Shown here: in pieces, positions 1 to 64,000 of the stretch
Position numbering within the stretch: the stretch's first letter is position 1
How the letters are laid out: every line of letters begins with the position of its first letter
DNA from: Prescottella soli
GTDB lineage: Bacteria > Actinomycetota > Actinomycetes > Mycobacteriales > Mycobacteriaceae
NCBI RefSeq assembly: GCF_040024445.1
Contig: NZ_CP157276.1
Location: 4,898,001-4,962,000 of the forward strand
DNA length: 64,000 bases
Reading direction: 5' to 3'
The notes under the pieces: generated by a model
Database searches by the model: none
What the model saw: only the letters and a program-made list of their open reading frames with translations
Told to the model about the DNA's origin: nothing
Made by a program: the position numbers and the translations under genes

Positions 1-480
1 GGGGGTGTCGCCGACGTAGTAGGCCCGGTCACCGTGGTGCCGGAGTGACCGCAGGACCGAGGTCTTGTCCGCGGCCGGGGCGACCACCGTATCCCAGAGC
101 GCGGGCACGTTCAGGGTGTTGATGTCGAAGGCGACGGCGTCGGCCGACGCAGCGGAGACGACGCCCAGCCAGGCGCCGTTGTCGGCGAGGGCGACTAGGG
201 CGTTGCGTGTGCCGGGACGCAGCGTTGTGATGCGTCGGGTCATCGCTGTGTTCCATCGGGATTCGGCGTCGGGTCCGTGTTCGGGCGGCAGGCCGAGGCT
301 CTCGAACATTTCTGCCATGGGCAGGCGGAACGTGGTGGGGAATTGATCCTTGGACACCGGATCTGCGCCATAGCTCGCCAGTACGTCGTTGAGGGCGTCA
401 CGGGCGCGGTCCGCGTCGCACACGACGGTGCCGTTCCAGTCGAACAGCACCATCGTGTGTGCAGCAGTGGGAGTGCTCAC
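1..480 (-). CDS. HAD-superfamily phosphatase, 3' end outside window
   Basis: This is a haloacid-dehalogenase-type hydrolase, probably a cytoplasmic small-molecule phosphatase. The first 160 residues are visible; the C-terminus lies beyond the window. Motif I reads FDWNGTVVCD with nucleophile Asp14; the usual second Asp of DxD is Asn16, a variant I know from other HAD_2-type proteins. The motif IV region YYVGDTP is at the window edge (Asp158). The GTG start overlaps the stop of the ABC ATPase as GTGA, so the gene is the last visible member of the leftward transport operon and is probably translationally coupled. With the metallophosphoesterase at the other end of the operon, it suggests that the imported compound is dephosphorylated inside the cell. 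The substrate cannot be named. Confidence 0.8.
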   Translation of the reverse strand, partial: MSTPTAAHTMVLFDWNGTVVCDADRARDALNDVLASYGADPVSKDQFPTTFRLPMAEMFESLGLPPEHGPDAESRWNTAMTRRITTLRPGTRNALVALADNGAWLGVVSAASADAVAFDINTLNVPALWDTVVAPAADKTSVLRSLRHHGDRAYYVGDTP

Positions 481-1568
481 GCGCTCACGCTCGCAAGGGT
501 CTCGTTTCGTAGCCCGAGTTCGGTGGCGGTACCCAGCCGGACACCCATTTCGGTCGAGTACACGTGTACGTGCTCGCGGCGCACGCCGATCGTGACCGGC
601 CGGCCAATCCGGGGGGTGTCGGTGACGGGGCAACGAAACGCGACAGTGCTGTGGTCGTCGAGTGCAATCTGTACGACGCGATCCTGGCCGGTCGGTTCGA
701 CGAGGACGACGGTACCGGTCAGTTGCCAGTCGCTCTCGTGTCCGCGCATCGAGAGGTGTTCGGGGCGGATTCCGAGGGTGATCGGTTCGGTCCGGCCGCC
801 GATCGGTCCGAACACCGAGTCCCCGGTGCCGGACACTGGGACGAGGTTCATCGGCGGGGATCCCACGAAACCGGCGACGAAAAGGGTGGCAGGTGCTGCG
901 TAGAGCTCGTCGGGGGTGCCCACCTGTTCGATTCGGCCGTGGTTGATGACTGCGATGCGGTCGGACATCGCCATGGCGTCGAGTTGGTCGTGGGTGACGT
1001 TGATGCCGGTTGCACCGACCTCCCGCAGCAGGGCTGCGATCTCGACCCGGAGCGTCACGTGCAGTTGCGCGTCGAGGCCGGACAGGGGCTCGTCGAGGAG
1101 GACGATGCCGCTCCGGCGGGCGAGCGCTCGTGCTAGCGCGATGCGCTGGCGTTGCCCGCCGGACATCGCTTTCGGCTTGCGGACGAGGAGGTCCTCGACG
1201 CGCATGCGGGTGGCGATGTCGCGGGCCCGAGCCTCGGCTTCCGATTTGGGGAGGCCGAGGCCGTGCCGCAGCCCGAGGGTGATGTTCTCGAGTGCGGTCA
1301 GGTGTGGATAGAGCGCGAAGTGCTGGAAGACGATGGCCGCGTCGCGTTGGTGCGGGGCAATGCCTTCCTGCGGCACGCCGTCGAAGTGGACACTACCGGC
1401 GGTCTGGGTTTCCAGGCCGGCAACGATTCGGAGCAGGGTGCTCTTGCCGGAGCCGGAGGGTCCGAGGATGGCTACCTGTTCGCCGTCGCCGATGGTGAGG
1501 TCGATGCCGTCGAGCGCGGTGACGTCGCCGAAGGATTTGCTGATGCCGTGGAGTTCGACTCGGGTCAT
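477..1568 (-). CDS. ABC transporter ATPase, CUT1 (UgpC/MalK-like) type
   Basis: This is the ATP-hydrolysing subunit of a carbohydrate-type (CUT1) importer, 363 aa. Visible motifs are Walker A GPSGSGKST (36-44), Q-loop Gln82, signature MSGGQ (135-139), Walker B IVLLDE (155-160), D-loop, and H-loop His193 (NVTHDQ). Residues from about 235 form the TOBE-like domain typical of MalK/UgpC ATPases, somewhat shorter than in MalK. It follows the binding-protein gene by 3 nt and overlaps the HAD gene by 3 nt. Such ATPases can be shared between sugar transporters; here it is encoded with its own permeases, so a dedicated role is likely. Confidence 0.95.
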   Translation of the reverse strand: MTRVELHGISKSFGDVTALDGIDLTIGDGEQVAILGPSGSGKSTLLRIVAGLETQTAGSVHFDGVPQEGIAPHQRDAAIVFQHFALYPHLTALENITLGLRHGLGLPKSEAEARARDIATRMRVEDLLVRKPKAMSGGQRQRIALARALARRSGIVLLDEPLSGLDAQLHVTLRVEIAALLREVGATGINVTHDQLDAMAMSDRIAVINHGRIEQVGTPDELYAAPATLFVAGFVGSPPMNLVPVSGTGDSVFGPIGGRTEPITLGIRPEHLSMRGHESDWQLTGTVVLVEPTGQDRVVQIALDDHSTVAFRCPVTDTPRIGRPVTIGVRREHVHVYSTEMGVRLGTATELGLRNETLASVSA

Positions 1569-1571
1569 GTC

Positions 1572-2870
1572 TCAGCCCTGCCCGACGATCGAGTTGATGG
1601 TGGTGACGGCCCGCTTCACTGTGGGCTCGAGTTCGGAACCGGACTGCAATCCCTGCGCCATCTGACGGAGTACGTCGTTGATCTGCGAGGTCCTGGCGCC
1701 GTCGAAGCCGCCCCACGGGGAGAGTTCCTTGGCGTAGGTCCAGGCGTACCGCTGTGGCTGGCGGATGCCGCTGGTGGCCAGCAGTTGTTCGGCGGCCGCC
1801 TTGTCGACCGGGATGTAGGAGTAGTCGGTGCCGCTGGCGGCGAGCACTGCCTCTGTACCGAGGAGTTCGGCGACGAGCGCATTGGCGTAGGCTGCGCGGC
1901 AACCGTCGTCGCTGAGGACGATCCATCCGTTGCCGCCGGCGGGCAGGAGCCCGTCACCGCCGTTGACGGTCGGGAGATCCACTGCTGTCCACTCGAATCC
2001 GTCACCGACGGTATTGTTCACGGATGCGATCATTGAGGTCGCGGTGAAGGCCAGAGCGGTCTGCTGGCTCGTGAAGGCGGAGATCGCATCCGTCTCGTTG
2101 ACACGGGCTTCGAGGCCGCGCTCGTTCAGCTTCGTCCAGAGGGAGAGCGCGTCGATGCCGGTGGCGTCACCGAAACCGGCGGTGCCGTCCGCGTTGACGA
2201 AGGTCCCTCCGGCGCCTTGGACGAAGCCCTGGCCGAGCCAGTCGGGCAGGCGCTGGGTGGGCAGCGACACCGACGGGTTCCCGGTCTTCGCGGTGACTTT
2301 TGAGGCTGCGGTGACGACGTCGTCGAATGTGCGGATGTCGGTGGCCTTGCCCGCGTTCGCGGAGTCGAGCATCGTCTGGTTGACGAGCAGTACCGGGGCG
2401 GATACCTGGGCGGGGGCAAGGTAGACCTTGCCGTCGACCGTACCGGCGGAAAGGAACTGCGACTGGTACGTGTCCGCGAGGCCGGCGGTGTCGATGGTGG
2501 CGGGCGAGTACTTCTCGACCCAGAAGCGGAGCTGGCCGAGGCCACTCATGATGAGGTCGGGGCGTTTGCCGACCGCGATGTCCGCGACGACGGTGTTCGT
2601 GAGTTCGTCGTAGCTCGTCGTCTTCAAGGGTTCCGCGTCGACCGTCAGGCCCGGATACTTCGCCTGCAGGTTCGCGACGGCGACCTTCATGGCGTTCTCG
2701 CCCTGCGATCCGAAGGTCACGTCGAGGGTGTGTTCCGACGGCGTGCAGGAGTTGATGTCCGTCGCTGCCGCGATGGCGGTGTTGGTGGACGAGGCGTTGC
2801 CGCATCCGGTGAGGACGAGGATGCCGGCGGCGAGGGCTCCGGCGGTGCCGGCAAGTCGGGCTGTGCGCAT
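1572..2870 (-). CDS. ABC transporter solute-binding lipoprotein (CUT1 family)
   Basis: This is an extracytoplasmic substrate-binding protein, 432 aa. The start was chosen at the ATG after an AGGAGAA ribosome-binding site; the open frame extends further upstream but lacks a signal there. The N-terminus is a lipoprotein signal peptide with lipobox LTGC and acylated Cys23. The mature part has the family-1 binding-protein pattern (EPLKTTSYDELTN, RPDLIMSGLGQLRFWVEKY, GGNGWIVLSDD). It lies between permease and ATPase genes of the same operon. Relatives bind glycerol-3-phosphate, glycerophosphodiesters or oligosaccharides; the sequence alone does not choose among them. Confidence 0.9.
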   Translation of the reverse strand: MRTARLAGTAGALAAGILVLTGCGNASSTNTAIAAATDINSCTPSEHTLDVTFGSQGENAMKVAVANLQAKYPGLTVDAEPLKTTSYDELTNTVVADIAVGKRPDLIMSGLGQLRFWVEKYSPATIDTAGLADTYQSQFLSAGTVDGKVYLAPAQVSAPVLLVNQTMLDSANAGKATDIRTFDDVVTAASKVTAKTGNPSVSLPTQRLPDWLGQGFVQGAGGTFVNADGTAGFGDATGIDALSLWTKLNERGLEARVNETDAISAFTSQQTALAFTATSMIASVNNTVGDGFEWTAVDLPTVNGGDGLLPAGGNGWIVLSDDGCRAAYANALVAELLGTEAVLAASGTDYSYIPVDKAAAEQLLATSGIRQPQRYAWTYAKELSPWGGFDGARTSQINDVLRQMAQGLQSGSELEPTVKRAVTTINSIVGQG

Positions 2871-2926
2871 GGCGGGTTCTCCTTGGATAAGTGCTGTGAT
2901 GGCGGGTGTCTGTCGAGTGGCTCGAG

Positions 2927-3748
2927 CTATCCGGGAATCTCGGCGCCGCTCATGCCCTGCACGAAACGGCGCTGGGCGGCGAGGAAGAGCAAGACCACGG
3001 GTGCGGTCACGATGACGGCGCCGGCGGCGAGGGCCGCGTAGTCGAAGCCGATGTCGGCATGCTGGAACGCCGCGAGAGCGAGGGGCGGGGTGACGAGATC
3101 GGGGCTGCGCACGACCAGCAGCGGCCACAGGTAGTCGTTCCAGTGAGCGAAGACCGAGAAGACCGAGAAGGCTGCGATGCCGGGGCCCGCGAGCGGCACC
3201 ACGATCTTGCGCAGGATCTGAAAGTGGCCCAGACCGTCGGTGCGGGCGGCTTCGAGGAGAGAGTCGGGGATGGAGAGCATCTGTTGGCGCAGGAGGAAGA
3301 TTCCGAAAGCGCTTGTGGTGAAGGGAAGGACGAGTCCGGCGTAGCTGTCCGCGAGACCTGCGGCGTTGATGCCGATGAAGGTGGGAATCATGGTGGCCTG
3401 TGAGGGCATGAGCAGACAGGCGAGCACTATCAGGAACACCACCGACGATGCCCGCGTGCGCACTTTGGCCAGGACGTAGGCCGCGGGTATGCAGGTCGCG
3501 AGTTGTAGGGCGAGTATCGAGAGGGTCACGATCAGCCCGGTGACGACGGCCCGTCCCATTCCCGCGTCCCCCCAGGCCCGGGCATAGGACGAGAGGTCGA
3601 ATTCGGTGGGGATGAACGGAATGCCGCTCTTGTTGGCCTGTTCCACCGGGGCGAGCGAGGTGCGGATCATCCAGTAGAGCGGAAACAAGCTGATGACGAC
3701 GGCGACGGTGAGTAGGACCCACCGGGTGCCGCGGACGAGGATGCTCAT
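2927..3748 (-). CDS. ABC transporter inner-membrane permease (MalG/UgpE type)
   Basis: This is the second membrane subunit of the CUT1 importer, 273 aa, with about six hydrophobic segments. It starts MSILVRGTRWVLLTVAVV, and the start ATG overlaps the upstream permease stop by 4 nt. The cytoplasmic EAA loop that contacts the ATPase is visible as EAARTDGLGHFQILRKIVVP followed by LAGPG. The C-terminus (FVQGMSGAEIPG) resembles the UgpE/MalG ending (RFVAGLTAGAVKG type). It pairs with the permease at 3745-4671 to form the channel. Confidence 0.92.
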   Translation of the reverse strand: MSILVRGTRWVLLTVAVVISLFPLYWMIRTSLAPVEQANKSGIPFIPTEFDLSSYARAWGDAGMGRAVVTGLIVTLSILALQLATCIPAAYVLAKVRTRASSVVFLIVLACLLMPSQATMIPTFIGINAAGLADSYAGLVLPFTTSAFGIFLLRQQMLSIPDSLLEAARTDGLGHFQILRKIVVPLAGPGIAAFSVFSVFAHWNDYLWPLLVVRSPDLVTPPLALAAFQHADIGFDYAALAAGAVIVTAPVVLLFLAAQRRFVQGMSGAEIPG

Positions 3749-4671
3749 CGGTTCTCTCCGGTCAGTAGGCGACGTTGGAGTACGCCGACGGTGATCAGGG
3801 CGACGAGGAGCAGTAACGACAGGGCGGAGGCCGCACCGAGGTCGTAGTAGCTGAACCCGAGCTTGTAGGACTGGGTGAGCACGGTTTCGGTGGAGTTGAG
3901 TGGACCGCCCTGGGTCATCACATTGACCGCGTCGAAGACCTGCACCGAGTGGAGGATCGCGAGGACGGTTGCGAAGACGACGGTCGGCTTCATCATCGGC
4001 AGCGTGATGCGCCACAGCTTGGGGAGACCGCGGATTCCTTCGGCCCGGGAGGCCTCGTCGATGGTGGTCGGGATCGTCGCGAGGCCGGCGATGAAGATCA
4101 TCATGCTGAAGGAGGCGCCGCGCCAGATCCCGACGACGGCGACCGTCAGCAGGGAGGTGTCGGGGTCGCCGAGCCAGTTCACCGGGGCCATACCGAGGAA
4201 GCCGAGTAGCTGGTTGACGAAGCCGCCTTGGTAGGCGAAGAGCCACCGGAACACGACTGCCATGGCCACCAGATTCGCCGTCATCGGCAGGAACAGAGCG
4301 GTACGCACCCAGGTTCGGCCACGGCCGACGGACTCGGCGAGCAATGCGAGAACGAGACCGATCGCAAGGCCGGGGACGACGGTCAGCACGGTGTAGACGA
4401 GGGTGTTGACTATCGACTGTTGCACCGTCGGGTCGGTGATGATCCGCTGGAAGTTGGCGAATCCGACGAACTTCCACGCCCCTCCGGCGAGCGGCACAGC
4501 GAAGAAGCTCGCGACGAGCGACAATATCGCGGGCACGATCACGAACAGAGTCATCGCGATGCCGGCGGGCAGCACCAGCAAAGCCGGGGCGAACCGGTCG
4601 CCGCGCCGACCGCGACGCCGCTCGATCGCGCGTGGAACGACGCGGTCGGGTGCGTCGATGGTGGCGGTCAT
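3745..4671 (-). CDS. ABC transporter inner-membrane permease (MalF/UgpA type)
   Basis: This is the first membrane subunit of the CUT1 importer, 308 aa. A basic N-terminus (IERRRGRRGDRFAP) precedes six hydrophobic segments. The EAA loop reads DEASRAEGIRGLPKLWRITLP followed by MMKP, the ATPase-contact motif of binding-protein-dependent permeases. A typical MalF/UgpA feature is the GGPLNSTETVLTQSYKLGF stretch near the C-terminus. The start ATG overlaps the stop of the phosphoesterase gene by 4 nt, and its own stop overlaps the next permease, so the genes are tightly coupled. Confidence 0.92.
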   Translation of the reverse strand: MTATIDAPDRVVPRAIERRRGRRGDRFAPALLVLPAGIAMTLFVIVPAILSLVASFFAVPLAGGAWKFVGFANFQRIITDPTVQQSIVNTLVYTVLTVVPGLAIGLVLALLAESVGRGRTWVRTALFLPMTANLVAMAVVFRWLFAYQGGFVNQLLGFLGMAPVNWLGDPDTSLLTVAVVGIWRGASFSMMIFIAGLATIPTTIDEASRAEGIRGLPKLWRITLPMMKPTVVFATVLAILHSVQVFDAVNVMTQGGPLNSTETVLTQSYKLGFSYYDLGAASALSLLLLVALITVGVLQRRLLTGENR

Positions 4672-6824
4672 CCCGCGCCACCGATCGTCGCGGGGTCGAG
4701 TGCGAGGACGGTGCCGTCGGTGCCGACTGCGAGGACACGGTCCCCCGCGTCGGTGAGCGCGGCAGCGAATGGTGAGGCGTACTGGGTTCGGCCCAGCTCG
4801 GTCCCGTCGAGGTCGATGCGGCGGATCGTGCCGTCGAGTCCGGGCAGTAGAAGGTGCTGGTCGCGCAGCAGCGGCGGCGCGATGACGGGGTGAGGACGCT
4901 TGGTGTACGAGCTCATCGGGAACGGAGCGTCGCCGTCGATCGCGGCTTCCCAGATTGTCTCGCCGGTGTCGGGGTCGAGCATCCGTAGTCCCAGCCCGGG
5001 CACGGTGACGACGTAGCCGTGCCCGGTGATCACCGGGGTGGTCGGGGCGTAATTGCCCGGGTGCGAAGCGGTCCAGAGCGTGGCACCGGTACCTCGGTCG
5101 AGGGCCGTGGTGTGGCCGTGTGCGGGCATGACCACGACATCGCGCGCCGCATCGTGTGCTCCTGTGCCGATGATCAGCAGTCGCTTCAACGATGTGAACG
5201 GGTCGTCGGAGTCGAGATCTGAACGATTCCAACGGGATTCGCCGGTACGTGCGTCGAGGCCAATCGGGTCCGTCGGGGTAGGCCAGAAGCCCATGACGAG
5301 GAGGTCGTCGACGACCAGTGGGGCCGCATGATTGACGAGGTTGTGGTGGGGGGAGAGGTCGGTTCGGTGCCAGATGTACTGCCCCGTGCGGGCGTCGATG
5401 GCGCGGAGATCGGACGGATCCCCGAGGTAGACGGTCCCGTCGACGAGCGTCGGTGCCCCCCAGGCGAAGCGGCGCAGCGGGTCGCTCGAAGCGGCACGCC
5501 AGCATTCCTCCCCGGTTGACGTGTCGAGGGCCACGACGTCCCCGGAGACCTCCGCGGCGATCACCAGACCGTCACCGACAACCGGTGTCGTCTTCACCGC
5601 GGATCGGGTCCGGGCCCGCCACCGCACCGCACCGGTTTCGAGGTCGAGGCATTCGACGGTGCCGGCGGGGCGGTCCTCGATCTGGGTACCGACGTAGACC
5701 GCGCCGTCGTGTACCGCGGCGCCGTGCCGATGCCCGGCACCGGTCGCGTGCGCGGACCACAGGATCGACTTGTCGGTGGAGGTCACGGTCGCAGCCGAGA
5801 ACGTCGATGTACGCACGTCCGTCAGGGCCTCGGGTGCCTCACCGGGCAAGAAGGTTTCGGTGTGCAAGGTGACAGTCGTGCCGTCCCAGACCACGTGCCG
5901 GAATCCCGGCGGACTGTAGTCGAGGTTCGCGAAGAACGTGGCCGGACTGTTGACGTGCAGCGTGCCGTCGACGTCGATGACACGGCTGGTGTGCCAGTGC
6001 CCGGACAGCGCCGCGATCGGCCGCCACGGGAGTTCGTCGAGAATGGAGGCGTTCGGCTGATCGTGGAAAAGCAGCAGGTACGGGGCACCGAACTCCAGTT
6101 GAGCGAGATCCGCCTTGACCCAGGCATTCTGGATCTCGTGGTCGATGCCGGCTTCGTGGCTGTGCCAGTCCAAGCCGACGATATGCAGGCCTGCGACGTC
6201 GAGGCTGAACCACCGCGGGCCCAGGTAGCGCTCGTACAGGGTCGGGTCCGAGGAATTGGTGAGGTAGTTGTTGCGGCTGATCGTGAAGCCGCGTTCACCG
6301 TTCATGTGGTCGTGGTTGCCCGGGATCAACTCGACCGGCACCGGGCTGGACCGCAGGGCCTCGATGTATGCCTCGTATTCCTCCGGCAACCCGTTGTCGA
6401 CGAGGTCTCCGGTGACGAGGATGCGTCGCGCAGCGGGCGCGAGTGTCGGTAGGCGGTCGAGGAATCCCACGACCTGTTCGGGCAGGCTCCCCTCCGCGTA
6501 CAAGCGGTGGGTGTAGTAACCGGCGTCGATGACATCCCGGGTCGTCATGTGGGTGTCGGTGAGGTGGAGGAACTCGTACGGCAGGGGTTGGTCTTCGGGG
6601 ACGAGAACGAAACGGAGTTCGGTGTCGTCGGTGTCGGGAACACGGTGCCACCAGGGAGCGGCGGTGTAGCCGGTGGGCCGGGTGAGGACGACGAACCCTC
6701 CCCACTCCGCTTGGCGGGCGAGGGTGAAACGGCCGTCGTCATCAGTCTTGGTGACGACGCCACCAGTGGCGACGGCCACCCCCGCGGCGGGGGTGCCGTC
6801 GTCGTACAACACGATGCCGTGCAT
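4668..6824 (-). CDS. Metallophosphoesterase fused to PQQ-type beta-propeller
   Basis: This 718-aa protein has three parts. Residues 1-78 resemble the Ig-like MetallophosN/carboxypeptidase-regulatory fold (GVAVATGGVVTKTDDDGRFTL). Residues 85-290 are a calcineurin-like phosphoesterase with a complete metal-ligand set: LTDTH (Asp90, His92), TGDLVDNG (Asp140), GNHDH (Asn170, His171), LLFHD (His254), SGHWH (His276, His278). From about 345 to the end are PQQ/WD-like propeller blades (repeated GLDARTGE, ALDTSTGE, ALDRGTGA). Known relatives with MetallophosN usually carry a MetallophosC domain instead. No signal peptide is visible, so it appears cytoplasmic, unusual for PQQ-propellers. An AAAGGAG site precedes the ATG. 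It heads the transporter genes, 60 nt after the rpiR-type regulator. It probably hydrolyses a phosphate mono- or diester. Confidence 0.88.
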   Translation of the reverse strand: MHGIVLYDDGTPAAGVAVATGGVVTKTDDDGRFTLARQAEWGGFVVLTRPTGYTAAPWWHRVPDTDDTELRFVLVPEDQPLPYEFLHLTDTHMTTRDVIDAGYYTHRLYAEGSLPEQVVGFLDRLPTLAPAARRILVTGDLVDNGLPEEYEAYIEALRSSPVPVELIPGNHDHMNGERGFTISRNNYLTNSSDPTLYERYLGPRWFSLDVAGLHIVGLDWHSHEAGIDHEIQNAWVKADLAQLEFGAPYLLLFHDQPNASILDELPWRPIAALSGHWHTSRVIDVDGTLHVNSPATFFANLDYSPPGFRHVVWDGTTVTLHTETFLPGEAPEALTDVRTSTFSAATVTSTDKSILWSAHATGAGHRHGAAVHDGAVYVGTQIEDRPAGTVECLDLETGAVRWRARTRSAVKTTPVVGDGLVIAAEVSGDVVALDTSTGEECWRAASSDPLRRFAWGAPTLVDGTVYLGDPSDLRAIDARTGQYIWHRTDLSPHHNLVNHAAPLVVDDLLVMGFWPTPTDPIGLDARTGESRWNRSDLDSDDPFTSLKRLLIIGTGAHDAARDVVVMPAHGHTTALDRGTGATLWTASHPGNYAPTTPVITGHGYVVTVPGLGLRMLDPDTGETIWEAAIDGDAPFPMSSYTKRPHPVIAPPLLRDQHLLLPGLDGTIRRIDLDGTELGRTQYASPFAAALTDAGDRVLAVGTDGTVLALDPATIGGAG

Positions 6825-6884
6825 TGTGAACTCCTTTGTGGCGCTGACACGCCGAGACTGTGGGGTGCGGTTCAGGCGGACTGG

Positions 6885-7772
6885 TCAGATGCGGTGCTCG
6901 ATGAGCACGTCTTCGGCGAGAGCGAGGGCAGTTCCGCTGGTTTCGGCGCGACGGGAAAGGTTGACGTACAGAGCGTCGAGTACGGCGAGATGCACGATGC
7001 GACTGGACATCGCTTCGACGCGATAGCTGGTCTCGACGCTGCCCGCGACGATGCTCACGGCCACCTCTTCGGTCAACGGTGAGGAGGAGAAGCTCGTGAG
7101 GGCGACGGTGACGGCCCCGGATGCCTTGGCGGCTCGGGTCGTCGCGAGGGTTTCGACGGTGGATCCGGTGTGGCTGATCGCGAAGAAAACGTCGTCGGGG
7201 CCGAGCATGCGTGCGGTGACATGCTGGCTGTGCACGTCAGGGGTGAAGGAAGCGTCGAGGCCGAGAGAGACGAACCGGTACGCGGTGTCGAGTGCGAGCG
7301 GCGCGGAGGTACCGACGGCCCCGAACACGATGCGACGGGCGCCGAGCAGGTGGTCGACGGCCGTCTCGATGGCATGAACGTCGAGGGCTTTCGAAGCATT
7401 GTCGACAGCTCGGGCAGTACTGTCCATGACCTTGTGGGCGATGTCGCCGGCGGTGTCGTCGGGTGTGATGTCGCCGAGTACGCGGCGATCGTCGGGGATC
7501 GATTCGCTCGCGAGGGTGATCTTGAGTTCCTGGTAGCCCCGAAGGCCTAGCGTCGTGCACAGCCGCACGACTGTGGCGGGCGAGCTGCCAGCGGCGGCCG
7601 CGAGTTCGGTCACCGAACGGTGGATCACTGCGGCGGGCTCACTCAGAATCGCCTCGGCCACACGACGTTCTGCCGGTGTGAATGAGACCGATGCCGCCCG
7701 GATGCGTTCGACGATGCCTGCTCCGCCCGTCGATGTGGTCGACACCTTTTCTACGGGAATCGTGTTGGTCAC
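6885..7772 (-). CDS. RpiR-family regulator (HTH + SIS domain)
   Basis: This is a transcription regulator of 295 aa from a GTG start (VTNTIPVEKV). The frame stays open 46 codons further upstream, but that part covers palindromic DNA and reads unlike the family. Residues about 17-95 form the RpiR helix-turn-helix (RSVTELAAAAGSSPATVVRL). A SIS sugar-phosphate-binding domain follows (IVFGAVGTSAPLALDTAYRF; FAISHTGSTVETL). Family members sense phosphorylated sugars, which fits the phosphatases and CUT1 transporter encoded 60 nt downstream on the same strand. The gene may be the first of that operon and autoregulated through the palindromes just upstream. Confidence 0.9.
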   Translation of the reverse strand: MTNTIPVEKVSTTSTGGAGIVERIRAASVSFTPAERRVAEAILSEPAAVIHRSVTELAAAAGSSPATVVRLCTTLGLRGYQELKITLASESIPDDRRVLGDITPDDTAGDIAHKVMDSTARAVDNASKALDVHAIETAVDHLLGARRIVFGAVGTSAPLALDTAYRFVSLGLDASFTPDVHSQHVTARMLGPDDVFFAISHTGSTVETLATTRAAKASGAVTVALTSFSSSPLTEEVAVSIVAGSVETSYRVEAMSSRIVHLAVLDALYVNLSRRAETSGTALALAEDVLIEHRI

Positions 7773-7798
7773 AAGCGGACAGCAAACCCGGGATGGTT

Positions 7799-7873
7799 GA
7801 ACGAATTTCGTTCCCGAGATGAACCAGATGTGAAATTTCATACCGGCCTTAGTCGTGGAACTCATTTTCACGA
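7799..7873. promoter_or_regulatory. Three palindromes upstream of the RpiR-type gene (candidate operators)
   Basis: Directly upstream of the regulator start lie GAACGAA-T-TTCGTTC (7799-7813, perfect 7-bp arms), TGAAATTTCA (7831-7840, perfect), and an imperfect palindrome at 7853-7873 with ends TCGTG/CACGA. Their centres are about 30 and 28 bp apart, close to three helical turns, so bound dimers would lie on roughly one DNA face. Position and spacing suggest autoregulation of the RpiR gene and its downstream operon. Inference only. Confidence 0.55.
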
Positions 7874-8062
7874 GACGGTGCCTCCGCTCGCGACGTCGAC
7901 CACCGTGCAACGCGATTCACTACACCTCCGATCTGTGGTGTCTCGTGATCGCCCGCGTGTCTGCGGTTGCCCCGCCGTAAAGATCGCATCAATACGCTCG
8001 GTTGGCGGCGTCAGCAGAGTGTCAGGACGACGTCCGTGCGCTCGAAACGGGTGCACTCTCCA

Positions 8063-8114
8063 GTAGGCGCCGGATGCGGCGTCTCCACGTCGCGCCGTCG
8101 TCCGGTGCGCCTAC
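8063..8114 (+). promoter_or_regulatory. Stem-loop in the kdp leader
   Basis: GTAGGCGC (8063-8070) pairs with GCGCCTAC (8107-8114). CGGA (8071-8074) pairs with TCCG (8101-8104) after a 2-nt bulge, and a nested CGGCG/CGCCG stem lies inside. The element ends 23 nt before the first small ORF of the kdp locus, so it is probably in the 5' untranslated leader. It matches no riboswitch I recognise. Confidence 0.4.
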
Positions 8115-8137
8115 TGAGGAAGTCGAAGAGGAACGTC

Positions 8138-8230
8138 ATGGCTGATTTGGCCTACGTCGGGTTGATCATCGGAGTGTTCACCGTCTGTGCGCTGGTGTTG
8201 CGTGGTCTGCAGGCGAGGAGCCTCCGGTGA
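8138..8230 (+). CDS. 30-aa membrane peptide at the head of the kdp operon
   Basis: This tiny reading frame encodes MADLAYVGLIIGVFTVCALV followed by a basic tail LRGLQARSLR: one predicted membrane segment with a positively charged, probably cytoplasmic C-terminus. A GAGGAACGTC stretch sits before the ATG. Its TGA overlaps the GTG start of kdpF as GTGA, which argues for translation and coupling. It is not KdpF, which follows. It could be a second small stabilising subunit of the Kdp complex or a leader peptide for kdpF. No function is established. Confidence 0.65.
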   Translation: MADLAYVGLIIGVFTVCALVLRGLQARSLR

Positions 8231-8325
8231 CCGTAGCCGGGACGGTCAGTGTCGCCGTCGTCGTGATCGCCGCTGCCCTGGTGATCTACCTGCTCATCGC
8301 GCTCCTGAACCCCGAGCGGTTCTAG
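8227..8325 (+). CDS. kdpF: KdpF small membrane subunit of the K+-transporting ATPase
   Basis: The product is 32 aa, from a GTG start overlapping the upstream micro-ORF. It has a single hydrophobic helix followed by the KdpF-typical ending LLNPERF (compare LL.PE(R/K)F in the family). KdpF is a lipid-like stabiliser of the KdpABC complex in the membrane. It lies 21 nt before kdpA. Confidence 0.9.
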   Translation: MTVAGTVSVAVVVIAAALVIYLLIALLNPERF

Positions 8326-8346
8326 TCCTCGAGAGGTCCCTCGCAC

Positions 8347-10047
8347 ATGAATCCCGCTCTCGCAGCGGGACTGCAGATAGCACTGGTCATTGCCGTGCTA
8401 GCGATTCTGTACGTCCCCGTCGGTGACTACATGGCCAAGGTCTACACCACCGACACCGATCTCCGATCCGGCGATTTGCGCATCGAATCCACGCTCTACC
8501 GGCTGTGCAGGGTCAACCCCCGCGCCGAACAGACCTGGTACGGATACGCCGGGAGCCTGCTCGGCTTCTCGGCCGCCAGCGTGCTGTTCCTCTACTTTCT
8601 GCAACGCGTCCAGGGAGTGCTGCCGCTCAGCGGCGGCCACGAAGGCGTGAGCCCCGCCGTCGCGTTCAACACCGCCGTGTCGTTCGTCACCAATACCAAC
8701 TGGCAGTCGTACGTCCCCGAGACGACGATGAGTAACTTCACGCAGGCCGCCGGCCTGGCGGTCCAGAACTTCGTATCCGCCGCGGTCGGCATGGCTGTCG
8801 CGGCCGCCCTGATCCGCGGATTCATCCGTGTCTCGCGGGGCGGCGAGATCGGCAACTTCTGGGTCGATCTCACCCGCGGTTGCCTGCGCATCCTGCTGCC
8901 GATCTCGTTCGTCATCGCGCTGATCCTGCTGAGCCAGGGCGTCATCCAGTCGTTCCACACCGGCTTCGCCTCGACCGGACTCGACGGCAACAGCGTCAGC
9001 AACGCGCTCGCGCCGGTCGCGTCGCAGGAGGCCATCAAGGAACTCGGCACCAACGGTGGCGGCATCCTCGCGGCCAACTCCGCCCATCCGTTCGAGAATC
9101 CGACGCCGCTCACCAACGTCGTCGAGATCCTCGCCATCCTGCTCATCCCCGTCAGCCTGACGCGCACGTTCGGCACGATGGTCGGCGACCGCCGGCAGGG
9201 CCTGACCCTGCTCGCCGTGATGTCGACGCTGTACTTCGGTCTGCTCGCGGTGACCCTGACCGCGGAATCCGGAGCGCGGGGCGTCGCTGCCACCGCGGCC
9301 GGATCGATGATGGAGGGCAAGGAGGTCCGATTCGGGATCCCCGGTTCGGCCCTGTTCGCCGTCACCACCACCGGCACCAGCACCGGTGCCGTCAACTCGG
9401 CCCACGACAGCATTTCCCCGCTCGGCGGTGGCGCGGTGCTGCTCAACATGCTGCTCGGCGAGATCGCACCGGGCGGCGTGGGAACCGGTCTGTACGGAAT
9501 CCTGGTGCTCGCGCTGATCGCGGTGTTCGTCGGCGGTCTGCTCGTCGGCCGCACGCCCGAGTACCTCGGCAAGAAGCTGGGACAGCGCGAGATCACGCTC
9601 GCCGCACTGTCGGTGCTCGTGATGCCGGCGCTCGTGCTGATCGGCACCGGCATCACGGTGATCCTCGGGTCCACCGTCGGATACCTCGGCAACAGCGGCG
9701 ATCCCGGCACCCCGCAGTCCATCCACGGCTTCTCCGAGGTGCTCTACGCGTTCACCTCGGCGTCGAACAACAACGGCAGCGCGTTCGGCGGCATCACCGT
9801 GACCAGCGACTGGTTCCAGTCGGCGCTCGGTGTGTGCATGGCGCTGGGACGATTCCTGCCGATCCTGTTCGTGCTCGCGCTCGCCGGATCGCTGTCCGCG
9901 CAGCGCCGGACCCCGGCCGGTGCGGGCACCCTGCCCACCTCCGGCGCGATGTTCACCGGCCTGCTCACCGGCACCGTGGTGCTGGTCGCGGCCCTCACCT
10001 TCTTCCCGGCCCTGGCACTCGGGCCCATCTCGGAGGCCCTGCAATGA
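8347..10047 (+). CDS. kdpA: Potassium-transporting ATPase subunit A (KdpA)
   Basis: This is the K+-selective channel-like subunit of the high-affinity Kdp ATPase, 566 aa, the normal length. Selectivity-filter-like segments of the four pseudo-repeats are visible: [44 protein letters not shown] and [13 protein letters not shown]. About ten membrane helices are present. Its stop overlaps the kdpB start (ATGA), so A and B are translationally coupled. Together with KdpB, KdpC and KdpF it scavenges K+ at micromolar concentrations. Confidence 0.98.
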
Positions 10048-12170
10048 GTCTGCGGACGGAATCAACAGTGAACCCGACCGACACCCTTCCGGATCTACCC
10101 GTCGAGGAGTCCGCGCACGGTCACTCGCACGTGCAGGCGGGCATCTTCAGCCCGCGACAGCTGATCACGTCGTTGCCGGGTGCCGTGCGCAAGCTCGACC
10201 CGCGCCATCAGGCGCGCAACCCGGTGATGTTCGTCGTGCTGGTCGGCTCGATCGTCACGACCGTCATGGCCGTCGCGCAGCCCACGGTGTTCTCGTGGCT
10301 GATCGCCGCGTGGCTCTGGTTCACCGTGCTCTTCGCGAACCTCGCCGAGTCGGTCGCCGAGGGACGCGGCAAGGCACAGGCCGCGAGCCTGCGGAAAGTG
10401 AAGCAGGACACCGTCGCCCGCCGCCTGACCGCGTCCGGCGCGATCGAGGAGGTGTCGGCCACCCAGCTCGCGATCGGCAACACCGTGGTGGTCGAGGCAG
10501 GAGAGGTGATCCCCGGTGACGGCGACGTCATCGAAGGCATCGCGACCGTCGACGAGTCGGCGATCACCGGCGAATCCGCCCCCGTCGTACGCGAATCCGG
10601 CGGCGACCGCTGTGCGGTGACCGGTGGCACGACCGTGCTGTCGGACCGGATCGTCGTGCAGATCACGTGCGCTCCGGGGCAGTCGTTCGTCGACCGGATG
10701 ATCGCACTCGTCGAGGGGGCGTCGCGCAAGAAGACGCCCAACGAGATCGCGCTCAACATCCTGCTCGCGTCGCTCACGATCATCTTCCTGCTTGCCGTCG
10801 TGGCGATCGGCCCCATGGGGCAGTACGCGGGTCAGGAGCAGGATCCGATCAAGCTCATCGCGCTGCTGGTGTGCCTGATCCCCACCACGATCGGTGCGCT
10901 GTTGTCCGCCATCGGTATTGCGGGCATGGACCGGTTGGTGCAGCGCAACGTCCTGGCGATGTCGGGCCGCGCGGTCGAGGCGGCCGGCGACATCGACACG
11001 CTGCTGATGGACAAGACCGGCACCATCACCTTCGGCAACCGTCGCGCGACGGCGTTGTACCCGGCCCCGGGCCATTCGGAGGATGAACTGGCCGCCGCCG
11101 CACGGCTGTCCAGCCTCGCCGACGGGACCCCCGAGGGACGCAGCATCGTCGAGTTGTGCGCCGAACGATTCGGGCTCTCCTCCGATCCCAGCGACCACGA
11201 GCGGGACGCCGAGTTCGTGCCGTTCACGGCGCAGACACGCATGAGCGGACTCGACATCGCGACGTCGACCGGCCCGCAGCAGATCCGCAAGGGCGCCGGA
11301 GACGCCGTGCTCGCGTGGGTGTCCGGATACGGTGCTGCCGTGGATCCCGCCGTGTCGGATTCCGTCGAGAAGGTCGCGTTGGCGGGCGGCACCCCTCTCG
11401 TCGTGGCGGTCGCCGAGCGCGGCACGGCGACGGTGCTGGGCGTGATCGCCCTGACGGACGTCGTCAAGCCCGGGATCGCCGAGCGCTTCGCGGAACTGCG
11501 GGCAATGGGTATCCGGACGATCATGGTGACCGGCGACAACCCGCTGACCGCACGGGCCATCGCGGAGGAGGCCGGCGTCGACGACTTCATGGCCGAGGCC
11601 ACGCCCGAGGACAAGCTCGAGCGGATCCGCGCCGAGCAGGAGGGCGGACGTCTGGTCGCGATGACCGGTGACGGCACCAACGACGCCCCTGCCCTGGCGC
11701 AGGCCGACGTCGGCGTCGCGATGAACACCGGAACGTCGGCGGCCAAGGAAGCCGGCAACATGGTGGACCTCGATTCGGATCCCACCAAGCTCATCGAGGT
11801 CGTCGAGATCGGAAAGCAGCTGCTCATCACGCGCGGCGCCCTCACGACGTTCTCGCTCGCCAACGACCTCGCGAAGTACTTCGCGATCCTGCCGGCGTTG
11901 TTCAGCGCGATCTACCCGCAGCTCGGGGTGCTGAACATCATGCATCTGGCGACGCCGCAGTCCGCGATCCTGTCCGCGGTGATCTTCAACGCGCTGGTCA
12001 TCGTCGGGCTGATCCCGTTGGCGCTCAGGGGAGTTCGCTACCGGCCCGCCGCGGCATCGAAGCTGCTGGGCCGGAACCTGTTGATCTACGGTGTGGGTGG
12101 TGTCGTCACCCCCTTCATCGGCATCTGGCTGATCGACCTCGTCGTCCGCCTCATTCCTGGAATCGGGTGA
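10044..12170 (+). CDS. kdpB: Potassium-transporting P-type ATPase subunit B (KdpB)
   Basis: This is the catalytic P-type ATPase of the Kdp complex, 708 aa from the ATG that overlaps the kdpA stop. The open frame extends upstream through kdpA, but that part is not coding. Motifs are actuator TGES ([10 protein letters not shown]), phosphorylation motif DKTGT with Asp323, nucleotide-binding KGA(GD) region, and hinge [10 protein letters not shown] near residue 541. It energises K+ uptake through KdpA. The N-terminal segment before [10 protein letters not shown] has a His-rich run ([10 protein letters not shown]). Confidence 0.98.
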
Positions 12171-12171
12171 A

Positions 12172-12828
12172 ATGTCAATGAGATTCGGAATCGGACTTCT
12201 CAAGCAGGTGTGGGCCGGGCTGCTCGTGCTGCTCGCGCTCACCGCGATCCTCGGTGTGCTGTACCCGGCCGCCGTGTGGGGTGTCGGGCGCATCAGCTCC
12301 GGCTCGGCGGAGGGCTCGCCGGTGACCGACGCCGCGGGCTGCGTGGTGGGTAGCCGCTGGATCGGGGTCGACTCCCAGGTGCAGGAGGGCAAGCCGGATC
12401 CGTTCTTCCACAACCGGGTCGTCGGCTCGGTCGCGGACGGCGATCCCTTCGCCACCGGCGACCCGGCCGCGGCGCTGCCGTCCAACCAGGGCCCCAGCAG
12501 CGAGGTGCTCGCCGGATTCGTCGAGGCACGTCGGGCCGCGATCGCCGAGCGGGAGGGTGTCGCTCCGCAGGACGTTCCGGTCGACGCCGTCACGGGCTCC
12601 GGATCCGGGGTCGATCCGCACATCTCGCCCGCGTACGCGGCCCTGCAGGTGCGGCGGGTCGCGGCCGCCAACGGAGTGAGCGAGGACCGTGTCCGCGAGC
12701 TGGTCTCCGAGCACACCGAGGGCCGTCAACTCGGATTCCTCGGGGCCGAGCGGGTGAACGTGCTCGAACTCAATCTCGCACTGGGCCTGACCGCGCCTGG
12801 GTGCGGCGCGGCGCAGTCGGGTGAATGA
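12172..12828 (+). CDS. kdpC: Potassium-transporting ATPase subunit C (KdpC)
   Basis: This is KdpC, 218 aa, anchored by one N-terminal membrane helix (LLVLLALTAILGVLYPAAVW). Conserved family blocks are visible: GSRWIGVDSQ, FHNRVVG, LPSNQGPSS, DPHISPAYAALQVRRVA. It stabilises the KdpAB complex and affects ATP affinity. It begins 1 nt after kdpB. Its 3' end overlaps or abuts the GTG starts available to kdpD. Confidence 0.97.
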   Translation: MSMRFGIGLLKQVWAGLLVLLALTAILGVLYPAAVWGVGRISSGSAEGSPVTDAAGCVVGSRWIGVDSQVQEGKPDPFFHNRVVGSVADGDPFATGDPAAALPSNQGPSSEVLAGFVEARRAAIAEREGVAPQDVPVDAVTGSGSGVDPHISPAYAALQVRRVAAANGVSEDRVRELVSEHTEGRQLGFLGAERVNVLELNLALGLTAPGCGAAQSGE

Positions 12829-12835
12829 TGGCGGT

Positions 12836-15344
12836 GTGACGATTCCGGAGGATCAGCGAGCGCGACGCCGCGGTGAGCTGCGGATCTATCTCGGTGCGGC
12901 GCCGGGCGTCGGCAAGACCTACGCGATGCTCGGAGAGGCGCACCGCGCAGCAGCTCGAAGGGCTCGAGGTCATCCCGCCCAAGTACATCGAGTACCGGGG
13001 GACCGCGATGCCGGAGCTCGACGTCGCGGCCGTGCTGGCCCGGCGTCCGGCCGTCGTCCTCGTCGACGAACTGGCGCACACCAACACCCCGGGCAGCCGC
13101 AACGAGAAGCGCTGGCAGGACGTCTACGAGCTGCTCGACGCCGGCATCGACGTCCTGTCGACGCTCAACGTCCAGCACCTCGAGAGCCTCAACGACGTGG
13201 TGCAGCAGATCACCGGCATCGCGCAGCAGGAGACCGTGCCGGACGAGGTGGTGCGCGCCGCCACCCAGGTCGAACTCGTCGACATCACACCGGAAGCGTT
13301 GCGGCGCAGGCTCTCCCACGGCAACGTGTACTCCGCCGACAAGGTGGACGCGGCGCTCGGCAACTACTTCCGTCGTGGAAACCTCACGGCGCTACGCGAA
13401 CTCGCGCTGCTGTGGGTGGCCGATCAGGTGGACGCCGCGCTCGCGAAGTACCGGGCCGAGAACAAGATCACCGACATGTGGGAGGCCCGCGAGCGGGTCG
13501 TCGTGGCCGTCACCGGCGGCCCCGAGTCGGAGACACTCGTCCGGCGAGCCAGCCGCATTGCCAGCAAGGCCAGCGCCGAGCTGATGGTGGTGCACGTCGT
13601 GCGCGGCGATGGGCTCGAGGGCGTGTCCGCCGGCGACATGGGCAAGGTGCGCAAGATCGCCGCCAGCATCGGCGCGAGCCTGCACAGCGTCGTCGGCGAC
13701 GACGTCCCCACGACGCTGCTCGAGTTCGCCCGCGAGGTCAACGCGACCCAGCTGGTGATCGGCACGTCCCGACGGTCTCGGTGGGCGCGGATCCTCGACG
13801 AGGGCATCGGGGCCGCGATCGTCCAGCAGTCCGGGAAGATCGACGTCCACATGGTCACCCACGACGAGGCCGCGACCCGGCACCGGATCTCGATCCTGGG
13901 CCGTGGGGAGCGCCGGGTGGTCTCGTGGCTCGCGGCGGTCGTCGTGCCGTCGCTGGCAGCCGTGCTGATGGGCGTGCTCGACCGGTTCTCCGGCGTAGGC
14001 GGCCAGAACGCGCTGTTCTTCGTCGTCGTGCTCGCTGTCGCGCTGCTCGGCGGCGTCGGACCGGCGATCCTCTCCGCGCTCATCTCCGGTTTACTGCTCA
14101 ACTACTTCTTCACCGCGCCGCTCTACAGCTTCACCATCGCGCAGCCCGACAACTTCATCACCACCATGGTGCTGTTGGTGGTCGCGGTGGCGGTCGCCGT
14201 GCTCGTCGACGCCGCCGCCAAACGTGCGCGCGAGGCCCGGCGGGCGTCGCAGGAGGCCGAGCTGCTGGCACTGTTCGCCGGGTCCGTGCTGCGCGGGGCC
14301 GACCTGCCGGCGCTGCTCGAGAAGGTGCGGGAGACGTACGCGCAGACGGGCGTCAGCGTCATCCGTCGCGGCGAGGGGGTGATCAGCTCCGCGGGCGCCT
14401 CGCCGCCGCGCACCGTCGACGACGCCGGGACGGTGTGCGAGGTGGGCGACGGCGAGTACACGCTGCTGCTCGCGGGCAGCGAACTCGGCGCCAGGGACCG
14501 GAAGGTGCTCAACGCGGTCGCGAACCAGGCGGTCGGACTGATCCGGCAGCGGCAGCTGGCGGAGGAGGCCAGCCAGGCGTCGGCGCTGGCGGAGGCGGAC
14601 CGGTTGCGGCGGTCGCTGCTCTCGGCCGTCAGCCACGATCTGCGCACGCCGCTGGCCGCGGTCAAGGCAGCCGTGTCGAGCCTGCGCAGCGACGACATCG
14701 AGTTCTCGCCCGAGGACACCGCCGAACTCCTGGCGACAGTCGAGGAGTCGACCGATCAGTTGACGGCGCTGGTCGGCAATCTCCTCGACTCGTCGCGGCT
14801 GGCAGCGGGCGTGGTCAAGCCGACGCTGCGGCGGGTGTACCTGGAGGAAGTGGTGCACCGGGCCCTCGTCGGCGCCGGTTTCGGCGGGCCCGGTTCGGCG
14901 CGGCGCGTGCGGGACCAGGTGAAGGTCGAGGTGGGCGCTGCCGCGGTGATGGCCGACGCCGGGCTGCTCGAGCGGGTCCTGGCGAACCTCGTCGACAACG
15001 CGCTGCGGTACGCGCCGGACGAGCCCGTCCGGATCGGTGCGGCGCGGGTGGGGGACCGGATGACGATCACCGTCGCCGACACGGGCCCCGGTCTGGCCCG
15101 CGGCACGCACGATCAGGTGTTCGATGCCTTCCAGCGGCTCGGCGACCGGGACAACACGATCGGCGTCGGTCTGGGATTGTCGGTGGTCAAGGGATTCGTG
15201 GAAGCGATGGGTGGAACCGTCAGTGCGACGGACACGCCGGGGGGCGGATTGACGATGGTCGTCGAGCTGGCCGCCAGCCCGGTCGGAACCGGAGCCGGAG
15301 ACACGCCGGCGGGGCCGGCCGAAGATACGGAAGGAGCCCGATGA
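12836..15344 (+). pseudogene. kdpD: kdpD sensor kinase, frameshifted in the N-terminal KdpD domain
   Basis: KdpD is the membrane histidine kinase that controls kdp. The 5' part (GTG 12836, or GTG 12821) reads ELRIYLGAAPGVGKTYAML-GEAHR with an intact Walker A. The continuation (QQLEGLEVIPPKYIEYRG onward) is in another frame. About 20 residues usually found between EAHR and LEGL, including the VETHGR segment, are missing. The junction contains cgcaccgc, consistent with a microhomology deletion of length 2 modulo 3 (about 60 nt). Downstream all looks intact: DELAHTNTPGS, a USP-like domain, four membrane helices, H-box SAVSHDLRTPLAAVK, N-box NLVDNALRYAP, G-boxes. Translation from ATG 13007 would give a kinase without Walker A. 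An assembly or sequencing error is possible. The stop overlaps kdpE (ATGA). Confidence 0.85.
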
Positions 15345-16021
15345 CCCGGGTGTTGGTGGTCGACGACGAGCCGCAGATCCTGCGTGCACTACGGATCAAC
15401 CTGAGTGTCCGCGGCTACGAGGTCACGACGGCGTCGACCGGCGCTGCGGCGCTGCGGGCGGCGGCCGAGAAGCACCCCGAGGTGGTGGTGCTCGACCTCG
15501 GCCTGCCCGACATGGACGGCATCGAGGTGCTCGCGGGGCTGCGGGGCTGGTGCACGGCTCCGGTGATCGTGCTGTCGGCGCGCACGGACTCGTCGGACAA
15601 GGTCGAGGCGCTCGACGCCGGCGCCGACGACTACGTCACCAAACCGTTCGGGATGGACGAGTTCCTCGCCCGGCTGCGGGCCGCGGTGCGGCGTGGGGCG
15701 GCCGCGGCGGAGACGAGCGAACCGGTGGTGACCACCGACTCGTTCACGGTCGATCTGGCGGCGAAGAAGGTCACCCGAGACGGGGCCGAAGTGCACTTGA
15801 CACCCACCGAGTGGGGGATGCTCGAGATGCTCGTGCGCAACAAGGGCAAGCTCGTCGGGCAGAAGGAACTGCTGCGCGAGGTCTGGGGTCCGGCGTATGC
15901 CACCGAGACGCACTACCTGCGGGTCTACCTCGCTCAGCTGCGCCGCAAGCTGGAGGTGGATCCGTCGAAGCCGCGGCATCTGCTGACCGAGACCGGCATG
16001 GGATATCGCTTCCAGGTTTAG
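15341..16021 (+). CDS. kdpE: KdpE response regulator (OmpR family)
   Basis: The product is 226 aa. The receiver domain has acidic pocket DDE (8-10), phosphorylation Asp52 (VLDLGLPDMDG) and Lys101 (VTKPFG). A winged-helix DNA-binding domain follows (HLTPTEWGMLEMLVRNKGKL, LRVYLAQLRRKLE, GMGYRFQV). The start ATG overlaps the kdpD stop. It activates kdp transcription in response to KdpD; if kdpD is truly broken, KdpE may depend on another phosphodonor or on a truncated kinase. Confidence 0.97.
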   Translation: MTRVLVVDDEPQILRALRINLSVRGYEVTTASTGAAALRAAAEKHPEVVVLDLGLPDMDGIEVLAGLRGWCTAPVIVLSARTDSSDKVEALDAGADDYVTKPFGMDEFLARLRAAVRRGAAAAETSEPVVTTDSFTVDLAAKKVTRDGAEVHLTPTEWGMLEMLVRNKGKLVGQKELLREVWGPAYATETHYLRVYLAQLRRKLEVDPSKPRHLLTETGMGYRFQV

Positions 16022-16050
16022 CAACTGACGGTCGGTTTCCGACTGGCGCG

Positions 16051-16066
16051 CGGGACGGCCGTCCCG
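16051..16066. repeat. Perfect 16-bp palindrome between kdpE and the AGCS gene
   Basis: CGGGACGGCCGTCCCG is fully self-complementary and sits 14 nt before the GTG start of the symporter gene. It could be an operator or a chance GC-rich palindrome. As an RNA it lacks the loop and T-run of a standard terminator. Confidence 0.4.
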
Positions 16067-16079
16067 CATAGTCCCTGGT

Positions 16080-17531
16080 GTGGACTCGCTCGTGGAACTG
16101 GTCACCGACGTCAATGACATCTACTGGTACGGCGTCATCGTGCTGCTCGTCGGCCTGGGCCTGTACTTCACGGTGCGCTCCCGGTTCGTGCAGGTGCGGC
16201 TGCTGCCGGACATGCTGCGATCGGTCATCGAGCCCGCCGAGGAGTTGCCGGACGGGACCAAGGGCATCTCGGCGTTCCGTGCGTTCTCGATCTCCGCGGC
16301 GTCGCGGGTGGGGACCGGCAACATCGCCGGTGTCGCCATCGCGATCAGCGTGGGCGGGCCGGGCGCGGTGTTCTGGATGTGGGTCATGGCGATCATCGGT
16401 GCGGCCAGCGCGTTCATCGAGTCCACGCTCGCCCAGGTCTACAAGATCCGCGACAAGGACGGCGGGTTCCGCGGCGGCCCGGCCTACTACATGCTGCACG
16501 GACTTCGCCGCCGCTGGATGGGCGTGATCTTCGCGGTCGTCATCACCGTGACCTACGGATTCGTGTTCAACGCGGTCCAGACCAACTCGATCGTCGATGC
16601 GGTGTCCACCTCCCTCGACACGGACAGCCGCGGCGTGGCGATCGCAGTGGGCGTGTTGGTCGCGGGTCTGACCGCGGCGGTGATCTTCGGCGGCATCCGC
16701 CGGATCTCGGCCGTCTCGCAGGTCGTGGTGCCGGTGGTCGCGGGTGCGTACCTGGCACTCGCGCTGCTGGTCGTGGTGCTCAACATCACCGAGGTGCCGG
16801 GCATGGTCAAGCTTATCGTCGAGAACGCCTTCGGTGTCCGGGAGGTGGTGAGCGGCGGATTCGCAGCGGCGTTCATGAACGGCATCCGGCGCGGCCTCTT
16901 CTCGAACGAGGCAGGCATGGGTTCGTCGCCCAATGCCGGTGCGACGGCAGCTGTTTCGCATCCCGTCAAACAGGGGCTGGTGCAGAGCCTGGGCGTCTAT
17001 TTCGACACCCTGCTGGTGTGCAGCGCGACGGCGTTCGTCATCCTGCTCTCGAATCCCGAGTACGGCACCAAGGCCGGGGCGTCGCTCACCCAGAACGCGC
17101 TCGGCGAGCAACTCGGCGGGTGGACCGTGCACTTCCTCACCTTCACGATCTTCTTCCTCGCGTTCACGTCGGTGATCGGCAACTACTACTACGGCGAGAC
17201 CAACATCGAATTCCTCACCGAGTCCAAGCGGGTGCGGACCGGCTTTCGAGCCCTGGTGGTGGTGTGCGTGTTCGCCGGCGCGATCGGGTCGGTGCCACTC
17301 GTGTGGGCGCTGGCCGACCTCGTGATGGGGGTGATGGCGACAGTGAACCTGTTGGCGCTGCTGCCGCTGTCCGGTGTCGCGTTCCTGCTGTTCCGGCACT
17401 ACAGCCGACAGCGCGCCGCGGGCCTGGATCCCACCTTCCACCGTGAGGAGCTGCCCGAGATCGAGGGCATTCAGGTGTGGGAGCGTGCCACCGACTCGGG
17501 CGCGGATGGCAGGATCTCCACCCATGGCTGA
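16080..17531 (+). CDS. Sodium:alanine/glycine symporter (AGCS family)
   Basis: This is an inner-membrane amino-acid carrier of the AlsT/DagA/GlnT family, 483 aa from GTG. Family hallmarks are RAFSISAASRVGTGNIAGVA, the AGCS signature GGPGAVFWMWVMAIIGAASA with FIESTLAQVYK, and GGPAYYML. A further family block is GLFSNEAGMGSSPNAGA. About ten to eleven hydrophobic segments are visible. It imports alanine, glycine or a related amino acid with Na+. It overlaps the next gene by 8 nt, so the pair is probably co-transcribed. It is 58 nt downstream of kdpE and may have its own promoter. Confidence 0.93.
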   Translation: MDSLVELVTDVNDIYWYGVIVLLVGLGLYFTVRSRFVQVRLLPDMLRSVIEPAEELPDGTKGISAFRAFSISAASRVGTGNIAGVAIAISVGGPGAVFWMWVMAIIGAASAFIESTLAQVYKIRDKDGGFRGGPAYYMLHGLRRRWMGVIFAVVITVTYGFVFNAVQTNSIVDAVSTSLDTDSRGVAIAVGVLVAGLTAAVIFGGIRRISAVSQVVVPVVAGAYLALALLVVVLNITEVPGMVKLIVENAFGVREVVSGGFAAAFMNGIRRGLFSNEAGMGSSPNAGATAAVSHPVKQGLVQSLGVYFDTLLVCSATAFVILLSNPEYGTKAGASLTQNALGEQLGGWTVHFLTFTIFFLAFTSVIGNYYYGETNIEFLTESKRVRTGFRALVVVCVFAGAIGSVPLVWALADLVMGVMATVNLLALLPLSGVAFLLFRHYSRQRAAGLDPTFHREELPEIEGIQVWERATDSGADGRISTHG

Positions 17532-17964
17532 ACAGACTCCGCAATCCGCTCCCGCGCCGACCGAGCTGTGGGTCGAACGCACCGGCACCCGCCTCTACAC
17601 CGGCCGTAGCTCTCGCGGTGCCGAGGTGCGTATCGGGTCGGAATCGGTGGAGGGCGTCTTCACCCCCGGCGAACTGCTCAAGATCGCCCTGGCCGCGTGC
17701 TCGGGCATGAGCTCGGACTTCCCGATCTCGCGCCGGCTCGGCGACGACTACGACGCCACCATCCGCGTCTCGGGAGCCGCAGACCGGGAGAACGAGGTGT
17801 ACCCGCACCTCGAGGAGACCCTCGAACTCGACCTCAGCGAACTCGACCCCGAGGCCCAGGACAGGCTGGTCACGCTCGTCGAGCGTTCGGTCGACAAGGT
17901 GTGCACCGTCGGCCGCACGCTCAAGGCGGGCACCAACGTCACGCTGAAGATCACGCGGGGCTAG
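17524..17964 (+). CDS. OsmC/Ohr-family peroxide-reducing protein
   Basis: The product is 146 aa, starting MAEQTPQSAPAP. Two conserved cysteines of the OsmC/Ohr family are visible: AACSGMSSDF (reactive Cys) and KVCTVGRTLKAG (partner Cys). The family reduces organic or lipid hydroperoxides in the cytoplasm. The fold pattern FTPGELLKIALAACSG is characteristic. The gene overlaps the preceding symporter by 8 nt, though no functional link is evident. Whether it is an OsmC or Ohr subtype is not clear from sequence reading. Confidence 0.9.
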   Translation: MAEQTPQSAPAPTELWVERTGTRLYTGRSSRGAEVRIGSESVEGVFTPGELLKIALAACSGMSSDFPISRRLGDDYDATIRVSGAADRENEVYPHLEETLELDLSELDPEAQDRLVTLVERSVDKVCTVGRTLKAGTNVTLKITRG

Positions 17965-18329
17965 ATCGTGTCGCGGGCGCCGTCGCCGGCGTAGCGGCGG
18001 CGCCCGGCGGAAGCGGACGATCCCTTCGACCGGTCTCACGCATCACGTGCGGCAGTCCCCAAGAAGCCCCGCGCCCGATTCGGGTGTTGGGGCTGTTTGG
18101 CTTTCGTTCAGGAGGAATGCCGGACTCCGGCTTCGGATCGGTGCCGCCAGGCGCTGGACGCGGCTGGTAAGGCAGGGGACGATGAGCTGTGCGATGCGGT
18201 TCGGCTGCGAACACGTTCGACGGCCGGATCATCCCGTATGAGAACGAAGCCAGCTGCGCGAGAGCTTGATTCGCCGAGCATCTGAAGCTCTCGGGTCCGG
18301 CGGCCGGCCGAGGGAGTGGGGCGAGGGCT
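17965..18329. other. 365-nt gene-free stretch with a GC-rich hairpin
   Basis: CGGGCGCCG (17974-17982) pairs with CGGCGCCCG (17998-18006), a 9-bp stem with 15-nt loop just after the OsmC stop; there is no T-run, so terminator function is uncertain. The rest (18007-18329) shows no open frame with coding character on either strand and presumably holds the promoter of the hydrolase gene. Confidence 0.45.
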
Positions 18330-19526
18330 GTGGAGTTCATCTTCGATGACGAAGCGTTCAAGTTCGAGACGTTGCGTGCGGCTGGATTCGCTGGTGATGC
18401 AGGGGCAGACATCGGCGAGGTAGTCGTAACGGCGGCACAGATTCCCGAGGGCGACGAGGATGCCTGGACGGCGGCGTGGAGGGCGATCGCGGACCGGACT
18501 GCGCGGCGGGGGGAGGTGTCCCTCGAGGTCGGCGACAGCGTCAGCGCACGGGAGGCGTTCTTGCGTGCGTCCAGCTATTACCGGTCGGCCGAGTTCTATC
18601 GACGCAAAGATCCGTCGAACGATCCTCAGGTATTGGAGTTGTCCAGGCTGTCCAGGGACTACCTCGTCAAAGCCGGTGGCTTGCTGGACGGTCCGTTCGA
18701 AGAGGTGTCCATCCGGTACCCGGACGGTGAGATGCCAGGCTATCTGTTCCTCGTCGACGACAGCGGGAAACCTCGCCCTACCGTCATCTACACGAACGGT
18801 TTCGACTCCACTCGCGAGGAAGGCTACTTCGTTGTCGGGGCGGCGGCGCTGCGCCGGGGGTACAACTTTCTGGCGTATGACGGCCCGGGCCAAGGATGGA
18901 TGATTCGGGAGAAGAAGGTGCCGTACCGGGCGGACTGGGAAAACGTCCTGGGCCCTGTGGTCGATTACGCGCTGACCGTGCCGGAGATCGACAGCGCCAA
19001 GATCGTGCATTTCGGTTACAGCCTGGGCGGCTACCTCGTCGCGCGGTATGCCGCCCACGATCATCGGTCGGCAGCGATCGTGTGTAACGACGGCATGATC
19101 ACGTTCTACGCGTCCTACTCCCCGATTCCTGCTTTCCTTCTGCGCCTCATCGAGGAGGAGCGAGACGACGAGGCCATGCCGATCCTCGAGATCCTGATGA
19201 AGAGCGACACCAACGCGCGGTGGGGATTGCAGAACGGCATGTGGGTGTACGGGGTGGAGACCGTCGCCGACTACGTTCGCAGAACCGCTGATTACACACT
19301 GACCGCCGAAGACATCCGGCGGATACAGACACCGACGCTCATCCTCGAAGGCGAGGACGACAAGGTGTTCAAGGGCCAGGCCGCGAAGCTGGCCGCGCAG
19401 ATGCAGGCCCCCTACGAACACGTCGTCATGCGAAATTCGGACGGCGCCGGGCAACACTGCCACGAAGGCGCTATGTACCAACTCCACCAAACGGTATTCA
19501 ACTTCCTCGCGAAGACCCTGAGTTAG
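18330..19526 (+). CDS. Alpha/beta hydrolase, DHPON-hydrolase-like
   Basis: The product is 398 aa from GTG. The N-terminal helical region (SAREAFLRASSYYRSAEFYRR) and the catalytic C-terminal domain match the alpha/beta-hydrolase family containing 2,6-dihydroxypseudooxynicotine hydrolase and related C-C hydrolases. The nucleophile is Ser231 in FGYSLGGY; the acid is in ILEGEDDKVF (about 344-346); the His lies in GAGQHCHEG (about 378-380). An oxyanion-loop motif TNGFDSTREEG is visible. It is convergent, 15 nt apart, with a FAD monooxygenase resembling 2,6-dihydroxypyridine hydroxylase. The real substrate is unknown; other acyl-cleaving activities of the family are possible. Confidence 0.8.
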   Translation: MEFIFDDEAFKFETLRAAGFAGDAGADIGEVVVTAAQIPEGDEDAWTAAWRAIADRTARRGEVSLEVGDSVSAREAFLRASSYYRSAEFYRRKDPSNDPQVLELSRLSRDYLVKAGGLLDGPFEEVSIRYPDGEMPGYLFLVDDSGKPRPTVIYTNGFDSTREEGYFVVGAAALRRGYNFLAYDGPGQGWMIREKKVPYRADWENVLGPVVDYALTVPEIDSAKIVHFGYSLGGYLVARYAAHDHRSAAIVCNDGMITFYASYSPIPAFLLRLIEEERDDEAMPILEILMKSDTNARWGLQNGMWVYGVETVADYVRRTADYTLTAEDIRRIQTPTLILEGEDDKVFKGQAAKLAAQMQAPYEHVVMRNSDGAGQHCHEGAMYQLHQTVFNFLAKTLS

Positions 19527-19541
19527 GGCGTCGAAGAGTCG

Positions 19542-20708
19542 TCACCGAGGAACGAAAAAGCGTCGTCCGGTTGCGGTTCCGAGCGACGACCGGTTGGCGA
19601 GGTCGATCCCGGCGCGCGACAGCATGACCAGGTGGGTGAGTCGCTCCCGCTCCCAGTCCGCCAGACGCGCGGCGGGCAGGTTCTGGCCGGGCGCCCAGCC
19701 GTGCAGGGCCGCCGCAAGCCCGGCCGCGTCCCCGAACGCCTTGGAGGTTCCGGAGGCAGTGTGGGGACGGACCGTTCCGGCGGCGTCGCCGATCAGGGCG
19801 GCGTGGTCGGCGACCATCCGATGAGGACGAAGATCGAACACGGGTTGCATGAAGACCTCGGAGCGCTCTACGAGCTGCGCGAATTGCGGTGGAAGCGATG
19901 CATCCGCGGTGGCGGCGAGCTCCGTGGCGGTTTCCGGCAGCATCTCTCCGGGCGGCAGGAACGTCGTGTACGACTTCCCGGATCGGCTGTCGAGAAGTCT
20001 CGGTAGAGCGTGCTCGGGCACGTTGGTGTACCACACCCAGTTGACGCGTCTGGAGCCCTCGGCCAGCTGGCCCTCGGGGCCGGGAACGAGGTAGCACAGC
20101 ATCTGTAGGCCGTCCGAACCGAAGAACGTGAACCGGCCCGTCAGCAGCTCCAGCAGATCGCCCGGCAGGGCAGACTCCTGCTCCAGCCCCCGCCAGGCCA
20201 CGTAACCGGCGTACGAGGGGTGCACGGCGTGATCGAGCAGTTGGCGAGTCGCCGAGCCGATTCCGTCGGCGCCGACGAGGAAGTGGCCCTGCGCTGTGTG
20301 CCCGTCGGCGAACTCGGCTGTGACCTCGCCGGCCTCGACTCGGACCCGTTTCAGGGCGCTGTCCAGGCGGTAGCAGACCCCGGCAAGGGGTTCTCGCAGC
20401 GTCCGGTACAGCGCGTCCCACGCGGTCATCAGCTGGGGGGCCTCGTATCGCTCGGCCCTGCCGTCGCGGTGGAGCCGTTGGCGCTCCCGCAGCTCGACGC
20501 TGACCGCTCGTGCCGACGTGCCGAGGCCGACGAGGAGCGCCTCCACCTCGGGCTGCATGACGATCCCGGCGCCGCGCGCCTCCATCCTGCCTGCCGAGCG
20601 CTCGTAGACGGCGATCTCGGCGCCGACGGCCCGCAGCTCGTGGGCGGCTGCGAGACCCCCGACGGAGCCCCCGACGATGACGGCTCTGAACGCCTTGCTC
20701 GGTTCCAT
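19542..20708 (-). CDS. FAD-dependent aromatic hydroxylase, 2,6-dihydroxypyridine hydroxylase-like
   Basis: This is a class A flavoprotein monooxygenase, 388 aa from ATG 20708, chosen because a GGAAG site precedes it and the FAD fold begins at once (FRAVIVGGSVGGLAAAHEL). Other motifs are GIVMQPE, YAGYVAWRG, the DG motif GADGIGSATR, and the GD motif GDAAGTVRPHTASGTSKAF. These segments closely resemble what I remember of the 2,6-dihydroxypyridine 3-hydroxylase of the nicotine pathway (GIVVQPE, YAGYVTWRG, RPHAAAG). It would hydroxylate an activated aromatic or pyridine ring using NAD(P)H and O2. Its convergent neighbour resembles the previous enzyme of that pathway. Confidence 0.82.
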   Translation of the reverse strand: MEPSKAFRAVIVGGSVGGLAAAHELRAVGAEIAVYERSAGRMEARGAGIVMQPEVEALLVGLGTSARAVSVELRERQRLHRDGRAERYEAPQLMTAWDALYRTLREPLAGVCYRLDSALKRVRVEAGEVTAEFADGHTAQGHFLVGADGIGSATRQLLDHAVHPSYAGYVAWRGLEQESALPGDLLELLTGRFTFFGSDGLQMLCYLVPGPEGQLAEGSRRVNWVWYTNVPEHALPRLLDSRSGKSYTTFLPPGEMLPETATELAATADASLPPQFAQLVERSEVFMQPVFDLRPHRMVADHAALIGDAAGTVRPHTASGTSKAFGDAAGLAAALHGWAPGQNLPAARLADWERERLTHLVMLSRAGIDLANRSSLGTATGRRFFVPR

Positions 20709-20881
20709 GGGGTGTCTTCCTGTCGTCGGCATCGGATCGTGCAGCCCGTCCATGTTCGCGCTGTTGCGGGCGGTCGCACTCCGAAACCGACTCGTCACAA
20801 CATGATTCGCCTCACAAAGACGACGAATCGGGCAGGCATCCGGGTTTTCGTCGATCGACCGCCCGTCCGATAATGGGCGGC

Positions 20882-21169
20882 ATGGACGACACCGGCGCGA
20901 CCGAACGCCTCACCGCCTGGGTACACGGTTACGTCCAGGGCGTCGGATTCCGGTGGTGGACGCGGGCCCGCGCGCTGGAACTCGGGCTGGCGGGCCACGC
21001 CACCAACCATGCGGACGGCCGGGTGCTCGTCATCGCGGAGGGGTCGCGGGACGCGCTGGAACGACTCCTGGGTTTGCTGCGGTCCGGGCAGACGCCCGGG
21101 AGTGTGACGCTGGTCGTCGAGCACTTCGGCGCGGCGCGCGGGGGACTTTCCGGATTCGTCGAGCGCTGA
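20882..21169 (+). CDS. acyP: Acylphosphatase
   Basis: This is a small cytoplasmic acylphosphatase, 95 aa from ATG 20882 (an in-frame ATG at 20873 adds three residues). The signature [19 protein letters not shown] contains the substrate-binding Arg, and NHADGRV contains the catalytic Asn. It hydrolyses carboxyl-phosphate bonds such as acetyl or carbamoyl phosphate. It lies 22 nt before smc, the same order as in Mycobacterium. Confidence 0.93.
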
Positions 21170-21191
21170 TCCGCCGGTAAAGTCCACCGTC

Positions 21192-24100
21192 ATGCACTTG
21201 AAGAGTCTGACGTTGAAGGGTTTCAAATCCTTCGCGTCCGCGACGACTCTGCGGTTCGAGCCCGGGATCACCTGCGTCGTCGGCCCCAACGGGTCGGGCA
21301 AGTCGAATGTCGTCGATGCGCTCACCTGGGTGATGGGGGAGCAGGGCGCCAAGGCGCTGCGCGGCGGCAAGATGCAGGACGTCATCTTCGCCGGCACGGC
21401 GGGTCGGGCGGCGCTCGGGCGTGCCGAGGTCACGCTCACGATCGACAACTCCGACGGTGCCCTGCCGATCGACTACTCCGAGGTCTCGATCACCCGCCGC
21501 ATGTTCCGCGACGGCGCCGGCGAGTACGAGATCAACGGCAGCTCGTGCCGGCTGATGGACGTGCAGGAACTGCTCAGCGACTCCGGCATCGGCCGCGAGA
21601 TGCACGTCATCGTGGGACAGGGGCAGCTGGCCGCGATCCTCGAATCGCGCCCCGAGGAGCGGCGTGCCTTCATCGAGGAGGCGGCTGGCGTCCTCAAGCA
21701 CCGCCGGCGCAAGGAGAAGGCCGTCCGCAAATTGGACGCGATGCAGGCCAACCTCGCCCGGCTCACCGACCTCACCGCCGAACTGCGCCGTCAGCTCAAG
21801 CCGCTCGGCCGGCAGGCCGAGGTGGCGCGCCGGGCACAGACCGTGCAGGCCGACCTGCGGGACGCGCGGCTGCGTCTGGCCGCCGACGACCTCGTCACCC
21901 GCCGCGCCGAGCTCGCGAACCAGACGCACGACGAGAAGCTTGCCCGGCAGCAGCAGGAGGCCGTGCAGGCCGCACTCGACGCGGCCACCGGCGAGCTCGG
22001 CGGGCACGAACAGGCCCTGGCCCGGCTCGCCCCGCAGTCCGAGGCGGCCGGGCAGACCTGGTTCCAACTGTCGGCGCTCGCCGAACGCGTGAGCGCGACC
22101 ATCCGCATCGCGCAGGAACGCGCGCGGCACCTCGAGGCCGAGCCGGTGGCCGGACGCGGTCAGGACCCGGACGAGATGGAGGCCCGGGCCGAGCGGATCG
22201 CGCAGGAGGAGGCCGAACTCGTCGCGGCCATCGAGGTGGCCCGCGCGACGCTCGAGGCCGCGCGCGAAGAGCTCGCCGACCGCGAGGAGGTCGCCGCGGA
22301 GGCCGAGCGGGCCCACCTGGCCGCGGTCCGCGCGGTCGCGGACCGGCGGGAGGGGCTGGCGCGGCTCGCCGGGCAGGTCGAGACGTTGCGAACCCGCGCC
22401 GAATCCGTGGACGCCGAGGTGTCGCGTCTGGACGTCGCGATCGAGGAGGCCCGGCAGCGCGGGGACGTCGCGCAGGCGGAGTTCGAGGCCGTCGAGGCCA
22501 CGGTCGACGATCTCGACGCCGGCGAGGTCGGGCTCGACGGGCAGCACGAGCGGGCCGTCGCCGCACTGGATCTCGTCACCGAACGGGTCGCGGAACTGCG
22601 GACCGCCGAGCGTGACGCCGGGCAGGAGGTCGCATCGCTGCGGGCCCGCATCGACGCGCTCTCGATCGGGCTCGAACGCAAGGACGGCGGCGCGTGGCTG
22701 CTCGAGCACCACGGCGACCGCGGGTTGGCCGGTCCGGTGGCCGAGCTGCTGCACGTTGAGCCCGGCTTCGAGGCCGCCGTCGCCGCCGTCCTAGGTCCCG
22801 CGGCCGACGCGATCGCCGCCGAGTCGGCGGACGCCGCCACGACCGCCGTCCAGGCGCTCAAGGACGGCGACGGTGGACGGGCGTCCCTCCTGTTCGGTGT
22901 CGAAACGTCCATGCCGGCAGCACGATCCGATCTGCCTTCCGGGGCGCGGTGGCTCCTCGACGTCGTCGACTGCCCGGACGCCGTGCGCGCCGGCGTGGTG
23001 GCGCTGCTCGGGGGCGTCGCCGTGGTCGACTCGCTGACCGACGGCGTGACGCTGGTGGCCTCGGTATCGGGTGTCGGCGCCGTCACCCGCGACGGCGACC
23101 TAGTCGGCCCCGGCTGGATCACCGGCGGCTCCGACCGTCGACCGAGCACGCTCGAGGTGCAGGCCGCGATCGACGCGTCGGTGGCGGCGCTCGCCGACGC
23201 CGAGCGTCGGGCGCAGGAACTGTCGGCGGCGCTCGCCGGCGCCGTCGCCGAGCAGGGCGACCGCGCCGAGGTGGCCGAGCAGACCCTCGCCGCGCTCCAC
23301 GAATCCGACGCGACCATGGCCGCGGTCTACGAGCAGCTGGGGCGGCTGGGGCACGTCGTGCGCGGCGCGCGCGCCGAGTCCGAGAGGCTCGTCGCGCAGC
23401 GGGCCGAGGCCGAGGGCGGTCGGGGGGAGACCCTGGCGTCGCTCGCCGAACTCGAGGAGCGGTTGCGCCGCGCGGAGGAGGAGCAGCCCGGCGGTGACCC
23501 GGCCGATCTCGCGGGCACCGGCAGCAGCGACGCCGAGCGGGAGATGGCGGCCGCGGCGCTCGCGCAGGTGCGCGCCGTCGAGGTCGAGGCCCGGTTGGCG
23601 GTCCGGACCGCCGAGGAGCGTGCGGAATCCGTTCGCGGCAAGGCGGATTCGCTGCGCCGAGCGGCTCAGGCCGAGCGAGAGGCGCGGGCCCGCGCGGAGC
23701 GGGCGCTGCGGGCGCGGCAGCAGGCGGCGGCCGTCGCAGCCGCGGTGGCCCAGGCCGGCGAGCGGGTGGCCGCGCAACTCGAACGCGTCGTCGCGGCGGC
23801 GGCGGCGCACCGCGACGAGCTGACCAGGCTGCGGACGACGCACGCCGAGCAGGTCGAGGCGCTCAAGGAGCAGGTCCGACAGCTCACCGCGCAGATGTCC
23901 GCGCTCACCGATGCGGTACATCGCGACGAGGTGGCGCGCGCGCAGGCCGCGCTGCGCATCGAGCAGCTCGAGGAGACGATCCTCGAGCAGCACGCGATCG
24001 CGCCCGACGACCTGATCGCCGAGTACGGCCCGGACATCCCGCTGCCGCCGTCGGAGCTGGAGATCGCCGAGTACGAGCAGGCACGCGAACGCGGCGAACA

Positions 24101-24797
24101 GGTGGTGGCGCCCACCGCGCAGCCGTACGACCGCGCGACCCAGGAACGTCGGGCCAAGCGCGCCGAGAAGGACCTGGCGACCCTCGGCAAGGTCAACCCG
24201 CTCGCGCTCGAGGAGTTCGCGGCCCTCGAGGAGCGGTACAACTTCCTGTCCACCCAGCTCGAGGACGTCAAGAACGCGCGCAAGGACCTGCTCGGGGTGG
24301 TCGCCGACGTCGACGCCCGCATCCTGCAGCTGTTCACGGAGGCCTACGCCGACGTCGAGCGGGAGTTCGTCGAGGTGTTCGCGACGCTGTTTCCCGGCGG
24401 CGAGGGCCGGCTCGTCCTCACCGACCCGTCGGACATGCTCGCCACCGGCATCGACGTCGAGGCCCGGCCGCCCGGCAAGAAGGTCAAGCGGCTGTCGCTG
24501 CTGTCCGGTGGCGAGAAGTCGCTCACCGCGGTCGCGATGCTGGTCGCGATCTTCCGGGCGCGGCCGTCGCCGTTCTACGTCATGGACGAGGTGGAGGCCG
24601 CGCTCGACGACACCAACCTGCGTCGGCTGATCGGTCTGTTCGAGCAGCTGCGCGAGAAGTCGCAGCTGATCGTGATCACGCATCAGAAGCCGACGATGGA
24701 GGTCGCCGACGCGCTCTACGGCGTCAGCATGCGCGGCGACGGCATCACCACCGTCATCTCGCAGCGACTACGCGGACATGACCTGGTTGCCGGGTAA
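21192..24797 (+). CDS. smc: Chromosome segregation protein SMC
   Basis: This is the structural-maintenance-of-chromosomes ATPase, 1,201 aa. The N-terminal head has Walker [10 protein letters not shown] (31-39). Long Ala/Glu/Arg-rich coiled coils occupy about 170-510 and 660-1010, separated by a hinge (about 515-640: [30 protein letters not shown]). The C-terminal head has the ABC signature [14 protein letters not shown] (near 1103) and Walker [14 protein letters not shown]. The dimer entraps DNA and compacts the replicated chromosome, normally with ScpA and ScpB, which are not encoded here. It is preceded by acyP and followed by gpx and ftsY; the smc-ftsY linkage is conserved in actinobacteria. 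Confidence 0.98.
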
Positions 24798-24862
24798 TTC
24801 CGGGACCATCACCCACGTGCGTGCACCCCGCACGTCCACACCCGAACTACATGGGAGAACCG

Positions 24863-25396
24863 ATGAACGCCCACAACTTCCCCGTCCAGACCGCCGATGG
24901 GGCCACCGAGGACCTCAGCGCGAACCAGGGCAACCTGCTGCTGATCGTCAACGTGGCGAGCAAGTGCGGACTCACCCCGCAGTACGAGGGACTCGAGGCG
25001 CTCTACCAGGCCAACAAGGACCGCGGACTGCAGATCGTCGGCTTCCCGTGCAACCAGTTCGGGGACCAGGAGCCCGGTGACAACGCCGAGATCCAGCAGT
25101 TCTGCAGCGTCAACTACAACGTCACCTTCCCGGTGTACGCCAAGATCGAGGTCAACGGCGACGGTGCCCACCCGCTCTACCAGTACCTGCGTGCCGCGGC
25201 TCCCGGTGACTTCGGCCCCGATCACGGCTTCCTGTTCGAGCACGTCAGCAAGACCAGCCCCGAAGCGATCGGCACCGACGCGGTGAAGTGGAACTTCACG
25301 AAGTTCCTCGTCGACCGCGACGGCGAGGTCGTCCGCCGCTTCGAACCGACCGTCACCCCCGAGCAGATCGCCGAGGAGATCGCCGAACTGCTGTAG
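24863..25396 (+). CDS. Glutathione peroxidase-family thiol peroxidase
   Basis: The product is 177 aa, starting at the ATG after GGGAGAACCG (an ATG 12 nt upstream is in frame). Peroxidatic Cys is in VNVASKCGLTPQYEGL (Cys rather than selenocysteine), a second Cys is in GFPCNQFGDQEPG, and the catalytic Trp/Asn is in KWNFTKFLVDRDG. Bacterial members generally use thioredoxin or mycothiol-linked systems rather than glutathione; actinobacteria lack glutathione, so the family name is historical. It lies between smc and ftsY, an insertion relative to the Mycobacterium order. Confidence 0.92.
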   Translation: MNAHNFPVQTADGATEDLSANQGNLLLIVNVASKCGLTPQYEGLEALYQANKDRGLQIVGFPCNQFGDQEPGDNAEIQQFCSVNYNVTFPVYAKIEVNGDGAHPLYQYLRAAAPGDFGPDHGFLFEHVSKTSPEAIGTDAVKWNFTKFLVDRDGEVVRRFEPTVTPEQIAEEIAELL

Positions 25397-25402
25397 CGCC
25401 GA

Positions 25403-25449
25403 GTCCGCATGTGGCACTCGCGATCGCACCCCGAGTGCCACATGCGGAC
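25403..25449. repeat. Perfect 18-bp inverted repeat between gpx and ftsY
   Basis: GTCCGCATGTGGCACTCG (25403-25420) and its exact complement (25432-25449) flank an 11-nt loop. It begins 6 nt after the gpx stop, so it probably ends the gpx transcript, though no T-run follows. The core GCACTC...GAGTGC recalls the CIRCE heat-shock operator, but the spacing is 13 instead of 9 nt. It may also be a copy of a dispersed palindromic repeat. Confidence 0.7.
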
Positions 25450-25516
25450 CGCCGACGCGCCCCGGCCGACTCGCCCGCGGACGTCACAGCCTCGAGCAGC
25501 CTGACAGGATGTTGGG

Positions 25517-27076
25517 GTGACTACCGGAGCCTGGATAGCAATAGCGGCCGTACTGGCCGTCCTGATCGTTGCGCTCGTCGTCGGCCTGACCATCGCCCGG
25601 CGCCGCCGCATCAGCCTCACCGCCGCGCCCGAGAAGCCCGAGCTGACGGAGAAGCCGAAGGACCGTTCGGGCGGTTATCAAGCCGGTGGCGGCTTCAACT
25701 TCAGCCAGGGACCGACGGCCACCGCGCCGCCCAAGGTGCCCCCGGCCGCCCCCAAGACGCCGCCGGTCCTGCCGGTGCCGCCGGTCGCGCCCCCGGTTCC
25801 GCCGGCCGCGCCCGAGCCCGCCCCCGAGGCGAAGCCCGCGGTCGCTCCCGAACCGGTCGTCGAGGAGCCGAAGCCGGTCGCCCCGCCGGAGGCCCCCGCC
25901 GTCGAGCCGGAGGCGCCCGTCGCCGAGCCGGAGGCGCCCGTCGCCGAGCCGGAGGCGCCTGTCGCCCCGGCCGAGCCCACGGTCGCTCCCGAGCCGGTCG
26001 TCGAGGAACCGGCGGCCGTCGAGCCCGAAGCTCCCGTCGCGGAACCTGAGGCTCCCGTTGCCGAGCCGGAGCCGGTCGTCGAGGCGGAACCCGTCGCGGA
26101 GCCCGTGGCCCCGGCCGAGCCGGAGGCGGCACCCGCCCCGGTCATCGAGGAGATCGCGCCCACCGCGGGCCGGCTGGATCGCCTGCGCGGCCGGCTGTCG
26201 CGGTCGCAGAACGCGGTCGGCAAGAGCCTGCTCGGTCTGCTCGGCGGCGGCGACCTCGACGAGGATTCGTGGGAGGAGGTCGAGGACACGCTGCTGATCG
26301 CCGACCTCGGCACCGCGACCACCACCAAGGTCGTCGAGCGTCTGCGCGCGGAGATGGCCTCGCGCGGTGTGCGCACCGAGGCCGAGGCGCGCGCGCTGCT
26401 GCGTGAGGTCCTCATCGACGAGCTGCACCCCGAGATGGATCGCTCCATCCACGCGGTGCCGCACGGCGACCACCCGGCCGTGCTGCTGGTCGTCGGCGTC
26501 AACGGCACCGGCAAGACCACCACGACGGGCAAGCTCGCCCGTGTTCTCGTCGCCGACGGCCGCCGCGTCCTGCTCGGTGCCGCCGACACGTTCCGCGCCG
26601 CCGCGGCCGACCAGCTGCAGACGTGGGCCGAGCGGGTGGGCGCCGAGGTCGTGCGCGGCAAGGAGGGCGGCGACCCGGCCGCGATCGCGTTCGACTCGGT
26701 CGCCCGGGGCATCGAGGACGGCGTCGACGTCGTCGTCATCGATACCGCCGGACGTCTGCACACCAAGACCGGCCTGATGGACGAGCTCGGCAAGGTCAAG
26801 CGTGTGGTCGAGAAGAAGGCCGCCGTCGACGACGTCCTGCTGGTCCTCGACGCCACCGTCGGACAGAACGGCCTCATGCAGGCCCGCGTGTTCGCCGAGG
26901 TCGTCGACATCACCGGCGTCGCGCTCACCAAGCTCGACGGCACCGCCAAGGGTGGCATCGTCTTCCAGGTCCAGAACGAGCTCGGTGTGCCGGTCAAGCT
27001 CGTCGGTCTCGGCGAGGGCGCCGACGATCTGGCCCCCTTCGAGCCGGAGGCATTCGTCGACGCGCTGCTCGGCTGA
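25517..27076 (+). CDS. ftsY: Signal recognition particle receptor FtsY
   Basis: This is the membrane-associated SRP receptor GTPase, 519 aa from GTG. An N-terminal membrane helix (WIAIAAVLAVLIVALVVGL) is followed by a long Pro/Glu/Ala/Val linker (about 35-215) with near-perfect repeats, then the N domain and G domain. GTPase motifs are GVNGTGKTTTTGK (near 328), DTAGRLHTK, TKLDGTAKGG and the closing loop VGLGEGADDL. It docks ribosome-SRP complexes made by Ffh, encoded about 4.6 kb downstream, at the membrane. A strong terminator follows immediately. Confidence 0.97.
   Translation: MTTGAWIAIAAVLAVLIVALVVGLTIARRRRISLTAAPEKPELTEKPKDRSGGYQAGGGFNFSQGPTATAPPKVPPAAPKTPPVLPVPPVAPPVPPAAPEPAPEAKPAVAPEPVVEEPKPVAPPEAPAVEPEAPVAEPEAPVAEPEAPVAPAEPTVAPEPVVEEPAAVEPEAPVAEPEAPVAEPEPVVEAEPVAEPVAPAEPEAAPAPVIEEIAPTAGRLDRLRGRLSRSQNAVGKSLLGLLGGGDLDEDSWEEVEDTLLIADLGTATTTKVVERLRAEMASRGVRTEAEARALLREVLIDELHPEMDRSIHAVPHGDHPAVLLVVGVNGTGKTTTTGKLARVLVADGRRVLLGAADTFRAAAADQLQTWAERVGAEVVRGKEGGDPAAIAFDSVARGIEDGVDVVVIDTAGRLHTKTGLMDELGKVKRVVEKKAAVDDVLLVLDATVGQNGLMQARVFAEVVDITGVALTKLDGTAKGGIVFQVQNELGVPVKLVGLGEGADDLAPFEPEAFVDALLG
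25904..25966 (+). repeat. Three tandem 21-bp repeats inside ftsY
   Basis: The unit gagccggaggcgcccgtcgcc occurs three times head to tail (one base differs in the third), encoding EPEAPVA repeats of the acidic FtsY linker. More diverged copies continue to about 26080. Such repeats can change copy number by slippage without shifting the frame. Confidence 0.85.
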
Positions 27077-27088
27077 GAGTCCTTCACA

Positions 27089-27133
27089 CGCCGCTGCCCG
27101 GTCCCTGTCTCAGGGGCCGGGCAGCGGCGTTTT
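27089..27133 (+). terminator. Rho-independent terminator after ftsY
   Basis: CGCCGCTGCCCGG (27089-27101) and CCGGGCAGCGGCG (27117-27129) form a perfect 13-bp stem with a 15-nt loop, followed by TTTT. It lies 12 nt after the ftsY stop and separates it from the amt promoter. Confidence 0.9.
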
Positions 27134-27173
27134 CGGTGGTTTCGAACGCTTCGGCCGGATTCGGTGACGCCGC

Positions 27174-27243
27174 GAAACCCGACTGCAACACAACCCGCCG
27201 ATCCGTTCACCTATCCGAAACTCAGCGAAACCACGAATGAAAC
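27174..27243 (+). promoter_or_regulatory. Candidate GlnR boxes upstream of amt
   Basis: The 5' region of the ammonium transporter gene contains GAAAC-N6-GCAAC (27174-27189) and TTCAC-N6-GAAAC (27206-27221), both with the a-site/b-site spacing of actinobacterial GlnR operators (gTnAC-n6-GaAAC). Further GAAAC half-sites lie at 27227 and 27239. GlnR activates amtB-glnK-glnD operons under nitrogen limitation in actinomycetes, so the location fits. glnR itself is not in this window. Confidence 0.65.
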
Positions 27244-27310
27244 ACCGTGTGAGCACTCTTCTCTTCAGTACGGCACGACTGTCACGACATGAATGACGAG
27301 GAGGCTCACC

Positions 27311-28684
27311 GTGGACTTTCCCACCATCGGAGCCCCGGACACCGGGGACACCGCGTGGATGCTCACCAGCGCCGCGCTGGTGCTCCTGATGACGCCGGGC
27401 GTCGCGTTCTTCTACGGCGGCATGGTCCGCGCGAAGAGCGTGCTGAACATGATCATGATGAGCGTCGGCGCGATGGGTGTCGTCGGCATTCTCTGGGTGC
27501 TGTTCGGCTACTCCATGGCTTTCGGTAACGACAAGGGCGGAGTCGTCGGGGATCCGACCGAGTTCTTCGGACTCAAGGGCTTGTTCGGCGGTCAGTACCT
27601 CGCCGACGCGCATACGGGCGCGGCCGTGGCCATCCCGTTGGTCGGCACCATCCCGGCTCTCGTGTTCGTCGCCTTCCAGGCGATGTTCGCGATCATCACC
27701 GTCGCCCTGATCTCGGGCGCGGTGGCCGATCGCATGAAGTTCGGGGCCTGGCTGCTGTTCGCCGGACTGTGGGCGACGATCGTGTACTTCCCGGTCGCGC
27801 ACTGGGTGTTCTCCTTCGACGGCGTGACCGCCGAGACCGGCGGCTGGATCGCCAACAAGCTCAAGGTCATCGACTTCGCCGGCGGCACAGCGGTGCACAT
27901 CAACGCCGGTGTCGCGGGCCTGGTGCTGGCCCTGATGCTCGGCAAGCGTCGCGGCTGGCCCAAGACGCCGTTCCGGCCGCACAACCTGCCGTTCGTGATG
28001 CTCGGTGCCGCGCTGCTGTGGTTCGGCTGGTTCGGCTTCAACGCGGGCTCCGCGCTCGGCGCGAACGGGGTCGCCGCCGCCGCGTTCGTTACCACCGTCG
28101 TGGCCACCTGCGCCGCGATGCTCGCGTGGCTGCTGGTGGAGAAGCTCCGCGACGGGCACGCCACCACCCTCGGCGGCGCGTCCGGCATCGTCGCGGGTCT
28201 GGTCGCCATCACCCCGGCCTGCTCGTCGGTGGATATCGTCGGCGCGATCGTCGTCGGTGTCGCCGCCGGCGCGCTGTGCGCCCTCGCGGTCGGCCTCAAG
28301 TACCGCTTCGGCTACGACGACTCGCTCGACGTGGTCGGTGTCCACCTGGTCGGTGGTCTCGTCGGCACGCTGCTGGTCGGAGTGGTCGCAACCGAGGGCG
28401 CACCGGCCGGTGTGAACGGGCTGTTCTACGGCGGCGGATTCGACCAGTTGTGGCGTCAGGCGGTCGGCGCGGGCGCCGTGCTCATCTACTCCTTCATCGC
28501 TACAGGGGTCATCGCGCTTATCGTGAAGGCCACGATCGGACTGCGGGTTCGCGCAGAGGCCGAGGCTCGCGGCGTGGACGAGAGCGAACACGCCGAGAGC
28601 GCCTACGACTTCGTCGCGCTCGCCGGAAGCCCGGTCCAGGGACGCACGCCGGCGCCCATCACCGTTGCTGCCAGGGAGGCATAG
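27311..28684 (+). CDS. amtB: Ammonium transporter (Amt family)
   Basis: This is an eleven-helix ammonium channel, 457 aa. GTG 27311 is preferred because AGGAGG lies 6 nt upstream; an ATG at 27293 would put this site inside the gene. Family motifs are FFYGGMVRAKSVLNM, DFAGGTAVHINAGVAGLV (conserved His), GWFGFNAGSA and the second pore His in VVGVHLVGGLVGTLLV. It conducts ammonium across the cytoplasmic membrane and is plugged by PII, encoded 3 nt downstream. GlnR-like sites lie upstream. Confidence 0.96.
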   Translation: MDFPTIGAPDTGDTAWMLTSAALVLLMTPGVAFFYGGMVRAKSVLNMIMMSVGAMGVVGILWVLFGYSMAFGNDKGGVVGDPTEFFGLKGLFGGQYLADAHTGAAVAIPLVGTIPALVFVAFQAMFAIITVALISGAVADRMKFGAWLLFAGLWATIVYFPVAHWVFSFDGVTAETGGWIANKLKVIDFAGGTAVHINAGVAGLVLALMLGKRRGWPKTPFRPHNLPFVMLGAALLWFGWFGFNAGSALGANGVAAAAFVTTVVATCAAMLAWLLVEKLRDGHATTLGGASGIVAGLVAITPACSSVDIVGAIVVGVAAGALCALAVGLKYRFGYDDSLDVVGVHLVGGLVGTLLVGVVATEGAPAGVNGLFYGGGFDQLWRQAVGAGAVLIYSFIATGVIALIVKATIGLRVRAEAEARGVDESEHAESAYDFVALAGSPVQGRTPAPITVAAREA

Positions 28685-31568
<2,884 letters not shown>

Positions 31569-31692
31569 CGCCCCCCGCGTTCGCGCTTCCGGCCAGGGTT
31601 GCCGCGCGGTATCACCCGATCGAACGGTTACCCTGGTCGGAGAATGTTCACGGCCCGCTACCAGGCCAGCACAGAGCTCAGGAGCGCACTCG

Positions 31693-33276
31693 GTGTTCGA
31701 ATCCCTTTCCGACAGGTTGACCGGAGCCCTCAAGGACCTGCGTGGCAAGGGTCGACTCTCCGGAGCCGACATCGACGCCACCTGCCGCGAGATCCGTCTC
31801 GCGCTCCTCGAGGCCGACGTCGCGCTCCCCGTCGTCCGCACCTTCATCGCGAAGATCAAGGAGCGCGCGAAGGGCGCCGAGGTCTCGGCCGCGCTCAACC
31901 CGGCGCAGCAGGTCGTCAAGATCGTCAACGAGGAGCTCGTCGGCATCCTCGGTGGTGAGACCCGCCGCCTGCAGTTCGCGAAGACCCCGCCGACCGTGAT
32001 CATGCTGGCCGGTCTGCAGGGTTCCGGTAAGACCACCCTCGCCGGCAAGCTCGCCAAGTGGCTGAAGGACCAGGGCCACACGCCGCTGCTCGTCGCGTGT
32101 GACCTCCAGCGTCCGGGCGCCGTCAGTCAGCTGCAGATCGTCGGTGAGCGCGCCGGCGCGGCCGTGTTCGCGCCGCACCCGGGCACGTCCATCGGCGGCG
32201 GCGAGAACCCGCTCGGTATCTCGGCGGCCGACCCGGTCGAGGTCGCCCGCGCCGGTGTCGACGAGGCCCGCACCAAGCAGTACGACGTGGTCATCGTCGA
32301 CACCGCCGGCCGTCTCGGCATCGACGAGGAGCTGATGGCGCAGGCCGCGGGCATCCGCGACGCCGTCCAGCCCGACGAGACGATCTTCGTGCTCGACGCG
32401 ATGATCGGTCAGGACGCGGTGCACACCGCGGAGGCGTTCAAGTCGGGTGTGGGCTTCACCGGTGTCGTGCTCACCAAGCTCGACGGCGACGCCCGCGGTG
32501 GTGCCGCGCTGAGCGTCCGTGAGATCACCGGCGAGCCGATCCTGTTCGCGTCCACCGGTGAGAAGCTCGAGGACTTCGACGTCTTCCACCCCGACCGCAT
32601 GTCCAGCCGCATCCTCGGCATGGGCGACGTGCTCACCCTCATCGAGCAGGCCGAGCAGGTGTTCGACGCCCAGCAGGCCGAGGCCACGGCCGCGAAGATC
32701 GGCTCGGGCGAGCTGACCCTCGAGGACTTCCTCGAGCAGATGATGGCCGTGCGCAAGATGGGTCCGATCGGCAACCTCCTCGGCATGCTGCCGGGCGCCG
32801 GTCAGATGAAGGACGCGCTCGCCAACGTCGACGAGAAGCAGCTCGACCGGATCCAGGCGATCATCCGCGGCATGACGCCGGCCGAGCGCGAGAACCCGAA
32901 GATCATCAACGCGTCGCGCCGCCTGCGCATCGCGAACGGCTCGGGCGTCAAGGTCTCCGACGTGAACCAGCTCGTCGACCGCTTCTTCGAGGCCCGCAAG
33001 ATGATGGCCGCGATGGCCGGCCGGATGGGCATGCCCGGCGCCCGCAAGCAGTTGCGGGGCAAGAAGGGCAAGAAGGGCAAGAAGGGCGGCAAGGGCCCGA
33101 CGCAGCCGAAGATCAAGGGCGGTTTCCCCGGTGGTATGCCGGGCGGATTCCCCGGTATGCCGGGCGGCATGCCCGCCGGCTTCCCGGACCTGTCGAGCAT
33201 GCCCAAGGGCCTCGACGAGCTGCCTCCGGGGCTCGAGGGCATCGACCTGTCGCAGCTCAAGCTCCCCAAGAAGTAG
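31693..33276 (+). CDS. ffh: Signal recognition particle protein Ffh
   Basis: This is the SRP GTPase, 527 aa from GTG 31693 (VFESLSDRLTGAL) after CAGGAG; the frame stays open upstream inside glnD. Motifs are GLQGSGKTTLAGKLA (near 107), DTAGRLGIDEELM and TKLDGDARGGAA. The Met-rich M domain (about 330-440) binds 4.5S RNA and signal peptides. The C-terminal tail is unusual in composition: a Lys/Gly run (GKKGKKGKKGGKG) followed by GGFPGGMPGGFPGMPGGMPA, longer than in E. coli. It delivers ribosomes to FtsY. Confidence 0.97.
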   Translation: MFESLSDRLTGALKDLRGKGRLSGADIDATCREIRLALLEADVALPVVRTFIAKIKERAKGAEVSAALNPAQQVVKIVNEELVGILGGETRRLQFAKTPPTVIMLAGLQGSGKTTLAGKLAKWLKDQGHTPLLVACDLQRPGAVSQLQIVGERAGAAVFAPHPGTSIGGGENPLGISAADPVEVARAGVDEARTKQYDVVIVDTAGRLGIDEELMAQAAGIRDAVQPDETIFVLDAMIGQDAVHTAEAFKSGVGFTGVVLTKLDGDARGGAALSVREITGEPILFASTGEKLEDFDVFHPDRMSSRILGMGDVLTLIEQAEQVFDAQQAEATAAKIGSGELTLEDFLEQMMAVRKMGPIGNLLGMLPGAGQMKDALANVDEKQLDRIQAIIRGMTPAERENPKIINASRRLRIANGSGVKVSDVNQLVDRFFEARKMMAAMAGRMGMPGARKQLRGKKGKKGKKGGKGPTQPKIKGGFPGGMPGGFPGMPGGMPAGFPDLSSMPKGLDELPPGLEGIDLSQLKLPKK

Positions 33277-33282
33277 GTCGAC

Positions 33283-34377
33283 GTGACCTCGTTCCACCTG
33301 CGGGGCACCGGTCTGCCCGACGAGCAGCCGTTCGAGCTGTGGATCGCGGACGGGAAGATCACCGACGAGCCGGTGCCGGGTGCGCAGACGCTGTGCACCG
33401 AGGGCTGGATCCTGCCCGGCCTCGTCGACGCCCACTGCCACATCGGTATCCGCTACGGCGGCGGCGCCGAGGACCTCGACGGGGCGCTGGCGCAGGCCCG
33501 CACCGAGCGGGACGCCGGCGTCCTGCTGGTGCGTGATGCCGGATCGCCCGTCGACACCCGCTCGCTCGACGACGTCGCGTGCCTGCCGCGGATCATCCGC
33601 GCCGGCCGGCACATCGCCGCGCCCAAGCGCTACATCCGCGGGCTGCCGGTGGATCTCGAGGACGAGTCGCAGCTGCCCGACGAGGTGGTGCGGCAGGCGC
33701 GCGCCGGCGACGGCTGGGTGAAGCTGGTGGGGGACTGGATCGATCGCGAGGTCGGCGATCTGGCACCGCTGTGGAGCGACGGCATCCTCGTCGAGGCGAT
33801 CGAGGCCGCGCACCGCGAGGGCGCCCGCGTGACCGCGCACGTGTTCGGCGAGGACGCGCTGCCCGGGCTGATCGCCGCCGGGATCGACTGCATCGAGCAC
33901 GGCACCGGCCTGACCGACACCACGATCGCGATGATGGCCGAGCGCGGCACCGCGCTGGTCCCGACGCTGATCAACATCGACAACTTCCCGGAGATCGCCG
34001 ACGGCGCGACGCGGTTCCCGGTGTACGCCGCGCACATGCGCGACCTGTACGCGCGGGTGAACGACACGATCGGCGCCGCGCGTGATGCGGGCGTTCCCAT
34101 CTACGCGGGCACCGACGCCGGCGGACACGTCCGGCACGGGCGGATCGCGGACGAGGTCGCCTCGCTCGGCAAGGTCGGCATGACGCCCACCGAGGCGCTC
34201 GGCGCGGCGTGCTGGAACGCCCAGCCCTGGCTCGGCGGCGGCGGGCTCGCGGCGGGCGCACCCGCGGATCTGATTGTCTACGAACAGGATCCGCGCACGG
34301 GCCCGCAGGTGCTCGCGGAGCCGTCGCTCGTCGTAGTCGGCGGCGAGGTCGTCGCGGCGCGGGGGTCGTTCGCCTGA
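33283..34377 (+). CDS. Amidohydrolase-superfamily metal-dependent hydrolase
   Basis: The product is 364 aa from GTG, 6 nt after ffh. The first metal-binding motif is DAHCHIG (His50, His52). A candidate bridging Lys is in GWVKLVGDW (about 147), further His residues are in VTAHVFGEDA and IEHGTGL, and the Asp motif is YAGTDAGGHV. The end ALGAACWNAQPWLGGGGLAAGAPADLIVYE is typical for imidazolonepropionase/prolidase-like members. The same gene follows ffh in Mycobacterium, so linkage is conserved, but no function is established. Possible substrates are cyclic amides or dipeptides. Confidence 0.88.
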   Translation: MTSFHLRGTGLPDEQPFELWIADGKITDEPVPGAQTLCTEGWILPGLVDAHCHIGIRYGGGAEDLDGALAQARTERDAGVLLVRDAGSPVDTRSLDDVACLPRIIRAGRHIAAPKRYIRGLPVDLEDESQLPDEVVRQARAGDGWVKLVGDWIDREVGDLAPLWSDGILVEAIEAAHREGARVTAHVFGEDALPGLIAAGIDCIEHGTGLTDTTIAMMAERGTALVPTLINIDNFPEIADGATRFPVYAAHMRDLYARVNDTIGAARDAGVPIYAGTDAGGHVRHGRIADEVASLGKVGMTPTEALGAACWNAQPWLGGGGLAAGAPADLIVYEQDPRTGPQVLAEPSLVVVGGEVVAARGSFA

Positions 34378-34389
34378 CCCGGTGCGGCG

Positions 34390-35382
34390 TCAGTCGCCGA
34401 GCTGCTTCATCAGCGACAGCAGGTTCGCGACACCCCAGTGCTCGACGATCCTGCCGTCGCGCACCCGCATCGCGTCGACGGTCTCGAACTCGACCGCCCG
34501 GCCGGTGGGCGCGATGCCCATGAACACGCCCCGGTGCGTGCCGCGGTAGGTCTTGTAGGTCGTCACCAGGGTGCCCTCCGCCGACTGCCAGTGGATCTCG
34601 GCGTGGAAGTCCGGGAACGCGGCGCGCAGCGACTGGTACAGCAGTCTCGTGCCGGCCTTGTCGGGCGTGGTGCCGGGTTGGGGTGTGTGGTCGACGTAGT
34701 CGTCGGCGAACAGTTCGTCGAACACCGCGAAGTCGCCGCCGCCCTGGACCTGCTCGGTGTTGCGGCGGACCACCGCCTTCGCGGCCTCGCCGTCGACGTC
34801 CGGGGTGTCACGCCGGATGGTCACGGCGGCAACGGGATTGACCGAGTGTCGGCCGTTCGACGCCGTCGCGCGGCGGGCGATGCTCGCGGCGAGGAGCGGG
34901 GTCTCGCGCCGGTTGTGGTCGCTGCACGCGGTGTGGCACGCCGCCGCGGCGTCCTCGAAGGTGATGCCGTGATGGTCGAGGAAGGCGAAGTAGTCCCCGG
35001 TGGGAATCACCGCGATCCGGTCGGTGACGGCGCAGCGGCCGTCGGCGGTGGGCTCGGCGCGCAGTTCCCAGATCACCTCGACCGTCGTCCGGCCCTCGGC
35101 GGCGACGGCCTCCGACGTCGAGACCAGTCGGCAATGGTGCGGTTCGGTGACCTCGCCGACGAAGTGGTGGATCATCAGGGCATCGCCGAAGGTCTCGACA
35201 CCGATCGCGAGCGGTCGCCCGTCCGCGGCGGTGCCGACGCCGGTGGTGATGTGGTCCGGGGGACAGCACCTCCGGTACTCGGTCTCCGACAGCGAGAACA
35301 ACCACTCGCCGATGTCGACCCTGTCGGCGGCCACGTCGACGACGTGGGTGTGGGTCGAGTCCGAGAGAACACGTGTGGACAC
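34390..35382 (-). CDS. Two-domain protein: SRPBCC-like plus SnoaL/NTF2-like ester cyclase domain
   Basis: The product is 330 aa from GTG 35382. The C-terminal part (about 205-330: FDELFADDYVDHTPQPGT, LLYQSLRAAFPDFHAEI, GIAPTGRAVEFETVDAMRVR, IVEHWGVANLL) is a SnoaL-like ester cyclase/NTF2 fold. The N-terminal part (VDIGEWLFSLSETEYRRCCP, ALMIHHFVGEVTEPHHCRLV) looks like a START/SRPBCC lipid- or polyketide-binding fold; this is inferred from pattern only. A fusion of these two hydrophobic-ligand folds is uncommon. It is convergent with the amidohydrolase (12-nt gap). No partner biosynthetic genes are nearby; function unknown. Confidence 0.75.
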   Translation of the reverse strand: MSTRVLSDSTHTHVVDVAADRVDIGEWLFSLSETEYRRCCPPDHITTGVGTAADGRPLAIGVETFGDALMIHHFVGEVTEPHHCRLVSTSEAVAAEGRTTVEVIWELRAEPTADGRCAVTDRIAVIPTGDYFAFLDHHGITFEDAAAACHTACSDHNRRETPLLAASIARRATASNGRHSVNPVAAVTIRRDTPDVDGEAAKAVVRRNTEQVQGGGDFAVFDELFADDYVDHTPQPGTTPDKAGTRLLYQSLRAAFPDFHAEIHWQSAEGTLVTTYKTYRGTHRGVFMGIAPTGRAVEFETVDAMRVRDGRIVEHWGVANLLSLMKQLGD

Positions 35383-35590
35383 CGTCGTCCCCCTGCCTGC
35401 CGCGGAACCGGGGTCACGGCGGGGAGTGGCCGCGACACTTTCGAACGCTAGCCGGACGAACCGACCGGCCGTTCGCGAGTCGCAGGAATGGTTGCAGCAT
35501 CGACACCGGGCGGACGGCTCGCGCGCGCCTCCACCGGGGCCGCGTCGGCTCGCTTCGGCGGCCTGCGTCGGTTTCGGTACGCTGCCTGTC

Positions 35591-35914
35591 ATGGCACGGA
35601 TCTGGTCGACACTCGCGGGGAAGCTGAACGTCGTTCAGCTCACGTGGGTAGCCGTGCTGACTTTGGTGATTGCGACCACTTCCGCCGGCGACGGTCCGGC
35701 TGCGATCGCCGGCACCGCGGTCGCGATCGCGGTGATCTTGGCTGTCGGCGGGGGCGGTTCGCTGTCCCAGCTGCACCTGCTGACGGCACCTGCTGTCGGG
35801 CCGCCCCGCGAGGAGCGGCATCTGCGCGGCGCCTTCCGCCGGCAGAGCGCCCCGAATACTCCCGGCCGTCCCCGTCGACCCCGAGCGCCCGGACAGGTGC
35901 TGACCACCGCATAG
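35591..35914 (+). CDS. DUF6412-type small membrane protein upstream of YidC
   Basis: The product is 107 aa with one or two hydrophobic segments ([40 protein letters not shown]) and a polar tail [20 protein letters not shown] followed by PRRPRAPGQ. This arrangement, and its place just upstream of a YidC-family gene, match the actinobacterial DUF6412 family as I recall it. It may act with the insertase. No biochemical role is known to me. Confidence 0.75.
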
Positions 35915-36036
35915 CTCCTCGCTGTGCGGTGCGCCCGTCACCCCTGTCCTCCTGCGCCGTACTCGCCGAGAGCCTCGGCGCATTCACCATCCGCACGACG
36001 CCGCGTCGCGTCGCATCGTGCAGCGAAGAGGTGCTC

Positions 36037-36996
36037 ATGCTCGATTTCATCTACTACCCGGTGTCCGCGATCCTGTGGTTCTGGCACAAGGCGTTCGGCT
36101 CGATACTCGGTCCGGACAGCGGCTTCGCCTGGGCGCTGGCCGTGGTGTTCCTGGTGTTCACCCTGCGCCTGCTGCTGCTCGGGCCGGCGATCCGGCAGAT
36201 ACGTACGAGCCTCCAGATGCGGGAACTGCAACCGCAGATCAAGGCCCTGCAGAAGAAGTACGGCGACGACCGCCAACGCATGACGCTGGAGATGCAGAAG
36301 CTGCAGAAGGAACACGGCTTCAACCCGTTGATGGGCTGCCTGCCGGTCCTGGTGCAGACGCCGGTGTTCATCGGGCTCTACCACGTTCTGCGCTCGTTCA
36401 ACCGGACCGGAACCGGTTACGGCGGCCTCGGGATGTCGATCGAGGACAACGCGCACACCGCGAATTACGTCTTCAGCGCGGCCGATGTGCAGTCGTTCCT
36501 CAGCGCGCGATTGTTCGGTGCGCCGATCTCGGCGGCGATCAACACCCCGGAGAGCACGCTGGCGTCGTTCGCGTCCCATGGCGGTGTCCCGACGGTCGCC
36601 ACGATCGCGGCCGTGGCGATTCCGTTGATGGTGATCGCCGCCGTCGCCACGCACTTCAACGCACGTGCATCGGTGGCACGGCAGAGTCCGGAAGCGGCAG
36701 CGGGCCCGCAGGCGGCGTTGATGAACAAGCTCATGCTCTGGGTCTTTCCGTTGGGTGTCCTCGTCGGCGGACCGGCCTTGATGATCGCGATCCTGCTGTA
36801 CTGGGTGAGCAACAACGTCTGGACGTACGTGCAGCAACACGTCGTGTTCGCCCGGATCGACCGGGAAGTGGCCGCCAAGCAACGCGAACTCGCGCAGCAG
36901 CGGCAAGCCCACGCGCCCAGGCCCGGTGCCCGGCCCACGGTGAACCAGAAGACGCCCCCGCGGAAACAGAACCGCAAGACGGCGAACCGGCGCTGA
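36037..36996 (+). CDS. yidC: YidC/Oxa1-family membrane protein insertase
   Basis: The product is 319 aa, starting at ATG 36037 after GAAGAGG (GTG 36031 is also possible). The conserved 60KD_IMP core has [40 protein letters not shown], and the final TM segment [20 protein letters not shown] basic tail rich in Arg, Gln and Pro follows. The hydrophilic-groove Arg is in [10 protein letters not shown]. The housekeeping actinobacterial yidC lies near rpmH-rnpA-jag; none of those are here, so this is probably an accessory paralogue paired with the DUF6412-type protein. It inserts or folds inner-membrane proteins. Confidence 0.93.
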
Positions 36997-37053
36997 CCTG
37001 CCGCCCTCACGGACCGGCCCGAGCCGACGCCGTCGGCGGTGTCTCGGTGCGGC

Positions 37054-37761
37054 TCAGGCCGGGTCGTGGACGGGTGAGGGAATCTTGGTGGAGCGGAAGG
37101 CGTCGCCGCTGCGGGTGGGGCGCCAGAGCCGCCAGTGTTTCGCGGACAGCCGGAGCGGGAGATGGTCCTGCAGATGACGAGCGCCGGGGGACAGGCGGTC
37201 GTCGGCGGGCAGGTTCAGCCACAGGGACATCGAGGATGCGGCGGTGCCGATGGTCGCGCGCACGCCGGAGCCGCCCAGAAGCCGGCCGTATCCGTCCACG
37301 GCGAAGCGACCGAACGCCTCGGGGGTGATGTCGGGGTACGGGGCACGGGCGTCCGGGTCGAGGAGGCGAACGCGCATGCTGCAAGTCAGCGCGGCAAGCG
37401 AACGCCCGTGGCTGGTGACCGCGTCGGGGCCGACGGCGACGAGCGCCTCGAGCGCGTCGTTCACGGATTTGGGTGCGACGTTCCATTCCGTGTGGGTTCG
37501 CGCACGGTGGCGGGGCCCGCCGAAGCGCTCGGTGGCGAGCGCCACCAGATGCTCCGTCGCTGCGGGCGGTCCACCGGTGGCGACCTCGAACACCCACGAC
37601 GCCGACGACACCGGTTCGGTGCAGGCCTCGACGAAGGTCTGCACGCGCTGGAATGCCTTGTCGGGCTGCTTGACTCGAAGCGAGTGTGCACCGCCCGCGG
37701 ACCCGGGCAGTCCGTCGTAGGTCACCAACTGTGGGGACGTGATGTCCGGTGTCCGCGCCAT
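37054..37761 (-). CDS. Conserved hypothetical protein
   Basis: The product is 235 aa, starting MARTPDITSPQLVTYDGLPG; the frame is open further upstream, but the ATG at 37761 is the better start. I do not recognise a family. No signal peptide or membrane segment is visible. The composition is ordinary for a soluble protein, with segments AFQRVQTFVEACTEPVSSAS, FGRFAVDGYGRLLGGSGVRA and SMSLWLNLPADDRLSPGARH. It is convergent with yidC and divergent (27 nt) from a small broken gene. Confidence 0.7.
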   Translation of the reverse strand: MARTPDITSPQLVTYDGLPGSAGGAHSLRVKQPDKAFQRVQTFVEACTEPVSSASWVFEVATGGPPAATEHLVALATERFGGPRHRARTHTEWNVAPKSVNDALEALVAVGPDAVTSHGRSLAALTCSMRVRLLDPDARAPYPDITPEAFGRFAVDGYGRLLGGSGVRATIGTAASSMSLWLNLPADDRLSPGARHLQDHLPLRLSAKHWRLWRPTRSGDAFRSTKIPSPVHDPA

Positions 37762-37788
37762 CCGCCCATCGTAGGGAAGGATGGCGGT

Positions 37789-38005
37789 ATGCCGCTCCCG
37801 GACCCATGGAACCACGACACTCTGGACTGGCGAATCCCCTTGGTCGACAGCACTTCCGGGGAGGTGGACGGCCCCGGGTTCGACCCGCCCACGCCGTGGA
37901 CGCGCGCGCTGGCCGCCGGCGCGAGGGGGCTGGGTGGACCCACACGGAGATGTCGTTATCGGCCCTATCGGCGCACTGTGCGAAAACATCGATCGGTGGG
38001 TCTGA
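37789..38005 (+). pseudogene. Small gene (about 71 aa) with a one-base frameshift
   Basis: From ATG 37789 (GGAAGG upstream) the frame reads MPLPDPWNHDTLDWRIPLVD to PTPWTRALAAGARG. A protein-like ending WVDPHGDVVIGPIGALCENI-DRWV then stop lies in the next frame. Removing one G from the G5 run in gcgagggggctggg joins the two parts into one 71-aa product. The joined gene fits exactly between its neighbours, ending 1 nt before the convergent esterase stop. It may be a real homopolymer frameshift or a sequencing error. I do not recognise the product. Confidence 0.6.
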
Positions 38006-38006
38006 T

Positions 38007-38987
38007 TCAGCGTGTCTGCGATGCGCAGGAGTCCGGAGGCAGGTGTCGGGCGAGCCAGTCGGTGCGGGTTCGCCGGGCCGTGGCCGAGATCTGTGCCTGC
38101 GGATACAGGGTGTCGAAGCCGTGGAAGCCGCCCGCCCAGACCTGGAGTTCGGCCTGGCCGCCGGCCGCCCAGATGCGGGTGGCGTAATCGATGTCCTCAT
38201 CGCGGAAGACCTCGGCGGAGCCGGTGTCGATGTAGGTGGTCGGCAGGCCCGAAAGGTCGTCGGCGAGCGCGGGCGAGATGTACTGGGACACTTCGTCGGT
38301 GGTGAGGTCGCCGAGAACGGCGCGCCATCCGAACTCGTTCATCTCGCGGGTCCAGACGCCGGGCGCGCCGGAGTACTGGTGGCTGGACGTGCTGGTGTTG
38401 CGGTGATCGAGCATGGGGCAGACCAGGATCTGCGCAGCGATCGCCGGGCTACCGAGGTCGCGGGCCAGCAGCGTGACACCCGCCGCGAGGCCGCCACCCG
38501 CGCTGACGCCCGCGACGACGATCCGCGCGGGATCGATGCCCAGTTCGGTGGCGTGTTCGGTGATCCAGCGCAGTCCCTGGTAGCAGTCGTCGACGAGGGT
38601 GCTGCCGGTGGCCTCGGGTGCCAGCCGGTAGTCCACCGAGACCACAACCGCGCCGAACTCGTCGAGCCAGTCCAGGGGGATGTCGATCTGCGAGAAGCGG
38701 TCGCCCATCACCATTCCGCCGCCGTGCATCCAGTAGACGCAGGGAGCGGGGGTGGTGTGGTCGGTGTTCGCGGGGCTGAAGACGGACAGCCGAATCGGTG
38801 CGCCGTCCCCGGCGGGCACCGTGATCTCGTGCCAGTCCACCTGCCGGTCGGCGAGAAGGGACTCGACGGGCGTCGAGGGAAGCCGGCGCAGCTCGGCGAG
38901 AACTTCGTGGCTGAGCCGGGACATCAGCGGCATGTCGGCCAGGAGTTCGCGCAGTTCGGGGTCCAGTGCGGGTCGTGCCATGGTCAT
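38007..38987 (-). CDS. Alpha/beta hydrolase, HSL/GDXG esterase family
   Basis: This is a hormone-sensitive-lipase-type carboxylesterase, 326 aa. The oxyanion motif is YWMHGGGMVMGD, the nucleophile Ser is in VVAGVSAGGGLAAG, the acid is in IDTGSAEVFRDED, and the His is in GGFHGFDTLYP. The start is ATG 38987 (MTMARPALDPELREL) after AAAAGG; a second ATG is two codons on. It lies 58 nt downstream of the antibiotic-biosynthesis-type monooxygenase on the same strand, so the two are probably co-transcribed. It hydrolyses short-chain esters or lactones; the substrate is unknown. Confidence 0.9.
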   Translation of the reverse strand: MTMARPALDPELRELLADMPLMSRLSHEVLAELRRLPSTPVESLLADRQVDWHEITVPAGDGAPIRLSVFSPANTDHTTPAPCVYWMHGGGMVMGDRFSQIDIPLDWLDEFGAVVVSVDYRLAPEATGSTLVDDCYQGLRWITEHATELGIDPARIVVAGVSAGGGLAAGVTLLARDLGSPAIAAQILVCPMLDHRNTSTSSHQYSGAPGVWTREMNEFGWRAVLGDLTTDEVSQYISPALADDLSGLPTTYIDTGSAEVFRDEDIDYATRIWAAGGQAELQVWAGGFHGFDTLYPQAQISATARRTRTDWLARHLPPDSCASQTR

Positions 38988-39045
38988 GGTCGTGGGCCTT
39001 TTCTCGGGTGCGTCGGACGGTCGGACGAGGGGGCCTTGGCCGTTG

Positions 39046-39363
39046 TCAGAACGCGGCCTTGCCGCGAACCGGGACGTAATCGGTGTACTCGGACTCCTTG
39101 GCCAGCAGTGCGCCGATCCGGGCCACGATGGCCTGTGCGGCCTCGCCGGCGAAGATGCGGTGGTGGTCCTCCTCGCTGGTCCAGCCCTCGGTGACGTGCA
39201 CGATGTCGCGGTCGGACGCGGAACGCGAGACGAGGTAGACGACACAGTGTTCGCTCGCGCCGGGGCTTCCCTCGTTCAGTCCGGTCAGCAGCAGGTCGAC
39301 CAGTCGGTCACCCGAGCCAGGCTTGGCGGTCAGGGTGGCGTTGAAACCGTAGTTGGCGATCAT
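39046..39363 (-). CDS. Antibiotic biosynthesis monooxygenase (ABM)-domain protein
   Basis: The product is 105 aa, starting MIANYGFNATLTAKPGSGDR. It has the dimeric alpha-beta ABM fold pattern: LVDLLLTGLNEGSPGASEHC, DIVHVTEGWTSEEDHHRIFA. Such proteins act as cofactor-free monooxygenases or quinone-handling enzymes in the cytoplasm. It heads an operon with the esterase and is divergent from the AraC regulator, which probably controls it through the palindrome at 39385-39402. Confidence 0.85.
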   Translation of the reverse strand: MIANYGFNATLTAKPGSGDRLVDLLLTGLNEGSPGASEHCVVYLVSRSASDRDIVHVTEGWTSEEDHHRIFAGEAAQAIVARIGALLAKESEYTDYVPVRGKAAF

Positions 39364-39384
39364 GGGTGTATTCCTGTCCGGTGT

Positions 39385-39402
39385 TGGAATGGGGTGATTC
39401 CA
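39385..39402. promoter_or_regulatory. Inverted repeat between ABM gene and AraC regulator
   Basis: TGGAAT (39385-39390) and ATTCCA (39397-39402) are perfect 6-bp arms with a 6-nt spacer, 21 bp upstream of the ABM start within the divergent intergenic region. It is a candidate operator for the neighbouring AraC-type regulator. Confidence 0.4.
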
Positions 39403-39507
39403 TTGAACCGGCCTGACCTGCGAAAATGATAGGCCGATACTCGCTCGCACTTGCACAATCCTCTCTGGTTCGGGAGTCGGGGCCCCTTTTGGTGCTGCAA
39501 TGGAGGT

Positions 39508-40413
39508 ATGTACCTCGAGGAGCTCCGCACCTTGCTGGCCCGGCATGCCCGCCCCGACTGGACCACGGCCATCGACGGCGTCTTGATCTCGCAGGTCGAT
39601 CGTTCGGATCCGCCCGCACCCTCGATGTCCGGCACGGTGCTCGCAGTCATCGCCCAGGGAGCCAAACGTCTCGCGCTCGGCGACCGGGTCTACGAGTACG
39701 GCGCCGGGCAGTACCTGGTCGCATCCGTCGACCTGCCCGTCACCGGGCAGTTCACCCAAGCCGACCCGGAGCACCCGGCGCTGGGGTTCGGTCTCACGCT
39801 GGAACCGTCCGCGGTCGCCGAATTGCTGCTGCAGGCCGGTCCTGGAGACATCCCCCGCGACGGCGGAGGTGCGCCGTCGGGGATCGCCGTCAGTGACGCC
39901 CCGCCCGCACTCCTCGACGCGGTCGTCCGGCTGCTGCGCCTGCTCGACGAACCTCGCGACCGCGCCGCGCTCGCCCCGCTCGTCAAACGAGAGATTCTGT
40001 GGCGCTTGATCACAGGGGAGCAGGGCGCGACGGTGCGCCAGCTCGGCCTCGCCGACAGCGGCCTCACCCACGTCTCCCGTGCCGTCCGCTGGATCCGCGA
40101 GAACTACGCGCAGCCTTTCCGGGTCGAGGACGTGGCCCGTCTGTCCGGCATGAGCGTCTCCGCCTTCTACCGAAACTTCCAGGCGGTGACGGCGATGAGC
40201 CCCATCCAGTTCCAGAAGCAGATCCGGCTCCAGGAGGCCCGGCTGCTGCTCGCCACCCACCCGGGCGACGTCACCGGAGTCGGCCGCCGCGTCGGCTACG
40301 ACAACCCATCGCAGTTCAGCCGCGAGTACCGCCGCCAGTTCGGCGCACCTCCGAGCCGGGACGCGGCCCGCCTGCGCGACACCGCCCTCACCCCCGCGCG
40401 CGTGCTGGTCTGA
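39508..40413 (+). CDS. AraC-family transcriptional regulator
   Basis: The product is 301 aa. The N-terminal cupin-like AraC_N domain (about 25-165: SMSGTVLAVIAQGAKRLALG, GAGQYLVASVDLPVTGQFTQ) is followed by two helix-turn-helix motifs (FRVEDVARLSGMSVSAFYRN; VTGVGRRVGYDNPSQFSREY). The GGAGG just before ATG 39508 is only 1-2 nt away, so a slightly later start cannot be excluded. Regulators of this subgroup usually control an adjacent oxidoreductase; candidates here are the divergent ABM-esterase pair and the downstream SDR. Confidence 0.92.
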   Translation: MYLEELRTLLARHARPDWTTAIDGVLISQVDRSDPPAPSMSGTVLAVIAQGAKRLALGDRVYEYGAGQYLVASVDLPVTGQFTQADPEHPALGFGLTLEPSAVAELLLQAGPGDIPRDGGGAPSGIAVSDAPPALLDAVVRLLRLLDEPRDRAALAPLVKREILWRLITGEQGATVRQLGLADSGLTHVSRAVRWIRENYAQPFRVEDVARLSGMSVSAFYRNFQAVTAMSPIQFQKQIRLQEARLLLATHPGDVTGVGRRVGYDNPSQFSREYRRQFGAPPSRDAARLRDTALTPARVLV

Positions 40414-40451
40414 CCGGGAGCCGGGGGAGGATCGTGCAAGAAGAGGCGACG

Positions 40452-40464
40452 ATAGTTCTACTAT
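40452..40464. promoter_or_regulatory. Palindrome upstream of the SDR gene
   Basis: ATAGT-TCT-ACTAT (5-bp arms, 3-nt spacer) lies in a locally AT-rich stretch 100 bp before the SDR start. It may be part of the SDR promoter or operator. Confidence 0.3.
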
Positions 40465-40566
40465 TCGCGCTGGTCAAAGCGATTCAATGGGAATGTCAGC
40501 AGTTCCGCCGGAGCAGGAAGATGTCGTTCCGATCCGCGGATCCCACCGCATCGTAAGGACCGCAAC

Positions 40567-41316
40567 ATGAAGACAGTTCTGATCACCGGTGCCTCGTCCG
40601 GATACGGGCGGGCGACCGCTCGCTACTTCCACTCGCAGGGGTGGAACGTCATCGCCACGATGCGCACCCGGCGTGCGGACGTCCTGCCCGAGTCGGACCG
40701 GCTCCGCGTCGTCGAGCTCGACGTCACCGAGCCCGAGACCATCGCCGCCGCGGTCGAGACGGCCGGATCCATCGACGTCCTGGTGAACAACGCCGGCGTC
40801 CCGTCGATCGGCGTGTTCGAGGGCACGCCCATGTCCCGAGTGCGGGAAGTGTTCGAGACCAACACGTTCGGCGTGATGGCGACGACGCAGGCGGTGCTGC
40901 CGCAGTTCCGCGAGCGTGGCTCCGGCGTGGTGGTCAACGTGACCTCCAGCGTGGTGCTCGGACACATGCCGCTCTCGGCGGTCTACAAGGCGAGCAAGAT
41001 GGCCATCGAGGGGTTCACCGCATCCCTGGCGCTCGAGCTCGCGCCCTTCGGTGTTCGGGCGAAGACGGTCGAGCCGGGAGCCTGCCTGACGACCAACTTC
41101 GCAGCCCGGGCGACGGACGGCGGGTCGGTGGACGATCTGGTTCCGGCGCCGTATGCGCCGTGGGCCAAGAGGATCATGGACGACTTCACGAGCCAAGAGC
41201 TCTACACCGAGGAGAGCGACGTCGCCGAGACGATCTGGCGGGCCGTGCACGACACGACCGGCCAGCTGCGATTCCCGGCCGGCGCCGACGCGGTCTCGCT
41301 CGCCCAGGCGAAGTGA
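40567..41316 (+). CDS. Short-chain dehydrogenase/reductase (SDR)
   Basis: This is a classical SDR, 249 aa. The cofactor motif is TGASSGYG (the usual GxxxGxG with Tyr in place of Ile/Met), NNAG follows, the catalytic Ser is in NVTSSVVLGH and the catalytic pair in YKASK. The Arg-rich loop MRTRRADVLP suggests NADP(H) preference. The reaction is oxidation or reduction of an alcohol/ketone; the substrate is unknown. It lies 153 nt downstream of the AraC regulator on the same strand. Confidence 0.92.
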   Translation: MKTVLITGASSGYGRATARYFHSQGWNVIATMRTRRADVLPESDRLRVVELDVTEPETIAAAVETAGSIDVLVNNAGVPSIGVFEGTPMSRVREVFETNTFGVMATTQAVLPQFRERGSGVVVNVTSSVVLGHMPLSAVYKASKMAIEGFTASLALELAPFGVRAKTVEPGACLTTNFAARATDGGSVDDLVPAPYAPWAKRIMDDFTSQELYTEESDVAETIWRAVHDTTGQLRFPAGADAVSLAQAK

Positions 41317-41368
41317 TCGAACAGCGGGCAATGTGACGCCACACTGGTCCGACGGTCGGCCGGACCCC

Positions 41369-41439
41369 AACGAGGCCACGATCTCCTTTGAGTTCGTGGC
41401 CTCGTGCGTCGCGGTTCGTCGAACTGCTCTCTGTGCGCG
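41369..41439. repeat. Direct repeat, left copy of the tRNA-Leu 3' flank
   Basis: These 71 nt match 44288-44358 with five mismatches. They include a hairpin (41371-41381 with 41394-41404) equivalent to the tRNA-Leu terminator, in which C8 and G31 changed together so the stem is kept. The T-run of the terminator is lost in this copy. It ends with the last few bases of the tRNA acceptor. From 41440 to 41620 no gene is visible. The copies bracket a 2.9-kb segment. Confidence 0.85.
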
Positions 41440-41620
41440 GTCCGCATTGCCTGGTCACAGAGAGTCTCCGACTCGTCGATTCAGAACATTTCCTCAGCCG
41501 CTTCCAGAGCGTTGACGACACGGTCGCAATGGTGTCGGCACACGAGCATCACCGGCCACGCGGCCGTTTCGCGGGAGTCGATCGATCAGTGGTGTTGCGA
41601 TCACCGCATGAACCCACGAA

Positions 41621-41815
41621 TCATTCAACAGGACCGTGGCGATCGAGAAGATGGGCAAGAAGGAGGCAAGCCGCAATCGAGAGCATCAACGGCCACGACA
41701 GTGTCCAATTGGCCGGCGCGTCGGAGAAGACGGTGTAGAACGAGACGCCCAGGAGGATGCATGAGAGAACGCCGAGAACCCAGCGAAGGGCTAGGCGCGA
41801 CTTCCTGAGGTTCAT
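41621..41815 (-). CDS. Small two-helix membrane protein
   Basis: The product is 64 aa from ATG 41815, preceded by GAGGA at good spacing. It starts with a basic segment MNLRKSRLALR, then two hydrophobic helices (WVLGVLSCILLGVSFYTVF; WPLMLSIAACLLLAHLL) with a short polar turn, ending DRHGPVE. Family unknown to me. It lies in the repeat-bounded accessory segment. Confidence 0.6.
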   Translation of the reverse strand: MNLRKSRLALRWVLGVLSCILLGVSFYTVFSDAPANWTLSWPLMLSIAACLLLAHLLDRHGPVE

Positions 41816-41916
41816 AACTGTTCCTCGTCCGGTCATACCTGGAGTCAACCACTTCCACGGGCTGTCCTGTTGACGACCGGCGTGCGGGACAGGCCGTCTC
41901 GTTCGCTCGGCCCAAA

Positions 41917-41954
41917 CGAGGAAGGCCCCCCATGCAGTCATGGAGCCTTCCTCG
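41917..41954 (-). terminator. Terminator of the secreted-protein gene
   Basis: CGAGGAAGGC (41917-41926) pairs with GCCTTCCTCG (41945-41954), and an inner CCAT/ATGG stem extends the hairpin. Read on the minus strand it lies 22 nt after the stop of the secreted-protein gene and is followed by a short TTT. Confidence 0.65.
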
Positions 41955-41976
41955 GAGGATGTCGGGTAGTCGTTGC

Positions 41977-42369
41977 CTATGAGCCGGGGATCATTCCCGG
42001 GTAGATGAAGACGCCGGTCGCAGGTGTTGAAGCGATGGACCCAAAGATGCCCATGTTGAAGGGAGAATTGAGCTTGTGTGGGTTTCCTGCTGGATCGGCC
42101 TGCCAGCACGAGGTGTCGACGCGGTAGCCGGTGCACACGATCCTGGTGGTTCTCCCGTACGGGGAGATGACGCGGGTCATGCCGATTGCGGGATTCCAGA
42201 ACTCGGGCTGATCGGGCATCAGCACGAGGTTCGTGACGTCCACCGGGGTACCGATACCGCCCAGACCAGGATCGACTGGCCAGGCATCCTGGGCGTTGGC
42301 GACGCCGGAGCCGAGTGCCATGAGTCCGATGGCCAATGCGCCGGCTCGGACGAAGAGTGAGCGCTTCAT
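41977..42369 (-). CDS. Small secreted protein of unknown function
   Basis: The product is 130 aa with a clear Sec signal peptide (MKRSLFVRAGALAIGLMALG then SGVANAQ, cleavage probably after ANA). The mature part, about 105 aa, contains two cysteines (IVCTGYRVDTSCWQ), which could form a disulfide, and Pro/Gly-rich ends (WPVDPGLGGIGTPVD; GVFIYPGMIPGS). A GGGGGT stretch precedes the ATG. No family is recognised; similar short exported proteins occur in rhodococci and mycobacteria. It has its own terminator. Confidence 0.75.
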   Translation of the reverse strand: MKRSLFVRAGALAIGLMALGSGVANAQDAWPVDPGLGGIGTPVDVTNLVLMPDQPEFWNPAIGMTRVISPYGRTTRIVCTGYRVDTSCWQADPAGNPHKLNSPFNMGIFGSIASTPATGVFIYPGMIPGS

Positions 42370-42625
42370 TCAGATCTACCCCCTCTGCAAAAGAAGCGGA
42401 CGGTCCGTATATCCGTTGCGAGGGTCCGGCGTTACTGGCGGAGGCCGGCCGGGAGGCGTCTTCTCCACGTGTGTCCGCGAACGTGCTCGAACTTCGCTGT
42501 ATCGACAACCGGCCACCAACAGTCCGGGTTATCCGTCCAGCTTGCTGGTCCTGCGAATGTTCCCTATCCAGAAACCTTTACGGCCTGGCCGGGCCATGGG
42601 CGATCGGTCGTGCAGGCCGTTTTCG

Positions 42626-43561
42626 CTACATACGGCCGCCGATCCCGCCATTGGGGGCGATGCGGTCGATCGCGGCCAGATCCTCGTCGGTAAGTACCAG
42701 ATCGGCAGCTGCGATGTTCTGCTCGACCCGAGACGGGTTGCGGGAGCCCGGGATCGGGACGATGTAGTCCTGGCGAGCCAGGAGCCATGCCAACGACAAC
42801 TGGGCAAGGGTGGCACCCTTGCCGCGGGCGAGTTTGGTGAGTTCGTCGACGATCGCGACATTGGCTCCGAAGTTCTCCGGCGCCCACCACGGGATGTGCT
42901 GGCGGAAGTCATTGGCGTCGTAGTACTCCCGGAAGGCGACCGCGCCGCTGAGGAATCCGCGGGCCAGCGGTGAGTAGGCGACGAATCCGATGCCGAGTTC
43001 CTCGAGGACGGGGAAGAGGGATTCGACCTCTCGCGCGAAGATCGAATACTCGGTCTGCAACACCGAGATCGGGTGCACCGCGTGCGCGGCGCGGATGGTG
43101 GCTTCGTCGGCTTCGGACAGCCCCAGATACTTGACCTTGCCGGCGTCGACGAATTCCTTCATGGTGCCGATCACGTCCTCGATGGGCACGGCCGGGTCGG
43201 GACGGTGCTGGTAGAGCACGTCGATCGTGTCGACGCCGAGATTGCGCAGGCTCGTGTCGACGACCTCGCGGATGTGCTCGGGGCGAGAGTCGAATCCGAA
43301 TGAGCGGGTGAAGCCGAACTTCGTGGCGATGACGACGTCGTCGCGTACCGGTGCCAACGCTCGGCCGAGCAGCTTCTCACCCTCTCCCCAGCCGTACATC
43401 TCGGCGGTGTCGAACATCGTCACGCCGAGATCGTGTGCCTTGCCGATGGCGGCGATCGACTCAGTCTCGTCGGCCGGGCCGTAGCCCATGGCTGTGCCCA
43501 TCGCGCCGTATCCCAGGGCGGAGACCGTCAGACCTTGCTTACCGAGCGTGCGCTTGTCCAT
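42626..43561 (-). CDS. Aldo-keto reductase
   Basis: This is an AKR-superfamily NADPH oxidoreductase, 311 aa. The catalytic tetrad is visible as Asp/Tyr in FDTAEMYG, Lys in IATKFGF and His in YQHRPDP. The cofactor loop near the end reads PIPGSRNPSRVEQNIAAADL. It resembles the AKR13/YakC-type group acting on aldehydes and ketones. It is divergent from a TetR regulator with a palindrome between them, so probably induced by a toxic or catabolic carbonyl compound. The 256 nt downstream (42370-42625) hold no gene. Confidence 0.93.
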   Translation of the reverse strand: MDKRTLGKQGLTVSALGYGAMGTAMGYGPADETESIAAIGKAHDLGVTMFDTAEMYGWGEGEKLLGRALAPVRDDVVIATKFGFTRSFGFDSRPEHIREVVDTSLRNLGVDTIDVLYQHRPDPAVPIEDVIGTMKEFVDAGKVKYLGLSEADEATIRAAHAVHPISVLQTEYSIFAREVESLFPVLEELGIGFVAYSPLARGFLSGAVAFREYYDANDFRQHIPWWAPENFGANVAIVDELTKLARGKGATLAQLSLAWLLARQDYIVPIPGSRNPSRVEQNIAAADLVLTDEDLAAIDRIAPNGGIGGRM

Positions 43562-43599
43562 GGGTTCCCTTTCGGCGGAGTGGCATACTCAGACCAATC

Positions 43600-43614
43600 T
43601 GTCAGAGACTGACA
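43600..43614. promoter_or_regulatory. Palindromic operator candidate between AKR and TetR genes
   Basis: TGTCAG-AGA-CTGACA, perfect 6-bp arms, sits 10 bp before the TetR start and 39 bp before the AKR start. The position is that of a TetR operator repressing both divergent promoters. Confidence 0.65.
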
Positions 43615-43623
43615 ACTTTGTCC

Positions 43624-44241
43624 ATGTACGCTGCTCACGTGGAAAGTTCCTCGACACCGATCTCGGGCTTGCGCGACATCACGCGAGAGGCCGTGCGCAC
43701 CCGCATCTCCGAGGTCGCGGTCGACCTGTTCGCCGAGCGCGGCTTCGACTCGGTCACCGTCGAGCAGATCGCCGCCGCGGTCGGTATCTCCGCCCGAAGC
43801 TTCCACCGTTACTTCCCGGCCAAAGAAGACGCGGTCATTGGCGACCTGACTCGCTGGGGCGAGTTCGTCCGAGACGCCTTCGTCTCACGGCCGGCCGATG
43901 AACCGGCCCTGGTCTCGTTGCGGATCTCCTTAGAATCCCTGCTGTCTCAACCAGGTGGCGACGAGCAACGCAGCAAGCGGACGATGCGCGTGCTCACCAG
44001 CACGCCGTCCCTCCGTGCCCGGAATCTCGAGAAGCACCTGGCGTGGGCGAACCTGCTCGTCCCGGTCGTCCGGGAGCGTCTGGCCGGTGGCTATGCGGAG
44101 CTACGAGCGCAGACACTCGTGCAGGTCGCTCTCGCCTGCTTCGACATCGCTCTGACCACCTGGGCTGAGTCCGAGGGCACGGACGCAGTCGAACTCCTGC
44201 GCCGATCCTTCGACGCACTCGCCGCCGCGCAAGAGTTATAG
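43624..44241 (+). CDS. TetR-family repressor
   Basis: The product is 205 aa from ATG 43624 (GTG 43639 is an alternative). The N-terminal HTH reads FDSVTVEQIAAAVGISARSFHRYFPAKEDAV in two overlapping blocks (about 35-65), followed by an all-helical ligand domain. The sequence resembles the MftR-like subgroup with FHRYFP. It is divergent from the aldo-keto reductase and probably represses it via the adjacent palindrome. Confidence 0.9.
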   Translation: MYAAHVESSSTPISGLRDITREAVRTRISEVAVDLFAERGFDSVTVEQIAAAVGISARSFHRYFPAKEDAVIGDLTRWGEFVRDAFVSRPADEPALVSLRISLESLLSQPGGDEQRSKRTMRVLTSTPSLRARNLEKHLAWANLLVPVVRERLAGGYAELRAQTLVQVALACFDIALTTWAESEGTDAVELLRRSFDALAAAQEL

Positions 44242-44283
44242 GTTCGCCCGCAGGCACGCACCTCGATCCACAACATGGCAACG

Positions 44284-44323
44284 AAAAAACGAGGTCACGA
44301 TCTCCTTCGAGTTCGTGACCTCG
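44284..44323 (-). terminator. Terminator of tRNA-Leu
   Basis: On the minus strand the hairpin CGAGGTCACGA/TCGTGACCTCG (44290-44323) is followed by six T (44289-44284). It lies 29 nt beyond the tRNA 3' end, and from the other side it can also end the TetR transcript. Confidence 0.85.
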
Positions 44324-44352
44324 TTCGTCGCAGTTCGTCGAACTGCTCTCTG

Positions 44353-44358
<6 letters not shown>
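44288..44358. repeat. Direct repeat, right copy (native tRNA-Leu 3' flank)
   Basis: This copy of the 71-nt repeat includes the working terminator and the last 6 nt of the tRNA-Leu gene. See 41369-41439 for the left copy, 2,919 nt away. Confidence 0.85.
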
Positions 44359-44434
<76 letters not shown>

Positions 44435-44512
44435 GAGCGCCCAACAGCCTACGCCACCGGCGGCCGGTCCCGATTCGCAGGATCGGCCGTCGGGGCGTTC
44501 GGGTCGATTCTG

Positions 44513-45178
44513 CTACGCGGACAACGGCTTCGGTGCTCGATCGCGGGTCCGGTGGTATCGCCAGATCGCACCGAGCAGCGCGGCCGGGTCGATGCCGGCG
44601 CCGTCGGCTGTCGCGGCGAGCAGGTCGAGGGCCTCCGCCTCCGTCGGGGACGACTCGTCGGTGCCGAGGGCTTCGGCCACGAACTGGTGCACCGCATCGA
44701 GCGCTGTGGGTCCGATCAATCCCAGCCGCAGCACGAACGTCTCCCACGTGGTCGCGCCGAGTCCGGGTATGGCCGCGATCGCCTCCCACGCGGCGCGGCC
44801 GTCGCCGACCCGGTTGCTGCCACGGATCCCCGCCTCGGCGAGCGCCGCCGCGGCCCGGGCCGCGGCCTCCGCCTTGGTGGTGTAGTTGCCGGGCACACGC
44901 TGGCGGTTGCCGAGGATCTCGGCGAGCCGGTCGGGTGCGTCGGCGAAGGCGGCGAGTGTGGTCAGGTCGTCGAGTTCCGCGTCGCGGTGTGCGCGCCAGT
45001 TCCCGATCACGCGTCGGACGCCGGATGTCGGTGTGCCGTAGGTGGCTCGGGCCGAGAAGACGGCGTCGAGCAGGGCGGCCTCCGTCTCGCCGGGCCACCC
45101 CGGCGGCCAGTGGGATCGATCGTGCGGCAGGACGTCGTCGACGAACGCGGTGAGTGCGCGGACCTCCGGTGTGCTCAT
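44513..45178 (-). CDS. Hypothetical protein with helix-hairpin-helix-like segment
   Basis: The product is 221 aa from ATG 45178; the frame stays open upstream to 45307. The middle reads GIRGSNRVGDGRAAWEAIAA then IPGLGATTWETFVLRLGL, a helix-hairpin-helix-like DNA-binding pattern as in endonuclease III relatives, but without the catalytic Lys/Asp or the iron-sulfur cysteines I would expect for a glycosylase. Soluble, no signal peptide. Function unknown. Confidence 0.75.
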   Translation of the reverse strand: MSTPEVRALTAFVDDVLPHDRSHWPPGWPGETEAALLDAVFSARATYGTPTSGVRRVIGNWRAHRDAELDDLTTLAAFADAPDRLAEILGNRQRVPGNYTTKAEAAARAAAALAEAGIRGSNRVGDGRAAWEAIAAIPGLGATTWETFVLRLGLIGPTALDAVHQFVAEALGTDESSPTEAEALDLLAATADGAGIDPAALLGAIWRYHRTRDRAPKPLSA

Positions 45179-45313
45179 GGTTCCCCCCCAAGATGTTCGG
45201 TTGTCGTGTGCTCGGGGCGGCACGCTAATCGGCGCCTCCGACAACGCCTTCGCGCCCGGACCGCACGTCGAGGCCCCGCCGTCAAGAGGGTCACGAATTG
45301 ATAACAATCAACG

Positions 45314-45469
45314 TGAGGGTTTCCTCAGGTTTGTGGACGTCCACGCATGGCCCGTGACCCGCGGATACGTGGTCTACTCGCGGGTCACTTGAGCGGCGTC
45401 CTGTGGCCAAAGTCACTCGATACTCGCTGGTAGGAAGTGTGGGTGTAACCAAACGTGAGGCTTCCCTCA
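45314..45469. promoter_or_regulatory. Paired TGAGG-N4-CCTCA motifs in the fas promoter region
   Basis: Two near-identical inverted repeats, TGAGG-GTTT-CCTCA (45314-45327) and TGAGG-CTTC-CCTCA (45456-45469), each preceded by AACG, lie 142 bp apart upstream of fas. They are candidate sites for the regulator of type I fatty acid synthase (FasR in mycobacteria) or another lipid-responsive factor. The 447-nt region 45179-45625 contains no gene. Confidence 0.55.
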
Positions 45470-45625
45470 TGATTTTGTGCCAACCTTGACGAGCCCGAAT
45501 CCGCTGTATTCCCAGCGCGTTCGAGGGGTGCCGTGGATGTCTCGGGACATCGCGCGTCAGCTCTGCCGAGGGCGGCCGACCACGACCTACCTCCCGTCAG
45601 GGAACCAGGAGAGGACTCAACTCCA

Positions 45626-48600
45626 GTGACGATCGACGACACTGCAGGAAACGGACGAACCTCGAAGAACAGCCAGTTCGGTGCGGATCGGTCTCCGGTC
45701 CGCTCCGCCGCGCAGGGACCGCTCGTGGACCGCCTCCGCGCCGGCGAGCCGTACGCGCTGGCCTTCGGTGGCCAGGGTGCGCCGTGGCTGAGCGCGCTCG
45801 CCGAACTCACTCGCGACAGCGGCCTCGAGCCGTCCCTTACGGAGCTCGTCAACGAAGCCGCCGCGATCCTCGCGCCGGTGGCACAGGACCTTCTCGTCGT
45901 GCGGCCGGTCGGATTCGACCCGATCGCGTGGATTCTCGAGCAGGAGCTCGCGGACGATGAAGACTCTGCCAACGCCGCCGGCCCGTCTGCGGCCGCGCTG
46001 ACCTCCGCCGCGGTGTCGCTGCCCGGCGTGTTCCTCACCCAGCTCGCCGCGCTGCGCGCGCTGCAGCAGCAGGGCCTCGACCCGGCCGTCACCGCGCCGG
46101 TCGCGACGATCGGCCACTCGCAGGGCCTGATCGCCGCCGCCGCGGTCTCGGGGGCCGGCGCCGCCGACGGCGCGCTGCTCGCGACCGCCCAGCTCATCGG
46201 CGCGGCCGCCGGACTGGTGGGTCGCCGCCGCGGCATCATCGCCACCGCGGACCGCTCGCCGATGCTCGCCGTCTCCAACGTCGATCCCGAGCGCCTCGCG
46301 GCGATCGTCGCCGAACTGGCCGAGGGCGTCGACGCCGATCGCTCCGCCGTCATGGCGATCCGCAACGGCCGCCGGCGCGTCGTGCTGTCCGGTCCGCCCG
46401 CGCAGCTTGCTCGCGTCCAGCAGCGCTGCGAGCAGATCGCGGCCGACGAGACCCGCGCCCGCGACGCCAAGTCCCGTGGCGGTGCGGTCTTCTCGCCCGT
46501 GTTCGAGTCGCTGTCCGTCGAGGTCGGCTTCCACCACCCGGCGCTGAACGAGGCCGTCGACATCATCGGCGGCTGGGCCGCCCGCTGTGGGCTCGACGCC
46601 GACCAGGTCCGCGGGCTCGCGCAGGCCGTGCTCGTCGATCCGGTCGACTGGGTCGAGGCGGTCGAGGGCGCCATCTCCTCCGGCGCCGCGTGGATCCTGG
46701 ACCTGGGCCCCGGCGACCTGCTCACCCGCATGACCGCCACGGGCCTGCGCGGTCAGGGCGTCGGCATCGTCGCCGCCTCCACCCGCGCCGGTCACCGCAA
46801 CCTGCTCACTCCCGGCGCCACACCGGAGGTGCCGCGCGCGTGGACCGAGTTCGCGCCCAAGGCCGTTGCGCTGCCCGACGGCCGTGTCGCCGTCGAGACC
46901 GCGTTCACCAAGCTGACCGGACGTTCGCCGATCCTGCTCGCCGGCATGACCCCCACGACCGTCGACCCCAAGATCGTCGCCGCGGCGGCCAACGCCGGCC
47001 ACTGGGCCGAGCTGGCCGGTGGCGGACAGGTCACCGAGCAGATCTTCGCCGACCACGTCGAGGAGCTGAAGGGCCTGCTCGAGCCGGGTCGCGCCGTCCA
47101 GTTCAACTCGATGTTCCTGGACCCGTACCTGTGGAAGCTGCACGTGGGCGGCAAGCGACTGGTGCCGCGTGCCCGCGCCGCGGGTGCCCCGTTCGACGGT
47201 GTCGTCGTCACCGCGGGCATCCCCGAGCTCGAGGAAGCCGTCACGATCATCGACGAGCTGACCGAGGCCGGCTTCAGCTACGTCGCGTTCAAGCCGGGCA
47301 CCGTCGCGCAGATCCGCTCCGTGATCCGCATCGCGAACGAGGTGCCGAACTACCCGGTCATCGTTCACATCGAGGGCGGTCGCGCCGGCGGTCACCACTC
47401 GTGGGAGGACCTCGACGACCTGCTGCTCGACACCTACTCCGAGCTGCGCACCCGCGACAACCTGGTGCTGTGCGTCGGCGGCGGCATCGGCACCCCCGAG
47501 CGGGCCGCCGACTACCTGACCGGTCGCTGGTCCACCGCGTACGGCTTCCCGGCGATGCCGCTCGACGGCATCCTCGTCGGCACCGCCGCGATGGCGACGC
47601 TCGAGGCCACCACCTCGGCCGACGTCAAGCAGATGCTCGTCGACACCCCCGGCACCCCGGACTGGGTCGGTGCGGGTACCGCCGAGGGCGGCATGGCCTC
47701 CGGCCGCAGCCAGCTCGGCGCCGACATCCACGAGATCGACAACGCGGCATCGCGCACCGGTCGTCTGCTCGACGAGGTCGCCGGCGACGCCGAGGCCGTC
47801 GCCGCCCGCCGCGACGAGATCATCGCCGCGCTCGACGTGACCGCCAAGCCGTACTTCGGCGACGTCGCGACCATGACCTACCAGCAGTGGCTGCGCCGCT
47901 ACCTGGAGCTGGCCGTGGGCATCGACTCCCCGCAGGCGTTCGACTGCGGTGGCGACGTGCAGGACGCGATCGCCGACGCCACGCAGTCGGTGTGGCTGGA
48001 CGTGTCGTGGCGTGACCGCTTCGGCGAGATGCTCCAGCGCGCCGAGGCCCGCCTGCACCGCAACGACCGCGGCCCGATCCAGACGCTGTTCGCGGATGCC
48101 GCGACGCTCGACCGGCCCTTCGCGGCGCTGTGCGCGCTCGAGGCCGCGTACCCCGACTACGCCACCACCGTCCTGCACCCGGCCGACGTCCCGTTCTTCG
48201 TCGCGCTGTGCAAGACCCCAGGCAAGCCGGCCAACTTCGTGCCCGTCGTCGACGGCGACGTGCGTCGCTGGTGGCGTTCGGACTCGCTGTGGCAGGCGCA
48301 CGATCCGCGCTACACCGCCGACCAGGTGTGCATCATCCCCGGCACCGTCGCGGTCGCCGGCATCACCCGCGTCGACGAGCCCGTCGGTGAGCTGCTCGAC
48401 CGCTTCGAGAAGGCCACGGCCGACGAACTGGTCGCCGCCGGCGCCACCCCGACCCCGATCGCCGGTCGCCGCCACGGCGGCTTCGGCACCGGGCTGCTCG
48501 ACGCCGTCCTCACCGCCCCCGACGTGCGGTGGGCCGCCCGCCTGACGCAGAACCCGGTGCGCCGTCTCGGCGACGTCGCGGAGTGGACCATCGAGTCCGA

Positions 48601-51600
48601 CACCGTCGCGAGCCACGACAAGACCGGCGCACGCCTCGTCGTCGCCGATACCGAGCACGTCGACCTGACGGTGCCGCTGGCGCTCGGCAAGGCCGTCGAG
48701 ATCCGGATCACCGTGCCCGCCACCGTCCGTGACGGCGGCGCCCCGGTCATCACCGAGGCCGACGCCCAGGCGTCGATGTCGGCCCTGCTCGGCGTCGCTG
48801 CCGGCCAGGAGCTTCCGGCGGTGAAGAACGGTGTCGCGCACATCAACCTGGCGTGGACGCCGGACCTGATCGCCGACCACGCCGGTGTCACCGGTGTCGG
48901 CCTGCCCGCGACCGTGAGCACCAGTGGCAAGGCCGTGCCCGACGTCGTCGTCGGCGCCTGCTGGCCGGCCGTCTTCGCTGCACTCGGCGCCGCCACGACC
49001 GAGTCCGGCGTGCACGTCATCGAGGGCATGCTCGACCTGGTCCACCTCGACCACGCCGTGAACCTCGTCGGCGAACTGCCCTCGGAGACCAGCATTCTCG
49101 TGGTCCGCGCCGAGGCCGGCGACGTCGTCGACACCGACATGGGCCGCGTCGTCGAGGTGCGTGTCGAGGTCGGCGCGATGCTCGGCGAGGGCCTCGACGC
49201 TCCCGCCGTCGCCACGCTCACCGAGCGCTTCGCGATCCGCGGCCGCACCGGCAAGGGCGAGCTGGCCGACCCGGCCCGGGCCGGCGGCTCGCTGTCCGCC
49301 GACGTCGCGGAGACCCCGCGCCGTCGTCGCCGCGACCTGAAGATGGTCGCGCCGCGCAACATGGCGGCGTTCGCCCGCGTGTCGGGTGACCACAACCCGA
49401 TCCACACCTCCGACGCCGCGGCGCTGCTCGCGGGCCTCGGCAGCCCGATCGTCCACGGCATGTGGCTGTCGGCCGCCGCCCAGCAGGCCGTCATCGCGAT
49501 CGATCCCGAGTCCAAGACCCCGGCGCGCCGGCTGACCGCGTGGACCGCGCGCTTCCTCGGCATGGTCCGCCCCGGCGCCGAGATCGACGTCCGCGTCGAC
49601 CGCGTCGCCACCGATCGTGGTGACGAGATCGTCGAGGTCGGCTGCCGCGTCGACGGCGACCTGGTGATGGTCGCGACCGGCCGCACCGCCGCGCCGAAGA
49701 CCGTCTACGCGTTCCCGGGCCAGGGCATCCAGCGTCCCGGCATGGGCCTCGACGCCCGCTCGCGAAGCAAGGCCGCCCGCGAGATCTGGGAGCGCGCCGA
49801 CAAGCACACCCGCGAGGCGCTCGGCTTCTCGATCCTCGCCGTCGTCCGCGACAACCCGACGCTGGTCAAGGCGCGGGGCGTCGAGCACCGCCATCCCGAC
49901 GGCGTGCTGCACCTGACCCAGTTCACCCAGGTCGCCATGGCGACGCTCGGTGTCGCGCAAGTCGCCGAACTCCGTGAGTCCGGCGCCTTCGTCGAGGGCT
50001 CCTACCTGGCCGGTCACTCGGTCGGCGAGTACAACGCCCTCACCGCGGTCGCCGGCGTGCTGCCGCTCGAGGCGCTGCTCGAGGTCGTCTTCCAGCGCGG
50101 TTCGGCGATGCACGAGCTGGTCCCGCGTGACGGTGCCGGCCGCAGCGACTACCGCATGGCCGCGATCCGTCCGTCGCAGATCGGTGTCGCCGACGACGAG
50201 CTGCAAGCCTTCGTGGGTGGCGTCGCCGACGCGACCGGAGAGTTCTTGCAGATCGTCAACCTGAACCTCAAGGGTTCGCAGTACGCGATCGCCGGCACGG
50301 TCAAGGGTCTCGCCGCCCTCGAGCGTGAGATCGACATCCGCCGTGAGGCTTTCGGCGGCAAGCGTGCGTTCATCGTGGTGCCCGGCATCGACGTGCCGTT
50401 CCACTCGACCGTCCTGCGTGGCGGTGTGGACGACTTCCGCGCCAAGCTCGACGAGCTGCTGCCGCAGGACATCGACCCGTCGCTGCTGATCGGCCGCTAC
50501 ATCCCGAACCTGGTGCCGAAGCTGTTCAACCTGGGGCGTGACTTCGTCCAGGAGATCGCCGACCTGGTGCCGTCGGAGCAGCTGCAGGCCGTGCTCGCGG
50601 ACTTCGACAACTGGGCCGCGCGTCCGGTCGCGCTGACCCGCGTGATCCTCATCGAGCTGCTGGCCTGGCAGTTCGCCAGCCCGGTCCGCTGGATCGAGAC
50701 GCAGGACCTGCTGTTCACGGACGAGATCGACGGTGGACTCGGTGTCGAGCGCTTCGTCGAGATCGGTCTGGGCGCCACCCCGACCGTCGCGAACCTCGCA
50801 TCGCAGACGATGAAGCTGCCCGAGCACGCGAACACCAAGGTCGAGGTCCTCAACATCGAGCGTGAGGCGTCGGTCGTCTACAGCACCGACGTTGACCCGG
50901 CGCCGGTGGAGGACGACGAGCCCATCGAGAGTGCAGCTCCCGCGGCTGCCGCGGCACCGGCCGCTGCGCCCGCACCGGTCGCGGCCCCGGCTGCTCCGGC
51001 GGGTGGCCCGCGCCCGGACGACATCGCGTTCAAGGCTGCCGACGCCACCAAGGTGCTCATCGCGCTGTGGACGAAGCTGCGCCCGGACCAGATCGGCCCC
51101 GCCGACACCATCGAGGCGCTGTGCGACGGCGTGTCCTCGCGCCGCAACCAGCTGCTCGTCGACCTCGGCGCCGAGCTGTCCCTCGGTGCGATCGACGGTG
51201 CCGCCGACGCCGACATGGGCTCGCTGGCAGTCACGGTCGACCGTCTGGCCCGCACCTACAAGCCGTTCGGCCCGGTGCTGAGCGACTCGATCAACGACCA
51301 CCTGCGCAAGGTGTTCGGCCCGTCGGGCCGCCGCCCCGCCGCGATCGCGGACCGTGTGAAGAAGGTCTGGGAGCTCGGCGACGGCTGGGCCCACCACGTG
51401 ACGGCCGAGGTCGCGCTCGGCACCCGTGACGGTTCCAGCGTCCGCGGTGGTGCCATGGGCGGACTGCACGAGGGTGCGATCGCCGACGGTGCCGCCGTCG
51501 ACGCCCTGGTCGACGCCGCGGTCCAGTCCGTCGCGTCGCGCCGCGGTGTCGCAGTGTCGATGCCGGCGGCCGGTGGCGGTGCCGGTGGCACCGTCGACGC

Positions 51601-54600
51601 CGCCGCGCTCGGCGAGTTCACCGAGCACATCACCGGACGCAACGGCGTGCTCGCCTCCGCCGCCCGCCTGGTGCTCGAGCAGCTCGGCTTCAGCGAATCC
51701 GCCGCCGCCGCAGTCGCATCCGAGGACACCGCGCTCGTCGACCTCGTGTCGGCCGAGCTGGGCTCCGACTGGCCGCGCCTGGTCGCCCCCGCGTTCGACG
51801 CCAAGAAGGCCGTCCTGATCGACGACCGCTGGGCCACCGCACGCGAGGACCTGGCCCGTGCCTGGACCGGCGAGACCGACCTGACCGTCGAGCGTTTCGA
51901 CGGCGCCGGTGCCGCCGTGGCCGCCCACGCCCAGTGGTGGCAGCAGCGCGCGACCGAGGCCGGCCGCACCACGCTGGCCGAGCTCTACGGACGCATCGCG
52001 CAGGTCGCGGTCGCACCCATCGACGAGACCGGCCAGTACACCGGTGAGATCGCCGTCGTCACGGGCGCCAGCAAGGGCTCGATCGCCGCATCCGTGGCGG
52101 GCAAGCTGCTCGGCGGCGGCGCGACGGTCGTCGTGACCACGTCGCGTCTCGACAGCGAGCGACTCGGCTTCTACCGCAAGCTCTACAGCGCGAACGCGCG
52201 TGCCGGTGCGGCCCTGTGGGTCGTCCCCGCGAACATGGCGTCGTACGCCGACGTGGACGCGCTCATCGACTGGGTCGGCACGGTGCAGACCGAGACCGCC
52301 GGCGGTGCGAAGAAGCTGATCAAGGAGGCGATGACTCCGACGATGCTGTTCCCGTTCGCCGCACCGCGCGTGGCGGGCGAGCTCTCCGACGCCGGCGCCC
52401 GCGCCGAGATGGAGATGCGGGTGCTGCTGTGGTCGGTGGAGCGCCTGATCGGCGGCCTGTCGAAGATCGGCTACGACAGTGACGTCGACACCCACCTGCA
52501 CGTCGTGCTGCCCGGTTCCCCGAACCGCGGCCTGTTCGGCGGCGACGGCGCCTACGGCGAGTCCAAGGCCGCACTCGACGCCATCGTCGGCCGCTGGTCG
52601 GCCGAGCGCACGTGGGCCGAGCGGGTCACCCTCGTCCACGCGCTGATCGGTTGGGTGCGCGGCACCGGCCTGATGGGCGGCAACGACCCGATGGTCGAGG
52701 CCGTCGAGGCCAAGGGCGTGCGCACGTGGTCCACCGACGAGATGGCCACCGAGCTGCTGGGCTCGTGCACCGCCGACGCCAAGCGCGCCGCCGCGGACGC
52801 ACCGCGCGTGGTGGATCTCACCGGTGGACTCGCCGAGGTCGACCTCGACCTGCCGGCGCTGGCGAAGGAAGCCGCCGAGGCGGCCGAGGCTACGAAGGAA
52901 TCGGCCAAGGCGTCCGAACTGGACGCGAACTCCATTGCCGCCCTTCCGGCCCCGCCGCGGATCGTTGACGCTCTGGACGCGCCGTCGTGGCCCGAGCTGG
53001 ACGTCGACCCCGCCGACCTGGTCGTCATCGTCGGCGCCGGCGAGCTCGGCCCCTACGGCTCCTCGCGGACCCGCTTCGAGATGGAGGTCGACGAGCAGCT
53101 CTCGGCGGCCGGCGTGCTCGAGCTGGCGTGGAACACCGGACTGGTCGCCTGGGAGAACGATCCCAAGCCGGGCTGGTACGACGTCGAAAGCGGCGACCTG
53201 GTGCCCGAGGAGGAGATCGCCGACCGCTACCACGACACCGTCGTCGAGCGCTGCGGCATCCGCACCTACGGCGACGAGGGCGCGATGGTCGACAACACCG
53301 CCCCGCTGCTGACGTCGGTGTTCATCGACAAGGACCTGTCCTTCGTCGTCGGCTCCGAGGCCGAGGCCCGCGCGTTCGTCGACTCCGATCCGGAGAACAC
53401 GACCGCCGCGGTCGACCCGGAGAGCGGCGACTGGACGGTCACCCGCAAGGCCGGCACCGAGATCCGCGTGCCGCGCAAGGTGAAGCTGACCCGCACGGTC
53501 GGCGGTCAGATCCCGACCGGATTCGACGTCACCAAGTGGGGCATCCCCGCCGACATGGCCGGATCCGTGGACCGCGTCGGCCTGTGGAACATCGTCACCA
53601 CCGTGGACGCGTTCCTCACCGGCGGCTTCACCCCGTCCGAGCTGCTGCGCTGGGTGCACCCGGCGTTCGTCGCCAACACTCAGGGCACCGGCATGGGCGG
53701 TATGACGTCGATGCGCTCGCTGTACATCGACACGCTGCTCGGCGAGTCCCGCGCGAACGACATCCTGCAGGAGGCCCTGCCGAACGTCATCGCCGCGCAC
53801 GTCGTCCAGTCGTACGTCGGCGGCTACGGTGCGATGGTGCACCCGGTCGCGGCGTGCGCCACGGCCGCGGTCTCCGTCGAGGAGGGCGTCGACAAGATCA
53901 AGCTCGGCAAGGCCAAGCTGGTCGTGGCCGGTGGCTTCGACGACCTGGGCATCGAGGGCATCGTCGGCTTCGGCGACATGTCGGCGACCGCGAAGTCGGA
54001 CGAGATGTCGGCCAAGGGCATCGCCGACAACCGCTTCTCGCGGGCCAACGACCGTCGTCGCGGCGGCTTCGTCGAGTCGGCCGGTGGCGGCACGATCCTG
54101 CTGGCGCGCGGTGACCTCGCGCTGGAGATGGGCCTGCCGGTCCTCGGCGTGGTCGCGTGGGCGGGTTCGTTCGCCGACGGCGTGCACACCTCGATCCCGG
54201 CTCCCGGCATCGGTGCCCTCGGCGCCGGACGCGGGGGACAGGACTCGCAGCTCGCGCTGTCGCTCAACGCGCTCGGAATCACCGCCGACGACATCTCGGT
54301 GGTCTCCAAGCACGACACCTCGACCGCGGCGAACGACCCGAACGAGGCCGAGCTGCACGAGCGTCTGGCCGCGTCCCTGGGCCGCACCGACGGCGCCCCG
54401 CTGTTCGTGATCTCGCAGAAGACGCTCACCGGTCACGCCAAGGGTGGCGCGGCGGCGTTCCAGCTGATCGGCCTGTGCCAGGTCCTCAGCCAGGGCGTGA
54501 TCCCGCCGAACCGCAGCCTCGACTGCGTCGACGACAAGATGGCCGAGTTCTCGCACCTCGTGTGGCCGCGGACGCCGCTGCGCTTCGGCGAGCAGCTCCC

Positions 54601-54937
54601 GCTCAAGGCCGGCCTGCTGACCAGCCTCGGCTTCGGTCACGTGTCGGGTCTGATCGCGATCGTGCACCCGCAGGCGTTCGTCGAGTCGATCCCGGCCGAC
54701 CAGCGCGACGCCTACCTGGCGCAGGCGCAGCAGCGCACCATCGACGGTCAGCGTCGACTGGCGTCGGCGATGTGCGGTGGCGACAGCCTCTACGAGCGTC
54801 CGGCCGACCGTCGCTTCGGCGGTGACTCGGTCCCGGCCAAGGCTGCCCGTCAGCTCGAGGCGGACATGCTGCTCACCGAGGACGCACGCCTGGGCGACGA
54901 CGACGTGTACCGCACCGGAAAGCCCGGGTGCCAGTGA
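45626..54937 (+). CDS. fas: Type I fatty acid synthase (single-chain, multifunctional)
   Basis: The product is 3,103 aa from GTG 45626 (VTIDDTAGNG), which matches the mycobacterial Fas N-terminus (MTIHEH type) and follows AGGAGAGG; the frame is open 31 codons further upstream. Order of domains: acetyltransferase (GHSQG, near 162), enoyl reductase (LLAGMTPTTVD, near 437), hotdog dehydratase (SGDHNPIHTS, near 1253), malonyl/palmitoyl transferase (FPGQG near 1362; AGHSVGEYNA near 1462), Ala/Pro linker (about 1760-1795). The ACP follows with the phosphopantetheine Ser in CDGVSSRRNQ (near 1833), then ketoreductase (VTGASKGSIA, near 2144) and ketosynthase (Cys in AACATAAVSVEEG near 2743; SKHDTSTAANDPNE near 2893; GHAKGG near 2936). 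It makes C16-C26 acyl-CoAs in the cytoplasm. acpS, overlapping its end, activates the ACP domain. Confidence 0.98.
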   Translation: MTIDDTAGNGRTSKNSQFGADRSPVRSAAQGPLVDRLRAGEPYALAFGGQGAPWLSALAELTRDSGLEPSLTELVNEAAAILAPVAQDLLVVRPVGFDPIAWILEQELADDEDSANAAGPSAAALTSAAVSLPGVFLTQLAALRALQQQGLDPAVTAPVATIGHSQGLIAAAAVSGAGAADGALLATAQLIGAAAGLVGRRRGIIATADRSPMLAVSNVDPERLAAIVAELAEGVDADRSAVMAIRNGRRRVVLSGPPAQLARVQQRCEQIAADETRARDAKSRGGAVFSPVFESLSVEVGFHHPALNEAVDIIGGWAARCGLDADQVRGLAQAVLVDPVDWVEAVEGAISSGAAWILDLGPGDLLTRMTATGLRGQGVGIVAASTRAGHRNLLTPGATPEVPRAWTEFAPKAVALPDGRVAVETAFTKLTGRSPILLAGMTPTTVDPKIVAAAANAGHWAELAGGGQVTEQIFADHVEELKGLLEPGRAVQFNSMFLDPYLWKLHVGGKRLVPRARAAGAPFDGVVVTAGIPELEEAVTIIDELTEAGFSYVAFKPGTVAQIRSVIRIANEVPNYPVIVHIEGGRAGGHHSWEDLDDLLLDTYSELRTRDNLVLCVGGGIGTPERAADYLTGRWSTAYGFPAMPLDGILVGTAAMATLEATTSADVKQMLVDTPGTPDWVGAGTAEGGMASGRSQLGADIHEIDNAASRTGRLLDEVAGDAEAVAARRDEIIAALDVTAKPYFGDVATMTYQQWLRRYLELAVGIDSPQAFDCGGDVQDAIADATQSVWLDVSWRDRFGEMLQRAEARLHRNDRGPIQTLFADAATLDRPFAALCALEAAYPDYATTVLHPADVPFFVALCKTPGKPANFVPVVDGDVRRWWRSDSLWQAHDPRYTADQVCIIPGTVAVAGITRVDEPVGELLDRFEKATADELVAAGATPTPIAGRRHGGFGTGLLDAVLTAPDVRWAARLTQNPVRRLGDVAEWTIESDTVASHDKTGARLVVADTEHVDLTVPLALGKAVEIRITVPATVRDGGAPVITEADAQASMSALLGVAAGQELPAVKNGVAHINLAWTPDLIADHAGVTGVGLPATVSTSGKAVPDVVVGACWPAVFAALGAATTESGVHVIEGMLDLVHLDHAVNLVGELPSETSILVVRAEAGDVVDTDMGRVVEVRVEVGAMLGEGLDAPAVATLTERFAIRGRTGKGELADPARAGGSLSADVAETPRRRRRDLKMVAPRNMAAFARVSGDHNPIHTSDAAALLAGLGSPIVHGMWLSAAAQQAVIAIDPESKTPARRLTAWTARFLGMVRPGAEIDVRVDRVATDRGDEIVEVGCRVDGDLVMVATGRTAAPKTVYAFPGQGIQRPGMGLDARSRSKAAREIWERADKHTREALGFSILAVVRDNPTLVKARGVEHRHPDGVLHLTQFTQVAMATLGVAQVAELRESGAFVEGSYLAGHSVGEYNALTAVAGVLPLEALLEVVFQRGSAMHELVPRDGAGRSDYRMAAIRPSQIGVADDELQAFVGGVADATGEFLQIVNLNLKGSQYAIAGTVKGLAALEREIDIRREAFGGKRAFIVVPGIDVPFHSTVLRGGVDDFRAKLDELLPQDIDPSLLIGRYIPNLVPKLFNLGRDFVQEIADLVPSEQLQAVLADFDNWAARPVALTRVILIELLAWQFASPVRWIETQDLLFTDEIDGGLGVERFVEIGLGATPTVANLASQTMKLPEHANTKVEVLNIEREASVVYSTDVDPAPVEDDEPIESAAPAAAAAPAAAPAPVAAPAAPAGGPRPDDIAFKAADATKVLIALWTKLRPDQIGPADTIEALCDGVSSRRNQLLVDLGAELSLGAIDGAADADMGSLAVTVDRLARTYKPFGPVLSDSINDHLRKVFGPSGRRPAAIADRVKKVWELGDGWAHHVTAEVALGTRDGSSVRGGAMGGLHEGAIADGAAVDALVDAAVQSVASRRGVAVSMPAAGGGAGGTVDAAALGEFTEHITGRNGVLASAARLVLEQLGFSESAAAAVASEDTALVDLVSAELGSDWPRLVAPAFDAKKAVLIDDRWATAREDLARAWTGETDLTVERFDGAGAAVAAHAQWWQQRATEAGRTTLAELYGRIAQVAVAPIDETGQYTGEIAVVTGASKGSIAASVAGKLLGGGATVVVTTSRLDSERLGFYRKLYSANARAGAALWVVPANMASYADVDALIDWVGTVQTETAGGAKKLIKEAMTPTMLFPFAAPRVAGELSDAGARAEMEMRVLLWSVERLIGGLSKIGYDSDVDTHLHVVLPGSPNRGLFGGDGAYGESKAALDAIVGRWSAERTWAERVTLVHALIGWVRGTGLMGGNDPMVEAVEAKGVRTWSTDEMATELLGSCTADAKRAAADAPRVVDLTGGLAEVDLDLPALAKEAAEAAEATKESAKASELDANSIAALPAPPRIVDALDAPSWPELDVDPADLVVIVGAGELGPYGSSRTRFEMEVDEQLSAAGVLELAWNTGLVAWENDPKPGWYDVESGDLVPEEEIADRYHDTVVERCGIRTYGDEGAMVDNTAPLLTSVFIDKDLSFVVGSEAEARAFVDSDPENTTAAVDPESGDWTVTRKAGTEIRVPRKVKLTRTVGGQIPTGFDVTKWGIPADMAGSVDRVGLWNIVTTVDAFLTGGFTPSELLRWVHPAFVANTQGTGMGGMTSMRSLYIDTLLGESRANDILQEALPNVIAAHVVQSYVGGYGAMVHPVAACATAAVSVEEGVDKIKLGKAKLVVAGGFDDLGIEGIVGFGDMSATAKSDEMSAKGIADNRFSRANDRRRGGFVESAGGGTILLARGDLALEMGLPVLGVVAWAGSFADGVHTSIPAPGIGALGAGRGGQDSQLALSLNALGITADDISVVSKHDTSTAANDPNEAELHERLAASLGRTDGAPLFVISQKTLTGHAKGGAAAFQLIGLCQVLSQGVIPPNRSLDCVDDKMAEFSHLVWPRTPLRFGEQLPLKAGLLTSLGFGHVSGLIAIVHPQAFVESIPADQRDAYLAQAQQRTIDGQRRLASAMCGGDSLYERPADRRFGGDSVPAKAARQLEADMLLTEDARLGDDDVYRTGKPGCQ

Positions 54938-55350
54938 TGGCAGTCCTCGGAATCGGCTTCGACGTCGTCACGATCTCGGAGTTCGCGGAGCAGATGAAGC
55001 GCCCGGGCACCGCGATGCTGTCGAGCTTCCGGCCCGCCGAGCGTCGGTACTGCGAGTCCCGCAGCACCGACCCGGCGCGGCACTACGCGGTCCGCTGGGC
55101 CGCGAAGGAAGCGGTGATCAAGGCGTGGGCGGCCTCGCGGTTCGCCCGGCCGCCGGCCGTCGGCGACAACGCCTACGTGCTGGTCGAGGTCGTCAACGAC
55201 GCGTGGGGTCGACCCACCATCAAGCTGCACGGCGAGGCCGCCGAATTCCTGCCGAGCGCGAAGATCCACCTGTCGCTGACCCACGACGGGGACGTCGCGG
55301 GCGCGATGGTGGTGATCGAAGAACCTGACCCGATCCAGCCCATCGGCTGA
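54937..55350 (+). CDS. acpS: Holo-ACP synthase (4'-phosphopantetheinyl transferase)
   Basis: The product is 137 aa, starting at the ATG that shares one base with the fas stop (TGATG). The motif LGIGFDVVTISEF carries the Mg-binding Asp9, and RWAAKEAVIKAW carries the Glu of the second motif. SLTHDGDVAGAMVV is near the C-terminus. It transfers phosphopantetheine from CoA to the ACP domain of Fas. Coupled translation with fas is conserved in mycobacteria. Confidence 0.96.
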   Translation: MAVLGIGFDVVTISEFAEQMKRPGTAMLSSFRPAERRYCESRSTDPARHYAVRWAAKEAVIKAWAASRFARPPAVGDNAYVLVEVVNDAWGRPTIKLHGEAAEFLPSAKIHLSLTHDGDVAGAMVVIEEPDPIQPIG

Positions 55351-55367
55351 TCGAGCACGGAAAAACA

Positions 55368-55406
55368 CGAGGCCGGTCGACGGACACAATCCGTCGGCCG
55401 GCCTCG
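55368..55406 (+). terminator. Terminator after fas-acpS
   Basis: A 17-bp stem (55368-55384 with 55390-55406, one G-T pair) with loop CACAA lies 17 nt after the acpS stop. The T-run is weak (TTGCCGTT); five A precede the stem, so it could also work in the opposite direction. Confidence 0.75.
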
Positions 55407-55569
55407 TTGCCGTTGTCCGTGCCGCTCCGCCCATCCCGCCGAACCTGACGTGACCGACCCCGAATCGGCGTAGAACAATGAGGGGGACTGCTCTGCGTTG
55501 TCGGAAGCCGCCCCGAGGCGTTCGAAGACCGTTCGAAATCTGCTGGACGACGACGGAAGGGGACGTGAC

Positions 55570-56133
55570 ATGCGTGATTCGACACCGAGGAACCGAACCG
55601 GTGGCCCGATCGGCGCGATGAGAGCCGCGAGCGCGCTGGCCTTCGGCGCGGTGTTGTTGGTGGCAGCGGTGGGGTGTGGTTCGTCGAACGACAACTCGTC
55701 GGGCACGTCGACACCGTCCACCACGATGTCGGGAACGGCCGCGATGTCCGGCGACTCGAAGGCCGCCGGCGACGCGTTCGTCGCCTTCTTCTCGGGCAGC
55801 ACCCCCGGCGACCAGAAGATCACGCTCGTCCAGAACGGCCAGGCGTTCGCCGACGTCATCAACGCGCAGGCGGCGTCGCCCATCGCGCAGGGTACGACCG
55901 CGACCGTCACGAAGGTCGACCTCGACGCGCCCGGCCACGCCACCGTCTTCTACACCGTGTCGCTGAACGGGCAGCCGGTCCTCGTCGACCAGATGGGGGA
56001 GGCGGTCTACGTGGACGGTCACTGGAAGGTGGCGCAGGCATCGTTCTGCGACCTGCTGACCCTCCAGGGGAACCCGCCGCCGGTGTGCGGACAGCCCGGA
56101 CAGCCCACGACCTCGCCGGCCGCCCCGAGCTGA
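55570..56133 (+). CDS. Putative lipoprotein
   Basis: The product is 187 aa from ATG 55570 after GAAGGGG. The signal segment ASALAFGAVLLVAAVGCGSS contains a lipobox-like VGC, so Cys is probably lipidated. A Ser/Thr linker follows (NDNSSGTSTPSTTMSGTA), then a mature domain (DAFVAFFSGSTPGDQKITLV, QPVLVDQMGEAVYVDGHWKV) resembling low-molecular-weight mycobacterial antigen-type (NTF2-like) lipoproteins. Two Cys lie near the C-terminus. It is 7 nt before the MFS pump gene, so probably co-expressed with it. Confidence 0.82.
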   Translation: MRDSTPRNRTGGPIGAMRAASALAFGAVLLVAAVGCGSSNDNSSGTSTPSTTMSGTAAMSGDSKAAGDAFVAFFSGSTPGDQKITLVQNGQAFADVINAQAASPIAQGTTATVTKVDLDAPGHATVFYTVSLNGQPVLVDQMGEAVYVDGHWKVAQASFCDLLTLQGNPPPVCGQPGQPTTSPAAPS

Positions 56134-56140
56134 GCCCGCG

Positions 56141-57739
56141 ATGAGGCCCGGCGTCACCGCACGGTCGGGCACGGCGTCGGGACAGCGCGCCGCGCTCGCC
56201 ACCGTGTGCGCTGTGCTCTTCCTGACGTTCCTCGACACCACGATCGTCAGCGTCACCCTCGGTAGCGTGCAGTCCGACCTCCATGCCGGTGTGGTGTCGC
56301 TGCAGTGGGTCGTCAACGCGTACACGCTGGTGTTCGCGAGCCTGATGCTCACGGCCGGTTCGCTCGGCGACCGGTGGGGGCGCAAACGTGTCATGGTCGC
56401 CGGCATCGCGATCTTCTGCCTCGGCTCGGTGATCTCCGCGGCGGCCTCCACGGTGGCCCTGCTGATCGTCGGCCGGGCGGTGATGGGGGTCGGGGCAGCG
56501 GCCTCCGAGCCGGGGACCCTCTCGGTGATCCGGCACGTCTTCCCCGGCCGGAGCGAGCGGGCGCGGGCCCTCGGCGTGTGGGCGGGGGTGTCGGGGCTCG
56601 CCCTGGCGCTGGGCCCGGTGGTCGGCGGAATCCTCGTCGGCACCTACGACTGGCGCGCGGTGTTCTGGTTCAACCTCGTGCTCGGTGTCGTGCTGTTGGT
56701 CGCGGCCGTGCGCTTTGTCCCGGAGAGCGCCGACCCGCAGCCCGGCCCGCTCGACCTCGCCGGCTTCGTGCTGGGCTCGATGTTCCTGGGGTGCGTGATC
56801 TACGCCGGGATCTCCGGCGAGAACGTCGGCTACGCCGCACCGTCGGTCGTGACGCTCTTCGTCGTCGGTGCGGTGGCACTCGTCGCCTTCATCGTCGTGG
56901 AGCTGCGGGTGCGAAACCCGATGCTCGATTTCCGCTACCTGCGCCCGCCGATGGTGCGCAGCGCGCTGATCGTGGCGTTCGCCGTGTACTTCGGGGTGTT
57001 CTCGATCTTCTTCTTCACGGCGCTCTATCTCGAAGAGGTGTACGCGTACTCCGGGCTGCACGCCGCCGCGATGTTCACCCCGATGGCCGTGGCGATCGTG
57101 GTGGGCTCGGTGCTGTGCGGGTCGTGGGTGGCGCGCAGTTCGGCCGCCGTGCCGATGTTCGTGGGCTGCGTGGTAGGCGCGGTCGGCATCCTCCTCACAC
57201 GCGCGGCCCTCAGCGGGGAGCCGTCCTTCCTGCCGCTCACGGCGGCGCTGGCGGTGGCGGGCGTCGGGTTCGGGGTCGCGGTGGTGCCGTTGACGTCCGC
57301 CGTCCTGTCCGGTGTCCCGGCGGCGCACTCGGGCATGGCCGCAGCGGCCACCAACACGATGCGTCAGATCGGTGCCGTCGTCGGTGTCGCGGCCCTGGGA
57401 TCACTCGTCAACTCGCACATGACATCCGACCTCACCGGCCGTCTCGACGACCTGGACATCCCGGCGAACTTCCAGTCCATCGTCATCAACGCCATCAAGA
57501 CCGGCGCGGTGCCGGCGGGCGGCGACCAGCAGGCGTCGTCGGCCTACGGCCCGATCGTCGACCAGGTCATCGACGCCACCTACAAGGCGTTCCACGCCGG
57601 CCTGGACACCGCGCTGCTCGTCTCCGCGATCATGATCTTCGTCGCGGCGGGGATCACCGCGGTGGCGGCGGTGCGCACCCGAGGCGCCGTCCGTGGCGGC
57701 TACGACGACGTCGCGGAGGTGCCGGCCCGCCGCCGCTGA
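56141..57739 (+). CDS. MFS drug:H+ antiporter, DHA2 (14-TMS) family
   Basis: The product is 532 aa with about 14 membrane helices. Motif A reads GSLGDRWGRKRVMV. DHA2 traits are FLDTTIVSVTLGSVQSDLHA and LQWVVNAYTLVFASLMLTAG (motifs D1 and B region), and motif C is GVSGLALALGPVVGGILVG. It probably exports a hydrophobic or cationic compound using the proton gradient. It follows the lipoprotein gene by 7 nt and is convergent with a TetR gene (33-nt gap) likely to control it. Confidence 0.92.
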   Translation: MRPGVTARSGTASGQRAALATVCAVLFLTFLDTTIVSVTLGSVQSDLHAGVVSLQWVVNAYTLVFASLMLTAGSLGDRWGRKRVMVAGIAIFCLGSVISAAASTVALLIVGRAVMGVGAAASEPGTLSVIRHVFPGRSERARALGVWAGVSGLALALGPVVGGILVGTYDWRAVFWFNLVLGVVLLVAAVRFVPESADPQPGPLDLAGFVLGSMFLGCVIYAGISGENVGYAAPSVVTLFVVGAVALVAFIVVELRVRNPMLDFRYLRPPMVRSALIVAFAVYFGVFSIFFFTALYLEEVYAYSGLHAAAMFTPMAVAIVVGSVLCGSWVARSSAAVPMFVGCVVGAVGILLTRAALSGEPSFLPLTAALAVAGVGFGVAVVPLTSAVLSGVPAAHSGMAAAATNTMRQIGAVVGVAALGSLVNSHMTSDLTGRLDDLDIPANFQSIVINAIKTGAVPAGGDQQASSAYGPIVDQVIDATYKAFHAGLDTALLVSAIMIFVAAGITAVAAVRTRGAVRGGYDDVAEVPARRR

Positions 57740-57772
57740 CCCGCTGCCGGCGGTGTCAGGGCCGAATCGGCT

Positions 57773-58384
57773 TCACTTCGAACGGGATTCCTTCTCCGCC
57801 ACGAGCAGGTAGGCGACCATCAGCCGCTTGAGTTCGGTGACCGCGTCGGCGTGACTCTGGCCGTCCTGGACCGAGAAGTTCAGCATCGAGTACACGACGT
57901 GGACGAGGACCTCGGCCATCATCTTGCGGCGTTCGCGCGGCGTGTGCGGGGTGAGCGGCGCGAGCATGCGGGAGACCTGCTCGGCGAACTCCTTCTCGTG
58001 GATCACCCCGGTCGCGCGCGTGGACGGCGTCGACTGCATCGCCAGCCACACCTCGCGCCGGGACGGATCCGACGTCCACAGCCCGGCCATGTGGTCGACG
58101 AACTTGTTGAGGAAACGCAGCCAGTCCAGCGACGGCACCTCGCCGTCGAACGCCTCGAGTTCCTGCTGCACGCCGACCAGATCCTGGCGGTTGAGCTCGC
58201 ACACGATCACGTACTTGTTCGCGAAGAACTGGTAGAGGGTGCCGATCGGGACGTCGGCGCGCGCCGCGACCTCCTCGCACGTGAACGATTCGAATCCGAC
58301 GTCGACCAAGAGTTCGCGGGACGCGGTCAGAAGCGCGTCGAACTTACGACGGCTGCGTTCCTGCGTCGGGCGCCGCCGGGGCAT
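57773..58384 (-). CDS. TetR-family regulator
   Basis: The product is 203 aa from ATG 58384 (MPRRRPTQERSRRKFDALLT), chosen for the CAGGAG 5 nt upstream; an ATG at 58468 would add 28 residues. HTH: FTCEEVAARADVPIGTLYQF. The C-terminal ligand domain is helical. It lies downstream of the ABC exporter on the same strand and tail-to-tail with the MFS gene, so it may regulate either pump. Confidence 0.9.
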   Translation of the reverse strand: MPRRRPTQERSRRKFDALLTASRELLVDVGFESFTCEEVAARADVPIGTLYQFFANKYVIVCELNRQDLVGVQQELEAFDGEVPSLDWLRFLNKFVDHMAGLWTSDPSRREVWLAMQSTPSTRATGVIHEKEFAEQVSRMLAPLTPHTPRERRKMMAEVLVHVVYSMLNFSVQDGQSHADAVTELKRLMVAYLLVAEKESRSK

Positions 58385-58531
58385 CAGCTCCTGGGGGTCG
58401 CTATCGACCTCCAGCGCGGGGTCCGCCCTGCGGTGCAGACGGCGGCTGGTAGTGGACTCCACGAGCACAGGTTATCGGTCTTTTGCGCTGGATTCGACGA
58501 AGTTCCCGTTCTGGTGTTTCCCGCGGTACCG

Positions 58532-59317
58532 CTAATGCGAGGTCCGACGGCGATACAGCGTGGTCGCGGCGACGAAACCCACGACCGTGATCGCACCGCA
58601 CCATCCGACGGCCCACCAGGCGCTGTCGCCGATGGGCGTCCCCGTGAGTAGCCCGCGCACGGTCTCGATGATCGGTGTGACGGGTTGGTTGGCGGCGAAC
58701 CAGTGCAGCCATGTCGGCATCGTGTCGGTGGGCACGAACGCGCTGCTCACATACGGCAGGAACAGGATTGCGAAGGTGAAGCCCCCGGCGGCCTCGGGAT
58801 TCGCGGCCAGCAGTCCCAGGGCGGTGGACACGTACGACAACGCGAGGACGAACAGTGCGACGAGCGCGATCGTGCCGAGCCAGCGCAGCGGGTCCGTCGT
58901 GGGGCGGAACCCCAGGAGGAGGGCGACCCCGACGACGACGGCGGTCGTGATCAGGTTCCGCACGACACTCGCCAGGACGTGGCCGTTGACGACCGCCGAG
59001 GGGGCGATCGGCAGCGTTCGGAACCGGTCGATGATGCCGTCGGTCATGTCGGTCGACACGCTCACCGCGGTGGTCGACGACCCGAACGCGGCACACAGCA
59101 GCACGATGCCGGGCACGACGTAGTCGATGTACGCGCTGCCCGTGTCGATCGCGCCACCGAAGACGTAGACGAACAGGAGCATCAGCATGATCGGAAGCGC
59201 GAGGGCCATCAGCATCGTGTCGGGACTGCGGGTGACGTGGACGAGGTTGCGGCGCAGCATCGCCCACGAATCGCCGAGCGCGGTGTACGCGTAGCGCGGA
59301 TCGGTCGCGGTGGTCAT
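58532..59317 (-). CDS. ABC-2 type exporter permease (DrrB-like)
   Basis: The product is 261 aa with six hydrophobic segments. The ABC-2 pattern includes DSWAMLRRNLVHVTRSPDTM, GIIDRFRTLPIAPSAVVNGH and PEAAGGFTFAILFLPYVSSA, typical of daunorubicin-resistance DrrB relatives. It overlaps the ATPase gene by 4 nt and forms the membrane part of the exporter. Confidence 0.93.
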   Translation of the reverse strand: MTTATDPRYAYTALGDSWAMLRRNLVHVTRSPDTMLMALALPIMLMLLFVYVFGGAIDTGSAYIDYVVPGIVLLCAAFGSSTTAVSVSTDMTDGIIDRFRTLPIAPSAVVNGHVLASVVRNLITTAVVVGVALLLGFRPTTDPLRWLGTIALVALFVLALSYVSTALGLLAANPEAAGGFTFAILFLPYVSSAFVPTDTMPTWLHWFAANQPVTPIIETVRGLLTGTPIGDSAWWAVGWCGAITVVGFVAATTLYRRRTSH

Positions 59318-60267
59318 CGGAGTTCCTCCTCGAGTGCGGTGCCGGTGAGCGCGAAGAACACGTCGTCGAGATCGGGGGTGTGCAGGCTGAAGGTCTCGAC
59401 GGACAGCTCCGGGTCGTCGAGAGCGTCGAGCAGTTCCTTGAGCGATCGGATGCTGCCGTCGGTCGGGATCGTCAGCGTCGACGTGTCGAGGTCGACTCCG
59501 GCCCCAGGCAGCGCGGCGCCCGCCCGGGCCGCCTGGGCGGCGTCGTGGAGCCTCACCTCGAGGTGGCCGCCGGGGACGAGTCGTTTCAGTTCGTCGGCGG
59601 TCCCCTCGGCGACGATCCGGCCGCCGTCGAGCACGGCGATCCGGTCGGCGAGCTCGTCCGCCTCGTCGAGATACTGCGTCGTGAGCACGATCGTGGTGCC
59701 CTCGCGCACCAGTTCGCGGACCATGTCCCACATGTCCCGGCGGCTGCGCGGGTCGAGTCCCGTGGTCGGTTCGTCGAGGAACAGCACCTTGGGCCGTGCC
59801 ACCAGGCTCATCGCCAGATCGAGGCGTCGGCGCATGCCGCCGGAGTAGGTGTCGGCGCGGCGGTCGGCGGCGTCGACCAGATCGAACGTGCGCAGGAGTT
59901 CCTCCGCGCGGAGTCGGGCCTCGCGGCGGCCGAGGTGGTGCAGTTCGCCCATCAGCGCGAGGTTTTCGCGCCCGGTCAACAGCTTGTCGACGGACGCGTA
60001 CTGGCCGGTGACGCTGATGTCGGCGCGTACCGCTCGGGCGGCGGACGGCAGGGGGTGGCCGGCTACCTCGACGTCTCCGGCGTCGAACGGCAGCAGCGTC
60101 GACAGCACGCGGACGGTGGTGGTCTTGCCGGCCCCGTTGGCGCCGAGCAGGGCGTACACGGTCCCTGCCGGCACGTGCAGGTCGACCCCGTCGAGCACCG
60201 TTCGGTCGCCGAAGGTCTTGCGCAGGCCGGTCACGGAGACGGCGTGTGCGCGCTGTGGTCGGTTCAT
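59314..60267 (-). CDS. ABC exporter ATPase (DrrA-like)
   Basis: The product is 317 aa, starting MNRPQRAHAVSVTGLRKTFG after a GGGGAG site; upstream in-frame sequence is not coding. Walker A is GANGAGKTT, the signature YSGGMRRRLD, Walker B VLFLDE, and the H-loop follows LTTQYLDEADEL. The C-terminal extension (EVRLHDAAQAARAGAALPGA; ETFSLHTPDLDDVFFALTG) is typical of DrrA-type ATPases. With the permease it forms a drug or lipid exporter. It is divergent from a TetR gene that probably represses it. Confidence 0.95.
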   Translation of the reverse strand: MNRPQRAHAVSVTGLRKTFGDRTVLDGVDLHVPAGTVYALLGANGAGKTTTVRVLSTLLPFDAGDVEVAGHPLPSAARAVRADISVTGQYASVDKLLTGRENLALMGELHHLGRREARLRAEELLRTFDLVDAADRRADTYSGGMRRRLDLAMSLVARPKVLFLDEPTTGLDPRSRRDMWDMVRELVREGTTIVLTTQYLDEADELADRIAVLDGGRIVAEGTADELKRLVPGGHLEVRLHDAAQAARAGAALPGAGVDLDTSTLTIPTDGSIRSLKELLDALDDPELSVETFSLHTPDLDDVFFALTGTALEEELR

Positions 60268-60282
60268 CGATCTCCCCTCTCG

Positions 60283-60326
60283 AAACTGTGTATGACGTAC
60301 ACAACTGTTTAGACCATACGCAGTTT
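60283..60326. promoter_or_regulatory. Inverted repeats between exporter and TetR genes
   Basis: AAACTGTGTATGAC (from 60283) reappears inverted as GACCATACGCAGTTT (60312-60326), with one or two mismatches. A second palindrome TGTGTA-N5-TACACA (60287-60303) is nested in the left arm. The arms cover the divergent promoter region, as expected for the operator of the TetR at 60378. Confidence 0.6.
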
Positions 60327-60377
60327 TAGGATGAGCGCAAGAGTCCGCAGGCGCGGAGGTGAGGAGCGGCAGCGCGG

Positions 60378-61142
60378 ATGGACGCGACCGAGGACGTGGC
60401 ACTGCCGCGGATGGTGCAGCTGGCGTGGGGTCTGGGCGAGGAGGGCAGTCGAGGCCCCAAGCGGGGCCTGACTCTCGACGAGATCGTCGACGCCGCAATC
60501 GCTCTCGCGGACGAGGAGGGTGTGGCGGCGTTGTCGATGTCCCGGGTCGCGAAGCGGCTGGGCTTCACGACGATGTCGCTCTACCGGTATGTCCAGAGCA
60601 AGGACGAGCTTCTCGAACTGATCGCCGATCGCGTGGTCGGATCGCCGCCGGAGATCCCGGCCGATCTGGGCTGGCGCGAGGGTCTCGAATTGTGGGCGCG
60701 TGCCGAATACGACGTCCTGATGCAGCACCGGTGGTGGCTGCGGCTACCGATCACCGGTGCGCCGTTCGGGCCCAACAACATGGCCTGGCTCGAGGCGGCA
60801 CTTCGTTGCCTCGGGTCGACCGGGCTTCCCGAGCCGCTCAAGGTCAAGGTCGCGTTGAACGTGTCGGTGCACGTCATCGGCAGGGCGCGGTTCACGGCCG
60901 ACCTGCAGGTCGATTCCGAATCCGACAGCTACTCGGCGGTGCTGTCGAGGGTGCTCGACCCCGCGAGGTTTCCTGCGCTCCTGTCCGCGGTGAGGGGCGG
61001 GGGATTCAGCGAGGACGACGTCGAATGGCAGGACGCGGATTTCCGGTTTGCTCTCACACTTGTCCTCGACGGCGTGGAACGTCTCGTCAGACAGTACGAA
61101 CCGTCGGCGAACCGCGCGGCGCACGGAGACTCGGACTCGTAG
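60378..61142 (+). CDS. TetR-family regulator (TetR_C-type ligand domain)
   Basis: The product is 254 aa. HTH: ALSMSRVAKRLGFTTMSLYR followed by YVQSKDELLELIAD. The longer ligand domain (WWLRLPITGAPFGPNNMAWL) is of the TetR_C type found near drug exporters. It is divergent from the DrrAB-like operon with inverted repeats between, so likely its repressor. It ends 40 nt before the M20 peptidase start. Confidence 0.92.
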   Translation: MDATEDVALPRMVQLAWGLGEEGSRGPKRGLTLDEIVDAAIALADEEGVAALSMSRVAKRLGFTTMSLYRYVQSKDELLELIADRVVGSPPEIPADLGWREGLELWARAEYDVLMQHRWWLRLPITGAPFGPNNMAWLEAALRCLGSTGLPEPLKVKVALNVSVHVIGRARFTADLQVDSESDSYSAVLSRVLDPARFPALLSAVRGGGFSEDDVEWQDADFRFALTLVLDGVERLVRQYEPSANRAAHGDSDS

Positions 61143-61182
61143 GCTCTGAACCGACCCGTCTTCGCGATCGATGGAGGTAGCA

Positions 61183-62547
61183 GTGGTGGAACCGTCGGAT
61201 CGGATCCGCGACCGGATCCGGCAGCTCATGCCGACAGCCCGGGAGGAACTCGCTGCGCTGGTGGCCTTCCGGTCGATCGCCGACGCGCGCCAGGCGCCAC
61301 CGGAGGAGTGCACGGGTGCAGCGAACTGGGTGGCCGACGCCTTCCGGGCCGCCGGCATCGGACGCGTGGAGCTTGTCGAGACCTCCGACGGATCGACGGC
61401 TGTCGTCGGGCACCAGCCCGGCCCGGAGGGTGCGCCGACGGTGCTGCTGTACAGCCACTACGACGTGCAGCCCGCGGGTGATCAGGCGCTGTGGGAGACG
61501 CCGCCGTTCGAGCTGACCGAGCGCGACGGGCGCTGGTACGGGCGCGGAGCCGCCGACTGCAAGGGCAATCTCGTCATGCACCTGCTGGCCCTGCGGGCGC
61601 TGACCACGTCGGGAGAGTCGCTGCCCGTCGGTGTCCGCATCGTCTCGGAGGGTTCAGAGGAGATGGGGACCGGCGGGCTCGAGAAGCTCGTCCAGGAGCG
61701 GCCCGAGCTGTTCGCTGCCGACGTCGTCGTGATCGCCGACACCGGGAACGTCGCGGTGGGTGCCCCCACGCTCACGACGAGTCTGCGCGGCATCGCGAAC
61801 GTCGTGGTGCACGTGGAGACCCTCGCGGGCGAACTCCATTCGGGTATGTACGGGGGATCGGCGCCGGACGCGCTCGCGGCGCTGGTGCAGATGCTCTCGA
61901 CGCTGCGGGACCACGGCGGCAACACGGTGGTCGACGGACTCGACACCGCGCAGGACTGGGACGGCGCCCAGTACCCGGAGGAGCAGTTCCGCGAGGACGC
62001 CGGCGTGCTCGACGGGGTGCGGCTCACCGGGTCGGGGTCGGTCGCCGACGCGGTGTGGGCGCGTCCGGCCCTGACGATCCTCGGGATCGACGCGCCGCCG
62101 GTGGTGGGGTCCGCGGCGGCGATCCAGCCCCGCGCGGCGGCGCGCCTCAACCTTCGTGTGCCGCCCGGGATGGATCCGCAGCGCGCCCAGGACGCCCTCG
62201 TCGCGCACCTGGAGAAGGCGGCGCCGTGGGGTGCGCACGTGACGGTGGAGCGGGAGTCGGTCGGCGCGCCGTTCCGGGCACGGACGTCGGGCCCCGGCTA
62301 CACGGCGCTGATGTCGGCGCTGAGGTCCGCGTACGGCGCGGACGTCGCGGTGGCGGGGCAGGGCGGGACGATCCCGCTGTGCAATGTGCTGGCCGAGCAG
62401 TTCCCGGACGCCGAGATCGTGCTGATGGGCGTCGAGGAACCGCAGGCGCTGATCCACGCCCCGAACGAGAGCGTCGATCCGTCGGAGATCGAGAATCTGG
62501 CCGTCGCCGAGGCCCGGTTCCTGCAGGGCCTCGGCGACCGGAAGTGA
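61183..62547 (+). CDS. M20-family dipeptidase/metallopeptidase
   Basis: The product is 454 aa from GTG 61183; the in-frame ATG at 61171 is part of the ATGGAGG ribosome-binding site. Metal ligands are in LLYSHYDVQPAG (His), GRGAADCKGN (Asp) and the catalytic/ligand EGSEEMGTGGLE; a dimerisation lid domain lies in the middle (NVVVHVETLAGELHSGMYGG). It cleaves dipeptides or N-acyl amino acids with two Zn ions. In Mycobacterium the same gene stands directly after acpS; here an export cassette intervenes. Confidence 0.93.
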   Translation: MVEPSDRIRDRIRQLMPTAREELAALVAFRSIADARQAPPEECTGAANWVADAFRAAGIGRVELVETSDGSTAVVGHQPGPEGAPTVLLYSHYDVQPAGDQALWETPPFELTERDGRWYGRGAADCKGNLVMHLLALRALTTSGESLPVGVRIVSEGSEEMGTGGLEKLVQERPELFAADVVVIADTGNVAVGAPTLTTSLRGIANVVVHVETLAGELHSGMYGGSAPDALAALVQMLSTLRDHGGNTVVDGLDTAQDWDGAQYPEEQFREDAGVLDGVRLTGSGSVADAVWARPALTILGIDAPPVVGSAAAIQPRAAARLNLRVPPGMDPQRAQDALVAHLEKAAPWGAHVTVERESVGAPFRARTSGPGYTALMSALRSAYGADVAVAGQGGTIPLCNVLAEQFPDAEIVLMGVEEPQALIHAPNESVDPSEIENLAVAEARFLQGLGDRK

Positions 62548-62559
62548 TATTTGCGGCTG

Positions 62560-63030
62560 TCAGACCGACAGGTCGCGGCGGAGCTTGGCGACGTGCCCGG
62601 TGGCGCGCACGTTGTACTGCGCGACCTCGATCTTGCCGTCCTCGTCGACGAGGAACGTCGAGCGGATCACGCCCTGGACGACCTTGCCGTACATCTTCTT
62701 CTCGCCGAACGCGCCCCACGCGGTGAGCGTCGTCTTCTCGGGGTCCGACAGCAGCGGGAAGTTCAGCTGCTCGTTCTCGCGGAACTTCGCGAGCTTGGCG
62801 GGCTTGTCGGGGGAGATGCCGACGACGTCGAGGCCGGCCTCGTTCAGCTCGGCCAGGCTGTCGCGGAAGTCACACGCCTGCTTGGTGCAGCCCGGCGTGC
62901 TCGCGGCGGGGTAGAAGTACACGATCACCTTGCGTCCGCGGTAGTCGGCGAGCGACACCTCGTTGCCGTCGGCGTCGGGCAGCGTGAAATCGGGGGCGAT
63001 GTCTCCGGGGGCGAGCCTGTTGTCCGTCAC
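62560..63030 (-). CDS. bcp: Thioredoxin-dependent peroxiredoxin, BCP/PrxQ type
   Basis: The product is 156 aa from GTG. The peroxidatic Cys is in STPGCTKQACDF, with the resolving Cys five residues later, the atypical two-Cys PrxQ arrangement. The final part IRSTFLVDEDGKIEVAQYNV is also typical. It reduces hydroperoxides in the cytoplasm with thioredoxin. It is convergent with the M20 gene (12-nt gap). Confidence 0.95.
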   Translation of the reverse strand: MTDNRLAPGDIAPDFTLPDADGNEVSLADYRGRKVIVYFYPAASTPGCTKQACDFRDSLAELNEAGLDVVGISPDKPAKLAKFRENEQLNFPLLSDPEKTTLTAWGAFGEKKMYGKVVQGVIRSTFLVDEDGKIEVAQYNVRATGHVAKLRRDLSV

Positions 63031-63174
63031 AGCGACTGAGGCTACCGAAGGCGTACGACGGTACGGGCGGAGCCGCGTTCGCCTGTCTGTTCTACGGTTG
63101 TGTCCAGTGTTGCCGGTAGCGTGACCGGCACAGCAGCATCACAGCCGCACCGATTCGACAGTTGGAGGACGCAC

Positions 63175-63396
63175 GTGCCCAGGGACACCGAGAGCATCGA
63201 GCGGGACATCGAGAATGCCCGCAATCAACTCGCGCAGACACTCGACGTGCTCGCTGTCCGCACCAATCCGAAGCGCCTGGTCGAGTCGACCAAGCACAGT
63301 GTGCTCGCCAAGCTGAACGAGCCCGCGGTGAAGGCGGCGCTCATCGGCGCCGGCGCTGTCGTCGGTCTCCTGGTGCTGCGCAAGATCTTCCGCTGA
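63175..63396 (+). CDS. DUF3618 small membrane protein
   Basis: The product is 73 aa from GTG 63175 after GGAGGA. A polar helical N-terminus (DTESIERDIENARNQLAQTL) is followed by a C-terminal membrane helix (AALIGAGAVVGLLVLRKIF). It matches the DUF3618 family, and the homologous gene is next to bcp in Mycobacterium. Function unknown. Confidence 0.88.
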   Translation: MPRDTESIERDIENARNQLAQTLDVLAVRTNPKRLVESTKHSVLAKLNEPAVKAALIGAGAVVGLLVLRKIFR

Positions 63397-63414
63397 TCGA
63401 TCGGCGACCGACCC

Positions 63415-63472
63415 CGAACGGGACATCGGCACACACGGTTCGCGTGACCGTGTGTAGCTGATGTCCCGTTCG
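63415..63472. terminator. Long imperfect hairpin after the DUF3618 gene
   Basis: CGAACGGGACATC...ACACACGG (63415-63438) pairs with CCGTGTGT...GATGTCCCGTTCG (63448-63472) with one mismatch and one bulge, giving over 20 bp of stem. No clear T-run follows (TTGTTC), so it may be a terminator or a palindromic repeat. Confidence 0.65.
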
Positions 63473-63510
63473 TTGTTCGGGCAGCTCCCGGTACGTCCCG
63501 ATACGACACG

Positions 63511-63543
63511 AAAAAGGCCCCCGCACGATGTGCGGGGGCCTTT
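63511..63543 (-). terminator. Terminator of the tRNA-Lys genes
   Basis: On the minus strand AAAGGCCCCCGCACATCGTG is followed by the complementary CGGGGGCC and TTTTT: a stem of about 12 bp with a 4-nt-type loop and T-run, 4 nt beyond the first tRNA-Lys. Confidence 0.93.
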
Positions 63544-63547
63544 CCGG

Positions 63548-63620
63548 TGCGCCCACAGGGACTCGAACCCCGGACCCAGTGATTAAGAGTCACTTGCTCT
63601 ACCAACTGAGCTATAGGCGC
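63548..63620 (-). tRNA. tRNA-Lys (anticodon CUU), copy 1
   Basis: On the minus strand, acceptor GCGCCTA pairs with TGGGCGC plus discriminator A. The anticodon stem AGTGA/TCACT encloses CTCTTAA with anticodon CTT. The T-loop GGTTCGAGTCC is canonical. It is 73 nt; CCA is not encoded. Confidence 0.96.
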
Positions 63621-63642
63621 TAGCTCTGCTAGAAAACTAGCG

Positions 63643-63715
63643 TGCGCCGCCAGGGACTCGAACCCCGAACCCAGTGATTAAGAGTCACTTGCTCTGCCAG
63701 TTGAGCTAGCGGCGC
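63643..63715 (-). tRNA. tRNA-Lys (anticodon CUU), copy 2
   Basis: Acceptor GCGCCGC pairs with GCGGCGC plus discriminator A. The anticodon arm is identical to copy 1 (CTCTTAA, anticodon CTT). The acceptor and D-arm differ from copy 1, so the copies are not a recent exact duplication. They are 22 nt apart and probably transcribed together, copy 2 first. Confidence 0.96.
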
Positions 63716-64000
63716 ATTGCCTTCGCGAGGTGTCCCTCGCTCGGTGCGAGGAGAACATTAACGGACCGCTTCGAGCGAAAGCAAATCCATCCCTCTGTAA
63801 CCCTCCAGCCGCAGGTGGCGATTGGTATTCGACCGTTATTCACCACTGCGGCACGTCGGAGTGGGGCCGGCGCCCGACCTGGCATCATGCAATGGCGCGG
63901 GACGTCGCGAATGCTTGACGGTCCGTGAGCGGGGGTGCGTCCGACGGGGCGCGCCGTGTGGTCTGTGCAGTGTGAAGTGGGGTTTTCATGAAGATCTGGG
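63716..64000. other. Right edge: no confirmed gene; possible start of a rightward CDS
   Basis: No reading frame with coding character is seen between the tRNA-Lys pair and 63987. An ATG at 63988 after GTGGGG begins MKIW and runs off the window; it may be the start of the next gene, but 13 nt are too few to judge. Confidence 0.3.

Follow-up and report, generated by a model that had tools for sequence, protein, structure and literature searches.

Organic phosphodiesters are a large pool of phosphorus, and to our knowledge few routes for their uptake are known beyond those for glycerophosphodiesters and agrocinopine. The functional logic of the locus described here is already known from two systems, ugp and the agrocinopine acc operon; its set of seven genes was not found described in our searches of one open-access library, in line with the first-pass annotation, which knew of no pathway with exactly this set. 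In UgpB, two tyrosines and two serines contact the phosphate, and the glycerol moiety is held by a clamp of two tryptophans together with an arginine that contacts the glycerol hydroxyls (PMC12718374). The acc operon of Agrobacterium, in the accessible portion of its description, serves agrocinopine catabolism and comprises AccA with AccBCDE, AccF, AccG and AccR (PMC4526662).

We compared these systems with a compact operon at one end of the window, the 64,000-nt stretch of the Prescottella soli genome (5.48 Mb, single contig) analysed here. Seven genes, all on the minus strand, encode an RpiR regulator, a metallophosphoesterase–propeller fusion, two CUT1 permeases, a lipoprotein solute-binding protein (SBP), an ATPase and a HAD hydrolase (Table 1). 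The SBP_bac_1 lipoprotein, the two BPD_transp_1 permeases and the TOBE-domain ATPase provide all the features of a CUT1 importer, and the first-pass description of a fusion, a complete importer and a HAD gene behind an RpiR regulator is thereby confirmed for all seven genes. The overlaps of 3–4 nt that it had reported throughout are found, at 4 nt, at three of the five junctions from the esterase on (esterase/permease 1, permease 1/permease 2 and ATPase/HAD), but gaps of 3 and 56 nt separate SBP/ATPase and permease 2/SBP, respectively. The spacing from RpiR to the esterase is 60 nt. The HAD gene has a GTG start at 480 and ends at window position −173, 173 nt outside (whole gene L009:11827-12480 in the host genome). 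A divergent kdp operon lies upstream of the cluster, and a convergent PPOX-like gene and a MocR/PdxR-like gene lie downstream, these names coming from reading the translations. Rfam gave zero families at gathering score in window positions 1–20000.

Table 1. Features of the operon and its predicted operator (window coordinates).
Feature	Position	Strand	Basis and remarks
Candidate RpiR operator TGAAAATGAGTTCCA	7856..7870	-	predicted; belongs to the 15-bp palindrome YGGAA-N5-TTCCR that precedes rpiR in relatives
RpiR/MurR-family regulator, HTH_6 + SIS	6885..7772	-	first cluster gene; start codon uncertain; Pfam HTH_6 1.1e-20, SIS 1.9e-15
Metallophosphoesterase–propeller, 718 aa, cytoplasmic	4668..6824	-	Pfam Metallophos and PQQ_2 above cut-off
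CUT1 permease 1, UgpA-like	3745..4671	-	BPD_transp_1
CUT1 permease 2, UgpE-like	2927..3748	-	BPD_transp_1
Lipoprotein SBP, UgpB side of CUT1	1572..2870	-	SBP_bac_1; LTGC, taken to be lipobox-like
CUT1 ATPase, UgpC-like	477..1568	-	ABC_tran + TOBE_2
HAD hydrolase, phosphoglycolate-phosphatase-like, 5' part	1..480	-	HAD_2 1.5e-14; motif I DWNGT

The explanation that we favour, with a probability of roughly 0.6, is import of a non-glycerol phosphodiester followed by its cleavage in the cytoplasm. The cluster probably forms an autonomous operon for the uptake and salvage of a small phosphodiester, linked to a sugar or polyol and not simply a glycerophosphodiester. We infer this class of substrate and every catalytic and regulatory step as follows. 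The surface lipoprotein would bind the diester via phosphate contacts that UgpB also has, for import in intact form by the permease pair and the ATPase. The cytoplasmic metallophosphoesterase–propeller would then split it into an alcohol and a phosphomonoester, from which the HAD hydrolase would free phosphate. RpiR would act as the repressor of the operon at a palindrome upstream of rpiR, and binding of the phosphomonoester to its SIS domain would release it.

Gene content and its conservation as a unit are direct observations, as are the family placements and the conserved ligand residues described below. We compared the surroundings of 14 CUT1-linked relatives (L016, L017, L018, L019, L034, L035, L036, L051, L052, L053, L114, L115, L116 and L117); L118 duplicates the L019 record, and a contig-edge match, G1054, lies outside this set. 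L017 is a 3.5-kb contig with the esterase, a permease and a partial permease only, consistent with the cluster and outside the count of 13 loci. In all 13 relatives with sufficient contig, the order RpiR–esterase–permease–permease–SBP–ATPase is kept and a HAD gene is present; in L036 the esterase was missed by gene calling, and a protein search puts it between RpiR and the permease. The 13 include near-duplicates (L052/L053, L035/L115, L034/L117, and L016/L019 with the window) and correspond to about nine independent lineages, the window's genus included. Since the order is conserved in 13/13 loci, and recurs outside the window's family, we rejected chance adjacency. The conserved linkage and co-occurrence on which the first-pass annotation had staked its proposal are thus borne out for the first six genes in order and for a HAD in each locus. 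The HAD itself varies. One of the same type as the window's follows the ATPase in eight loci (L016, L018, L019, L051, L052, L053, L114 and L116) or stands divergently beside rpiR in two (L034 and L117). In the other three (L035, L036 and L115, from translations read by eye), the position after the ATPase is taken by a HAD of another, canonical kind; the window HAD matches those of L035 and L036 at E values of 0.006 and 0.15, respectively. The use of unlike HADs in the same slot argues that a HAD step is part of the pathway.

We searched whole genomes for the esterase, using thresholds of E ≤ 1e-20 for the single protein and E ≤ 1e-60 for profiles. The single-protein search found it in 5 of 151 genomes of the family and 5 of 396 in a phylum sample. 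The profile search gave 6 of 394 in a class sample and 11 of 401 in an enlarged sample of the family, and two further families yielded 4 of 35 and 1 of 22. Apart from these two families, every sample includes the window's own genome, and there is overlap between samples. Because these counts are low, the distribution among actinobacteria is rare and patchy. The protein is 96% identical in the P. agglutinans and P. defluvii records, and the cluster is present in 3 of the 14 genus genomes among those listed. In all five genus members without the cluster that were checked, kdpA and the PPOX gene are adjacent, about 345–475 nt apart; therefore, the operon is an accessory insert, gained or lost as a block at the kdpA–PPOX site. 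In the esterase tree, the Microbacteriaceae copies (L017 and L018) branch within a group (99/97) whose other members come from the window's family, and this nesting suggests that the cluster may have been transferred horizontally. A plasmid search with the SBP returned 28 records, all below 60% identity, with 22–27% among the 20 matches listed.

We then compared the binding protein with that of Ugp. The SBP tree and the fold comparison of a predicted model both place the SBP on the UgpB side of CUT1, and the fold comparison is headed by the UgpB proteins of E. coli and mycobacteria, one of them in complex with glycerophosphocholine. In our own mapping, Ser157 and Tyr352 of the SBP correspond to phosphate contacts of UgpB (PMC12718374), and both are invariant in 9/9 SBPs of the cluster. 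Of 28 other SBP_bac_1 proteins (30 were extracted from 98 matches, two of them cluster members), 7 carry both equivalents, and MalE and YcjN do not. The second phosphate-contact serine column holds Ala, Thr or Ser in the SBP rows. A further tyrosine, the invariant Y87, aligns with a tyrosine of UgpB and of a dinucleotide-binding CUT1 protein but lies three columns off in the larger alignment. That CUT1 protein, crystallized with a dinucleotide phosphodiester, is the best match of the SBP profile and likewise speaks for a phosphodiester ligand. Regarding the transporter, the best NCBIfam models are UgpA for permease 1 (124.7 bits, cut-off 335), UgpE for permease 2 (121.6 bits, cut-off 297) and UgpC for the ATPase (342.8 bits, cut-off 432), all below cut-off. 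These scores, the fit of the SBP model to UgpB and the resemblance of the esterase to GpdQ would suit a variant Ugp system, with the esterase in place of UgpQ and a glycerophosphodiester (glycerophosphocholine or glycerophosphoinositol, for example) as substrate. However, the tryptophan clamp and the glycerol-contacting arginine are found at these columns in 0/9 SBPs, and the genome has other UgpB-like SBPs, one adjoining a GDPD gene. Glycerol-3-phosphate, moreover, could enter metabolism without a HAD phosphatase. We therefore consider the variant unlikely, and an exact Ugp system is rejected by the missing clamp and arginine, alongside the scores below the UgpA, UgpE and UgpC cut-offs.

CUT1 proteins carry mostly neutral sugars, and the transporter might likewise import a sugar or polyol in neutral form, to be phosphorylated elsewhere, with the esterase and HAD acting on intracellular or side products and RpiR sensing an ordinary sugar phosphate. 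In the fold comparison, UgpB is equalled by a cyclic-maltooligosaccharide-binding protein, the glucose and maltose transporter models stand close behind the Ugp models (GlcT 101.8 for permease 1, GlcU 108.5 for permease 2 and MalK 302.3 for the ATPase), and the SBP alignment contains no invariant basic residue. We judge this quite unlikely, since none of the seven proteins was identified by Pfam as a kinase, glycosidase or sugar dehydrogenase, the phosphate-contact Ser and Tyr are conserved, and the esterase and HAD genes accompany the transporter in all 13 relatives.

The esterase–propeller is composed of an N-terminal β domain (residues ~1–70), a metallophosphoesterase domain (~70–325) and a BamB-like propeller (~350–714), which by analogy with BamB would be eight-bladed; the predicted model (pLDDT 85.8, pTM 0.88) shows the same three parts. 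MetallophosN scores 31.4 bits, below the Pfam cut-off of 35.6. The metal-ligand motifs D-x-H, GD, GNHD, H and GHxH are invariant in 15/15 aligned esterase rows. Propellers take up the best 50 rows of the whole-protein fold comparison, so that comparison is uninformative on the esterase domain. A profile of the esterase domain alone, searched against solved structures, matches Rv0805 (4.5e-11) and then 2zo9 (5e-10), which we take to be GpdQ and whose record says phosphohydrolase, although in both cases the best-scoring stretch is limited to roughly the first 100 of the 261 profile positions; purple acid phosphatases (2.3e-7) and SbcD/Mre11 nucleases (3.7e-5) are weaker. On this sequence evidence the enzyme is most likely a phosphodiesterase. 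The best fold matches of the propeller are tetrathionate hydrolase, a designed propeller and BamB; these, together with sequence matches that are only partial, led us to reject a quinoprotein role. The best 15-residue mean hydrophobicity at the N-terminus, a crude measure, is 1.29 for the window esterase compared with 2.07 for the window SBP (0.0 to 1.61 in 20 esterases, 2.07 to 2.31 in three SBPs). The intracellular location that the first-pass annotation gave to the esterase is supported, since the protein lacks an SBP-like N-terminal hydrophobic segment.

The esterase also bears on a nucleotidic substrate, with dinucleotides or cyclic nucleotides imported, cut by the Rv0805-like enzyme and dephosphorylated. 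For Rv0805, the accessible part of one report gives cAMP-hydrolytic activity (PMC3776917), and the esterase has weak NCBIfam matches to SpdA and CpdA-type cyclic-nucleotide diesterases. The first match of the SBP profile is a dinucleotide-binding CUT1 protein (4.1e-13) crystallized with a dinucleotide phosphodiester. However, no nucleoside or base catabolism gene was found by Pfam among the seven proteins, and regulators of the RpiR/SIS type are usually tied to sugar phosphates; we regard a nucleotide as very unlikely and keep to a sugar- or polyol-linked diester.

Esterase–propellers also occur in other settings. On a Rhodococcus plasmid (L042), the gene is accompanied by RpiR, a PhnZ-like HD oxygenase (TIGR03276, 213.8 bits, cut-off 214.6; solved relatives TmpB and PhnZ) and a methylphosphonate-hydroxylase-like, PhnY*-like gene (257.8 bits, cut-off 500). 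A Dietzia plasmid (L044) has the same gene order according to its deposited annotation, and L054, in another family, has the phosphonate-oxidation pair by BLAST (56% and 65% to L042) with no recognized RpiR. The esterase tree splits the CUT1-linked branch (12 rows, 100/99) from this phosphonate-linked branch (3 rows, 100/99), which is divergent, at 26–28% identity to the window protein. Elsewhere the gene lies with an SBP_bac_6 ABC transporter and another HAD (L038), near PhoX (L039), near CYTH/CHAD (L040) or beside an RpiR fragment alone (L055); its place beside a branched-chain-type ABC gene (L037) does not fit the pattern. Metallophosphoesterase–propellers may thus be an undescribed enzyme family for organic-phosphorus esters, phosphonate monoesters included, a tentative and rather doubtful generalization. 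If true, such an enzyme in the window branch would open a CUT1-fed route under RpiR control, the first of its kind known, for a phosphonate or phosphate diester of a sugar.

The HAD hydrolase is a weak point of the favoured reading. Motif I of HAD phosphatases is DxDxT/V, with the second Asp (+2) as the acid–base, and DxDxT is present in five solved HAD relatives among the matches listed. The cluster HAD has the unexpected residue Asn at this +2 position and departs from the canonical motif; DWNGT is found in 8/8 aligned rows and also in L114, L116 and L117; in L035, L115 and L036 the HAD has the canonical motif. A HAD with Asn here is a separate mechanistic puzzle. PhnX phosphonatase uses a cap-domain lysine that forms a Schiff base; we rejected this identity, as no cap lysine is invariant in seven rows and the PhnX model scores 21.3 bits against a cut-off of 220. 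The first-pass annotation had spoken of two phosphatases, which does not hold: the first is most likely a diesterase, with Rv0805 and GpdQ nearest, and the second lacks the usual acid–base Asp. Its broader proposal, import of a phosphorylated or phosphodiester compound and then dephosphorylation, gains from the UgpB-side SBP, the diesterase-like esterase and the parallel operon described below, and is weakened at its last step by this HAD.

The regulator, with HTH_6 and a SIS domain whose phosphate loop is intact, has the features of the RpiR/MurR family. Its loop reads SHTG[SQ]T in all 11 regulators beside esterase–propeller genes, which agrees with the sugar-phosphate-type SIS domain first assigned to it. 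We searched nine 200-nt regions upstream of rpiR, leaving out L053 as a near-copy, for palindromes. Six widths were tried first, each against 12 plain shuffles, and the sites of several loci shift between widths and runs; at width 15, YGGAA-N5-TTCCR scores above all 40 approximate dinucleotide shuffles. This candidate RpiR operator lies 88–101 nt upstream of the called start in six of the nine loci and elsewhere in three, the start codons being uncertain.

A second operon in the same genome (L092) has the same functional formula, with RpiR, CUT1, Metallophos and Y_phosphatase3 genes; it differs in that its metallophosphoesterase lacks the propeller, a tyrosine-phosphatase-family enzyme replaces the HAD, and the SIS loop of its regulator reads SDSGMN. 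The L092 SBP is on a neighbouring branch of the SBP tree (97/99), about 22% identical to the window SBP. Among three operons of this branch, Metallophos is found in all three, Y_phosphatase3 in two (L092 and L095) and a recognized RpiR in one (L092); L095 is a 3.3-kb contig, and seven neighbours were scanned in L094. Neither Metallophos nor Y_phosphatase3 was found among the four neighbours scanned at L093, the locus of the closest SBP (L081).

This one small operon combines an SBP, a sensor of its own and a diesterase with an unusual domain architecture, and could thus make identification of the substrate by a binding screen straightforward. Compared with the class III phosphodiesterases Rv0805 and GpdQ, the cluster esterase shares the esterase-domain profile and metal ligands and is additionally fused to an N-terminal β domain and a propeller. 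Compared with Ugp (ugpBAECQ in E. coli, mycobacterial UgpABCE), the transporter falls on the Ugp side of the tree, the two SBPs have one phosphate-contacting serine and one such tyrosine in common, and a phosphodiesterase gene is linked, as ugpQ is in E. coli; however, the window diesterase is of another family, RpiR and HAD are added, the tryptophan clamp and arginine are absent, and the scores are below cut-off. The Acc proteins presumably belong to families other than those of the window cluster. The part of the acc account available names no metallophosphoesterase–propeller, HAD or RpiR, and yet it describes the steps proposed here: ABC import of an intact sugar phosphodiester, a cytoplasmic phosphodiesterase (AccF), a putative phosphatase (AccG) and a repressor bound by the phosphomonoester product (PMC4526662).

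The HAD hydrolase that ends the cluster departs from the family's signature motif, and its variant is invariant among HADs of its own type; a canonical HAD occupies the same slot in three relatives. Two relatives carry an eighth gene 3′ of the HAD gene, and the shorter of the two products (L052) has no Pfam match. The cluster copies of L019/L118 and L117 come from incomplete assemblies (79% and 75% complete, respectively), and several of their reading frames are broken, possibly by sequencing errors.

The cluster neighbours kdp in divergent orientation; PPOX and kdpA are adjacent in five genus members that lack the operon. In the second RpiR–CUT1 operon of the host genome, the metallophosphoesterase stands alone and the phosphatase is of the Y_phosphatase3 type. 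Divergent esterase-propeller genes lie beside phosphonate-oxidation genes at three loci, and the neighbours of the two distant esterase-propeller genes likewise belong to phosphorus metabolism.

Coordinates of the cluster features and related loci
Feature	Location	Remark
HAD hydrolase	L009:11827-12480 (window 1-480 and beyond)	DWNGT where DxDGT expected
Eighth gene, after HAD	L053:15423-16490	additional protein with metallophosphoesterase domain
Eighth gene, after HAD	L052:16008-16649	shorter protein, resembles that of L053 by eye
Esterase-propeller with PhnY*-like and PhnZ-like phosphonate-oxidation genes	L042:7333-14873 (Rhodococcus plasmid)	RpiR present; from scan
Same set	L044:5347-12861 (Dietzia plasmid)	RpiR present; from annotation
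Same set	L054:8844-15559 (genome of another family)	from BLAST
Second RpiR–CUT1 operon	L092:4476-11644 = G000:C1:4462475-4469643	same genome as window
Cluster/kdp junction	window 7773-8346	operon adjoins kdp, divergent
Distant esterase-propeller region	L039:10730-12319	PhoX gene adjoining
Distant esterase-propeller region	L040:2890-4320	CYTH/CHAD genes adjoining
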